Source of the DNA: a virus
IMG/VR virus record: IMGVR_UViG_3300017528_000210
Span: 1 to 41,235 of that record
Reading direction: 5' to 3' (one strand)
Length of the DNA: 41,235 bases
Made by a program: the position numbers and the translations under genes
Shown here: piece after piece, positions 1 through 41,235 of the stretch
How positions within the stretch are numbered: position 1 is the first letter of the stretch
Layout: each line of letters starts with the position of its first letter
The notes under the pieces: generated by a model
Told to the model about the DNA's origin: nothing
Database searches by the model: none
Seen by the model: the letters and a program-made list of their open reading frames with translations, nothing else

Positions 1-141
1 AAGTATTGACAGTTCACCCAAACCGTTATGGACACGGTGGTAAACCATCCTGAGCCGGTGCGCTGTTGCAAAGTTTAGAGCTGTGTAATGAAGTTGCTCT
101 GGATTCTCTAAATCATCCACGAACATGATCCCGTTTTCCCG
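1..141. repeat. Left copy of the 141-bp terminal overlap
   Basis: Bases 1-141 are identical to 41095-41235. The length equals the largest default k-mer of a widely used metagenome assembler, so this is best read as the closure overlap of a circular contig rather than a packaged direct terminal repeat. A methyltransferase reading frame runs unbroken through the joint, which supports true circularity. Confidence 0.95.
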
Positions 142-510
142 TAGGAGCGGAAACATCTTCTCCATGTCAGAAAGACAGGCTGGTTCATTGTGCTCGCCAT
201 CCACAAATCCGATATCGAATTTCTCTTTTATAGTCGGAAGAACAGAAGCCGAATCGCCAACCTTGATTTCAAAGAGTCCCTTAAACTGCGCCAGGTTGCG
301 TTCGACCAGTTCCGGCGAGCTTTCCCATTCCGCGTAAATGGGATTTGAAAAGTTGTCGATCAACGTGGCATGTCTGCAGCGCCCCGTCGATAATACTGCT
401 TTTGCGCTGTTTCCGGTTAAGACTCCGACCTCTATGTAGTCGATCGATCGTCCAAGACGTTCAGCCTCTTCAACTACTCTATCCGCAATGAGCTGGTGAT
501 AATCGTCCAT
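1..510 (-). CDS. Class I SAM-dependent methyltransferase (Methyltransf_24 type), 5' part up to the contig joint
   Basis: ATG at 510 opens a frame that reaches base 1 in phase and continues across the circular joint to a TAG at 41073-41071, giving a 177-residue protein. It shows the class I SAM-binding motif YIEVGVLTGNSAKA near residues 25-38 and the motif IGFVDGEHNEPACLSD followed by GIMFVDD, as in Methyltransf_24/cephalosporin-hydroxylase-like enzymes. The substrate is unknown; a small molecule, sugar or peptide is more usual for this family than DNA. The start codon lies in the TAGTATG of a palindromic repeat and the last seven residues plus the stop come from another copy. It follows a second methyltransferase of similar fold (512-1249). 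Confidence 0.8.
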   Translation of the reverse strand, partial: MDDYHQLIADRVVEEAERLGRSIDYIEVGVLTGNSAKAVLSTGRCRHATLIDNFSNPIYAEWESSPELVERNLAQFKGLFEIKVGDSASVLPTIKEKFDIGFVDGEHNEPACLSDMEKMFPLLRENGIMFVDDLENPEQLHYTALNFATAHRLRMVYHRVHNGLGELSIL

Positions 511-600
511 ACTACTTCGCTCCCTCCGGGAGCTTCGAAGTATGAATACTGCGAAGCCTTTCGTCCTCCGTAGCTTTAGCGAAGGAGGATGGCGAAGCAG
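508..600. repeat. Palindromic junction repeat, copy 1 (two nested hairpins)
   Basis: TACTTCG at 511 pairs with CGAAGTA at 536. A second hairpin has outer arms ACTGCGAAGCC and GGCGAAGCAGT and an inner TCCTCC/GGAGGA stem. On the minus strand it encodes the last ~28 residues and TAG of the upstream methyltransferase, the Shine-Dalgarno-like GGAGGGAG and the ATG of the next gene. Confidence 0.9.
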
Positions 601-1249
601 TATCCTTTGTGAAGACGCCCATATCCCAGCCGCCCTGGAGCCGGTTTGCGGTGAGAGTTTCGCTCTGGATCCAGCCCGCTCGTTTGCCGTTCGTGAGACC
701 TAAATCCTGGCAGGCGCCGCGCACATCAATGCCATCCGGGCAATGCGGTTGTTTATCGCCTTTCTGTTCTTCAGAGAAATCATGGAACAACATCACGCCG
801 CCTGGGACCATGAACGCCTCCACCGCCAGAAAATCCAGAGTGACGCACGGTTTGCCGTGGCAACCGTCAATGAGCGCCAGGTGGACCTGGGCGTTCCACA
901 TCTCGGTTAAAAAACTTTGGCTGTCCTTAAAGTAAACCGTGACGGCGTTCCATTGCGGGTGCGTGATCGAACCATTCGGGTTCACGAAGAAGAGCGGCAA
1001 CCCTCTTGCCTGCGCAATTTCTTCTGTGCGCGCCCGACTGAATGAATAACCGTTGGGCAATTCGATCCCGATCGCGCGCCAGTTTTTTTTCGTCATCCGC
1101 AGTTCCCGCGCGATGCCGGTCAAGGTTGTGCCTTCGCCTACCCCGATCTCTATGTAAGTGACTTCATCGAACTTCGCCGCGACATCACGAGCAATTCTTG
1201 CCACTGCCTCTTCGAGTCCGTTCATGGCAATGCCGAGCGCGGTCATCAT
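512..1249 (-). CDS. Class I SAM-dependent methyltransferase with repeat-encoded C-terminus
   Basis: A 245-residue protein. Motif I is YIEIGVGEGTTL at about residues 32-43. LALIDGCHGKPCVTLDFL with GGVMLFHDF near residues 124-160 resembles the Methyltransf_24-like region of the next gene, so the pair may be diverged paralogs. The start ATG at 1249 overlaps the TGA of the DNA methyltransferase (ATGA). Residues after about 216 (SPSSFAKATEDERLRS onward) are translated from a palindromic repeat and are probably not part of the fold. Substrate unknown; position next to a GT9 glycosyltransferase could mean sugar or glycan decoration, but this is inference. Confidence 0.75.
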   Translation of the reverse strand: MMTALGIAMNGLEEAVARIARDVAAKFDEVTYIEIGVGEGTTLTGIARELRMTKKNWRAIGIELPNGYSFSRARTEEIAQARGLPLFFVNPNGSITHPQWNAVTVYFKDSQSFLTEMWNAQVHLALIDGCHGKPCVTLDFLAVEAFMVPGGVMLFHDFSEEQKGDKQPHCPDGIDVRGACQDLGLTNGKRAGWIQSETLTANRLQGGWDMGVFTKDTASPSSFAKATEDERLRSIHTSKLPEGAK

Positions 1250-1881
1250 GCGAATGCGAGTACCTCCTGCGCCATGCGCTTCGCTGCCATCTCGCAGTAG
1301 CGTTCCTCGATCTCAATGCCGATGGCTTTACGGCCCAAGTCTTTCGCGGCACGCAACGTTGTGCCGCTGCCCATGAAGGGGTCGAGAATGATGTCACCTT
1401 CATTTGCCGAGATGAGCGTGGCCATTAGTGAGACCGGTTTCTCAGTCGGATGCAGGTTGTTTCCGGTGCGATCCACTTCGATAACGTCCGGGATTCGTTT
1501 GATAAATCGGTGCGCGGACTTCGGGTAAAACGCAATGGCCTCCCACTGGCGTCCGTGCTCGTGTTTCAAATCGCCCATCGACCAGTTGTTTTTGATCCAC
1601 GCCAGCACGCTTGTCGGCTCGGGAAGCTGCCAGAGCGTATCCCACCGGCAGAAAATGTAGGCGGCACGAAGGGCCATTGAGATTGCCAGCCGGATAGAGC
1701 GCCCAGGCATGGTATCGTCGCCCGCGATCGGGTCATACCTAATCGTTCGGTAGTTAGACCTGAATGCCATGCCGTAGGGCGGGTCCGTAATTACGAGCTC
1801 GGCTTTCTCGATTTCCGGCAAAATGTCCTCCATCGCACCATGATAGATCGTCACGGCTGAGTCCCGGTAGTAAGGCGTCAT
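1246..1881 (-). CDS. Beta-class DNA methyltransferase (N6-adenine or N4-cytosine)
   Basis: A 211-residue enzyme with catalytic motif IV DPPY at residues 33-36 and the SAM-binding motif DPFMGSGTT at 167-175. IV-before-I order defines the beta class, and HPTEKPVSLMATLI precedes motif I as usual. It would methylate phage DNA, probably to evade host restriction or regulate packaging; the target site cannot be read from sequence. Start and stop both sit in ATGA overlaps with the flanking genes (1878 and 1249), so it is translationally coupled inside the late operon. No restriction endonuclease gene is beside it, so it looks like an orphan methylase. Confidence 0.88.
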   Translation of the reverse strand: MTPYYRDSAVTIYHGAMEDILPEIEKAELVITDPPYGMAFRSNYRTIRYDPIAGDDTMPGRSIRLAISMALRAAYIFCRWDTLWQLPEPTSVLAWIKNNWSMGDLKHEHGRQWEAIAFYPKSAHRFIKRIPDVIEVDRTGNNLHPTEKPVSLMATLISANEGDIILDPFMGSGTTLRAAKDLGRKAIGIEIEERYCEMAAKRMAQEVLAFA

Positions 1882-2750
1882 GCCGCTTTCTCCTGTTGAG
1901 CGTTAAGAGTCGCCAAGGCGAACTCCGCGACTTCCTCCGGGAACGTGCGAAACAGCTCCAAGCAACCGTAATCGCACGTATGCCGAAACCCTACTACGCT
2001 AAAGCTTCGAAGGGTGGGCTTGCCCTGCGAAGCCTCTGGCGTAGCAGGGAGACAGTGGCACCCGGCGCACTCTAGCGCTTTCTTGCGGTAGGACACGACC
2101 TCGGGAATGTGAGCGTATATCCTTTCCGTGGTGGCGCCTTGAACAGCAATCGTGTGGGTGCCGATTGTGCCTGCGAGATGCGCCGGGCCACTGTCATTGC
2201 CTATGACAAGCTTTGCAGATTGGATCGCCGCGGCAATGTAGTTCCAGCTTTGTCCCACGATGCAATGGAACGGCATGAAGAAAGCGTAATCCCGCTGCTC
2301 GGTTACGAACTTCACGCTCAATCCTTCAGCTTTAAGAAGCAGTCCCAGTTCCACGAAGTAGGATTTCGGCCAGGTGCGCACCGGCGAATAACTGAACGGA
2401 AAGATGAGGACATCCGCAGTGTCCCTGCGGCCCATTTCCCGATCCATCGGGGTCATGTCCAGGCGCGGCCGTTTCGGTTCGGCTTTTACTCCGAGATGAT
2501 GCGCGATCCACTCGAGATAATTGAGTGGCGAGCGGGTCTTGACGGCTGTCTCGTAGCCTTCCCATGTCAAGGCCGCGTCTGTCTTGTCACTGGTTACGGG
2601 CATCTGAAACATCCGCAAAACTTCCGCTCGCCAATCTGTGGCAAAAAATTCAACCTGTTCGCCGGCCTGGATCAGTCCTTCACCCAGCCATGCGAAACAA
2701 ACAATGTCACCCAGCCCGCGATACCAGCCGTTGATTGTGTCGATCTTCAT
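1878..2750 (-). CDS. GT9-like (heptosyltransferase-type) glycosyltransferase with an inserted repeat
   Basis: 290 residues. The N-terminus has the GLGDIV loop (12-17) and the C-terminal half the sugar-nucleotide motif VIGNDSGPAHLAGTIG (182-197), both typical of GT9/ADP-heptose:LPS transferases. Phages use such enzymes to glycosylate virion proteins, DNA or host surface glycans; which applies here is unknown. Bases 1989-2050 are a palindromic repeat translated in frame as residues ~234-254, sitting between CAGCHC and TCDYGC, which looks like one split Cys motif. The gene's start is in a TAGGATG end of another repeat copy. Its stop overlaps the methyltransferase start. Confidence 0.82.
   Translation of the reverse strand: MKIDTINGWYRGLGDIVCFAWLGEGLIQAGEQVEFFATDWRAEVLRMFQMPVTSDKTDAALTWEGYETAVKTRSPLNYLEWIAHHLGVKAEPKRPRLDMTPMDREMGRRDTADVLIFPFSYSPVRTWPKSYFVELGLLLKAEGLSVKFVTEQRDYAFFMPFHCIVGQSWNYIAAAIQSAKLVIGNDSGPAHLAGTIGTHTIAVQGATTERIYAHIPEVVSYRKKALECAGCHCLPATPEASQGKPTLRSFSVVGFRHTCDYGCLELFRTFPEEVAEFALATLNAQQEKAA
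1989..2050. repeat. Palindromic repeat, copy 2, inside the glycosyltransferase ORF
   Basis: It contains the TACGCTAAAGCTTCGAAGG arm and a CCCTGC/GCAGGG hairpin. It is in frame and adds about 21 residues without a stop. Confidence 0.88.
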
Positions 2751-2842
2751 CCTACTACGCTAAAGCTTCGAAGGATTTCATATTACTGTCTTTCATACTG
2801 CGTAGCCTTGGCCTGCGAAGCCTCGGCGAAGCAGGCTCACTG
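2750..2842. repeat. Palindromic junction repeat, copy 3
   Basis: Two units: TCCTACTACGC...TTCGAAGGA at 2750-2775 and GCCTGCGAAGCC...GGCGAAGCAGGC at about 2811-2836. It fills most of the gap between the tiny Pro-rich ORF and the glycosyltransferase and overlaps the latter's ATG. Confidence 0.85.
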
Positions 2843-2909
2843 CACGCGCCTCTCTCCAGTTTGTGGCAAGCAGTGAAGTCGAAAAGAAGCGCGTGAGAGT
2901 GAACAAACT

Positions 2910-2960
2910 TTACCCCGGCGGTGGCGGCGGCGGTTTTGGATCATCAGGTTTGTCGGCCAT
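2910..2960 (-). CDS. 16-residue Pro-rich peptide with a strong ribosome binding site
   Basis: MADKPDDPKPPPPPPG, stop TAA at 2912-2910. An AGGAGGTGA sequence lies directly upstream, a near-perfect Shine-Dalgarno with 9 bases to this ATG; an ATG two codons earlier (2966) is possible but too close. It sits just after the capsid gene. A similar tiny Pro-rich ORF with a strong SD lies at 20255. Function unknown. Confidence 0.45.
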   Translation of the reverse strand: MADKPDDPKPPPPPPG

Positions 2961-2993
2961 ACTCATTCACCTCCTAACCGTGTTTGAGAACTT

Positions 2994-5144
2994 TTACCGA
3001 CTCGAACCGCTGCCCGCTGCGGCTTTGATCAACTGTCCGGCATTGGTCTGACCGGGTGCAGTGCCATACATCAGCGCAATGCGCGAGGTGGCAGTACCAA
3101 GCACATGGTTGACGTATTGCACCTGCATCACAGTGATCCCGATATCCGGGTCAGTGACCATCTGGACGTTGCCGAAGGAAGCACCTGGCAGAATCGAGGT
3201 GTAATCATTCGGGGTCCGGGTCACGATGCACAGGGCACTCTTGCTGCCGGCGAACCCGACCAGGTTCGCGTTGTTGGACGGCATGTTAGGCGCAGAATAT
3301 ACCTGGAACGAATCAACGGTGATATTCAGCGTCGCTTCGGGTTGAGTGCCTTCAGTGATGATCGGAGTCGCGAATGGCTGATAGCTTGCCAGTGTGGTGA
3401 GGGTCGGATCTTTCTTCAAGCTCGCAAACGCATTCGGCCACAGCAACATCGTGCGAACACCGAGACCAAGCGGAACACCGCGCAATTCAAGCGCAGTGCC
3501 AATATCAACTACCGTCGTGCGAAGGAAGTTCGCCGAGGTAGAGACCGTGTTGTTGGTGAAGTTCGCATCCGTCAAATTGACGTACAACGCATCGACCAGG
3601 TTCTTGGCCAGTGCGTATGCCATCGCTTCGGCGAACTCATCGAAGAGTCTCCGCATCGTGGAGGCCAGCAGGTTTTCGCCAAACGTGATGGGCACGCCTT
3701 TGTGGTTATTGATCACAACAGGCACATCGGTTGTCGTTGCCGTGGAATCAGCCCAGCCAGTGGCCGTGCTGTAGGTTTGCACCGGCGGGATGCCGACGAT
3801 TCTGGTCATCACCGTCTGATTGAATGTCGCGGGTTGATCCGAGAAGTCGGTGGTGAACCTGACCAATGCCGGGAACTTGAACTTTAAGAGCTCCAGTGTG
3901 CGCTGAGTGACCAGCGTGCCAGCGATGGTCCCTAAGTTTGCATCGGTAACATCCGCAGCTTTAATCGCATCTTCGATGATTGAGAGTTGCGTCCCGATCA
4001 GGCGAACCCGTTGCTCACGATTCTTATCGGTCTGGGCGAAACTCCCGGCATAGAGTGCCGAGAACTCAGAGCCAAGTCGCATCTTCTCTTCCCGCGATCC
4101 AGCTCGCGCCTGCGCCGTGACGACCCTGTGCATCTTGGCATAGACCGCCAGGGGATCTTCGTTCACGACCGAAACAGGAGAAAAGCCGGGCACGCTGGGA
4201 AACGTAAGGCGTCCAGCCGGCTTCATCGACGGCACACTCCTAAGTAGCTGCCCGAAAGTGACAGGATCAGCAGCGATCTGTATTCGCCATCTTTCCTGCG
4301 ATACCAGGTCCTTTGCCGCGATTCGACCATCAAGGACGGCCTCTCTTACGAACGCTTCCGCATCGGCCCGATTGCGTTTCTGGATTGTTTCAGCCAGTTG
4401 CACGCCTTTGGCTTTTAACTCGGCTGTTTCGATTTCCAGTGCCGCTGCTTTGGCTTCCGCCTCGGCGGTAGTTAATCTCATCTTCGCTGGCTCATCCTCA
4501 GTGTTTTGTGCAACGATGGCGGTGAGCTGTTCCACCTTCGTTTCTAGCTCCTGATGTTTCGCCCGGAGCGCAGCGAGTTCTTCTGCTGTCATTGTTTCTT
4601 CTTTCTGCTTGTCGTTGTTCGCTGGACGCTCCAGCGGCTTGACGGGTGATCCGTCGTTTTTTGCCCACACGGACAAATTTGAAAAAGCGGGGTCGTTGAC
4701 CAGGCCGCCCATGTTCGGCCCGGCATCTACGCAACAGACAACTTTGGCGGGGTCGGCGCGTTTGTTATCCACGTGGAACACTGGGCTGAAGGCACGGAAG
4801 TCTTTTCCTTCGATAGCTTTCTTGCCGCTGGCAGACCATTCGCCTTTGGCTACAACACCTGAGGCGCCCCAGATGAAAGATGCAGGCCAAAAACTCGCCG
4901 CGCCGTCTTCGTGGTTGAAATCGAAGTAGGGACGTTTCCCGGTTCGCGCCTGGATCTCTTGCCGCTGGCGTTCGATTTCTGCCGCTGTCCTGGCATCCAC
5001 AAGCACCTTGATCGCTTTGCCGATGCCGCCCGAAACAGGGCGAATCTCGTGTAAGCCCGCGGGTAGAAACGTGAGCTCGTTTGCGGCCGCCGCTTCAATC
5101 GCCACCGCGGCGCGACATTCAATAGGTTTGTCTTCCTCGTTCAT
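2994..5144 (-). CDS. Fused prohead protease, scaffold and major capsid protein
   Basis: 716 residues. Residues 1-165 resemble the Mu gpI prohead protease family, with FDFNHED at 74-80 as the likely catalytic His region. Residues 185-265 are a charged coiled coil like a scaffold. Residues ~330-716 resemble an HK97-fold major capsid protein. In Mu the protease/scaffold and capsid are separate genes; here all three are one chain, so self-cleavage near residues 300-335 is expected to release the mature shell protein. It follows the portal and a small HeH-like gene and is preceded by no repeat. MTAEELAALRAKH at residue 185 is a possible internal start for a protease-free form. Confidence 0.82.
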   Translation of the reverse strand: MNEEDKPIECRAAVAIEAAAANELTFLPAGLHEIRPVSGGIGKAIKVLVDARTAAEIERQRQEIQARTGKRPYFDFNHEDGAASFWPASFIWGASGVVAKGEWSASGKKAIEGKDFRAFSPVFHVDNKRADPAKVVCCVDAGPNMGGLVNDPAFSNLSVWAKNDGSPVKPLERPANNDKQKEETMTAEELAALRAKHQELETKVEQLTAIVAQNTEDEPAKMRLTTAEAEAKAAALEIETAELKAKGVQLAETIQKRNRADAEAFVREAVLDGRIAAKDLVSQERWRIQIAADPVTFGQLLRSVPSMKPAGRLTFPSVPGFSPVSVVNEDPLAVYAKMHRVVTAQARAGSREEKMRLGSEFSALYAGSFAQTDKNREQRVRLIGTQLSIIEDAIKAADVTDANLGTIAGTLVTQRTLELLKFKFPALVRFTTDFSDQPATFNQTVMTRIVGIPPVQTYSTATGWADSTATTTDVPVVINNHKGVPITFGENLLASTMRRLFDEFAEAMAYALAKNLVDALYVNLTDANFTNNTVSTSANFLRTTVVDIGTALELRGVPLGLGVRTMLLWPNAFASLKKDPTLTTLASYQPFATPIITEGTQPEATLNITVDSFQVYSAPNMPSNNANLVGFAGSKSALCIVTRTPNDYTSILPGASFGNVQMVTDPDIGITVMQVQYVNHVLGTATSRIALMYGTAPGQTNAGQLIKAAAGSGSSR

Positions 5145-5149
5145 GGTTC

Positions 5150-5392
5150 CTAGCTATGCAGTTTGATCTTCTCGAATTGCTCCTGAGGAATGGTCGCGGT
5201 TTCCGTCGAGGTCATCTGGAACTCGTAAATGTTCTGCTGTCCCGGCGATTCCTTCTTGCCTTCAATTCTCGATCCCGCTTCCAGGGCTTTGATGATGTCG
5301 GCCTTGCGCGCATCGGATGGGACTTCGATGCCCGATTCCTCTGCCAAAGCCTTCAACTCTGGCACCGTCAGTTCTTCGTACATTTCATTCAT
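5150..5392 (-). CDS. Small HeH/SAP-like protein
   Basis: 80 residues. TVPELKALAEESGIEVPSDA followed by RKADIIKALEA (residues ~9-39) matches the helix-extended-loop-helix/Rho-N-like fold seen in small phage proteins beside portal and capsid genes. The C-terminus is polar. It overlaps the portal stop (ATGA at 5389-5392) and ends 6 bases before the capsid start. The role is probably in head assembly or DNA contact; unproven. Confidence 0.6.
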   Translation of the reverse strand: MNEMYEELTVPELKALAEESGIEVPSDARKADIIKALEAGSRIEGKKESPGQQNIYEFQMTSTETATIPQEQFEKIKLHS

Positions 5393-7212
5393 TGGTTGTC
5401 TCCTGTGCTGTGACTAGCTAGTTCAGCCGCGAGTTTGCGTAGTTCGCGGCCGAAGATTTCGTCATCCTGGATCAGTGAAAGTGCTTCAAGCTTCGCTTCG
5501 ACCTGCTTTGGATTGGGCGCCGGTTCTTTGGATGGTTCGCCCAGTGGCCTCGTTCCCTTTGGACCGGGACTGACACTTGAAGGCGCTATGGGTTTGGGCG
5601 GCGGCAGGCTGACCGGCTCGTCGCCCGTTGCCTCCGGGATACCATACTTGTGCCGTAAATGGCTGAGCGGGATCGGCAACCCGATCGTTGTCAGGATCTG
5701 GTCGCGCTGCGCATCCTGATACGTCCCTTCAGTTTCTTTGAGGAATCGGCACGTTGGCGCTTCCTTCGTGTCTCCGTAATTGAGGTTAAGGATGTACGGG
5801 ATAAGCTGGCGATTGAGAACGTTGGAAACGAAAAAGCTCGCAGCATCCAGCCGATCCTGTTTGAGTTGCGCTTCGACTGTTCCAAAGGATTGACCGCCGC
5901 GGCCGCTCGCCAGAGTTGCGCCAGTCATGGTTTGTCCAAGAACAAGGAGCCGCACATACTGATCCGCGCGGGTGAGCAGATCGCCTTGCGGCGTGCGATC
6001 ACTGCCATGGCCGGCTTCTTTTAGTTCGAGTGTCGTGCCTTCAGGGAAAGCCGCCCAGCCGGCAGACCCCATGTTCTGGAGCATGTCGCACACGGCCGCC
6101 ACGGTCTGATCCGGTGAAGATGCAGCGTAAGAAGCCCACCGGAATGGCAACCCGAAAATCTGGGCAAGATTAAGTAACCAATCGCTGGCGAAATTTGCCG
6201 CGCACCACCACCACGCCAGTGGCCGCAAAAGCGCACCACCCATTGGACTGCCGGACTTGGCTTTGTGAATCGCCACCAGGAATTTGTTCTCTGGAAAGCG
6301 CATCACCTGGACCTGACTGGGTGAAGTAAACTGGTTGCCATAGCTTTGGTAACCTGTGGGCTGGGTCAGCCCCATTTCGCCAGATTCACTGAAAGCGTAA
6401 TTGACGGGATGCACCCATGTAGTCGCTCGCGGCGCCCAGATAGTACCCTGGTTGATGGTATCTACCGTGTCCCACATGATCTCCAGCACGCTGATCCCGC
6501 GAAACCATGCGTCCATGAGTGCTTCAATCGTGCCGTCAACTCCCTGTTCGTCAGCCGGGGCATACGGATTCATGTTCTCCAAAGCCTCAGTGACGACCTT
6601 TTCCCGCTCGATTGCGTTGGGCGTCGGGTCGGCGTCCTCTTCAGAGTAAGGGTCGTACACCAATTCGCGCCGGGTGATCCCGTAAAGCAGTTCCTGTTTA
6701 CACGCCGCCAGTTCTGGCCAGGTATCCAGCATCATGTCCATCAATTCCCATTGCTGGAAAAGATTACCGGCAAGCGCACCGCGAAGGATTGTCTCCACGT
6801 ACGCGGGAGTCATCACCGCGATGCTCGGATACTGCCAGCGCATCGTCGGCTGATTGGGCAATATCCGCCGGCTGATCAGTCCAGCGGGAAGTTTCATCGT
6901 GGAAGCCGCGTCAATCGGTTTATGCCCGTTTTTGCGGACCTTGACCGTTCTGCGCTTCGCAACGATTTCTTTTCCCGCAGTGCGTGATTCACTAACTACA
7001 GGAAAAATTCCCTCCGTTGCTGCCAGATATTTCTTGTGCGTTTTTAGAGTCCTAACAGACTTTTCAAAAATCATACGCGCGGCAGCTGCCGTGAGTCCGA
7101 TTTCAGATCCGATTTGTTTGAAAGTCTTGCCGTCTGATCGCGCTTCAAAAACAGTTCGATCGCGCTTACTTAATGAAGCGAACAATTCTTGCGACTCTTC
7201 TGATATCTTCAC
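5389..7212 (-). CDS. Mu gp29-like portal protein (DUF935) with an N-terminal HTH
   Basis: 607 residues. From about residue 110 (GLISRRILPN, then YPSIAVMTPAYVETILRGAL) the chain is a DUF935/Mu gp29-type portal, forming the dodecameric channel between head and tail. Residues 8-60 (SKRDRTVFEARSDGKTFKQI then GSEIGLTAAAARMIFEKSVR) look like the sigma region 4/LuxR-type HTH, joined by a basic linker. The start is GTG at 7212, overlapping the terminase TGA as GTGA, so coupling favours the long form. The internal ATG at 6897 (residue 106) has no SD-like sequence. The C-terminus is Pro-rich. Confidence 0.85.
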   Translation of the reverse strand: MKISEESQELFASLSKRDRTVFEARSDGKTFKQIGSEIGLTAAAARMIFEKSVRTLKTHKKYLAATEGIFPVVSESRTAGKEIVAKRRTVKVRKNGHKPIDAASTMKLPAGLISRRILPNQPTMRWQYPSIAVMTPAYVETILRGALAGNLFQQWELMDMMLDTWPELAACKQELLYGITRRELVYDPYSEEDADPTPNAIEREKVVTEALENMNPYAPADEQGVDGTIEALMDAWFRGISVLEIMWDTVDTINQGTIWAPRATTWVHPVNYAFSESGEMGLTQPTGYQSYGNQFTSPSQVQVMRFPENKFLVAIHKAKSGSPMGGALLRPLAWWWCAANFASDWLLNLAQIFGLPFRWASYAASSPDQTVAAVCDMLQNMGSAGWAAFPEGTTLELKEAGHGSDRTPQGDLLTRADQYVRLLVLGQTMTGATLASGRGGQSFGTVEAQLKQDRLDAASFFVSNVLNRQLIPYILNLNYGDTKEAPTCRFLKETEGTYQDAQRDQILTTIGLPIPLSHLRHKYGIPEATGDEPVSLPPPKPIAPSSVSPGPKGTRPLGEPSKEPAPNPKQVEAKLEALSLIQDDEIFGRELRKLAAELASHSTGDNQ

Positions 7213-8696
7213 GATACCAATCGCCTTGGTTCAAATGCCGGAAAACGCGACGTCGCTGGCCGCCCGAAATGAATCACCTTCGGATCACGAATCGCGCCGG
7301 CCAAACTTTCGCCAGCCGCCCGGATAGCGAGCGCCAGCGCTGTGCAACGGTCGCTGTGGCCTTCGCGTGTCCGTGGCGCCCAGTAAGTGTATTCGCCAGC
7401 CTTGATGACCTGTTGCATGGCGTGCAAGTCTTCCCGCACCGCGGGCGACAGCGGAATTCGAATGCGGGTCGGACTTTCGAATTTGCGGCGTAACGTCGGG
7501 AAAAGAAGCCGCTTACTCCGGGGAGTGAAAGTGAACAGCTCCACTTTGCCGAACCTGTGCTCCTCCGGTTTCCATTCCCCGATGCCAGCCTCTTTCACCG
7601 CGTAATCGCCAAACCCGATTCCAGGCCCGGTATAATCAAGGGCAGTCCGGCGACTCCCTTTAATGCGCGAGGAGATGATTCTGTTCTGGTCCGGCGTGTC
7701 CATCTTCGCTAGGACAAGCACTTCGCGGGTCCAGAGAATGTCGCCGATCAATTCAAGCGTCCAGCAAACCGTGGGATCATTCGAGCGGCCGAAATCGATT
7801 CCGCAAAAGAGTTCACGGCGACTGTCGAAAAATTCATGCTCGATCATTTCAGTCGCGTCCGCGCTTTCCGCGAGCGCGATCAGATCGTATGGAAGAAGGA
7901 CGTTGCTGGTGTCAGTCGGCTCGCACTCGTATTCCTGCGCCCAGATGTCAGGATCATCGAGTGCCAGGCGCAACTCCTCGGCGTTTAGCGGTAGACCATC
8001 CTTGATGGCGTCATCGATCGTAACCCGATATCCAACGAAACCGATTTCCTTTTGTTTTTCCCAAACTTCAAAAAACTTGTTGTCTCGCCCGTTAAATGTT
8101 GAGACTACGCGGAATTTCAGTTGGCGGCGTATCGCGTCGAAATCTTCCCCCTTAAATTTTGCATCAACCCGCTCCAAAAACGTGCCGGCGAGCGGGTTCG
8201 TTATAGCTGGAAACATCGCAGCCCAGACGGCGTCGGGATCATCGTGGTATGCGAACTCATCGAGGATGACGTTTGCCGAATAGCCACGCGCAGTAAAAGG
8301 ATTGGCTGGAATCGCCGTGATCCGCGAGCCATTTGCGAAACGGATTTCGGCGACTCTTAGAAGTGCTTCACCGAACTTGCGATCCTCGGCGTAAGTGTCG
8401 ATCGCAAGCTTGTAGGCATAAGCCCATTCCTTGCATTTATCGATCCACTCGATCGCCTGGCGTTCACCAGAACTCAAACAAAGCCATTTGGCACCAGCTT
8501 CAGTGAACGAATTCGAGGTCGCTTCACACGCTGTCTGGAAACTTTTGCCGGTCTGCCGCGCTTGCACGCCGATCTTGAACCGGGCAGGATCACTGATCCA
8601 TTTCGCCTGGTAAGGAAGCAGCAGATCAAGAGGCGATACCGTCGGGCCAGGAGCCTTTTTCTTCCTGGGCCCTCTGGGCGAAAATCGATAACTCAT
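7209..8696 (-). CDS. Terminase large subunit, Mu gp28-like
   Basis: 495 residues. It packages DNA into the prohead with an ATPase and a nuclease domain. Walker A is QARQTGKS (45-52), Walker B VILDE (143-147), coupling motif VSTFN (198-202). Acidic nuclease residues likely include D301 (GIDFGRS), D354 (ALDYTG) and D449 (HSDRC), as in RNase H-fold terminases. The start ATG is inside a TAGTATG repeat end with GGAGGGAG upstream. It overlaps the portal gene by 4 bases. Confidence 0.93.
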   Translation of the reverse strand: MSYRFSPRGPRKKKAPGPTVSPLDLLLPYQAKWISDPARFKIGVQARQTGKSFQTACEATSNSFTEAGAKWLCLSSGERQAIEWIDKCKEWAYAYKLAIDTYAEDRKFGEALLRVAEIRFANGSRITAIPANPFTARGYSANVILDEFAYHDDPDAVWAAMFPAITNPLAGTFLERVDAKFKGEDFDAIRRQLKFRVVSTFNGRDNKFFEVWEKQKEIGFVGYRVTIDDAIKDGLPLNAEELRLALDDPDIWAQEYECEPTDTSNVLLPYDLIALAESADATEMIEHEFFDSRRELFCGIDFGRSNDPTVCWTLELIGDILWTREVLVLAKMDTPDQNRIISSRIKGSRRTALDYTGPGIGFGDYAVKEAGIGEWKPEEHRFGKVELFTFTPRSKRLLFPTLRRKFESPTRIRIPLSPAVREDLHAMQQVIKAGEYTYWAPRTREGHSDRCTALALAIRAAGESLAGAIRDPKVIHFGRPATSRFPAFEPRRLVS

Positions 8697-8783
8697 ACTA
8701 CTCCGCTCCCTCCTTCGCTAAAGCTTCGGAGGGCAAGCCTTGCTGGAGGGCAACGCACTGCGAAGCCTTGGCGTAGCAGTGTC
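8694..8783. repeat. Palindromic junction repeat, copy 4
   Basis: Contains CTCCTTCGCTAAAGCTTCGGAG and ACTGCGAAGCC...GGCGTAGCAGT hairpins. It fills the whole gap between the terminase subunits and supplies the SD and ATG of the large subunit. Confidence 0.9.
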
Positions 8784-9438
8784 ACGTTTTGAAGATTTCC
8801 CGGAGTCGTTCAGCTTGTTGCGCAGCGGTCAGCTTGGAATCGTGCATTGCTGCTCTTGCTTCCCTCTCCCTTTTCTCCAGCATCGCGATCTGGCGCAGCT
8901 TCACGTTGAGTTTGCCTTCCTCAAGGTTATGCTTCTTCCAATCCCTGATCATGTCGTGATATGCCTTCAACTCTTTTACCGGCACCTTGCGATCGTTGGC
9001 GGCGTTCAACGTCCTCTGGTGCAATGCATCGATCATTGCCGTTGCGAAATTGGCGGGGTGTTCTTTGATGTCCTGGTTTTGCGCGGCCGCTATCTCCATG
9101 TTTCGTCGTCTGCGCTCAATCAGAAATGGCGCGACATGCTTTCGGTAATACCTCGAAAGATTGTCTATGCTGACCTCAAGGTTGAACTCATTTTGAATGA
9201 GCTGTTTTACATCGGAATAACCCAGCTTGTTGGAGAGCATCCATTCATTTAGCTTGATCTGCTGTTCATCATTCAGGCCATCCAGCCTGCTGTCACTTCT
9301 CGGCTTGAGCTGGCAGCTCTTTTTCCGTGGCCTGGTCAGGTGCGCGGTAATCGTGTGACCCTTCTGGAACGGCATAAAGCAAGGATGCGTGCCGATTTCC
9401 GAAAAAAGCAAATCACCCGTTTTCTCTATTGCTTCCAT
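8782..9438 (-). CDS. Terminase small subunit, Mu gp27/DUF3486-like
   Basis: 218 residues. The central part (SRLDGLNDEQQIKLNEWMLS, then LGYSDVKQLIQNEF and SIDNLSRYYRKH, residues ~50-105) matches the HTH layout of DUF3486 small terminases; a basic coiled coil follows (150-218). Its place just before the large subunit supports the role in DNA recognition for packaging. It is the first gene of the long minus-strand late operon. The first ~45 residues are less typical, so an internal start such as the Met at residue 22 is possible. Confidence 0.7.
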   Translation of the reverse strand: MEAIEKTGDLLFSEIGTHPCFMPFQKGHTITAHLTRPRKKSCQLKPRSDSRLDGLNDEQQIKLNEWMLSNKLGYSDVKQLIQNEFNLEVSIDNLSRYYRKHVAPFLIERRRRNMEIAAAQNQDIKEHPANFATAMIDALHQRTLNAANDRKVPVKELKAYHDMIRDWKKHNLEEGKLNVKLRQIAMLEKREREARAAMHDSKLTAAQQAERLREIFKT

Positions 9439-9463
9439 TACAGAAAATTTCTTGCGCCAAGCA

Positions 9464-9487
9464 AAATCGGTAGTCGCGACGCGATTT
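9464..9487. promoter_or_regulatory. Inverted repeat in the divergent late/plus-arm intergenic region
   Basis: AAATCG, 12 bases with a central TCGCGA, then CGATTT. It lies between the divergent small terminase (start 9438) and a small plus-strand ORF (9508), so it could be an operator for both transcription directions. No convincing -10/-35 pair was seen. Confidence 0.3.
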
Positions 9488-9507
9488 CTGAAGTTATCTT
9501 TGCGCCC

Positions 9508-9645
9508 GTGAAAGGCACATTTGCATCGTTACTCGATGCAATGCGCTTATACGTTCGCAAGCTAAGTGCCGGTTCAATCTTTCAAGGCACCACCCGGTTC
9601 AAAGGCGAGCTGGGCGTCAAATTGATTAAGGCAAAAAAACGATGA
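9508..9645 (+). CDS. Small basic hypothetical protein
   Basis: 45 residues from GTG at 9508, ending in TGA that overlaps the next ATG (ATGA at 9642). It is basic at the C-terminus (LGVKLIKAKKR). Not recognised. The start is uncertain as no strong SD is visible; support comes mainly from the 4-base overlap. Confidence 0.4.
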   Translation: MKGTFASLLDAMRLYVRKLSAGSIFQGTTRFKGELGVKLIKAKKR

Positions 9646-10487
9646 AAAATCGGATCATAAAAATCCCAGGGCTCGGCCGGCTCGGCGTTGCATTTGAACG
9701 CCATGGCGAAGCAACCTGTTTCCCCGGCGGTTTGCACTGGCGCACCAAACTGGAATTCAAACATTTCGACGCAAGAATGCGCCTCCTCGGCTATCGGGAT
9801 CTCGGGTCAGGTCTCACCACGAATGTCGGCTCGCTTGTCCTGGCTAACGACTTTGTTCAGAGCGTAACCAATGCTCCGCATAATCTCTTTCGCTCGATGA
9901 AATATCATGCCAGCGGCACAGGCGCGACCGCCGCCGCGGCGACTGACATCAAGCTGCAAACCCCATCAGGGTTCGGCGGTCAAACCCCGGTCGCAGGCAC
10001 TCAAGTTCTGGTCAGCGCGGCGAACCTGCAAAAGTATCAGAGCGTCGCCACCATCGCTTACACCGGCTCCGAGTCAGTCACCGAATGGGGCATTTTTTAT
10101 TATGATTTCACGCTTCCTGCGGTCACGGCGTTGAGTGATGCGACAGGATCGCCATTCACAGCCGGCAGCGCCACAAGTGGCACGGTCACCGGCACGCCGC
10201 TTACTGCGTCAAGTTCAACCGTAGTCGGCCAGATAGATTCGATCTTTGAAAACACGAACGCCACCCGTGTCTCATGGGGCCTGGTCACGGCTAACACGAC
10301 CTCCGTTATTACGGTGCCGGCATGGTATAAGACTGCTGATGGCACCGCGGGCACAGCGCCAGTCAATGCTGATACCTACGTGATCAGGCCCATCATGTTC
10401 GATCATCGCGTATTCACATCGGTGGGGGTTAGCTCTGGCGACAGCATCCAGTTTACCTGGACCTTGACCATCGCTTCAGGGGGCTGA
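9642..10487 (+). CDS. Hypothetical structural or receptor-binding protein
   Basis: 281 residues, rich in Ser, Thr, Ala and Val with alternating beta-strand pattern from residue 90 on, ending FTWTLTIASGG like a beta-sandwich edge. It begins with a basic stretch (KNRIIKIPGLGRLG). The tone resembles phage tail or head-decoration proteins, and the next gene is a LamG repeat protein. No family recognised. It is on the plus strand, separated from the late operon, as host-range modules sometimes are. Confidence 0.6.
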   Translation: MKNRIIKIPGLGRLGVAFERHGEATCFPGGLHWRTKLEFKHFDARMRLLGYRDLGSGLTTNVGSLVLANDFVQSVTNAPHNLFRSMKYHASGTGATAAAATDIKLQTPSGFGGQTPVAGTQVLVSAANLQKYQSVATIAYTGSESVTEWGIFYYDFTLPAVTALSDATGSPFTAGSATSGTVTGTPLTASSSTVVGQIDSIFENTNATRVSWGLVTANTTSVITVPAWYKTADGTAGTAPVNADTYVIRPIMFDHRVFTSVGVSSGDSIQFTWTLTIASGG

Positions 10488-10490
10488 TGC

Positions 10491-10521
10491 TTGTCCTGCA
10501 TAGCTTCAGCGAAGCAGGATG
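10491..10521. repeat. Palindromic junction repeat, copy 5
   Basis: TCCTGC-ATAGCTTCAGCGAA-GCAGGA hairpin, ending in the ATG of the LamG gene on the plus strand. It is the only repeat between the two large plus-strand structural genes. Confidence 0.9.
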
Positions 10522-12885
10522 GCAATCTCGCGCACTCAAAATGTTAGCGCGGCTGCGACAAGCGTTGCGATAACAGCAGCTACTGCTGGCGACTACATCG
10601 TCGTCTTTGCTTTTAACGGTTCAAGCGCAACCGCTTGCACGTTGCCAGCGGGATTCACTAATCTGGTCAGTGCAGTAAGCGCAAATTCTGCTGCTCGTTT
10701 GTACTATAAAATTGCTGCTGGCGGCGAAACATCGAGCGGAGTTTCTACTAATGCCACGCAGATCGTCTGCATGGTTTATCGTGGCGCGTCGGGGTTCGGG
10801 ACCACTCCGACGATTGGTACTAACACTAATACGTCTTTAATATACTCGGCTGTAACTCTGCTAAACACATCGGGATCGAGTTGGGTAATCGGGTTCGGAG
10901 CAGGGGCAAGCATGACTGCCGGAATGAACGGAACGCCAACCGGCACAGCGCCTAACTTGGGCAATCGCACTAGCCAGACGCTTTGCAACGGTTTGGACAC
11001 GGGCGCGGGAGTGACTTCATTCAGCGCACAGACGCTTACTGTCACGACAACCGGCCGCTGGCAAACGGTTACAATCGAGTTAAAGGCGCCGACCGTATTC
11101 ACCCAGGGTTTGACCGCCACATCTAGCCCGGCAGCCGCATTGACGAAATTCATCAAGCATCCCGGCCTCACAGCCACATGTAGTCCGGTCGCGGCACTTA
11201 CCAGAAACCTAGGCAAAGGTCTGGCCGCCGCGCTCAGTTTCGTTGGCAACATCGCCACAAACCTCATTCATGGTGGCGGCACTCTGTTTACGCAAAGCCT
11301 GACAGCCACGCTCTCATTTGTAGGCAACCTGGCCTCCGCGCGGAGTTTTTTCAGGAGTTTCAGCGCAATCTTAAATCCAAGTGCCGGCGGCTATCCTACC
11401 AGCAATTTGATCAGTTATTGGAAGCTCGATGAAGCCAGCGGCACGCGGGTTGATAGCGCAGGGACCAACAATCTGACAGACAACAACACCGTCGGAAGCG
11501 CCACAGGAATCATCGGTAATGCGGCGTCGTTTGTAGCAGCCAGCAGCCAATATCTAAGCTGCGCCAGCAACGCTTCATTGCAGATGGCGGGTAACACCGA
11601 TTTCACCATTTCAGCATGGGTCAAACTCGCAAGTAGCATCAGCGCCAATGCTTCTCTTGTGACAAAAGACAGCAATGCCGCCAATTCACGCGATTATACC
11701 CTGGACTATTTGCTTGGTGGCGGATTCAGGTTTTATATCCAGGGAGGATCAACTTACATTGCCTCGACAGCCGCGCCCGCGGCTACTCTGTGGTATTTCC
11801 TGGTTGCGTGGTACGATTCCAGTAATGGCCAGTTGCATATTCGGATAAACGATATCACGACTTACGATTCAGCCACTGGAGCAACCGGCACGGATGTAAG
11901 CGCCCCAGAATTTCGCATCGGTGCGCGAGAACGTTCGATAGAGCCGGATTACGCGGATGCTGTCATCGACGAAGTTGGCCTGTGGAAACGGAAACTGACT
12001 GCCGGTGAAATAACCGCACTCTACAACGGTGGCGCAGGAATAACTTATACCGGCACGCCGGCAGCAACGCTTAGCCGCAGAATAGCCAGGTCGCTCGCAG
12101 CTACGCTCTCCTTCACAGGTTTGCTGACCGTATCGAAGGCATTTCTGAAAGCCTTCACAGCCACGCTTTCTTTCGTTGGTTCCATCGCCGTTCTGAAACT
12201 TTTCACCCGTGCCTTCACAGCCACTCTTTCTTTCACCGGCGCAGTCACCCGCAGAATCGGGAAGGCACTCGCAGCCACACTCTCCTTCCTGGCCGCACTG
12301 GCAAAGAACATCCCGAAAGGATTGACCGCGACTCTCTCCTTTGCCGGTGCCCTTGGCCGGAAGATCCCCAGAGCGTTCACTGCGACTCTCAGCTTTGCCG
12401 GCAACCTGTCGGTATCCAAATCATTCATCAAAGCGTTCACCGCCACGCTCAGTTTTGCCGGGACCCTGACTACGGCCGCGGTTCACTTCTTTACCCGCAG
12501 TTTCACAGCCACGCTGTCGTTCGCCGGCAATCTGACCAGCTCGAGAATGTTCGCCCGCGCATTGACTGCCACGCTGAACGCCACGGGGGCGCTCAAGCGG
12601 CAGATCGGCAAATCCCTCTCAGCGATGCTCAGCTTTTCCACCGCGCTACGCAGAACAATCCGCAAAGGGCTCGGGGCAGTTCTCTCCTTTGTCGGCTTTC
12701 TGTTCCGGGGACTTCCGTTCAGAGTTTACGCCGATACGCCGACAGACTCCCGTCTAAGCGTTACGGTTGCTGACACCCGTCTGACAGTGACTCTGGCAGC
12801 GTCAGTCCTCGCGGTGACTCAGACTTCCACCACTCTTAACGTAACTGCCACAGACACAAACCTGCGAATAGATAAAACCATATGA
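10519..12885 (+). CDS. LamG-domain protein embedded in a TATLSF repeat array (tail fibre or adhesin)
   Basis: 788 residues. Residues 1-190 form a beta-rich Ser/Thr/Ala domain. Residues ~192-290 carry five short units of the type LTATLSFVG. Residues ~294-508 are a LamG/concanavalin-like lectin domain (LISYWKLDEASG ... DFTISAWVKL ... DEVGLWKRKLTAGEITALYN). Residues ~510-731 carry about eleven more TATLSF units spaced 19-26 residues apart, separated by basic linkers. Residues ~734-788 are a beta-rich tail. The lectin thus interrupts one repeat array. Carbohydrate binding for host attachment is the likely role. The start ATG ends a palindromic repeat and the stop overlaps the next ATG. Confidence 0.8.
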   Translation: MAISRTQNVSAAATSVAITAATAGDYIVVFAFNGSSATACTLPAGFTNLVSAVSANSAARLYYKIAAGGETSSGVSTNATQIVCMVYRGASGFGTTPTIGTNTNTSLIYSAVTLLNTSGSSWVIGFGAGASMTAGMNGTPTGTAPNLGNRTSQTLCNGLDTGAGVTSFSAQTLTVTTTGRWQTVTIELKAPTVFTQGLTATSSPAAALTKFIKHPGLTATCSPVAALTRNLGKGLAAALSFVGNIATNLIHGGGTLFTQSLTATLSFVGNLASARSFFRSFSAILNPSAGGYPTSNLISYWKLDEASGTRVDSAGTNNLTDNNTVGSATGIIGNAASFVAASSQYLSCASNASLQMAGNTDFTISAWVKLASSISANASLVTKDSNAANSRDYTLDYLLGGGFRFYIQGGSTYIASTAAPAATLWYFLVAWYDSSNGQLHIRINDITTYDSATGATGTDVSAPEFRIGARERSIEPDYADAVIDEVGLWKRKLTAGEITALYNGGAGITYTGTPAATLSRRIARSLAATLSFTGLLTVSKAFLKAFTATLSFVGSIAVLKLFTRAFTATLSFTGAVTRRIGKALAATLSFLAALAKNIPKGLTATLSFAGALGRKIPRAFTATLSFAGNLSVSKSFIKAFTATLSFAGTLTTAAVHFFTRSFTATLSFAGNLTSSRMFARALTATLNATGALKRQIGKSLSAMLSFSTALRRTIRKGLGAVLSFVGFLFRGLPFRVYADTPTDSRLSVTVADTRLTVTLAASVLAVTQTSTTLNVTATDTNLRIDKTI

Positions 12886-13208
12886 ACTCAGTGACCGTTA
12901 AACAACACGATACCAAAATCACGTTCCGCGACACCCCGCTAATCAACGGAATGGCAGTGCCGCCTGCGAACTTCGCCGGTTGCACCGTTTCATTCCTGAT
13001 GAAAGGCGACGACACAACAATTCCAGCAATCAAACAAGCGGCAGTCATAGCTGGTGACGGTACATTCAGCTACGCTCCGGTGGCCGGGGATGTCGCCAGT
13101 ATCGGCAATTTCAAACAGGAATGGGAAGTCGTTTATCCCGATAGCAGCAAACTGACTTTTCCCAACGGCGGGTATAACCTCGTCAAAATCATTGCCGATC
13201 TCGGGTGA
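12882..13208 (+). CDS. BppU-like small baseplate/tail-associated protein
   Basis: 108 residues. TVKQHDTKITFRDTPLING, then FLMKGDDTTIP and EWEVVYPDSSKLTFPNGGYN read like the N-terminal domain of BppU/DUF2479 baseplate proteins, which describe a polynomial-like beta sandwich. ATGA overlap with the LamG gene supports coupling. Family match is by eye and moderate. Confidence 0.5.
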   Translation: MNSVTVKQHDTKITFRDTPLINGMAVPPANFAGCTVSFLMKGDDTTIPAIKQAAVIAGDGTFSYAPVAGDVASIGNFKQEWEVVYPDSSKLTFPNGGYNLVKIIADLG

Positions 13209-13220
13209 TTGATGCCGGGT

Positions 13221-13427
13221 TCATCCGTGAAGAAACAGGCGCAGCAGAATTGCGACAGTCATGGCGAGATTAAAACCGGCCATCCACTTCAGGAGCATCA
13301 AATCGCTCTCGACATGTGCAAGACGGTTTTCGTATGCCGCTACTTCTTCCGCTGCTTCACGCGCGCTGGTCTCATCCGCACCGGCTGAAACCAGCGCGTC
13401 GTGCAGTTTGCCCATCATCAGTGCCAT
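13221..13427 (-). CDS. Small coiled-coil membrane protein (DUF1640-like)
   Basis: 68 residues: N-terminal helix (KLHDALVSAGADETSAREAA), coiled coil RLAHVESDLMLLKW, then one membrane helix MAGFNLAMTVAILLRLF at the C-terminus. This order is that of DUF1640/CCDC90-like small proteins found in bacteria and phages. It is the last gene of a reversed four-gene block of tiny membrane proteins and converges with the plus-strand gene ending at 13208. Confidence 0.65.
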   Translation of the reverse strand: MALMMGKLHDALVSAGADETSAREAAEEVAAYENRLAHVESDLMLLKWMAGFNLAMTVAILLRLFLHG

Positions 13428-13431
13428 AAAA

Positions 13432-13563
13432 TTACTTCCACAGTGCGAGGATCAAAGCCGTAACAAAGCCGATCGCGGCAATCGTCCCACTGATCCAGCC
13501 AAGCAACGGCATCCCAGTGCGTTCGTAAAGACGATCAGACAGAGATTTGTGCAGTGTTTTCAT
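13432..13563 (-). CDS. 43-residue single-TM protein
   Basis: ATG at 13563 in an ATGA overlap with the upstream gene. A short basic N-terminus (KTLHKSLSDRLYERTG) is followed by one membrane helix (LLGWISGTIAAIGFVTALIL) and ends ALWK. Stop TAA at 13434-13432, four bases before the next gene's start at 13427. Function unknown; lysis or superinfection control are possible. Confidence 0.6.
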   Translation of the reverse strand: MKTLHKSLSDRLYERTGMPLLGWISGTIAAIGFVTALILALWK

Positions 13564-13964
13564 TGATTCTTTGCCAATTCAGTCTTGATCGCGTCTAAAT
13601 CGCCTCGTTCCTGTGCGGTAAGTGGAAGGCCAAAAGGCTTGTTTTCCAGCAACCACAATAAACGCCGGTCCAGTTCCACGATCCGATCCTCGGATTCATG
13701 TAACGCGGTAATATTGGCCGAATTTTGGCTGACCATGCGCAAAATGTCAGCCTGGTTCTGTGCGTATAATGCGTCCATGCGCATCCGTTCCTGATTTCCT
13801 TTGGTGACAAGTTCGGATGCTGCATTTTCGCTGTGGATTAGCGCGCAGGACATTCCTTTTGCCATTTCCCACTGGTCAATGCGGAGCTTCGCGTAGAGGC
13901 CGGTCAAGATGATTGCCGCGGCAACGAGAATCCCCGCCAGTGTGGTAAAAAAGGTTTTCATCAT
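13560..13964 (-). CDS. Membrane-anchored coiled-coil protein
   Basis: 134 residues. An N-terminal signal anchor (TFFTTLAGILVAAAIILTGL) is followed by a polar, helical, extracytoplasmic-looking segment with heptad-like pattern (residues 45-110). The shape resembles an inner-membrane spanin or an Rz-like protein, but no outer-membrane partner is beside it. Two Met codons begin the gene; either may be the start. ATGA overlap with the next gene. Confidence 0.6.
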   Translation of the reverse strand: MMKTFFTTLAGILVAAAIILTGLYAKLRIDQWEMAKGMSCALIHSENAASELVTKGNQERMRMDALYAQNQADILRMVSQNSANITALHESEDRIVELDRRLLWLLENKPFGLPLTAQERGDLDAIKTELAKNQ

Positions 13965-13985
13965 TTAGCGCAAAGTCCGGCAATT

Positions 13986-14144
13986 TCAAAGATGATTGAG
14001 AATGGTCCAAAGCAGCACCGCCATAAACACGATAAGAAAGATTCCTGCCGCTATGCTTACGGCGCTTTGTTTTAGTTTCCGGCCGCAGTTTGGGCAGCTC
14101 ATGGCGTTTGTTGAAACTTCTTTTTCGCAATCAGGGCATGACAT
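13986..14144 (-). CDS. Zinc-ribbon single-TM protein
   Basis: 52 residues: MSCPDCEKEVSTNAMSCPNC gives a CxxC-x11-CxxC zinc ribbon and the rest is one membrane helix (AGIFLIVFMAVLLWTIL). Zinc ribbon plus TM proteins of this size are common in bacteria. A longer form from ATG at 14264 is open and protein-like, so the start is uncertain; I chose the Met at the ribbon. First gene of the reversed block. Confidence 0.6.
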   Translation of the reverse strand: MSCPDCEKEVSTNAMSCPNCGRKLKQSAVSIAAGIFLIVFMAVLLWTILNHL

Positions 14145-14169
14145 TAATTTGAATTTGGGAGGCGTCTCA

Positions 14170-14202
14170 ACGACCCAGAACCCCGAAACCTTCTGGGGTT
14201 GC
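14170..14202. promoter_or_regulatory. Hairpin upstream of the zinc-ribbon gene
   Basis: ACCCAGAA pairs with TTCTGGGGT around a short loop. If transcription starts near 14265 this would be in the 5' leader of the zinc-ribbon gene; if the long form is used it is coding. No U-tract follows. Confidence 0.25.
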
Positions 14203-14251
14203 TGAATCGGTCGGTTAATTCCCAGTGGATCAATCCGAGTTAGCAATTTCC

Positions 14252-14280
14252 AAACTTTTTGCATAGACACCGTATATAAT
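14252..14280 (+). promoter_or_regulatory. Putative early promoter P1 (plus strand)
   Basis: AAACTT at 14252-14257 and TATAAT at 14275-14280, 17-base spacer, 20 bases before the RHH gene at 14301. It shares AAACTTTT, TGCA and CCGTATA with the promoter-like sequence at 15138-15165 on the other strand, so a common factor may read both. A diverging -10-like TATATA on the minus strand overlaps it. Confidence 0.55.
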
Positions 14281-14300
14281 CTAATATAGCAAATAAACAA

Positions 14301-14480
14301 ATGAAAAAAACAGGTAAAAAGAAAGAACGCCTCACTGATACGCTTGTGGCGATATGGCTGCCGCGTCCGCTTCTGCGCGCGCTGGACCGCGAGGTCGCAG
14401 CGCGCGACACCGATCGCTCGAAGCTGATTCGCCAGGTGCTGCGGCGAGAACTCTCCTCCGTCAAGGCTAGGGAGAGCTAA
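14301..14480 (+). CDS. RHH (CopG/Arc-type) DNA-binding protein
   Basis: 59 residues. DTLVAIWLPRPLLRALDREV, then DTDRSKLIRQVLRRELSS, gives the beta-strand/helix/helix pattern of ribbon-helix-helix repressors. It is the first gene after promoter P1 and ends at TAA directly abutting the next ATG. It is one of three RHH-like proteins within 1.2 kb and a candidate early-arm or lysogeny/lysis regulator. Confidence 0.65.
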   Translation: MKKTGKKKERLTDTLVAIWLPRPLLRALDREVAARDTDRSKLIRQVLRRELSSVKARES

Positions 14481-14726
14481 ATGAAGATGACGCCAAAAGT
14501 AAAGAAAGCGACGGGCGAAGCGTTTGACGCGATATTTGCCCTTGCCCGTGAATGTCGTCGAGCCAAGCTACCTCCGCACATGTGTCTTGCGATAGTACAG
14601 GAGTGTTTTTTCTCCATTTTCGATGAAGATAATATTGAATGGAGGAGAGAGGTGACGGTGTTGGCGACGAATGCATCGCTAGGGTGGAAGAGCAATAAAG
14701 TTGACCATCGCCCAAACCAGCAGTAA
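14481..14726 (+). CDS. Hypothetical early protein
   Basis: 81 residues, basic N-terminus, helical core (GEAFDAIFALARECRRAKLP then CLAIVQECFFSIFDED). Not recognised. It abuts the RHH gene with no gap and is followed by an HTH gene, so it belongs to the same early transcript. Confidence 0.5.
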   Translation: MKMTPKVKKATGEAFDAIFALARECRRAKLPPHMCLAIVQECFFSIFDEDNIEWRREVTVLATNASLGWKSNKVDHRPNQQ

Positions 14727-14737
14727 ATGTCCAGTCC

Positions 14738-14977
14738 GTGACGGAACATTTACCGGCCGGCGAATCGTTTCCGGTCTGGCAGCTCGCGCAAATGTTCCAT
14801 GTTTCAAAGTTACATCTGAGCAACCTGATCGAGCAAGGCGAGCTGGCGGCGTTTGATTTGCGCGGCAAAGCCAGCAGCCGCAGCTGCGTCCGGGTCCCGC
14901 GCAATTCGCTGGTCGAATTCCTGGCCAAGCGCCAGATCGTGGCCGCAGCCAGCAAACGGCATTCAAGAAAGAACTGA
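14738..14977 (+). CDS. Excisionase/MerR-like winged-HTH protein
   Basis: 79 residues. FPVWQLAQMFHVSKLHLSNL followed by IEQGELAAFDLRGKASSRSC and RVPRNSLVEFLAKR is the helix_turn_helix_17/excisionase layout (helix-turn-helix, wing, then a strand ending before the C-terminal helix). Start is GTG at 14738, twelve bases after the previous stop. Its 3' end overlaps the opposite-strand gene at 14963 by 15 bases. Confidence 0.6.
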   Translation: MTEHLPAGESFPVWQLAQMFHVSKLHLSNLIEQGELAAFDLRGKASSRSCVRVPRNSLVEFLAKRQIVAAASKRHSRKN

Positions 14978-15100
14978 AGAGATGCTGCGGCATTGATCTT
15001 TCGCCAAGACCTCTGCTTTCACCCGTGTCTCGGGGCTGACTGTAATAGTCAGCTTTGTTTTGAGCACACGCTTGCGAGCGTGTTTACGGCGTTTTGGCAT
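14963..15100 (-). CDS. 45-residue RHH-like protein, opposite strand
   Basis: ATG at 15100. A very basic N-terminus (MPKRRKHARKRVLKTK) is followed by LTITVSPETRVKAEVLAKDQ and CRSISSVLS, a RHH strand and two helices, the second one short. It is the only minus gene in the early arm, is driven by promoter P2, and faces the operator-like repeat at 15216. Arrangement resembles a divergent regulator pair with the RHH gene at 15280. Confidence 0.55.
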   Translation of the reverse strand: MPKRRKHARKRVLKTKLTITVSPETRVKAEVLAKDQCRSISSVLS

Positions 15101-15137
15101 AGATTCAGCCGGCGGGAGAAGTGCATTTCATCCATAT

Positions 15138-15165
15138 ATTATACGGGGTTCGTGCATAAAAGTTT
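15138..15165 (-). promoter_or_regulatory. Putative promoter P2 (minus strand)
   Basis: On the minus strand AAACTT at 15165-15160 and TATAAT at 15143-15138, spacer 16, leading to the RHH-like gene at 15100. It closely resembles P1 (shared AAACTTTT, TGCA and CCGTATA). Confidence 0.55.
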
Positions 15166-15215
15166 CCAGTTTTCTACGACCGTTTGCTGAAAATGGCAAA
15201 TATTTCTTTACTTGA

Positions 15216-15238
15216 TTAGTGGTGTGTCGCACTACTAA
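15216..15238. promoter_or_regulatory. Operator-like inverted repeat
   Basis: TTAGTGGTG, 5 bases, CACTACTAA: one mismatch in nine paired bases. It sits in the 179-bp gap between the divergent RHH-like genes at 15100 (minus) and 15280 (plus), a classical place for an RHH operator. The rest of that gap holds promoter P2 and nothing else I recognise. Confidence 0.5.
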
Positions 15239-15279
15239 CAGTCGTATGAACTACGGCACTCAGTAAAGAGGATTTGTCG

Positions 15280-15459
15280 ATGCAACCAGGAGCGAAAAGA
15301 AGAAGAGGCGGACGACCACCAAGGAAAGACCGGCCAAGAAAAACAACGATACTTTTGGCCAATAAGCTGAAACAGCTCGGTTTTGAAATTGCAAGCAAGC
15401 GCAGACAATCATTTGGGCGGTTGGTTGAAGATTTAATCATAAAAGAGGGCATGCGATGA
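15280..15459 (+). CDS. Basic RHH-like protein
   Basis: 59 residues: a strongly basic tail (GAKRRRGGRPPRKDRPRK) then KTTILLANKLKQLGFEIASK and RRQSFGRLVEDLIIKEG, typical of RHH DNA-binding proteins. ATG at 15280 follows an AGAGG at 8-12 bases; a TTG six bases earlier is a weaker start. ATGA overlap with the next gene. Confidence 0.6.
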   Translation: MQPGAKRRRGGRPPRKDRPRKTTILLANKLKQLGFEIASKRRQSFGRLVEDLIIKEGMR

Positions 15460-15818
15460 GCGCCGCGATGAAACAACTGGAAAGGGAGATCCTTTGCCTC
15501 GCGGAGAAGGTGCGGCGGGTGGACGGGCTGGAACTGATGACAACCAGCAACGCGGCGAACCTGTTGAAAACCTCGCGCAAATGGGTGCGGGAAAATCTCC
15601 CCCTGGTTGTTCTGGGGCAAAAGGGCCGCCGTGTGCGCGTTGCGGACATTGAAGCATTTCAATCGCGGCGAACGCTTCAGCCGGTAGGCACGTATTTCGC
15701 AAAGATGGGCGCCAAAGGTGGCAGGAAAAGCCGGCGCCGGCTCACGAAGAAGGACGCCAGTGAGATGGCGCGCAAACGCTGGGCGCCCAAACGAACCGAT
15801 GAAAACAACAGTCGATAA
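15456..15818 (+). CDS. Helix-turn-helix DNA-binding protein
   Basis: 120 residues. ELMTTSNAANLLKTSRKWVR then LPLVVLGQKGRRVRVADIEA is an excisionase-type HTH with its wing (residues ~27-70). The C-terminus (MGAKGGRKSRRRLTKKDASE then MARKRW) is a basic motif resembling the GGKARA-type tails of small DNA-binding proteins. Likely a transcription or recombination accessory factor. Confidence 0.6.
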   Translation: MSAAMKQLEREILCLAEKVRRVDGLELMTTSNAANLLKTSRKWVRENLPLVVLGQKGRRVRVADIEAFQSRRTLQPVGTYFAKMGAKGGRKSRRRLTKKDASEMARKRWAPKRTDENNSR

Positions 15819-16137
15819 GGAGCTCAAGCGCAAAATCACCGAGCGATGGAAGATCCTGGCCTGTGGTATCGCCCAATTGGATGTCGCAGAAATGACCGCT
15901 TTCGCGCAACTGGACTACATCCTGAGTGAAGCGGGATTGCTGGCGCGGCCGCGCAAGCGGAGAAGAATCTCGCCGGACAGCGAGGCCCACGCAATTAGCG
16001 TTGCCGAGGCCCAAACTGCAAAGGCAGAGAGCGATAGTGCCCCTACCCTGAGTCGCTCCGGGGTAGGGGAACGCTTTGATGAGGCAGGTAAAGACGAGAA
16101 GTGGGAGGCGCCACGTTACGATAAGGAGGAGGTATGA
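15799..16137 (+). CDS. Hypothetical protein with polar C-terminal half
   Basis: 112 residues from the ATG at 15799, which overlaps the upstream gene by 20 bases; the frame is open further upstream but those codons overlap the HTH gene. A helical N-terminus (LKRKITERWKILACGIAQLD) precedes a Ser/Glu/Lys-rich tail. AAGGAGGAGG at its 3' end is the ribosome binding site of the next gene. Confidence 0.5.
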   Translation: MKTTVDKELKRKITERWKILACGIAQLDVAEMTAFAQLDYILSEAGLLARPRKRRRISPDSEAHAISVAEAQTAKAESDSAPTLSRSGVGERFDEAGKDEKWEAPRYDKEEV

Positions 16138-16520
16138 ACATCAATGACGCATTTCCGAGCAAATATCTTAAAGCCGGTGATCTGCCGGATGAAGGGTCGC
16201 AATCGGTGACGATCGAAAAGATCGCGCTGGAGGAGATCGGCCGGGACCGGGAAACCAAGCCGGTGATCTACTTCGAGGAGTTTAACAAGGCCCTGGTATG
16301 CAACAAGACGAATGCCAGAACGATTGCCAGGGCGATTGGGTCTGAGGATTTCGACGATTGGATCGGCCACAAGATCAATCTTTACCGGGCTGAAGTGGAG
16401 TTTCAGGGGGAAATGGTGGAAGCGATCCGGGTTAGGTCTGATAAGGCAGCTAAACCGGCAGTCAAACCCGTAGCAGCAAAGGTGATCGAGGATGACAACG
16501 ACGACGAAATCCCCTTCTGA
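16134..16520 (+). CDS. Single-stranded DNA-binding-like protein
   Basis: 128 residues. MNINDAFPSKYLKAGDL and VCNKTNARTIARAIG with WIGHKINLYRAEVEFQGEMV are typical of a phage family I recognise as OB-fold/SSB-like. The last residues, EDDNDDEIPF (119-128), copy the acidic DDDIPF tail by which SSB recruits partner proteins. A strong AAGGAGGAGG precedes the ATG at 16134, which overlaps the previous stop. Probably coats ssDNA during phage replication or recombination. Confidence 0.65.
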   Translation: MNINDAFPSKYLKAGDLPDEGSQSVTIEKIALEEIGRDRETKPVIYFEEFNKALVCNKTNARTIARAIGSEDFDDWIGHKINLYRAEVEFQGEMVEAIRVRSDKAAKPAVKPVAAKVIEDDNDDEIPF

Positions 16521-16785
16521 AAAGGCAGAGGGAGTTACCGAAGTGTCCATACTCCGAAGTGCTTCTACGAAGGATGTACCGGATGGTGTAACACAAGTCC
16601 GGAAGCATCTGATGAAGGCCAGCAATTTGTATCTCTTGTGTGTGGCGGCTGTCGACAAGGTAATTGCGCCCAAGGTGCCGCAGATCGCGCAAACAAGTGA
16701 GATGTTTCAGGCAGCAGTAGGCACCTTGTTTATCGAAGCATCGCGCATTGGCTTTGTGGAAAAGATGCCCGGAAAGCCTTTATGA
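16492..16785 (+). CDS. Hypothetical helical protein
   Basis: 97 residues, start inside the SSB-like tail (29-base overlap). The core (VRKHLMKASNLYLLCVAAVD then MFQAAVGTLFIEASRIGF) is amphipathic helix. Not recognised. It precedes the cryptic Lys/Arg ORF by five bases. Confidence 0.45.
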   Translation: MTTTTKSPSEKAEGVTEVSILRSASTKDVPDGVTQVRKHLMKASNLYLLCVAAVDKVIAPKVPQIAQTSEMFQAAVGTLFIEASRIGFVEKMPGKPL

Positions 16786-16790
16786 AATAA

Positions 16791-17022
16791 GTGAGTCAGA
16801 ATAAGAAAAAAACCCACGGCAGCAAAGCGAGCCAATAAGGATAAGAGATCCACGCGCGTCAAGCGAGCCAACAACGCAAAGAAACCCAGTGACCCAAAGC
16901 AAGTCAGCACCCGAAAGAAATCCAAGCACAATAAGCGAGCCACCAATGCCAAGAAACCCACCTGGCGCAAGCGAGCCAAAATGGAAAAGGAACCCAACCT
17001 CAAAAAGCGAACAAAACCATGA
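16791..17022 (+). CDS. Lys/Arg/Ala-rich histone H1-like small protein with an apparent frameshift at A7
   Basis: A continuous frame ends in TGA at 17020-17022 and encodes repeated units like KRANKDKRS, KRANNAKKPS, KRATNAKKPT and KRAKMEKEP, like histone H1 tails or AlgP-type bacterial proteins. It has no start codon in its own frame after the TGA at 16792. A GTG at 16791 (next to the previous stop) reads VSQNKKK and then meets the A7 run at 16806-16812; deleting one A, or slipping +1, joins the two into about 76 residues. So this is a sequencing indel, programmed slippage, or a decayed gene. The stop overlaps the next ATG (ATGA), which argues it is translated. Likely DNA compaction or RNA binding. 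Confidence 0.5.
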
Positions 17023-17975
17023 ATAAAAAACTGTTAAAACAAAAGATAACGGAGAACCAGAACGGGGTCTGTGCGTTAACACAAACCCCGCTGGCTTTAA
17101 ACCAATCACTTAATGACACCGATCGCGTCAGGCCAAAAACGAGTGGCGGGATTTATTTACTGCCGAACACGCGGGTCGTCAATCCGCGCGCGCACATGCT
17201 GCGGCACGGAATCTTACGGACGCGCACGGAGATCATGGATGAAATCAAATCGGTTTTTGACGATCGGCTGCAAACGATGCGCTTAAAAAACAAGATCAAC
17301 AATCAGCTGTTGGCGTACCGGCGCCGAGTGGACACGGTTAATCCAGAGACAGAAGCGTTCCTGGAAAAGTCGCTTGAACCAATCGAGGCGCGGCTCGCGC
17401 GAATCGATGCCAATCTTAAAAAGCTTATTGGTGATCTCGGGAAGCGTGATCCTCTGGCGAAAACTGCGCTGGCAGTTCCGGGGATTGGCGAGATAACGAT
17501 TGCGGCGCTTGCTGTTTATGTCGATTTGCAGAAAGCCGATACACCGTCTGCGCTCTGGAAATACACCGGGCTGCACTGTTCATCGAGCGAGCGTTACACG
17601 AAAGGAATGGCTGGTGGCGGCAACCAGACGTTGCGGACTGTGCTCTGGACGTCGGCCGACAGTCTGATGAAGGGCAAGAATGGCTATCGGGCGATCTACG
17701 ACCACATGAAGAACCGGCTCGCGGTCTCCGAGAAAATTACAAACTCGCGAAACACGGAAGGCAAACTGGTCGAATCGAAGTGGCGGGACACTAAACCGAG
17801 TCACCGGCATGGTGCGGCGTTGCGAGCTATTATGAAGCAATTGCTGGCAGACTACTGGTTAATCGGGCGCGAGCTTGCCGGCCTGCCGCTCACAACTCCT
17901 TACGTCAATGATGTTCTTGGTCATAAAGATATTAGTCCGCCTACTGAGCGCGGTTGGATAATTGCAAATGACTGA
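17019..17975 (+). CDS. HNH-like domain fused to an IS110-type Transposase_20 domain
   Basis: 318 residues. Residues 14-66 look like a DNH/HNH nuclease: C18, D35 (DTDRVRPKTSGGIYLLPNTR), N50, H59/H63. Residues ~78-143 are a coiled coil. Residues 148-235 match Transposase_20 of IS110/IS116/IS902: a helix-hairpin-helix (AVPGIGEITIAALAV), the serine-bearing region LWKYTGLHCSSSERYTKG, GGNQTLRTVLW, then SHRHGAALRAIMKQLLADYW. The DEDD RuvC-like N-terminal domain of IS110 transposases is absent. No flanking IS ends are visible. It probably acts in phage DNA recombination or cleavage rather than as a free IS. Start overlaps the histone-like ORF; strong AAAAAACTG A-rich start context. Confidence 0.7.
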   Translation: MNKKLLKQKITENQNGVCALTQTPLALNQSLNDTDRVRPKTSGGIYLLPNTRVVNPRAHMLRHGILRTRTEIMDEIKSVFDDRLQTMRLKNKINNQLLAYRRRVDTVNPETEAFLEKSLEPIEARLARIDANLKKLIGDLGKRDPLAKTALAVPGIGEITIAALAVYVDLQKADTPSALWKYTGLHCSSSERYTKGMAGGGNQTLRTVLWTSADSLMKGKNGYRAIYDHMKNRLAVSEKITNSRNTEGKLVESKWRDTKPSHRHGAALRAIMKQLLADYWLIGRELAGLPLTTPYVNDVLGHKDISPPTERGWIIAND

Positions 17976-18129
17976 TTTGAGCCAGCAAACCGCGGAGCTA
18001 CTCAAGGCACTCAACATGTTACACAACGACATTTCTGCCATGAACCTAACGACAATGATCTCGGCTACGGTGATAACTGCCTTGTTATTGATCCTGGCAT
18101 TTCATACTTCGAAGCCGAAGGCGAAGTAG
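17968..18129 (+). CDS. 53-residue single-TM protein
   Basis: ATG at 17968 overlaps the previous stop by 8 bases. A helical polar N-terminus (TDLSQQTAELLKALNMLHND) precedes one membrane helix (TMISATVITALLLILAF). The last residues HTSKPKAK and TAG are encoded by a palindromic repeat. Candidate holin/antiholin-like or superinfection protein; unknown. Confidence 0.6.
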   Translation: MTDLSQQTAELLKALNMLHNDISAMNLTTMISATVITALLLILAFHTSKPKAK

Positions 18130-18133
18130 TATG
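18104..18133. repeat. Palindromic junction repeat, copy 6
   Basis: ATACTTCG-AAGCCGAAGG-CGAAGTAGTAT with TAGTATG at its end: stop of the TM gene and start of the zinc-ribbon gene, one base apart, on the plus strand. Confidence 0.9.
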
Positions 18134-18355
18134 ACTGAAGGCCAACGAAAACACATCAAGCGCATGATCGAATACGCGAACAGTCGTAACACGCAGACCT
18201 ACAATTGCCCGGTGTGTTGTGATGATATTTCAGTTCACGACAATCACCACGGCATTCTCAAATGTTCTAGCTGTGCCACCCGCTTAAGGGTTGAACGCGA
18301 CGCCCAGTTTGAAGGCGGCATGTGGCACGATCTTACCCGGCTGATACCAATATGA
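18131..18355 (+). CDS. Small zinc-ribbon protein
   Basis: 74 residues. CPVCCDDIS...CSSCATRL (residues ~26-50) gives a CxxC-x(n)-CxxC zinc ribbon. Start is the repeat-supplied ATG; the stop overlaps the next ATG at 18352. Unknown function. Confidence 0.6.
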   Translation: MTEGQRKHIKRMIEYANSRNTQTYNCPVCCDDISVHDNHHGILKCSSCATRLRVERDAQFEGGMWHDLTRLIPI

Positions 18356-18996
18356 TAAGTACTATGGACCAACCGCCGGACTGGGACAAGGAAAAGCATC
18401 ATCCGAGCTGTTCGCCTCACGACAGGGTTTTGGAGTGGCATTGCTGGCAGTGCGGAGCCAATGAATCGGCGGAAGCCTGGCACGACGCCGCTATCGCTGC
18501 CGAGCGTAATGACGCTTACGAGAAAGGATGCAAAGACACTTATGACATTATCGCAGAACGAAAACACACAGTCAACCAGACTGAGCCGCAGGAGTGGAGG
18601 CAAGAAGATTGCTCGGTGTGGGAAGGCAATATATTTGTCGGTCGCGCAAATACCGCATTCCAGGCGCAGCATTTCATTGACGCCCACAACGCCGCACTCG
18701 CCGCCGAGCGGGAGCTAGGCAAGCGCATGGAGGCAGCAGCGTTCGCGTATGGTGATGCAGAGCGCACGACGAAACCTTGCCCTGACCAACCGCAGGAGTG
18801 GACGCCGGAACAACAGCTATGGCGATCCTTGAGTGCGTTACGCCTAGAAGTTCCACAATCCATTGCCGACGATATATTACAAATTGCTCAGGCCGCGCTC
18901 GCCGCCGAGCGGGAAAAACGCAAGAAATTGTCCCAGTTGCTCGAAGGGGTTGAAATACCTTTCAATCTTCACGCTCAAATCAGGGAGTTACTGTAA
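18352..18996 (+). CDS. Hypothetical protein with internal duplication
   Basis: 214 residues from the ATGA-overlap start. It has an N-terminal Cys/His stretch (HPSCSPHDRVLEWHCWQCGA) and then two parallel blocks: QEWRQEDCSVWEG ... NAALAAERELGK and QEWTPEQQLWRS ... QAALAAEREKRK. This style (ALAAERE spacers) is common in phage early proteins of ill-defined function. Not recognised. Confidence 0.55.
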   Translation: MISTMDQPPDWDKEKHHPSCSPHDRVLEWHCWQCGANESAEAWHDAAIAAERNDAYEKGCKDTYDIIAERKHTVNQTEPQEWRQEDCSVWEGNIFVGRANTAFQAQHFIDAHNAALAAERELGKRMEAAAFAYGDAERTTKPCPDQPQEWTPEQQLWRSLSALRLEVPQSIADDILQIAQAALAAEREKRKKLSQLLEGVEIPFNLHAQIRELL

Positions 18997-19221
18997 ATGA
19001 GCGAGCGCCGTTACCAGATCTATATCGCAGGGGATATCCTGCACTCGCTTGCGCTCATTGCCAGGTCCAGACCGCCGAGTGAGGAAAACAGGTTTTCGAC
19101 TGCAGAAGACGTTGCCGAGGAGATGCTGTTGGCCGCTCTCAAAGAGAAATTTCCGCAGCTTTTCGATCACCAGAAAGCAGTAGCAAAAATGGAGCGGGAA
19201 TTGGTCAAATCACTCAAATGA
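18997..19221 (+). CDS. Hypothetical small helical protein
   Basis: 74 residues, directly abutting the previous stop. YQIYIAGDILHSLALIARSR then TAEDVAEEMLLAALKEKF and a basic C-terminus. Possibly an RHH-like regulator by helix layout, but weak. The stop overlaps the next ATG. Confidence 0.5.
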   Translation: MSERRYQIYIAGDILHSLALIARSRPPSEENRFSTAEDVAEEMLLAALKEKFPQLFDHQKAVAKMERELVKSLK

Positions 19222-19370
19222 TTCCGACGATCACAGATTACCTTTACCGGCTGCACCATTTCAAGCTGGAGATCCTGCTTGAGATGCAGAAAAAACGCGC
19301 CATCCGGCTTATCTGCGTGATCACCGCGCTTCTCACCGTCTCGGTGCTCTTATGGATCTTATCCAAATGA
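19218..19370 (+). CDS. 50-residue single-TM protein
   Basis: ATGA overlap at both ends. A basic N-terminal part (LYRLHHFKLEILLEMQKKRA) precedes one membrane helix (LICVITALLTVSVLLWIL). Second tiny membrane protein of the early arm. Confidence 0.55.
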   Translation: MIPTITDYLYRLHHFKLEILLEMQKKRAIRLICVITALLTVSVLLWILSK

Positions 19371-19582
19371 AAGGGCGTCCACAAACATTTCCACGCGAAC
19401 ATGAGGCCCGGGTAGTGCGCCACATCGAGCGTGTTCAAACGCTGAGCGCACTTCTCCAAACCCATGAACAGCTCGACGTTGCGGAGCAGGACTTTGAATA
19501 CATGCGCACCCTGCGAACCCGCATCAACAAGGTAAAAGCACAGCTCCGCAATATGGGCTGTGATTTATTTGTAACGCCATGA
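19367..19582 (+). CDS. Hypothetical coiled-coil small protein
   Basis: 71 residues from the ATGA overlap. Helical throughout (RVVRHIERVQTLSALLQTHE then LRTRINKVKAQLRNMG). Not recognised. Overlaps the next gene by 4 bases. Confidence 0.5.
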   Translation: MKGRPQTFPREHEARVVRHIERVQTLSALLQTHEQLDVAEQDFEYMRTLRTRINKVKAQLRNMGCDLFVTP

Positions 19583-19779
19583 CTAAGGCCGTTTGGAAAA
19601 GTAAACCAATCAAGTCAACGTGCGAGGTCTGGATTGACGGCAGTCGCACTGAGTGCGGGCAACCCACTACTCACGTTTATCCTGCAAGTGGCGGTGGCTA
19701 TGCCTCGCTCTGTCGCGATCATGCTCGAAAGCATCCCGAAGCATGGCCAATTCAAGAAGTCGACGAGGAGGTACGCTAA
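19579..19779 (+). CDS. Tiny zinc-binding protein (paralog 1 of 3)
   Basis: 66 residues. C-x9-CGQPTTHVY ... SLCRDHARKHPE: two Cys, then Cys and His near a LCRDH motif. The same pattern recurs at 19787 and 21167. Unknown function. Confidence 0.5.
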   Translation: MTKAVWKSKPIKSTCEVWIDGSRTECGQPTTHVYPASGGGYASLCRDHARKHPEAWPIQEVDEEVR

Positions 19780-19786
19780 AAACGCC

Positions 19787-20002
19787 ATGACCAAACGCCT
19801 CGAAAAATTCATCCTTGCGTCGCAGCCACGCTGCCAAATGCCAGACAAAAGCGGCGCCGTGCGCTGCAAGAACAAAGCTACCCGCGTCACGGAACTCCGG
19901 CATAGCAAGGGATTCATCTACGCAGTAGAACTCTGCAACGATTGCGCGAGTTATGTGCGCAAACACACTGCTCCGCCAAGGCTACGCAGTGCAAGCCAAT
20001 GA
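19787..20002 (+). CDS. Tiny zinc-binding protein (paralog 2 of 3)
   Basis: 71 residues from ATG at 19787, chosen over a longer open frame that overlaps the previous gene. PRCQMPDKSGAVRCKNKATR ... ELCNDCASYVRKH mirrors the neighbour at 19579. Its C-terminus APPRLRSASQ is read from a palindromic repeat. Confidence 0.5.
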   Translation: MTKRLEKFILASQPRCQMPDKSGAVRCKNKATRVTELRHSKGFIYAVELCNDCASYVRKHTAPPRLRSASQ

Positions 20003-20033
20003 ATACTTCGAAGCTCGAAGAGCGTAGTAGTAT
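19966..20033. repeat. Palindromic junction repeat, copy 7 (two units)
   Basis: CACTGCTCCGCC...GGCTACGCAGTG at 19966-19992, then ATACTTCGAAGCTCGAAGAG ending GTAGTAGTAT at 20003-20033. The units encode the C-terminus of one gene and the N-terminus (NTSKLEERSSIR) of the next. Confidence 0.85.
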
Positions 20034-20226
20034 CCGCACGCTGACCCTGCGCTTCGGTTCCCGCGAAACCGCGCGTCGCTTCTACAAACTTTGTGAGCGC
20101 CATGGCTATCAACCGGCCTATTACCGGGATGAAAACTGGTACGTCCTCTCAGCCATCTTCCCCAACAAAGCCGCGCGGTCCAAACTCATCGCCCTCTGGG
20201 CAAAAGAAAGCATGATCGTTGACTGA
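19999..20226 (+). CDS. Hypothetical protein with repeat-encoded N-terminus
   Basis: 75 residues from an ATGA overlap. Core: TLTLRFGSRETARRFYKLCE then YRDENWYVLSAIFPNKAA, an alpha/beta small domain. Residues 2-12 come from the palindromic repeat. Not recognised. Confidence 0.5.
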   Translation: MNTSKLEERSSIRTLTLRFGSRETARRFYKLCERHGYQPAYYRDENWYVLSAIFPNKAARSKLIALWAKESMIVD

Positions 20227-20254
20227 AAGCAAAAGCACTGAAAGGAGGAACATA

Positions 20255-20347
20255 ATGTCAACCACAACAACCGAATCGCCTGAACCCGAACCACAACCAC
20301 CACCCCCGCCATCAAATCCAGCGATCGTATTGCCGGAAGAGGTCTAA
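20255..20347 (+). CDS. 30-residue Pro/Thr/Glu-rich peptide with strong SD
   Basis: MSTTTTESPEPEPQPPPPPP-type sequence ending VLPEEV. AAAGGAGGAA lies 5-14 bases before the ATG, as strong as any in the window. Stop directly abuts the next start. Second tiny Pro-rich gene (see 2910). Function unknown. Confidence 0.5.
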   Translation: MSTTTTESPEPEPQPPPPPSNPAIVLPEEV

Positions 20348-20557
20348 TTGAAAACATTTCGACGCGGGCAATCAGTAACAGTTACAAACATCGGGCATCC
20401 GCTAATCGGAAAAAGCGGCGTGGTAATGCGCTGCCGCTTCGCTGATAACGGGGCGTGGGTTGCAATGAACGATCCTTTGCCGGCTCACTTAGCTAGTTTC
20501 CCGCCAGGCGACGATCGCAGAAATCACATCATCCTTTATCCAGAGGAATGCGAATGA
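20348..20557 (+). CDS. Hypothetical small beta-rich protein
   Basis: 69 residues from TTG at 20348, immediately after the Pro-rich peptide. RRGQSVTVTNIGHPLIGKSG then VVMRCRFADNGAWVAMND has KOW/SH3-like strand spacing. Weak support for a fold; translation likely coupled. Confidence 0.45.
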   Translation: MKTFRRGQSVTVTNIGHPLIGKSGVVMRCRFADNGAWVAMNDPLPAHLASFPPGDDRRNHIILYPEECE

Positions 20558-20574
20558 CTGAAGGACAATAAAGG

Positions 20575-21177
20575 GTGAAGCGCTTTACAGAAACCACCAA
20601 ATGGGTGGATCCCTGGTTCATGGATCTCCCAGTCAAATACAAGGCTTTCTGGTTCTATATTTGTGACCAGTGCGATTGCGCCGGCTTCTGGGAACCTAAC
20701 ATCCGACTCGCCGTCGCCCAAATCGGCGAACACCTCGAATTTGACGAAATCTTGCAAGTTTTCGTCAATCGCATCATTCAAACAGACGATGGCAAACTTT
20801 GGGTCAAAAACTTCATCCGCTTTCAATACGGCCTCGAACTTAATCCGCTAAACACGGCTCATCTCGGCGTTCTTAAACGTCTTGAAATCAATAACCTAGA
20901 CTCACCAGTCCGCGTTACTCCAAAGGAAGGGGTTAAAAGAATCTCCAAAAATTCTTTTAAGCCCCTTCCTAGGGCCTTTAAAGGCCCTAAGGATAAGGAT
21001 AAGGATAGGCAGCCCCTTGCTAGCCCCTACCAAGCCCCTAACAAGGACCTAGCCCCTACCAAGGACCTTCCTAGCCCCTTGTCTGATGAAGATCGCGCTA
21101 AAGCTCAACAACTCGCCCACGATCATGTCATCGAACTCCGTAACAAACTCAACAGAACCGGACAGGATGCAATTTAA
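20575..21177 (+). CDS. Replisome-organiser-like replication protein
   Basis: 200 residues from GTG at 20575 with GAAGGA upstream. The N-terminal ~100 residues (TTKWVDPWFMDLPVKYKAFW, CDQCDCAGFWEPNIRLAVAQ, LWVKNFIRFQYG) match the winged-helix N-domain common in phage replication initiators/DnaD-like proteins. The C-terminal part is low complexity because it is encoded by iteron-like repeats (20960-21079). No helicase is recognisable nearby. It would recruit the host replisome at the phage origin. Confidence 0.65.
   Translation: MKRFTETTKWVDPWFMDLPVKYKAFWFYICDQCDCAGFWEPNIRLAVAQIGEHLEFDEILQVFVNRIIQTDDGKLWVKNFIRFQYGLELNPLNTAHLGVLKRLEINNLDSPVRVTPKEGVKRISKNSFKPLPRAFKGPKDKDKDRQPLASPYQAPNKDLAPTKDLPSPLSDEDRAKAQQLAHDHVIELRNKLNRTGQDAI
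20960..21079. repeat. Iteron-like cluster, candidate origin of replication
   Basis: Six AGCCCCT copies at 20960, 21011, 21022, 21033, 21051 and 21073; two are full 18-bp units (21033-21050 and 21051-21068) differing at one base (AACAAGG versus ACCAAGG). A GGATAA triple at about 20991-21008 lies between the first and the others. As with lambda O, the repeats are inside the initiator gene. Confidence 0.6.
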
Positions 21178-21388
21178 ACGCTGCACAGCACTGATGCGAT
21201 GGGGCACGGGTTATACGAAGTACCATTGCCATGCAAAGGCGACCCACTGGCACAAAGAATTTGGCGATCTTTGCCGGGAACACGCAATCGAGCTTGGTTG
21301 CGAAGGAGTAAAGGGAATCAAGCGAATGGCACCGAAAAAAGCCAAACGTGGTCAGGAGAGGCGGGTTCGGACCTACCCTGTGTTATGA
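21167..21388 (+). CDS. Tiny zinc-binding protein (paralog 3 of 3)
   Basis: 73 residues from ATG at 21167, overlapping the replication gene by 11 bases. CTALMRWGTGYTKYHCHAKAT ... LCREHAIELG has the layout of 19579 and 19787. A basic C-terminus follows. Overlaps the next ATG by ATGA. Confidence 0.5.
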   Translation: MQFKRCTALMRWGTGYTKYHCHAKATHWHKEFGDLCREHAIELGCEGVKGIKRMAPKKAKRGQERRVRTYPVL

Positions 21389-21443
21389 ATACAGAGGACC
21401 CAAACGTAGTATTTCTTTACACTTTCAACGTTGCTCTACGGGC

Positions 21444-21656
21444 ATGGTCAACACAGCAGCCCGCCAATCAAAGCGTTTCTACGGGCATCCTGGAAAGCTT
21501 AACTATGTCGATAAGGTAGAGTGCTTTACATGCAAGCGTAACGCTTACTTGTTCAACGCTTTAGCAACAACATCATACAAGAGCACTAATGTGAAGTCGA
21601 CCATTCACCATCCCGTGCACAGGCTGACCATCCTTCACGTGACCGCCGGCGTATGA
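21444..21656 (+). CDS. Doubtful small ORF in a 317-bp weakly coding stretch
   Basis: 70 residues with one CxxC (VECFTCKRNAYLF). A competing 44-residue frame, 21385-21519, starts in an ATGA overlap with the previous stop. Between 21389 and 21705 neither frame is convincing; I see no promoter, terminator or RNA gene there. Confidence 0.3.
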   Translation: MVNTAARQSKRFYGHPGKLNYVDKVECFTCKRNAYLFNALATTSYKSTNVKSTIHHPVHRLTILHVTAGV

Positions 21657-21705
21657 GTTGCCTCGACTTTCCCAACATATCCGGCTTTCCGACTGCGAAA
21701 TAAAA

Positions 21706-21942
21706 ATGGAATCTGAGAATCAGTGGGTAAAAGCGTTCCGAAACGATAGTGGCTTGCTGAGTGTTTTGGATGAGCGTGAAATGTACATAATTTTTCAGCG
21801 TTTTGGTTTGGACCCAAATGGGAAGCCAAGAACGCTTCAGGAAGTTGGGAAGAAAATGGAGCTTTCACGGGAACGTATAAGGCAGATCCAAAACATCGCG
21901 TTGAGTAAGCTTCGGAGGAAAATCGCTGAGAAAACGCCGTAA
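21706..21942 (+). CDS. Sigma-70 region 4-only protein
   Basis: 78 residues from ATG at 21706 (an earlier TTG at 21658 is open). LDEREMYIIFQRFGL, TLQEVGKKMELSRERIRQI and QNIALSKLRRKI are the sigma-70 region 4 signature, the part that binds the -35 element. Regions 2 and 3 are missing. It could appropriate host RNA polymerase or act as an anti-sigma/co-sigma factor. It ends the early arm, facing the holin candidate tail-to-tail. Confidence 0.8.
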   Translation: MESENQWVKAFRNDSGLLSVLDEREMYIIFQRFGLDPNGKPRTLQEVGKKMELSRERIRQIQNIALSKLRRKIAEKTP

Positions 21943-22064
21943 ATGGCCTTAAATCGCGTTTTGAATGCAGTGCCGCGACTTTGGTATTAGCTGACGCTCA
22001 GAAGTGGCAAATCAATAGTGCGACGTTGCGGGAAACGGCATCCTGTGATGAAGCTCGATCCGGT
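21943..22064. other. Convergent gap without recognised element
   Basis: 122 bases between the early arm and the end of the late operon. A terminator is expected here, but I see no GC hairpin with a U-run. Confidence 0.5.
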
Positions 22065-22214
22065 TTAGTGAGGGAATGGTTTGGCAGCGCTGAGGAGGAT
22101 ACAGATGGCGACGAGGATGACGGCTACGCCGAGGGTGGGGGCGCCGGGGTAGTAGCTGACGATTGCGAGGATGAGGGCGATGATGGCGAGTATGAATACG
22201 GGGTTAGTGAGCAT
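22065..22214 (-). CDS. 49-residue two-TM protein, holin candidate
   Basis: NPVFILAIIALILAIVSYY and TLGVAVILVAICILL are two membrane helices joined by PGAP. It starts 4 bases before the stop of the lipoprotein gene is completed on the same strand and is the last gene of the late operon, after a GH75-like enzyme. Size, topology and position suit a class II holin, but no family is recognised. Confidence 0.55.
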   Translation of the reverse strand: MLTNPVFILAIIALILAIVSYYPGAPTLGVAVILVAICILLSAAKPFPH

Positions 22215-22218
22215 GGGT

Positions 22219-24219
22219 TTACTTTCTTTCTGTTGGGGTTGGTGGGACGAAGATGTTGAGGAGGTCGCCTGGGTGGAGGATGAGGGTGATGGGGGAAGGT
22301 GCGGCCGACGCAGTGGGGACAGGAGTAGCTGTAGGGGTGGCCGTGGGGGTTGGCGTTGCAACAGCAGTTGGAGCAGGAGTCGGCGTTGATGCCGGAGCTG
22401 GCGTTTCTGTTGGCGCAGGGTTGGGTGTTGGCGTGACATAAGGGGTGGCGGTCGGTGACGCCGAAGGTTGAGGCGTGCCGGTCGAGATCGGCGTGGGAGA
22501 AGGTCCACCACCGCCGCCAAGGGTCAAAGGGTGCGGGTAAGAGAAAGTGCCAGTGTATTGCTCGCCATTGCGAGTTGCGTCGTACGTATTTTTCACTTGT
22601 TCTGGGGTGGAATCTTTGGGGAAGGCGTTGCCGAGGTTGAAGTAATCTCGTCCTTGTCGTATTGTGGAATAACCCGTGTTAAAGCCGAGTTCCTCCTGTG
22701 GGGAGTCTTGATGAAAGTTGTTCCATGAATAACACGGTTCACTAACAGGATGCGGGTAGCCTGGTTGGCCTGTTTCGTGGAGGACAACTTCGCTTTTGAG
22801 AACATCCTGTTGATCGGTGCGGCCCCAGCCGCATCCGTCCATGACGATCAGCACTTTGCGGATTTCGTAACGGTTTCCTGGCGCAAAAACAAGTTTATTG
22901 TTCTGCGTTTGCACCGGATCATAAAATATCTGCGTGGCATCATTTCCCCTGATCCGGCTGCCATAGCACATGGGCGCTAGGGCATCCGGGTTATGAATGC
23001 TGTATCCTGCCCATTGGTTCGTGCTCCATGCGGCTTTTGTGTCCTGCATCGTGCCGGCTGCCATTTGAGTGGTCGCAGTGCCAGCCGCAAAGACATGAGA
23101 AGCGTTGCCCTCAACGAAAGTTTCGGTTCCTTCGGTATCGTTTGCGTCCCAGACACTGGTTCCGTCGCTTGTTCCCCACAACGGGTGTGTGCTTTGTTCG
23201 CCCGTCGTTCGGAAATTAGTCAGGCTGAAACCGACTCCGGCCTGGCTAATCGGCCCGATAAGGATGTTGTCATGGATCATGTTAGCTCCGCCGCGCGATC
23301 CGCCAAACCCGTTGGAAGTTGAGCCTGTAACATCAAACGTGTTGTCATAAACCTCCTTGGCTCGCACCCCGCGGCTGCCTGCTTCGGTGCCATGATCCGC
23401 GATGACCCCCCGGATGACGTAGTTGTGCCGGAACACGAACCGCCCGCCCATGACGCTATCGGTTACCCCGGTTGCCTGGGTTCCGGTTCGCTTAAACGTG
23501 TTGTCTTCAATAAACCAGAATTTGTCGGTGCCGAAGTATGGCGGAGCTTCAAAAGCGCCATTGCCCAGTGTGCGGTCCGCACCGCCAAAAGTAGCGTGAT
23601 AAATCAGGAACCCGTTTGCCTGCCCGGTAAACTCGAACAAATTATGATCGGTAACCCCATACACCCAGCCGCTGGGCCCAATGACCTGGGCGAGGGCGAG
23701 GTTTCCAAAATGGCAGTGATCTATTCTGACCGCGGTAGCCGGGTCAGGCGGCGTGTTTGTTATCCTGAAACCGGGGTTGTTGGGTTTTCCTGTTGCGCTG
23801 CCGACCAGGAAGGAAATGCCCGTCATCCTGGTCAGTTTTGACCCCGACGCGGTGATGCTGACAAACGGGTAATTGCCGCTGCGTGGAAGATCGTCTTTAA
23901 TAATCGTGTTATCGGTTGCAGCGCAATCGCTTTTTCCTGCGTTCGCTATTCCCGTGTTTCCCTGCAAAGTGATTGCTTTGGTGATAAACAGACCTTTTGT
24001 CCAGCTCGCTGTGCCGGCAGGGATCGTGACGGTGTCGCCATCTAAAGCCTGATCGATCGCGGCTTGAACGTCGGCCTGTTCGCAGGTGGCGGCCGCAATC
24101 GTGAGATGCGCACGCGGCTTGCAGCCGGAGAGCGCAAAGAGCAATCCTGCTCCGCATAAAGCTACGCAGGACAAGGTTAATACTTCGAAGCTTCGTAGAA
24201 GCGTAGTAGTATGTTTCAT
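22219..24219 (-). CDS. Beta-helix lipoprotein with a Pro/Thr tail and repeat-derived leader
   Basis: 666 residues from ATG at 24219. A signal-like leader ends in LSGCKP, a lipobox. Residues ~45-560 look like a right-handed parallel beta-helix (pectate-lyase-like: TFDVTGSTSNGFGG, NMIHDNILIGP), then a 100-residue Pro/Thr/Ala linker (TPTPTATPT style) and a short end domain. It may be a secreted or membrane-anchored polysaccharide-binding protein, a host-lysogen moron, or a tail spike whose leader is an insert. Leader residues from about 4 to 26 are translated from palindromic repeats. Confidence 0.7.
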   Translation of the reverse strand: MKHTTTLLRSFEVLTLSCVALCGAGLLFALSGCKPRAHLTIAAATCEQADVQAAIDQALDGDTVTIPAGTASWTKGLFITKAITLQGNTGIANAGKSDCAATDNTIIKDDLPRSGNYPFVSITASGSKLTRMTGISFLVGSATGKPNNPGFRITNTPPDPATAVRIDHCHFGNLALAQVIGPSGWVYGVTDHNLFEFTGQANGFLIYHATFGGADRTLGNGAFEAPPYFGTDKFWFIEDNTFKRTGTQATGVTDSVMGGRFVFRHNYVIRGVIADHGTEAGSRGVRAKEVYDNTFDVTGSTSNGFGGSRGGANMIHDNILIGPISQAGVGFSLTNFRTTGEQSTHPLWGTSDGTSVWDANDTEGTETFVEGNASHVFAAGTATTQMAAGTMQDTKAAWSTNQWAGYSIHNPDALAPMCYGSRIRGNDATQIFYDPVQTQNNKLVFAPGNRYEIRKVLIVMDGCGWGRTDQQDVLKSEVVLHETGQPGYPHPVSEPCYSWNNFHQDSPQEELGFNTGYSTIRQGRDYFNLGNAFPKDSTPEQVKNTYDATRNGEQYTGTFSYPHPLTLGGGGGPSPTPISTGTPQPSASPTATPYVTPTPNPAPTETPAPASTPTPAPTAVATPTPTATPTATPVPTASAAPSPITLILHPGDLLNIFVPPTPTERK
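24143..24213. repeat. Palindromic repeat, copy 8 (two units), encodes the lipoprotein leader
   Basis: TCCTGCTCCGC...GCGTAGCAGGA-type unit at 24144-24173 and a TACTTCGAAGC...TAGTAGTAT unit at 24179-24213, translated on the minus strand. Confidence 0.88.
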
Positions 24220-24220
24220 G

Positions 24221-24730
24221 TTATGAGGGTTGTAGTTTGTAGGTGATGCCATCAACTTTTGCCGGGATACCCGGCCAAATGACGTAGGCAATGATGGAAG
24301 CGTCTGTGCCCCCCGAGTTGGGGTTGCCTGAGAGGCCGCAGCGCCTTGCGGCTTCCACGCTTGCTTCCCCGATCTTGTCGGCCGGCCCTTCGTCGCCCAC
24401 GATCGCCGGCGTGCAGAGTCCGTTCTCGAGGTTGAGGACGACTCCCTGACAACCCATCACTACGGGGTCAACGCCGTAGCGGATCATGGGAGGGACGACA
24501 ATGTAAGGGACTTCGTACGGGTTAAGGTATTTGCCGTTGTTGTAGTAAGCAGTCTGAGCTTGAAAATATAGATCATCGTCCGGGTTGCCTCCAGAGCCGT
24601 CGCAGCAGACAGTCATGTTAGCCCGCCATTGGACGCGCATCCTCGGGGAGTTAACGATATAGATCGTGCAATCCTCGAGGACGCCGAGGATATCGTCGCT
24701 CTCATCCGGTGTTATAGGTTCATCTTTCAT
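24221..24730 (-). CDS. GH75 (chitosanase-like) glycoside hydrolase, probable endolysin
   Basis: 169 residues. CDG at 43-45, VPYIVVPP at 74-81, AIVGDEGP (109-116) and KIGEASVEAA (119-128) match GH75. D113 and E122 keep the nine-residue spacing known for the catalytic pair of fungal GH75 chitosanase. In the late operon, after the tail genes and before a two-TM protein, it is the best candidate cell-wall hydrolase. No signal peptide, so a holin or Sec-independent release is expected. Whether it cuts peptidoglycan or chitosan-like polymer is unknown. Confidence 0.75.
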   Translation of the reverse strand: MKDEPITPDESDDILGVLEDCTIYIVNSPRMRVQWRANMTVCCDGSGGNPDDDLYFQAQTAYYNNGKYLNPYEVPYIVVPPMIRYGVDPVVMGCQGVVLNLENGLCTPAIVGDEGPADKIGEASVEAARRCGLSGNPNSGGTDASIIAYVIWPGIPAKVDGITYKLQPS

Positions 24731-24740
24731 GGTTGTTTCC

Positions 24741-24765
24741 CTCCTACGCTAAAGCTTCGGAGGAC
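24741..24765. repeat. Palindromic junction repeat, copy 9
   Basis: CTCCTACGCTAAAGCTTCGGAGGA, single hairpin, overlapping the 3' end of the coiled-coil membrane gene just upstream of the GH75 gene. Confidence 0.9.
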
Positions 24766-25195
24766 TTTGCCTTTCTCGTTCCAGCGCTTCAATCTTTACC
24801 TTCAAAACGTTGATTTCTTTGGTGTCCTCGTATAGCTCCTGCAATCGTTCTTCGCCCCATCGGTGACTCTTTATGTAGTCCAAGTCATCCGCCATCTTGT
24901 TTATTCGCTCTGGATTTATGAAGCCGGAAAGCCGGTTTTCTAGCTTTTCCAATCGTGCATACTGTTGCGCCTGTTCCTTCACATATTGAATATGGAAAAT
25001 CTCGAAGGATAACGTGCCTTTGCTATCCATGCGCTCAATGCGCGGAGCCATTTCGTTTTTCCACACCACGACGTCGTTGATCTTCTGGCTGTTGCGACCC
25101 AAAATGAATGCCGCGACAACGACTCCGACAATGAACGAGAGAATCTGTTTGCCGATCCCCATCCAAAGTTCTTTGGAGCCGTTGCGCAGTGTCAT
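24749..25195 (-). CDS. Membrane-anchored coiled-coil protein
   Basis: 148 residues. One TM (ILSFIVGVVVAAFILG, residues ~18-33) is followed by ~110 helical residues with heptads (MAPRIERMDSKG ... RLEKLENRLSGF ... KVKIEALERER). Topology is like an inner-membrane spanin or a holin partner in this lysis-like cluster, but a coupled outer-membrane spanin is not seen. ATGA overlap with the DUF6496-like gene. Confidence 0.6.
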   Translation of the reverse strand: MTLRNGSKELWMGIGKQILSFIVGVVVAAFILGRNSQKINDVVVWKNEMAPRIERMDSKGTLSFEIFHIQYVKEQAQQYARLEKLENRLSGFINPERINKMADDLDYIKSHRWGEERLQELYEDTKEINVLKVKIEALERERQSPPKL

Positions 25196-25365
25196 TTTTT
25201 GTTCTTCCTGGCTTGCCTTTGTGTGTTAAGAGCTACTGCGACCGCTTGTTTGTTTGCTTTCTCTTTGCCATACTTCGACAGCGTTGCTTTGTAGGTGTTG
25301 CCGGTGTGAAATTCCTTGATGTTTTTACTGACCGCTTTTTTTGATGTGCTTTTTGTTAGTGGCAT
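25192..25365 (-). CDS. DUF6496-like small basic protein
   Basis: 57 residues. GNTYKATLSKYGKEKANKQA then VAVALNTQRQARKNKK is the signature of DUF6496-type proteins (KVTSRKQAIAIAL). Function unknown; often near phage lysis or tail genes. Its stop overlaps the next start. Confidence 0.65.
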   Translation of the reverse strand: MPLTKSTSKKAVSKNIKEFHTGNTYKATLSKYGKEKANKQAVAVALNTQRQARKNKK

Positions 25366-25390
25366 GTTAGTTGTTCCTGCTATTCGTTAG

Positions 25391-28057
25391 TTATGGTGGA
25401 AGGCCGCCGCCTCCGCCGCCAGGGTTGCCTCCCCCGCTTCCCTGGACTTTTGTGTTATCAAACCAGGCATGATTCGAGTCGTCCATGCCCGCGGCGCTTG
25501 CCCAGTATTCGAGCGTATCGCCGCCGGCCGTGCAGTTGAGATGAACGGGCACAGAGTAGTTTTGTGTCACGCCTCCGTTCAGAGAATAATGAATGACTGA
25601 ACCAGCAGTCACTGCGGTCAACGTAAGGTTGCCGGCAGTGTGCCCTTTGCTCCCTGAGAAACTGCGCGACGGCGCCCCGGCTTGCTGGGTTGGCGCGGGT
25701 TGCCCAGGTATCTGTTGCACTTTAGTGTAAGTAAAAATTGCTTCCGGCGAACTGCGGCCGTTGGCGGCCGTAAACCGCACCCGGATCACCGCGCTCTTGT
25801 TGAGGTATCCAGCTATGTAGGTCGAGCCGCTTCGCGCCCATAGGACGCTCGAACGGGTCACTTCTGTCCCGTCTGCAGTGAAACGAAGGTCGAACCCCGC
25901 AGGCGGCTGAGAGGGAAGTGGCGCCACAACCCCGACAAACGGGCCGCCCGCAGGCGAGAGAGTCGGCGCCGGCACAGGATTAAACCCCGTCACCGTGTAA
26001 CTGATTGGAGTGACCGTGCTAAGATCATAATCAGCGTCCACAGTAAAAGGTTGAATCTTGAACAGCACAGTCGCGCCCGGCTCAAATCCCACATTGTCCA
26101 GAATGTGAAGATCCGCCCTGGGAATATAATACGCGACCGTGCCTGCCGGATATGATCCAACCGATGTGCCAAGACGCGCCCTGGCCCAGTAAATCTGTTT
26201 GTATCCGTTCGCGTAAGCAGCGATCGCTCCCACCGAGCAAATTTCGTTGCCGACAAAACAAAGCAGCGTATCATCGTTCACTTGCGCAACCGTCTGCGGT
26301 AACACGATCTCATCATGGTTCGGCCCGTAAATGTTCCACCACGCACTCGTAGAAGCAGTCCCTGTGTCTGCTGCCAGCACTCCGAACGCCCCAAAATTGT
26401 TGCTGCTTGAAAGGCATTGATACGTGGCACCATTATCAAAGCTTGCCCAGATCCGGTAGCCTATGACTTCCACATTTCCCTTGATCGACAGGCAGGCAAT
26501 CTGGGTCAGGAACTTCTTGTCCAATAACGTGTACGGAACTTCCACCACCCGCGAGTTCCAGATGGCCCGCGGCCCCATCACAAACCCGCCCGGCCCCTGA
26601 AACCCAGGCGGAATATAAAGACTCGGCCATACGCTCCGTTCCCATTCCACCGTCATCGTCGCCACCGCAGAATTGTCGGCAGCGTGTTCCACTTCCAGGA
26701 GCCGCATATACCACTGCAGCCCGTAGAAGGCGCTCTCGTAAAAGAACACGCTGCCGGGTAAGGCATTGTTGTTATCCAGCCATTCACGGCGGACATGGAG
26801 ATCGCCTTTTGCAGTTGGCAATGCCAGGATCGCCCCATACTCACGCGCGTAACGCTTGGCGAGGTTCGCATCAGTAATCCACGGCCGCTGCAACACGCTG
26901 GGGCGTGGACTCCCTGTAATGCGGAAATTGTTCGGGTCACGATAGCTTTGCGCGTAGGTGTTGAAATGATGATCCCGATCGGCGTACACAACTGAGAGTT
27001 CGTTGATCGTTGGACCCCACCCGGTCGGCTCCAGTTCGGGGTCGCCCAGCAAATCATCGTCAGTCAAGGTTCCGACACTTGTCACCGCGCCATGCACCCA
27101 ATAACCAACTTCAATCTGACCGCCATTGTTGCGGATCCACCCATCATAATATTCAAGGAGATTCGCCACAGCCTGCCGGAAATCGTCCTGCTGCGTGATC
27201 AAGACCGAAAGCCGCGCGCCCTGCGCTTCAAGCGCGTTAAAAAGGTTCGTGAAAGACGCGGTCACAAGCTGCGTCTCAGGCAACGCCATCCCGAACCGCG
27301 TGTCGGTAAGCCAGTCATACAACACCGCCGCCGGGTTCACTCCTTTATCATCTGAAGCTTTGAATGTCCCTCCGACAAACGGGCAGCCCCGTTTTAGTTC
27401 GAGAAGGATATTTGGCACTGATGTGCGGTTGCGCCCAAGTTTCCAATCCTTGAATACCGCGTAACATTGCCCGCGGTAAGCGGGATGTTGATCGTAGTGA
27501 CCGCTGAAGGGATCGGTATCGCCGGCGGCGAATTGGGGATTCCCCGTCTTATTTGCGCCGTCATTAGGCGGGTACGTCGTCTTGTCCTGCTTGTTACCCC
27601 CGCCAATCGGCGCCTGACGCACATTGAGTAACACGTTGTCGATCGGCTGGCTTTCATCGCCCCAGTAGAGGTGGATCGTCCCGCGCTTATCAATTGTGAT
27701 GACTTCCTTGTGCGCCTGCCCCCTTTGAATGTTGCCGCTCCAAATGATGTCCGAATCAAGAATCACCTTGTAAACCGCGTTTACCGGGTTGCGCCCACCC
27801 ATGCAGAACATCAATGCGAAATCCGCAAAATACTTGTAACTGCTGACCTGGCCGTCTTCACCTTTTTGCGTCTGAGTCGAAATTGGCTTTGCCTTGGCAT
27901 TGTAGGCGGGAGTAATGTAATTGCCGGCCACATAAACCCGGCCGGCCAGATATGGGACCGGCACCGCTTGCTGGTTCGAGTTGATCGCGTCATCAGAGAT
28001 GTTCGCCAGCTTCTTTGGCACCTGATCCTGTGGCGCGGTGTTGGCGAAGAAACTCAC
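25391..28057 (-). CDS. Tail hub / host-specificity J-like protein
   Basis: 888 residues. The N-terminal ~450 residues (PVPYLAGRVYVAGNYITPAY, LFNALEAQGARLSVLITQQD, LLEYYDGWIRNNGGQIEVGY) resemble GTA-like/PF13550-type tail tip proteins related to lambda J. Residues ~600-690 look FN3-like. Residues ~695-780 (LSPAGGPFVG ... FTADGTEVTRSS ... AANGRSSPEAIFTY) resemble the CHB_HEX_C_1 beta-sandwich. The C-terminus is Gly/Pro-rich. Likely the central tail-tip hub with an attached carbohydrate-binding arm. Confidence 0.75.
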   Translation of the reverse strand: MSFFANTAPQDQVPKKLANISDDAINSNQQAVPVPYLAGRVYVAGNYITPAYNAKAKPISTQTQKGEDGQVSSYKYFADFALMFCMGGRNPVNAVYKVILDSDIIWSGNIQRGQAHKEVITIDKRGTIHLYWGDESQPIDNVLLNVRQAPIGGGNKQDKTTYPPNDGANKTGNPQFAAGDTDPFSGHYDQHPAYRGQCYAVFKDWKLGRNRTSVPNILLELKRGCPFVGGTFKASDDKGVNPAAVLYDWLTDTRFGMALPETQLVTASFTNLFNALEAQGARLSVLITQQDDFRQAVANLLEYYDGWIRNNGGQIEVGYWVHGAVTSVGTLTDDDLLGDPELEPTGWGPTINELSVVYADRDHHFNTYAQSYRDPNNFRITGSPRPSVLQRPWITDANLAKRYAREYGAILALPTAKGDLHVRREWLDNNNALPGSVFFYESAFYGLQWYMRLLEVEHAADNSAVATMTVEWERSVWPSLYIPPGFQGPGGFVMGPRAIWNSRVVEVPYTLLDKKFLTQIACLSIKGNVEVIGYRIWASFDNGATYQCLSSSNNFGAFGVLAADTGTASTSAWWNIYGPNHDEIVLPQTVAQVNDDTLLCFVGNEICSVGAIAAYANGYKQIYWARARLGTSVGSYPAGTVAYYIPRADLHILDNVGFEPGATVLFKIQPFTVDADYDLSTVTPISYTVTGFNPVPAPTLSPAGGPFVGVVAPLPSQPPAGFDLRFTADGTEVTRSSVLWARSGSTYIAGYLNKSAVIRVRFTAANGRSSPEAIFTYTKVQQIPGQPAPTQQAGAPSRSFSGSKGHTAGNLTLTAVTAGSVIHYSLNGGVTQNYSVPVHLNCTAGGDTLEYWASAAGMDDSNHAWFDNTKVQGSGGGNPGGGGGGLPP

Positions 28058-28809
28058 GGAGAATTCTCCGTTTCTGTTGCGGCTGCATCGCTCGAAGAGC
28101 GATGGCCGTCAGGTTTCAAACGGAACGCTGCCACCAGGTGAACACTGAAACTTGAATCCTGGATGGTCCCTTCGACTACTCCCAGACGGGGTAGCGCGTT
28201 TACAAAATGCAGATCGTCATCGTAGATGACCGGCATGTGAAAGAGTTCGCCGTGTCGCAAAACAAGGATGTCCCCAGCCTTAAAGAAATCACGCGGCGTT
28301 TCTGCGTTCGCATCTCGAACGCTTTCCGGCACCTCGAGCTCGACGAATAGTTCCGATAAGAGTTTGCTTTGCGGATCATCAGCACGCCCGCGCATCCAAT
28401 TTAAGACTTTGTCGCCGAACAAGTGGCTCTGGTAATCAGCAGGTTCCCGCGGGAAGTTCCACGGCTTGGTGGCGCCGATGCGCGCGTAGATCTCCTGCAC
28501 CAGCCCGATGCAATCGATGCCGCCACCTTTGACATCGAGTTTTGAGATATCAACGCCTTGCGCTTTGAGCTGGGCTTTCCCGGCCTCGATCCGGTCCTGG
28601 TAATAATGCCCAAACGGCGTGCCGATCCATGAGAGCGCTTCCTTTTTTAGGCGTTGCCTGGCAATCGGATTATCGAAGTAAGATGCCACCGCGCCTTCCG
28701 GTTTGAACGTCGACGCGGCATCACTTGACCGGGTTTCCGGCTGAGTCGCTTCCGTAAGGCCAGATTGTGATCGGCATGTGGCATCACCTTCCTTTCCTGG
28801 GTCACTCAT
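28054..28809 (-). CDS. NlpC/P60-type peptidoglycan hydrolase of the tail tip
   Basis: 251 residues. GGGIDCIGLVQEIYARIG supplies the catalytic Cys (C100); GELFHMPVIYDDDLHFVNA the likely His (H191). About 40 N-terminal residues are disordered. Genes in this place, between the distal tail protein and the hub, encode the cell-wall-opening enzyme of siphophages. ATGA overlaps at both ends show coupled translation. Confidence 0.85.
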   Translation of the reverse strand: MSDPGKEGDATCRSQSGLTEATQPETRSSDAASTFKPEGAVASYFDNPIARQRLKKEALSWIGTPFGHYYQDRIEAGKAQLKAQGVDISKLDVKGGGIDCIGLVQEIYARIGATKPWNFPREPADYQSHLFGDKVLNWMRGRADDPQSKLLSELFVELEVPESVRDANAETPRDFFKAGDILVLRHGELFHMPVIYDDDLHFVNALPRLGVVEGTIQDSSFSVHLVAAFRLKPDGHRSSSDAAATETENSP

Positions 28810-30908
28810 TTCTTCCCTCCAGATACCTGCTTGGGTTTCATCGCTTTGATGGTGGGATTCACGTTCGGGATGTAGGCGTGACCACCATAGTTAATGCGGT
28901 TATTAAACTTGGTGTCGCACTGGTCGATCGAGCCATCGTAACCGGGAAAAAAGCTGTAGGCCGGTTGGCCGCTGATTTTTAATAACGGCCGGTCGATGTG
29001 GAATGTTGGCCCGCTATTGTGCAGGATGCCGCGTCTTTCAAAGTTGGGCCCAAACCCGCTCGCTAATTCCATCCAGCCGCCGGCGAAATAGTCCGCAGGT
29101 TTACCCGCCGCGGCCCCGCTCACGGTGATCACCTGGCCGCCAGTGGCTGTAACCGTCCCGGTTATCTTGAACGCATCGGCCGGGAGATGCGTTGCATCAC
29201 TGAACTGGATGTAATTGTCGCTGGTCATTAAAAGGAACCGCGGAAACTTGCGGTCGAACAAATTCCCGAACGCGATCGCTTTGGCTTTGTAATCGCTGTC
29301 CACAGACCAGACATCGCCGTAAAAACGCACCTTCGCCGTGCTCGAGAGCGGCCGCTGCGCATCCACTTCCACAACGAAAAGAGTTAAGAGCCCGTCCAGC
29401 GCGAACGGCCAAAGCTTGTTGAGCGGGTTCCCGTCGAACTTGAAGCTTTTAAACTCGAGCGTTTCCTGGTCGAGTTTCAGCCCCGTCTTGATCTTGTCGA
29501 ACGAGAACGGCGCCGGCACCCATGTGCCGGCCCATGTGCCAGTTGGGATCGTGATCGTGTTTTCGTAACTGGTGAAATAAGAAATCTGGACGCCGGCCTC
29601 GATGAAGCAGAACAGATACGCAGGCTCCGGCAACGCCGCCGGCGGGTTCTCGTATTCGTGCGGCAACTCCACAAACTTCAGCTTGGTGGTCGCCAGATAT
29701 GGCGTCGTGTATTCCCATTCGAGGGTTGCTTCCTGGAACCGCGCCAGAAGCAAATGGCTAAGGATGGTGGTCGCCGCCGTGTGCGCATTGACGTTGGCAG
29801 TCGCGGTAAGATAAGATTGGTTCGCCGCCGGCGGCTCAAACGTTCCCGAAAGTGAATAAGGATCGATCGCGTTGTTCTGATCGATCAGTGCAATGTAAGG
29901 ATCGCCCGGTTGCGCTTCACGCACCGGATCAGTGAACTCGGTGTCTTCAACCGATATCTGTCTTGGGAAGCCCGGAACCGGCGTGTCAGCGCGCAAGCGC
30001 ATATCGCCGCGCCACGTCGGAACCATGAAGCGCAAGACCGGCCCGCGCATTGCTCGCCAGAAGCGTTCGATGCGGGAGATGTCGTCCCGCGTCGCCTGAT
30101 AAAATTCGAACTCTTGTCCCCGCGGTGTCCGGTGATCGTAAACCCGTTGTTGATCGTAACGCAGGAACCCGACCTGCTCGTAAATGATGTCAGGCATCTC
30201 CGTCCAATCGACGGGCTTACTGAAGTTCGGCTGCACGTTAAAGAGCGGTGTGTAGATGAACCGCTGGATGTGGCCGCCAACAACCGGGATAAACTGCGAA
30301 CTCGTGCTTAAACGCAGCGAAAACCCGCTCCGTTCTTTGAACGTCATCTCGACTTCCATCGTTTCGTCAGTGATCGATTCCGGCTGTGGCCGATCGCTGA
30401 GCCGGCCCCACATCAGGGGATACATGATCGTCCCAGCCGGCCACGCTTTTGTCACCCCCACACCACAGCTAAATGTACTGTTTTGAACGAAAGCGGCCAA
30501 AGTGCCGTTCACGATTTCCCACGTTGAAAAGTCGCTATTGGCAATGATCCAGAATGAACCCCAGCGCACTGGCACTTCGCGGAGGGCTATCGACGTCGCG
30601 CCTTGAACGATGGCATTGGTCAGTTCACAGCCATCCGGCCAGAGCGGCACGGCAAGAACTTCGCCGCGGATGCGGGTCAGAAAAATGCGCAGCTCTGCGG
30701 CGTCCGCCGCATTGGAAAGGTAACTCGTCCACTTCATCGTGTATCGGGACGATTGCGCAAATGCCCGGCGGCTTTCAGTGAACGTGATCGGTTCTTTCGC
30801 GATATCGGTGGGAAGATCCAGCGTCACCGTGACGGTGGACGACCAGTTTGGTTGCGCGACAATCAGCCCGATCGGTTCGAGATTGTAGGTAATGATCCTG
30901 GCGACCAT
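28806..30908 (-). CDS. Distal tail / minor tail protein (DUF2163/BR0599-like)
   Basis: 700 residues, beta-rich. Two similar blocks, TFTESRRAFAQSSRYTMKWT with FLTRIRGEVLAVPLWPDGCE and EFYQATRDDISRIERFWRAM with MRGPVLRFMVPTWRGDMRLR, recall the repeated immunoglobulin-like units of distal tail and BR0599/DUF2163 proteins. It lies right after the tape measure as expected. Start ATG in a TAGTATG repeat with GGAGGGCGGAG upstream. Confidence 0.65.
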   Translation of the reverse strand: MVARIITYNLEPIGLIVAQPNWSSTVTVTLDLPTDIAKEPITFTESRRAFAQSSRYTMKWTSYLSNAADAAELRIFLTRIRGEVLAVPLWPDGCELTNAIVQGATSIALREVPVRWGSFWIIANSDFSTWEIVNGTLAAFVQNSTFSCGVGVTKAWPAGTIMYPLMWGRLSDRPQPESITDETMEVEMTFKERSGFSLRLSTSSQFIPVVGGHIQRFIYTPLFNVQPNFSKPVDWTEMPDIIYEQVGFLRYDQQRVYDHRTPRGQEFEFYQATRDDISRIERFWRAMRGPVLRFMVPTWRGDMRLRADTPVPGFPRQISVEDTEFTDPVREAQPGDPYIALIDQNNAIDPYSLSGTFEPPAANQSYLTATANVNAHTAATTILSHLLLARFQEATLEWEYTTPYLATTKLKFVELPHEYENPPAALPEPAYLFCFIEAGVQISYFTSYENTITIPTGTWAGTWVPAPFSFDKIKTGLKLDQETLEFKSFKFDGNPLNKLWPFALDGLLTLFVVEVDAQRPLSSTAKVRFYGDVWSVDSDYKAKAIAFGNLFDRKFPRFLLMTSDNYIQFSDATHLPADAFKITGTVTATGGQVITVSGAAAGKPADYFAGGWMELASGFGPNFERRGILHNSGPTFHIDRPLLKISGQPAYSFFPGYDGSIDQCDTKFNNRINYGGHAYIPNVNPTIKAMKPKQVSGGKK

Positions 30909-30974
30909 ACTACTCCGCCCTCCGGGCTACGAAGTATGAATACTGCGAAGCTTTAGCGAAGCAGTACATACTAC
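30906..30974. repeat. Palindromic junction repeat, copy 10 (two units)
   Basis: TACTCCGCCCTCCGGGCTACGAAGTA-like unit and ACTGCGAAGCTTTAGCGAAGCAGT. Bridges the tape measure's TAG and the next gene's SD and ATG. Confidence 0.9.
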
Positions 30975-33265
30975 CGCATTCCCAGATCGATCCGCTGACC
31001 GCGCACCGTATCCACAATGATGTTGCGCCCCTTGCGCGTTGCCATCTCTTTCACCAGCGCTTTTAAGTCCGTGTAATTATGGACGTGCACATTCCCGGAG
31101 CGCAGCGAACCGCCCGCTGATCCCGCACGGCCAATCATTCCGCCGCGGTGCTTAGGCTCGATGGATGGGTACATAAGGGAAAGGCGTTGCTGTGATACTG
31201 TTGGTGTCCAGGCACCGACTGCTTGCGCAATGGGATAACCCGCAAAATCGAACTGACTCGGAATCATCGTTGGCCCCTGCATGAAGCCGGGCGTCCAGCT
31301 TGGCGGGTTAAACGAATAATTGGCGAATCTGCCAAGACCGCTTCCGAAATCGTAACTTCTTTCCTGAATGTCTTGCATCGTTTGCGCAAGTCTTTCACTA
31401 CGATCAGTTGGTGTGATCACTTGCGGACCTACGTTTTGATCCAAGGGATCAGGCGGGGTCCAGCCTGTATTCCTCCATCCTTCTGGGAGGTTCGGTTCAA
31501 ATGTGCCGCCACTGAAATCAAGTACGGCGTTCATATAATCTTCCCAGGAACCCATCTCGCCGCCCCGGTGCATCCTCCTGATCAGGCCGCCTTTGTGAAA
31601 CGCGCCGGCATTAAGTCCGAGAAGAAAATCAGTCATGCCAGGCCGCTGCGCGACGTCGCGCTGGATCATCACTTCGCCCTGTTGCGCAACCACCAGCTCT
31701 TCGTCCGAACCCAAACCCCCCGAATGGCGTTTACGCAAACTGCCGATCCGGCCGCCTGTGTGAGCGACTGCCATTGCCTGGATCGCGAGAAGCGCAGCCG
31801 CATATTCCGCTGGAGCGGCAGCCGCCGCTCCTCCTTCTGTGGCAATGGTGACAGCCGTAGCGGCCGGGGCAAACGCCGCCGCAATCGCCGGCCCGGTAAC
31901 TGCAGCTTGCCCGGCCGCAGCACTCGCGTTTATTGCCGCCATCACCCGCTGAATAATCAATTGTTCGATGAGTTGGAGCCCGAGCATCTCAATCTGTTGC
32001 AGCATCGCTTGCGCGTTGAACTTGCCGGTGACAAGCCACTGGTTAAGCCCCTGGAGCGCTACACCGACTGTTTGCTCAATCGTATGCCCGAGCTGTGTCA
32101 TCGTGCTGCCGAAACTGTTTGCCCAGTTGGTCAGTTCGGTGCGAAGCGGCGCCTGGAGTGCCAGGGTCTTCTGCCGCAATAGATCAAGCTGGAAGCCTGC
32201 CTGTTGCAATCGTTGGTTGACCTGCTCGAGTTGCGCCGGGTCCAGGCCGCCGCCTGCTTGCTGTGTCCGCAAAGCCACCATGATTTGCTGTAGCTTTTGC
32301 ATCTCCGCGACATAAGAACGCAGGAGCGCCGCGCTTCGTTCATCCGCACCCATGAACGGCGCCTGCTGGATCAACTGCTGCTGTTGGTGGATTCCCTGGA
32401 TGATTGTTTCTGCCTGGCGCAGCACCTCTACGTAATCGCGCCCTTTAGTAGCTCCTTCAGCGAAACCTTCAGCCTGACGATCCTGCAAATCGTTCAGCAC
32501 TTGGAGATGCTTTTCCTGGGTAGCCAGATTGGTGTTAAGCTCGAAAAACTGCTTGTTATCTATCGGCGATTCCGTCGGTTTCAGAGTCGCGATCTGCGCC
32601 TTTAATTTCTCAATGTTTGCTGTGACCTTCTCGATGCCATCGGATACCGGACCCGCCTGTATGGCAGCCCATTCGTCAGATGCGTCTTTCGCCCTGTTAA
32701 AAGCCGAGACGCTGTCCACCAATGCCCGGCTAAGCTCATCCTGTTTGGCCTTAACTTCCGCCGCATGTTCTGCAGCAGCAGGACCAGTCGTTGCCATAGC
32801 GCCAAACCCGGCAGGCACCGATGCTATGCGCACAATGTAATCGTATATTTTTTCCCAGGTGGTAAGCTGCGTCTGAACCGTCTTGTTCAATTCCGCCTCT
32901 AAGCGCTGCACTTCCGGCAGCATTTGCATCCCGAGCCTTACCACTTCAAAGAAACTGCTGGCATTGGCGGCGAGGGTGAACCACGCGGTTTCCTGGTTAT
33001 TAAGGTTCTGGGTGGATTTAAGGATTTCTTCAGCAAAAGCTTGCTGTTTCTCGCCGATCAGGGTGATCGCGTTGGCGAGCGCGATTGCACTACCGACGGC
33101 GCCTGCGCCCAGTCCGATTCCTATTAGATTCCCCAGTGCCTCGGCTGCTTGACTCGTCTGGGTTGCAGTGGTTCCAATGTCCTTGAGCTTGGTATTGACC
33201 TGGTCCAACCCGCTGGTGTCACCCTCGGTTTTAACCAGGATTTTTAATGTTTGATCAGCGGCCAT
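30971..33265 (-). CDS. Tape measure protein
   Basis: 764 residues. Helical N-terminal coil (KLKDIGTTATQTSQAAEALG), hydrophobic patches (LIGIGLGAGAVGSAIALANA; AAAPAEYAAALLAIQAMAVA), Gln-rich coiled coils (VLRQAETIIQGIHQQQQLIQ). At about 1.5 angstroms per residue the tail would be roughly 115 nm. It starts inside the last codons of the frameshifted chaperone gene, the standard siphophage order. Confidence 0.85.
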   Translation of the reverse strand: MAADQTLKILVKTEGDTSGLDQVNTKLKDIGTTATQTSQAAEALGNLIGIGLGAGAVGSAIALANAITLIGEKQQAFAEEILKSTQNLNNQETAWFTLAANASSFFEVVRLGMQMLPEVQRLEAELNKTVQTQLTTWEKIYDYIVRIASVPAGFGAMATTGPAAAEHAAEVKAKQDELSRALVDSVSAFNRAKDASDEWAAIQAGPVSDGIEKVTANIEKLKAQIATLKPTESPIDNKQFFELNTNLATQEKHLQVLNDLQDRQAEGFAEGATKGRDYVEVLRQAETIIQGIHQQQQLIQQAPFMGADERSAALLRSYVAEMQKLQQIMVALRTQQAGGGLDPAQLEQVNQRLQQAGFQLDLLRQKTLALQAPLRTELTNWANSFGSTMTQLGHTIEQTVGVALQGLNQWLVTGKFNAQAMLQQIEMLGLQLIEQLIIQRVMAAINASAAAGQAAVTGPAIAAAFAPAATAVTIATEGGAAAAAPAEYAAALLAIQAMAVAHTGGRIGSLRKRHSGGLGSDEELVVAQQGEVMIQRDVAQRPGMTDFLLGLNAGAFHKGGLIRRMHRGGEMGSWEDYMNAVLDFSGGTFEPNLPEGWRNTGWTPPDPLDQNVGPQVITPTDRSERLAQTMQDIQERSYDFGSGLGRFANYSFNPPSWTPGFMQGPTMIPSQFDFAGYPIAQAVGAWTPTVSQQRLSLMYPSIEPKHRGGMIGRAGSAGGSLRSGNVHVHNYTDLKALVKEMATRKGRNIIVDTVRGQRIDLGMR

Positions 33266-33583
33266 TGTCTTTTGGTTCCGTCATTCGTAAAAGCATTTCA
33301 CGCAGGTCGCGCAGCGAGCGGTCGGGGTGCTCAGTGTGCGGGACAAGGGAAACCTCCAGTTCCAGCAGTTTCTCGTACCCTTGTTCTGCTGCCGCACGCT
33401 CATACCAAAGGAGTAATTGCTGACCACTGAATTGTGCTATCTCTTGTGGCGTTAATTTGTAGTGATAGGCGACTGAAGCGCAGAGCTGGGCGAGGCTGAT
33501 GGTTTGTCTGCGGGGTCTTTCGCGTCGGTGTTTGTCGCGAACGCTTCTTTCCATTTCGCCTGGCGGCGTGACCAGGCCCCGAA
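33255..33583 (-). CDS. T part of the tail assembly chaperone (reached by -1 frameshift)
   Basis: The frame runs in phase -1 to G from the slippery site and ends at 33255. RGLVTPPGEMERSVRDKH then ISLAQLCASVAYHYKLTPQE and LLLWYERAAAEQGYEKLLEL is typical of gpT-like extensions. With the first 91 residues of G it would make a ~199-residue GT fusion. The Met codons at the 5' end of the open frame lie upstream of the site in the G gene and are not the real start. Confidence 0.7.
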
Positions 33584-33853
33584 AAAAGGGAGATTGAGTT
33601 CCTGGCCTTTGTCTGCCACCGCGTCCACGCTCGCAGCGGCGAGCGTATCGGCCCAGCCTTTGGGCTTGTCGCAGTACAATTCCACGCAATCCGATTCGTT
33701 GCCCAGCCCTACCGCAAACACAAAAGACTGGACCTTGGAAACCGGGATCTGGCGCACCTTGACGGTTTCTTTCGTCCCGTCCAGAAGCGTGACCTCCATT
33801 TCCACGCCGCCCGCAATGGTGATTAACTCCTGCTCCGGTGATTCATCCTCCAT
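33452..33853 (-). CDS. Tail assembly chaperone G
   Basis: 133 residues, acidic, starting MEDESPEQELITIAGGVEME. Located between the tail tube and tape measure genes, where lambda G/GT chaperones are encoded. It is open past the slippery site to TAA at 33452. The C-terminal third is polar, low complexity, as usual for unshifted G. Confidence 0.7.
   Translation of the reverse strand: MEDESPEQELITIAGGVEMEVTLLDGTKETVKVRQIPVSKVQSFVFAVGLGNESDCVELYCDKPKGWADTLAAASVDAVADKGQELNLPFFGAWSRRQAKWKEAFATNTDAKDPADKPSASPSSALQSPITTN
33581..33587 (-). promoter_or_regulatory. Slippery heptamer for programmed -1 frameshift
   Basis: Minus strand T TTT TTC, phased as X XXY YYZ on codons 89-91 (P89 F90 F91) of G. Both tRNAs can re-pair after a -1 slip. 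Followed by a GC-rich CGGGGCC stretch that may pause ribosomes. Confidence 0.75.
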
Positions 33854-33872
33854 AGCTTTAGCGAAGGAGGAT
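33846..33872. repeat. Palindromic junction repeat, copy 11
   Basis: TCCTCC-ATAGCTTTAGCGAA-GGAGGA hairpin, right at the G start / tail tube stop. Confidence 0.9.
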
Positions 33873-34624
33873 TACGTGGTGAGCCGGTAGACTTTCATCG
33901 GCTGTGTCAGCGTGATGATCAGATCGGCTTTCCGATAATCATCCGGCTTGAACTGTCCTGACTTGTCAACCGACAGGATGCCGGGGAATTGCCATGAATA
34001 ACGCACCGGCGGCACTGCATCGGCAGCCGCGCCTTTATTCGCGCCACTGTCATCTTCACCCTGCAACTCGACTGTCCCCGGACTGTTGAGCACATTCAAC
34101 GCCGTAACGAAGTCATAGCTCAATGCCGGCGCATCGTATGTGATGGTGCAGGCAGTGGCATCAGCGATGGTTGATCCAATCGGGATATAGACCTTGCCGC
34201 CGGCGCGATCGATAACGTAATCGACACCTTCCACTTTGAGCGTCGGCGTGGTCAAGGATGCATTGTTCAATCCATATTTACCGACGCTGAACGCGACCCC
34301 TTTTTTGCTTGTGAACATGAACGTCGCTCCAGTGCCGACAGTCTGGCTCAGGGCTGTGCCTGCCTGCCCACCCCAGAGTAAGGCGAGCGTCGGTGTCACA
34401 AACTCATCGAGCGTGATTTTCCAGCTGCCCATGCTGCTGTAAGCGTCGTAGCGATCCATTGAAAGAACTCCGCGCCGGGCCGCGAAATGTTCTTTGCGTT
34501 TGATCCCAAAGTCGCATTCCAGCATTTCAATATTGCCGAGATCGACCATGTATGTTTGCGCTGTTGGTTGGAAGTAGCCTCGGCCGGTGAGGCGTTCCTT
34601 TGCGTATGCTGCTCCGTAGTCCAT
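33872..34624 (-). CDS. Major tail tube protein
   Basis: 250 residues, mostly beta. GVDYVIDRAGGKVYIPIGST, YDAPALSYDFVTALNVLNSP and ADLIITLTQPMKVYRLTT are typical of siphophage tail tube proteins (lambda gpV-like fold). Position before the chaperones and tape measure agrees. Confidence 0.8.
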   Translation of the reverse strand: MDYGAAYAKERLTGRGYFQPTAQTYMVDLGNIEMLECDFGIKRKEHFAARRGVLSMDRYDAYSSMGSWKITLDEFVTPTLALLWGGQAGTALSQTVGTGATFMFTSKKGVAFSVGKYGLNNASLTTPTLKVEGVDYVIDRAGGKVYIPIGSTIADATACTITYDAPALSYDFVTALNVLNSPGTVELQGEDDSGANKGAAADAVPPVRYSWQFPGILSVDKSGQFKPDDYRKADLIITLTQPMKVYRLTT

Positions 34625-34649
34625 TTTGTTTCCTTTTCTATTTGCCTCT

Positions 34650-34680
34650 TCCTGCTTCGCTCCAAAGGAGCTTCGCAGGA
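34650..34680. repeat. Palindromic junction repeat, copy 12
   Basis: TCCTGCTTCGCTCC-AAA-GGAGCTTCGCAGGA: near-perfect hairpin, just outside the stop of the small gene at 34681. Confidence 0.92.
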
Positions 34681-34926
34681 CTATTTATTTTTTTCCTTCC
34701 CCGCCGAGGCTGTTGACGGTGATGGAAATTGAAAAGTGTTTATCTCGCCGGATTCCGAATACTCGGCGATCGCGCTGTTTTGACCGTCCAGAGATTCAAC
34801 GCGCGCTGCGTGCTGGCTGAAGACTTCTGTGATCTTGGCTTTGTGCTGCTTTTTATCGTGGCCGGTTACAAGGACTTCCAGGCCGACTTCGAGGTATCGT
34901 TTGTTGCCGTTGTTTTGTTCATTCAT
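34681..34926 (-). CDS. Hypothetical small protein
   Basis: 81 residues. ETVLVTGHDKKQHKAKITEV-like beta/Tudor-style core (YLEVGLEVLVTGHDKKQHKA then ARVESLDGQNSAIAEYSESG) with a polar tail. Between two virion genes, so perhaps a tail or neck accessory. Not recognised. Confidence 0.5.
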   Translation of the reverse strand: MNEQNNGNKRYLEVGLEVLVTGHDKKQHKAKITEVFSQHAARVESLDGQNSAIAEYSESGEINTFQFPSPSTASAGKEKNK

Positions 34927-34932
34927 GGGTTT

Positions 34933-35712
34933 TTAACTGGGTACGAGTTTGGATAGGTCGAACGTGCCTTTGACAGTCACGCCGAGGTTACTGGTATCGA
35001 GGACGAAGGTGGTTGGCACCGGGGGCGCAGGCCCGCCAGCGACAGATTGTGAAAGTCCAAACGGTGCGCCGAGTTCGGCGCAGGTCATCAGGTATTTCAT
35101 TCGCGGCAGAACGGCGCCAGTCTGGTCAAACAGGTAATCGGTGCGGCAGAGATCGACGTAAGCGTTCTGGTTTACATCCAGCAACTGACCAGAGATGATT
35201 GAAGCGTTTACCACGCGATCAACGAACAGTTGTCCCGTTTCCTTGTTCTTAACGAGCGTGGAACTCATGTCGTAAACGATTGTCGGATCAACCGCATCGA
35301 CCTGGACAAGCGTGAACGTCACGCTGATCACGTTGGCGCTCACCGCGCTTAAGTTGTTGTAAAAACCGTAACACCGGCAGATGGAATTGACCGGGGGCGC
35401 AGCGGGAATGATTATCGCGGGGCCAGCTCCACCGGGCCAAAGGTTCACCAGTAGGATCTGTTGCGCGCCAGCCACCGCAGACAGTCCGGCGCGATATCCC
35501 GCCACGTTCCAGTTATTGATGTTCGTGGAATCATAGACAATCATCTCCTCCGCGTTCGGGTCCGGTGTGCTCGAGATCCGAAAGACAGCAAAGTTGGTGT
35601 CCGGTTGCGTGATCCCGGATGAACTCGGCGCGGTAGGCGCACCCGAGATCAACCACTCGTAAACGACGTTTGCGAGGACTGTGCCTGGTTGCAATGGGAC
35701 GGTAAAAATCAT
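34933..35712 (-). CDS. Hypothetical virion protein
   Basis: 259 residues, rich in beta strands and Pro (SGAPTAPSSSGITQ; PVNSICRCYGFYNNLSAVSA). No family recognised; located beside the tail tube gene, so a tail or fibre-related protein is likely. Start in ATCATCC of a repeat boundary. Confidence 0.55.
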   Translation of the reverse strand: MIFTVPLQPGTVLANVVYEWLISGAPTAPSSSGITQPDTNFAVFRISSTPDPNAEEMIVYDSTNINNWNVAGYRAGLSAVAGAQQILLVNLWPGGAGPAIIIPAAPPVNSICRCYGFYNNLSAVSANVISVTFTLVQVDAVDPTIVYDMSSTLVKNKETGQLFVDRVVNASIISGQLLDVNQNAYVDLCRTDYLFDQTGAVLPRMKYLMTCAELGAPFGLSQSVAGGPAPPVPTTFVLDTSNLGVTVKGTFDLSKLVPS

Positions 35713-35794
35713 CCTACTCCGCTCCTTCCGAGCTACGAAGGACTTGTCCTCCGAAGCCGTTAGTCCTGCGTAACTTTAGTGAAGCAGGAAGAAT
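35711..35794. repeat. Palindromic junction repeat, copy 13 (two units)
   Basis: TCCTACTCCGCTCCTTCCGA... and TCCTGCGTAACTTTAGTGAA-GCAGGA, filling the gap between two hypothetical virion genes. Confidence 0.88.
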
Positions 35795-35799
35795 CATTG

Positions 35800-36165
35800 T
35801 CAGTCTTCAAAGATCGCGTATTGCAGAATTGGAGTGCCTGCGGTGGCTTTGGCGTGAAACGCGGCAGCGTTCCATCGAAAGTACGCATACTCGCCGGGTT
35901 TGAGCATCAGTGCGTAAACGGTGCCGTCATCACTGAGCTGGATGTTGTTCGTGGCATCAACGTTCTTTACCCAGATGAACCCGATTGTGCCCACTGCCCC
36001 TTTGGAAATAACCGTGTCACCTGTGGTAAGCGATACCTGATCGTAAACATGATGAACACCATTGATCGTGACGGTCAGCGGGTTGACGGAATTAGTGATG
36101 TTGACAGCGATTGAGTTCTTTAAGAACGAGATGTTTTGGAAACTGATTGTTAGTTCGTTAGCCAT
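35800..36165 (-). CDS. Hypothetical small virion protein
   Basis: 121 residues, beta-rich (ELTISFQNISFLKNSIAVNI, VDATNNIQLSDDGTVYALML). Ends YAIFED. Resembles small tail-fibre-associated proteins; unassigned. Confidence 0.55.
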   Translation of the reverse strand: MANELTISFQNISFLKNSIAVNITNSVNPLTVTINGVHHVYDQVSLTTGDTVISKGAVGTIGFIWVKNVDATNNIQLSDDGTVYALMLKPGEYAYFRWNAAAFHAKATAGTPILQYAIFED

Positions 36166-36173
36166 AAATGGTT

Positions 36174-36203
36174 AGTCCTTCGTAGCTTTAGCGAAGTAGG
36201 GTC
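36174..36203. repeat. Palindromic junction repeat, copy 14
   Basis: GTCCTTCGTAGCTTTAGCGAAGTAGG with an imperfect stem, between the tail fibre stop and the next gene. Confidence 0.82.
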
Positions 36204-37725
36204 ATTGTTTGTACTCTGTTTGAACGAAGAAGTTTGTCCCGGCGAAGGATGCGCCACCGTTAAATCCGAGGCTGATCTTGGTGGGCGTCGTGCTGTTGAA
36301 TCCGGCGGAAGTCGCGCTCGTTGCTGCAACCTGGCCTCCGTTGTTGACCAACCCTGTTGTAGTAAAAACTTTAGTGAGCCGGCTATATATTGCGATCACG
36401 GCTGAAGTGCCGCTCCCCACAGATTTGAAAGTCACATACATATCAAAGAGGCCGGAATCGGCCGCCGCCGTGCCAGCCGCAAAAGTAATGGTGCCTATTG
36501 AAGCATCAGCGACTGTCCCTGCCGTCCCCATGTGAAGTGTAATGACAATCGCGGCCGTGCCGGCAGCGGTTTTCGTCATGTCAAATACGCAATGATAGGA
36601 GCCGTTCGTTTTCCACGCCCCGGCTGGAATCGTTATCACTGAACCTGGAATCGCCTGGTTAGCAGCGAATCCGGTTGCACCTGCCGCACTGCCATTCATG
36701 TAGACCTGGGCCAGATCAACGTTGCCGATTCGATAACCAGTGGACGCGTTTACGATGCCGACACCTGGATCGGTAGCGGTGCCAACTGCCAGGCCATTAC
36801 CAATGCGGGCGCGTTCGGTGGTGCCAGCGTTATTGGAAAATTTGGTGACACCTGCATTTGTCGAAATCACAACGTCGCCAGTCGTCGCAATATCATTTCT
36901 GATCCAGAGATCGTCGGAAGCCAGGATGCCGGTTCCCGTGTTTGAGCTGCCAAACAGTTTGATCTGCGCGACGCCATTTGCGTTTTTAAGTTGCACCCCG
37001 GCAGTGGCAGCCACGTTTGCCGTTGTGTTCCACCAGTCCACGAGAAAATCACCGTTGTTTGCGCCTTGCGCATTCAATCCGGATGCGGCGATCACCAGCG
37101 CCGGGCTGGTGCTGATAGCATTGCCGGAACCGTCCCCGGCAAGAATGTTGGTAGTGGTCGCAACTGATCCAGCACTGGGAACAGGCGCGAGACTGACATT
37201 GCCTGCTGAATCAGTAGTCAAAAAACCAGTGGTCGGCCCCAGACCGTTTCCAAGTGTCGGGAACTGAATCCCGCCTCCACTCCAGTCGATCTTCACTGTC
37301 GTGCCATCAGCGCCGAGGAGCTGGCGATTGCTGATGTTCTCGGCCGTTACGTTGCTGGTATCCTGCAACGGCTTGAGGACTTTCAGATTGCCGCTGGACC
37401 AATCGATCACATCACCGGCGGCCGGGTGCGTCAGTTTCGCGCTTGAGAAGTTTGCATATATTCCGGTGGTGGTGAGCGTGGTACTACCCAGAATGATGTC
37501 GTTGAGTGCATTGCTATTGTCCCATTTGCTTAAACTCGCATTCCAAACCAGCGGCTGATTGTCAGTTGGCGAAGTGATGACGACGTCGCTCAACTGCGAT
37601 AGAAAGCTTGTCGGCGGCCGTGGGGCCTGGGCGAATCCTGCTCCGCTAAAGCTACGCAGGACAAGTCCTGCTATTGCTACGAAGTATAAATACTTCGTAG
37701 CTCTGAAGGAGCGTAGTAGTATCAT
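36202..37725 (-). CDS. Tail fibre-like protein with repeat-derived signal-like leader
   Basis: 507 residues. After the leader, LSDVVITSPTDNQPLVWNAS and SKWDNSNAL is the repeated motif common in phage tail fibres; the rest is Gly/Thr/Ala-rich beta structure ending with a beta-sandwich. The ATG at 37725 overlaps the previous stop and no other start codon occurs before the fibre domain, so the leader MILLRSFRATKYLYFVAIAG with GLVLRSFSGAGFAQA really is translated. It is entirely repeat-encoded. A fibre with a Sec-like leader is odd for a phage. Confidence 0.75.
   Translation of the reverse strand: MILLRSFRATKYLYFVAIAGLVLRSFSGAGFAQAPRPPTSFLSQLSDVVITSPTDNQPLVWNASLSKWDNSNALNDIILGSTTLTTTGIYANFSSAKLTHPAAGDVIDWSSGNLKVLKPLQDTSNVTAENISNRQLLGADGTTVKIDWSGGGIQFPTLGNGLGPTTGFLTTDSAGNVSLAPVPSAGSVATTTNILAGDGSGNAISTSPALVIAASGLNAQGANNGDFLVDWWNTTANVAATAGVQLKNANGVAQIKLFGSSNTGTGILASDDLWIRNDIATTGDVVISTNAGVTKFSNNAGTTERARIGNGLAVGTATDPGVGIVNASTGYRIGNVDLAQVYMNGSAAGATGFAANQAIPGSVITIPAGAWKTNGSYHCVFDMTKTAAGTAAIVITLHMGTAGTVADASIGTITFAAGTAAADSGLFDMYVTFKSVGSGTSAVIAIYSRLTKVFTTTGLVNNGGQVAATSATSAGFNSTTPTKISLGFNGGASFAGTNFFVQTEYKQ
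37635..37722. repeat. Palindromic repeat, copy 15 (two to three units), encodes the tail fibre leader
   Basis: TCCTGCTCCGCTAAAGCTACG-GCAGGA region (37637-37663) plus GCTACGAAGTATAAATACTTCGTAGC (37675-37700) and CTCTGAAGGAGCGTAGTAGTAT. Confidence 0.9.
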
Positions 37726-38189
37726 TGAATGGAGATTGGCGCTTGGAATCGGACGTTGTAAACGAGCAGTGGAACTTCCGCGACCAGGAGAAATGGAACT
37801 TCGTCCAGCACGATGCGGCGGATCTTTTGATGATCCCGCGAGAACCAGTGGAGGCGTTTCATGCAGAACTCGACCAGATCCAGCGCGGGAACCTGCGTTC
37901 CACTGGCGCCGCGGTTGATGGTGACGTTTTCCTGGATCTGGATTTCAACGAGTGAACTGACCGCAATATTTGGACCCTGCTCTTTCTGCATCAGTTTGCC
38001 GCCCGGTGTCATCACGATCCCGATTATCCCGAGCTTGCCAGTCGCGCGGGCTATGATGTTCGCCAGATCGCCGATGTTTTCAGTGATCCATTGGATCTGG
38101 CCGTTTACCGGCACGGGTGCAGGAACGTTCGGATCAACCGCCGTGAAGCGTGCGATGATTGAGTTCTGGAGATCGGCGAGCTTGCTCAT
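37722..38189 (-). CDS. Mu gp37/DUF1834-like tail terminator or connector protein
   Basis: 155 residues. ADLQNSIIARFTAV...IQWITENIGDLANIIARATG and VEIQIQENVTINRGASGTQV suggest the Mu gp37-type connector family. Located in the head-tail joining cluster between gp10-like protein and fibre. Start in a TAGTATG repeat end. Assignment moderate. Confidence 0.55.
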   Translation of the reverse strand: MSKLADLQNSIIARFTAVDPNVPAPVPVNGQIQWITENIGDLANIIARATGKLGIIGIVMTPGGKLMQKEQGPNIAVSSLVEIQIQENVTINRGASGTQVPALDLVEFCMKRLHWFSRDHQKIRRIVLDEVPFLLVAEVPLLVYNVRFQAPISIQ

Positions 38190-38252
38190 ACTACTTCACT
38201 CCTTCGGAGTTTCGAAGTATTGAATCCTGCGTAGCCTTGGCGGAGTAGGATC
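38187..38252. repeat. Palindromic junction repeat, copy 16 (two units)
   Basis: TACTTCACTCCTTCGGAGTTTCGAAGTA and TCCTGCGTAGCC...GGAGTAGGA. Overlaps the ATG of the gp37-like gene and adjoins the stop of the gp10-like gene. Confidence 0.9.
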
Positions 38253-38733
38253 ATTTGTTGAGGTTGTCCAGACTCTTTTCGATCTCGCTGCCGATCTCTT
38301 GCGAGATGTAATCCGCGTTCTCGTTTACCCCGGTGCGGAACGGTGCGCGCTCGGGCATGTTCATATTGCGTGAAGCGCTCTTGCCCGTCCTCGTGGTATA
38401 ACGCACCGTCCCTTGGAATCCGAATTCATGGACTGCGCCGTAAATGACCGGCGTCCCGATCGCGCCTGTGACTTCCTGCCCGACAATCACCGCGGGCTCG
38501 GCCCGCACGGACTGGCGCAATTGTCCCGTTACTTCACCGAGCTGATGCATGGGCGGCGGATATGGTCCTTTGCCGCTTAAGCGGTTCTGCACGATCCGGC
38601 CAGCCACAACCTGGAGAGAGCGGTCCATGCCGCGCTTGATCGCCTGCGGCAATTCCTGCGGCATCTTTTCAAAGTTTTTGATCAACGCCTGGCTTTCCGG
38701 CGGCAGCTCGATCGTGATGGTGACGGCGCTCAT
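38251..38733 (-). CDS. HK97 gp10-like / virion morphogenesis (tail completion) protein
   Basis: 160 residues. QALIKNFEKMPQELPQAIKR, then RSLQVVAGRIVQNRLSGKGP, GEVTGQLRQSVRAEP and YGAVHEFGFQGTVRY are the HK97 gp10/phage virion morphogenesis signature. It seals the head-tail interface. ATGA overlap with gpF-like gene. Confidence 0.8.
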   Translation of the reverse strand: MSAVTITIELPPESQALIKNFEKMPQELPQAIKRGMDRSLQVVAGRIVQNRLSGKGPYPPPMHQLGEVTGQLRQSVRAEPAVIVGQEVTGAIGTPVIYGAVHEFGFQGTVRYTTRTGKSASRNMNMPERAPFRTGVNENADYISQEIGSEIEKSLDNLNK

Positions 38734-39593
38734 TTCTTTTGGGCCAGGTAATCCGATTCAGGCACTGGAATGGACATGCACCGACAGTTGATCACATCCT
38801 CGGCGGCACCATCCGGTGCGTGTGGATACATGAGCGGCGGGTCGCCAACCGGGTAGGCTTCATCCATTGGCAGGATGAGCCCATCAATAGCCAGGTGATC
38901 GGGCCGCGGCACTTTTGAAATCACGCTGTGAATCCATTTCTTGTATGGTACACCGGCGGCGCGTGCGGCTTTGTCGCTTGCGAAACTGTAAGCGGCTGCG
39001 GTCTCAGTCTGGGCAATCAGCTCGGCGCGGGTTTTGGATATATCATCAAACGCCGAGCTGATGCGTTTTGACAAGTCGCTGATGGATTCGCCTGCATTCA
39101 GACCAGTGGAGATTTCATCCCGGATGGTTGCGTAGATTTCATTCGGCACATTGGAGAGAAGATTCTGGCGGCGTGCGATGAAATCCAAAGCGTCCTGGGC
39201 AGGCAACTTCCACGGATCGCGGTAGCCAACTGAAGCGAGTGTATCACTGGCTGCGGTCGCGAGCGCGGATGCTCCTTCGGTTTCCAGCATGGTGAGAAGA
39301 TCATGGCGCAGCTCATCTATGTTGAATGCGATCCTGATTGAATCGGGATGGTCGGCCTGTTGTTCTTGGCCACGGAGCGGCCGGTGCGAATACTTGTAGC
39401 GGTGCAGTTTGCGCAATGTCTCGTGCTTGGAGAACTTGAGCACCCGCACAATGGCGTTATGGAAACGCCGTTCGATCCGGTTGCGCCTTTGTTCATGCGC
39501 CCGCTCTGGGGAGGCTGCGCATATCAGTTCGACAACAGCTCGAGCCTGTCCCACTGGCAGAACTGCCGTTGTAAGTATCAATCGTGTGTTCAT
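38730..39593 (-). CDS. Mu gpF-like head morphogenesis protein
   Basis: 287 residues. The C-terminus RPDHLAIDGLILPMDEAYPV then DVINCRCMSIPV is the typical SPP1 gp7/Mu gpF ending; a central helical region (FIARRQNLLSNVPNEI ... AELIAQTETAAAYSFASDKA) fits. A minor capsid protein, few copies. ATGA overlaps at both ends. Confidence 0.85.
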   Translation of the reverse strand: MNTRLILTTAVLPVGQARAVVELICAASPERAHEQRRNRIERRFHNAIVRVLKFSKHETLRKLHRYKYSHRPLRGQEQQADHPDSIRIAFNIDELRHDLLTMLETEGASALATAASDTLASVGYRDPWKLPAQDALDFIARRQNLLSNVPNEIYATIRDEISTGLNAGESISDLSKRISSAFDDISKTRAELIAQTETAAAYSFASDKAARAAGVPYKKWIHSVISKVPRPDHLAIDGLILPMDEAYPVGDPPLMYPHAPDGAAEDVINCRCMSIPVPESDYLAQKK

Positions 39594-40222
39594 GCGGCTA
39601 CCTCGAACAATCTTCGCTGTTCATTATGTCGCCTTCGGCCTGCAATAAAATCGATGAGTTGCTGTGCCTGAATTGAATCTGATCCACCGCGAAAGAATCC
39701 TGTTCCATCCACGCTTTCTGCGCCAATGCGTTCGCAAAATTCTAGTTTGTCCACCCAATTCACCCGTCCAACGTGAACTCTGGGAAAGGTGGCACAGAAC
39801 AATGCGGCATTGCGCCATTTCCATTTGGTACTGCCACCGATAAAAACAACATCAGCTTCATCCGGTACCTCACCCGGCGTCATTCCATCTTGAACAACGA
39901 AGGCAAGTCGAGCACCGTACATCTTGGTTTTGTCGTAAAACCTGTCCCACAACCGGAGAGTTTCGTCGCGGTTGGCTACTTCGTCAGGAACAGCAATCCA
40001 ATCGGGTTTGTATCGTGACAACCAACAGCGATCCAGCAGAGCCCAAAAATCGTCTTCATTCCAATTGGCAGCAGCAAATTTGCCATTATCGATTACATAC
40101 GGCAGCCAGGCTCTTGGTTCCTTGAATGCACCTGGGCTAAACATCCATCCGATTTTACCAGGATATTTACCAGCAAGATAATGCACAATCCCACTGGAAT
40201 TGTTGGAAGGCATTACGATCAT
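39590..40222 (-). CDS. DpdA-like transglycosylase (7-deazaguanine DNA modification)
   Basis: 210 residues from the ATG at 40222 (ATGA overlap with queD); a start at 40240 is also open. It carries the short phage DpdA/TGT-like signature: PSNNSSGIVHYL near the start, AVPDE, FVVQDGM, VFIGGSTKWK, VHVGRVNW and SVDGTGFFRGG. DpdA swaps guanine in DNA for a preQ0-derived base. Directly downstream of queD, so the two probably act together. Could be a tRNA TGT relative, but TGTs are longer and this lacks the zinc site. Placement in the structural operon suggests late DNA modification before packaging. Confidence 0.75.
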   Translation of the reverse strand: MIVMPSNNSSGIVHYLAGKYPGKIGWMFSPGAFKEPRAWLPYVIDNGKFAAANWNEDDFWALLDRCWLSRYKPDWIAVPDEVANRDETLRLWDRFYDKTKMYGARLAFVVQDGMTPGEVPDEADVVFIGGSTKWKWRNAALFCATFPRVHVGRVNWVDKLEFCERIGAESVDGTGFFRGGSDSIQAQQLIDFIAGRRRHNEQRRLFEVAA

Positions 40223-40641
40223 GGTCGGTACGTCACGCATGATGACGATGTTTCCTTAATCTGGATTTCAACGACACTTGGGAGTGTCGGTTTTAATTGC
40301 TTGTAAAACCAGATTGCGAGGTTCTCGGATGTACTCGGTTTTGTCTGATGATCTTTGCCAACTGGGACAACTGGTTTGCCGCTTTCAGAGATCGTGGGCC
40401 TTGGCGGCACGAAAAACAACTGGTCAACGTTCGTGTGGTCAATCGCAGTAATGATCGTGTTTACGACTTTGGAAATATCCGCGTAATCAATTACCCAACC
40501 TAATTCCTTGTCGATTTCTCCGGCACAAGTCACACGAAGCTTGTAACTATGACCATGTAAATTGTGGCACTTGTGCGTATACGGCAGGTGCGGTAAAGAA
40601 TGCGCAGCCTCAAACTCGAAATCTTTGGATACTTCGATCAT
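40219..40641 (-). CDS. queD: QueD, 6-carboxytetrahydropterin synthase
   Basis: 140 residues from an ATGA overlap with DUF1320; the longer frame upstream overlaps that gene. Zinc ligands H14, H29 and H31, catalytic C25, and the D68-H69 pair and E130 are in place. It converts dihydroneopterin triphosphate to CPH4, the second step toward preQ0. FolE, QueE and QueC homologs are not in the window, so the rest must come from the host. Confidence 0.88.
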   Translation of the reverse strand: MIEVSKDFEFEAAHSLPHLPYTHKCHNLHGHSYKLRVTCAGEIDKELGWVIDYADISKVVNTIITAIDHTNVDQLFFVPPRPTISESGKPVVPVGKDHQTKPSTSENLAIWFYKQLKPTLPSVVEIQIKETSSSCVTYRP

Positions 40642-41069
40642 GCTGGTGGCGGCGGTGGCGGATTCGTGCGCATATCGATTTTGATGGCACTTCCCCATTT
40701 GCCGAACTGCTCACTAGTCGCCGGCACAGCGGCTTGCGTAACTGTTGAAACGTCTTTCGCGATATCGACCAAATGATGGTAAGCGTCGTCACGTTCCTTT
40801 TGCCGGATGGGCGTGAGCAGCGTTCCGGTGGGATCTTGTGCCAGATAAGTAAACCGAGCGATGGCGATCACATCATCAACACACTCCGGCGGCACTGCCG
40901 GCGCCGGCTCCAGGATGTTGCCGCCACCCGCCACGTAACTGCGAACGTAGGCTGAGGCTGATGCCACGCAGGTATCAATGTCCTGGAGCGGCGTGGCGTT
41001 TGCCATGATCGTCCGCTCCGTGTCCAGAAGCCGGATATCGTCGCCAGAAAGTATTTTCCAGTTAGCCAT
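40638..41069 (-). CDS. Mu gp36/DUF1320-like head-tail connector protein
   Basis: 143 residues from ATG at 41069, not the longer frame that runs into the methyltransferase. NWKILSGDDIRLLDTE, then DIDTCVASASAYVRSYVAGG and CVDDVIAIARFTYLAQD match DUF1320. The C-terminus NPPPPPPA is Pro-rich. SD GGAGGAG and ATG come from the repeat at 41067. Confidence 0.8.
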   Translation of the reverse strand: MANWKILSGDDIRLLDTERTIMANATPLQDIDTCVASASAYVRSYVAGGGNILEPAPAVPPECVDDVIAIARFTYLAQDPTGTLLTPIRQKERDDAYHHLVDIAKDVSTVTQAAVPATSEQFGKWGSAIKIDMRTNPPPPPPA

Positions 41070-41101
41070 ACTACTTCGCTCCTCCGGAGCTACGAAGTAT
41101 T
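41067..41101. repeat. Palindromic junction repeat, copy 17
   Basis: TACTTCGCTCC...GGAGCTACGAAGTA. The clearest module: on the minus strand GGAGGAGCGAAGTAGTATG gives SD, TAG stop of the upstream methyltransferase and ATG of DUF1320. Confidence 0.95.
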
Positions 41102-41235
41102 GACAGTTCACCCAAACCGTTATGGACACGGTGGTAAACCATCCTGAGCCGGTGCGCTGTTGCAAAGTTTAGAGCTGTGTAATGAAGTTGCTCTGGATTC
41201 TCTAAATCATCCACGAACATGATCCCGTTTTCCCG
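41071..41235 (-). CDS. 3' part of the joint-spanning methyltransferase
   Basis: This is the same gene as 1-510. Bases 41095-41235 duplicate its codons and 41071-41094 add the true C-terminus RSSGGAK and the TAG stop, all encoded by a palindromic repeat. The next gene starts one base after the stop (TAG-T-ATG). Confidence 0.8.
   Translation of the reverse strand, partial: RENGIMFVDDLENPEQLHYTALNFATAHRLRMVYHRVHNGLGELSILRSSGGAK
41095..41235. repeat. Right copy of the 141-bp terminal overlap
   Basis: Identical to bases 1-141. Removing one copy gives a 41,094-bp circle. Gene content here duplicates the left end and should not be counted twice. Confidence 0.95.

Follow-up and report, generated by a model that had tools for sequence, protein, structure and literature searches.

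A composite of two palindromic repeats, lying inverted at two gene junctions of a phage, has probably become the front part of two predicted export signals, overwriting an existing signal in a fibre-like gene and likely replacing an older one in a putative lipoprotein gene. The DNA analysed (hereafter the window) is the whole stretch of 41,235 nucleotides of the IMG/VR virus record IMGVR_UViG_3300017528_000210, a phage contig with terminase, portal, head and tail genes, whose terminase is related to those of B3-like phages. The two genes and the repeat units in their leaders are as follows.

22219..24219, minus strand: putative lipoprotein gene, 666 aa, with lipobox LSGC at residues 30-33.
24144..24174, minus strand: repeat unit A in the lipoprotein leader, with an extra T (TTTATGCGG); codes LSCVALCGAG.
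24179..24213, minus strand: repeat unit B in the lipoprotein leader, inverted relative to the gene; codes HTTTLLRSFEVL.
36202..37725, minus strand: fibre-like gene, 507 aa; its start overlaps the upstream stop (ATGA), and cleavage is predicted between FAQA and PRPP.
37635..37664, minus strand: repeat unit A in the fibre leader; codes LVLRSFSGAG.
37688..37722, minus strand: repeat unit B in the fibre leader, inverted relative to the gene; codes ILLRSFRATKY.

Read on the minus strand, the lipoprotein begins MKHTTTLLRSFEVLTLSCVALCGAGLLFALSGC from ATG 24219 and the fibre-like protein MILLRSFRATKYLYFVAIAGLVLRSFSGAGFAQAPRPP from ATG 37725. In comparisons within the record, the two leaders share 97% identity in unit A over 33 bases (E 9e-10); in unit B the figure is 85% (E 6e-6), and the likeness is far above chance. 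An earlier note on this DNA had stated that both genes begin with one repeat pair, and this is borne out by the sequences, by these matches and by about 28 recurrences of the units in the window. The note had also stated that the repeats are read in different frames, which the codon phases confirm: TACTACGC and TGTCCTGCGTAGCTTTA are common to both leaders, the former in phase 2 in the lipoprotein and phase 1 in the fibre, the latter in phase 1 and phase 2, respectively. Owing to the extra T in the lipoprotein (TTTATGCGG versus TTTAGCGG), both genes read GCGGAGCAGGAT in one phase. Both leaders are a B-A composite inverted and read through. Derivation of the leaders from the repeats, as the note had it, applies to their front parts but not to their endings, because the cleavage regions, LLFALSGC in the lipoprotein and FAQA in the fibre, are coded just outside the repeat units.

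The signal-peptide character of the leaders was scored with a home-made heuristic that combines hydrophobicity and a cleavage site. The fibre leader scores 4.72 and the lipoprotein leader 3.91 with its lipobox, compared with 3.4-5.2 for the leaders of homologues, and both are among the six highest of 41 calls in the window, the others including two transmembrane-like proteins. By the same heuristic, the lipoprotein leader consists of K2, R9, the core VLTLSCVALCGAGLLFAL and the lipobox LSGC ending at residue 33, and the fibre leader of R5, R8, K11, the core YLYFVAIAGLVL and AQA. Both are thus predicted on heuristic grounds to look like Sec signals, in agreement with the earlier note. Codon usage is atypical in both leaders (log-likelihood -6.5 and -6.7), and in the lipoprotein leader region another frame scores better; these tests are uninformative or mildly negative.

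Palindrome A measures about 26-31 nt and palindrome B about 30-36 nt; about 28 copies of them occur in the window, mostly between genes and often joined as a B-A composite of 60-90 bp. Seventeen of the 28 units are mostly non-coding, against 4.0 expected and a maximum of 11 in 5000 random placements. The units are hairpin-forming; the RNA of the fibre leader folds with -34.1 kcal/mol (z -4.3) and that of the lipoprotein leader with -21.5 kcal/mol (z -2.5). A and B are best explained as short, palindromic repeats that have spread through the phage's gene junctions.

In its normal orientation B presents an SD-like GGAG, then TAG and then a flush ATG (GGAG..GTAGTATG); 5' of the ATG that it supplies, GGAG or a similar purine run is found in most copies and TAG in all. 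The ATG of a start-orientation B opens a gene in 7/7 cases, the ORFs being 74-700 codons long, whereas 24% of all ATGs open at least 70 codons (p about 4e-5). A-type units are also flush with two ATGs. The start-associated units are listed below.

508..590, plus strand: B-A composite, normal orientation; supplies ATG 510 and codes the C-terminal tail SSFAKATEDERLRSIHTSKLPEGAK of ORF 512-1249.
2748..2777, plus strand: A-type unit; flush with ATG 2750, glycosyltransferase-9 gene.
8694..8780, plus strand: B and A units 5' of the terminase gene; supply ATG 8696.
10490..10520, plus strand: A unit; flush with ATG 10519, LamG protein.
18104..18133, plus strand: B unit; supplies ATG 18131.
30906..30967, plus strand: B-A composite, normal orientation; supplies ATG 30908.
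35710..35790, plus strand: B-A composite, normal orientation; supplies ATG 35712.
38187..38251, plus strand: B-A composite, normal orientation, between two minus-strand genes; supplies ATG 38189, and A abuts a stop at 38251.
41067..41103, plus strand: B unit; supplies ATG 41069 and codes LSILRSSGGAK, the C-terminus encoded by the gene starting at 510.

ORF 512-1249, which is methyltransferase-like, sits upstream of the composite at 508..590. Besides the two leaders, translated copies in the window form C-terminal tails, in ORF 512-1249 and in the gene at 510. Since the repeats are found at starts, in C-terminal tails and in frame, the two leaders are particular instances of a wider tendency of repeats at gene ends to be taken up into reading frames.

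Outside the window, scans of viral contigs with the B-unit pattern gave no match. Matches to unit A in genome contigs are, among those listed, scattered, mostly single and distributed over many phyla, and in a sample of 388 genomes from the phylum to which one Opitutaceae MAG belongs, the matches to A were all weak. The 32 portal-related contigs contain no recognisable A/B units except for L208 (A only), in which the orthologous glycosyltransferase gene has its start flush with an A-like unit; two other phages with A units (L030 and L046) likewise have flush GGATG starts. In an unrelated phage, an A unit lies in frame inside the portal protein, where it codes SGSAKATQD (L030 8239-8268; L012 1307-1336).

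The fibre-like protein has no Pfam or PHROG match, and its N-terminal module weakly resembles internal parts of annotated tail fibres (E 0.06-0.7); the name 'tail fibre' used in the earlier note is therefore likely only. Direct searches with the protein in viral contigs and among named phages yielded no homologues, and its orthologues were found through synteny, by a portal-protein search that led to the 32 related contigs. The anchor was the following gene.

37722..38189, minus strand: g37722, upstream neighbour of the fibre gene and conserved beside it in relatives; a B unit ends in the ATG with which g37722 starts.

Five distinct loci have a fibre gene directly 3' of the g37722 orthologue or at the matching place. 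Ordinary leaders free of A/B are found in L201 (51% identity; MKKILLLLLLSVESVLGQAGRPP / MKKILLLLLLSVESVLGQAGRPPVTTLSGLSDV), L205 (MKLSFFILIATATIAFGQASRPPVTTLSGLSDV) and L200 (MKIFLHSIWILIGLLLATPAFPQAGRPP / MKIFLHSIWILIGLLLATPAFPQAGRPPVTTIGGLSDV), the comparison with L200 being one of leaders, as 3' of its leader the gene continues in another frame than the one that was followed. L202 and its near-copy L228 have the fibre gene MSARPPVTFLSRLNDV without a leader, L202 starting MSARPPVTFLS, and the fibre gene of L210 reads MNFKFQISNFKLAVALLAICNLQSAICNSFGQGSRPP. The surroundings of the cleavage site are alike, with QAGRPP/QASRPP in L200, L201 and L205 and QAPRPP in the window. The ATGA start form is shared by the window with L201, L202, L205 and L210, and its overlap with g37722 is shared with L201 and L205. 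By the portal tree, the window belongs to the clade that includes L200, L201, L202 and L205 (96/93), adjoining L198 and L201.

Because A/B-free relatives have ordinary signal peptides, the export signal of the fibre gene would be older than the repeat. With the leaders of the orthologues and the portal tree taken together, parsimony points to an ordinary signal peptide before the repeat, which replaced it, and to a loss in L202; the comparison that suggests this overwriting is with orthologues about 50% identical or less. The earlier note had held that the signal was gained from the repeats, and had named orthologues with conserved non-repeat leaders as an observation that would speak against this. 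Such orthologues are exactly what the syntenic L200, L201 and L205 provide, and gain is not sustained for the fibre gene.

The fibre gene together with g34933 (window 34933-37725) looks like an optional cassette; in L209 (18384) and L224 (18067), a g34681-like gene comes immediately after g37722.

The lipoprotein is homologous to exported-looking proteins of other phages and of one bacterium. Signal-like leaders without repeats are present in its homologues L009, L167, L168 and L210 (viral contigs) and L169 (bacterial genome), whereas L205, the closest homologue by identity, starts MATINAAS without a leader. In L165 and L166 the lipoprotein domain lies inside a longer protein. An AlphaFold model of the lipoprotein is too poor to use (pLDDT 42.7). 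As the gene tree is a polytomy, it is likely that the repeat replaced an older signal and possible that the signal was gained from the repeat; the five leader-bearing homologues speak against the gain claimed in the earlier note, and the leaderless start of L205 keeps it possible. The export signal appears not to be obligatory for either protein, because the fibre proteins of L202/L228 and the lipoprotein homologue of L205 have no leader.

Sec-type leaders on phage fibre-like proteins are unexpected, and according to one survey the target proteins of phage DGRs are without them (PMC6199706). Instead of being a part of the virion, the 'fibre' may be a cargo protein that is exported. Consecutive tail-region genes with signal-like leaders, some of them large and fibre-like, were also seen in L191 (1404-9988), G408 (24717-29703; L193) and G409 (31420-44315; L196, L197), and in L009/G001 and L167/G408 the genes with signal-like leaders adjoin baseplate or tail genes.

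The following course of events is proposed for the two leaders. In the normal orientation, B would deliver an SD-like GGAG, a stop and a start codon to the next gene. At the two junctions, an inverted composite would have entered the 5' end of the downstream gene, presumably by insertion or conversion; it lies just inside that gene, 3' of its ATG, and would be translated from ATG 24219 or ATG 37725. Inverted B would then give the basic start (HTTTLLRSF / ILLRSFRATK) and A the hydrophobic stretch (LSCVAL / VLRSF..GAG); the composite would thereby stand in for the n-region and the greater part of the h-region, whereas non-repeat DNA supplies the cleavage region (LSGC; AQA). In the fibre gene, what was overwritten would be a pre-existing Sec signal peptide. 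Indels and small changes, such as the extra T and a TTA where the B consensus has TGA, may subsequently have kept the frame open, and the rewritten leader would still work as a Sec signal because Sec signals are permissive.

Three other explanations have been considered. The composite may be ordinary intergenic DNA in which the leader frames are open by luck, translation starting downstream and no signal peptide being encoded by the repeat. Such a reading fits with the repeats filling other gene gaps and abutting stops, with the outcome of a search for a clear SD 5' of ATG 37725 and ATG 24219, which found none, with a TTG in the lipoprotein gene 5 nt 3' of the GGAG of GGAGCAGGA and another in the fibre gene before SDVVITSP, and with the leaderless relatives L202 and L205. 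It is nevertheless considered rather unlikely, for the fibre ATG with its ATGA overlap is placed like the start of the signal-bearing L201 and L205, QAPRPP matches the post-leader QAGRPP/QASRPP of these two relatives, the fibre gene offers no second in-frame ATG near its beginning, no SD accompanies its TTG, and the extra T holds the lipoprotein leader in frame with the lipobox. The reading of the earlier note, that two non-exported proteins newly gained export signals from one repeat pair, agrees with both leaders being repeat-encoded and, for the lipoprotein, with L205 and the polytomy, but is improbable in view of the ordinary signal peptides at the matching position in the three fibre orthologues, the leaders in four viral-contig homologues of the lipoprotein besides L205 and in the bacterial one, and the cleavage regions, which are not derived from the repeats.

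It might also be argued that the leaders are a trivial by-product of palindromes rich in GTAGC/GCTAC, which code hydrophobic residues in two of three frames, such that any open A leader is signal-like. In leader orientation, unit A indeed has two open and hydrophobic frames (LSCVALA and VLRSFSGAG), the third being closed. Nine composites give 27 frames in leader orientation, of which 11 are open; in 5 of these 11 the 10-residue hydrophobicity maximum is at least 1.6, compared with 22% of open shuffles (mean of the shuffles' maxima 1.02, sd 0.71). The most hydrophobic of the open frames are those of the two real leaders (2.51 and 2.52). The repeat material, therefore, predisposes to signal-like leaders. 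Such a predisposition leaves unexplained why each of the two inverted copies shares its frame with a cleavage motif, and this at a site where signal peptides are found in relatives; as a full account it is very improbable. Replacement of older signals by the inverted composite remains the preferred explanation.

Other repeats are found in the leaders of relatives. The fibre leader of L210 consists of two heptamer arrays, (AATTTCA)x4 and (GCAATCT)x4; a heptamer start of this type was found in none of the 388 genomes scanned. In G411, the contig of L198 and thus of the window's nearest relative, the leader MGVGRWAILLSAISYLQSAAAQ of a gene that shares the C-terminal domain of the window's fibre (47%) lies in degenerate heptamers (GGGAGAT/ATCTCCT). 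The predicted leader MKPFLSFSASLRLCASLLLAASLQGQ of L215 overlaps GCGTCTCT octamers. In a post hoc count, tandem repeats are present in the leaders of 2 of 56 signal-like genes and 2 of 421 others (Fisher 0.07), and when L210, which fell outside the score cut of the count, is added, also post hoc, the former becomes 3 of 57 (p 0.014). Since the predicted leaders of three relatives overlap other repeats, the entry of repeat DNA into signal-peptide regions may be recurrent, as judged post hoc from small numbers. The general suggestion of the earlier note, that repeats are a source of export signals, gains some independent support from these three relatives. It is tentatively put forward, as a conjecture with somewhat less than even prospects, that in this phage group the stretches coding for signal peptides of exported cargo repeatedly take up non-coding repeat DNA, unrelated repeat families having independently become predicted leaders, with export kept and sequence rewritten.

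Several known systems resemble A and B in part. REP/REPIN sequences are pairs of palindromes between genes that depend on a RAYT (Y1) transposase for their mobility, and the palindromes of the window are likewise paired; among the window proteins scanned, which represent part of the ORFs, there is no Y1 transposase, only an IS110-like one at 17019-17975. Rickettsia palindromic elements, in the account given in PMC6649704 (citing Ogata 2000, 2002), are palindromes that are translated in frame inside protein genes and tolerated. A and B are similarly palindromic, hairpin-forming and in frame within coding sequence, but they occur in a phage genome, are mostly intergenic and flush with start codons, and their translated copies are mainly at gene ends, here in export leaders. 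In cluster K mycobacteriophages, start-associated and extended start-associated sequences lie directly 5' of many starts, some with imperfect inverted repeats, and have the 13-bp consensus GGGATAGGAGCCC (Pope 2011, PMC3203893). The seven start-orientation B units and the A units at 2750 and 10519 are flush with starts in the same manner. In comparison with the published consensus, however, none of the listed A/B units matches it, and in contrast to the cluster K repeats both the stop and the ATG lie within B, and inverted A/B copies would be translated.

With respect to the turnover of signals, signal peptides come and go among bacterial orthologues (Enterobacterales) by N-terminal acquisition or loss (PMC5952966); repeats are not mentioned in the main text of that study, whereas in the present case the DNA that served as donor can be identified, and the signal would have been replaced. 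Random sequences were able to replace the invertase signal, signal peptides being permissive to unrelated sequence (Kaiser 1987, as cited in PMC8584900); that case, as described there, was one of laboratory selection in yeast, whereas the present one concerns a natural repeat in a phage. A start-site repeat that serves, inverted, as the front of an export leader, with orthologues showing the replaced state, was not found in searches of open-access papers.

To our knowledge, natural cases in which a new leader can be traced to its source DNA seem to be scarce, and here one phage has two. As the relatives offer an ordinary leader, no leader and leaders in other repeats at the matching gene position, the turnover of signal peptides becomes directly testable. 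Annotators may also be warned that repeat-derived N-termini can be real parts of genes.

Some further features of the window were observed. A perfect terminal direct repeat of 141 bp (1-141 and 41095-41235) indicates a circular or terminally redundant genome. Direct repeats with 18/36-bp spacing (AAGCGAGCCAA...) occupy 16789-17015, just before the IS110-like transposase gene. The head gene cluster includes a gene for a 6-pyruvoyl tetrahydropterin synthase (QueD-like) at 40219-40698, possibly concerned with DNA modification.
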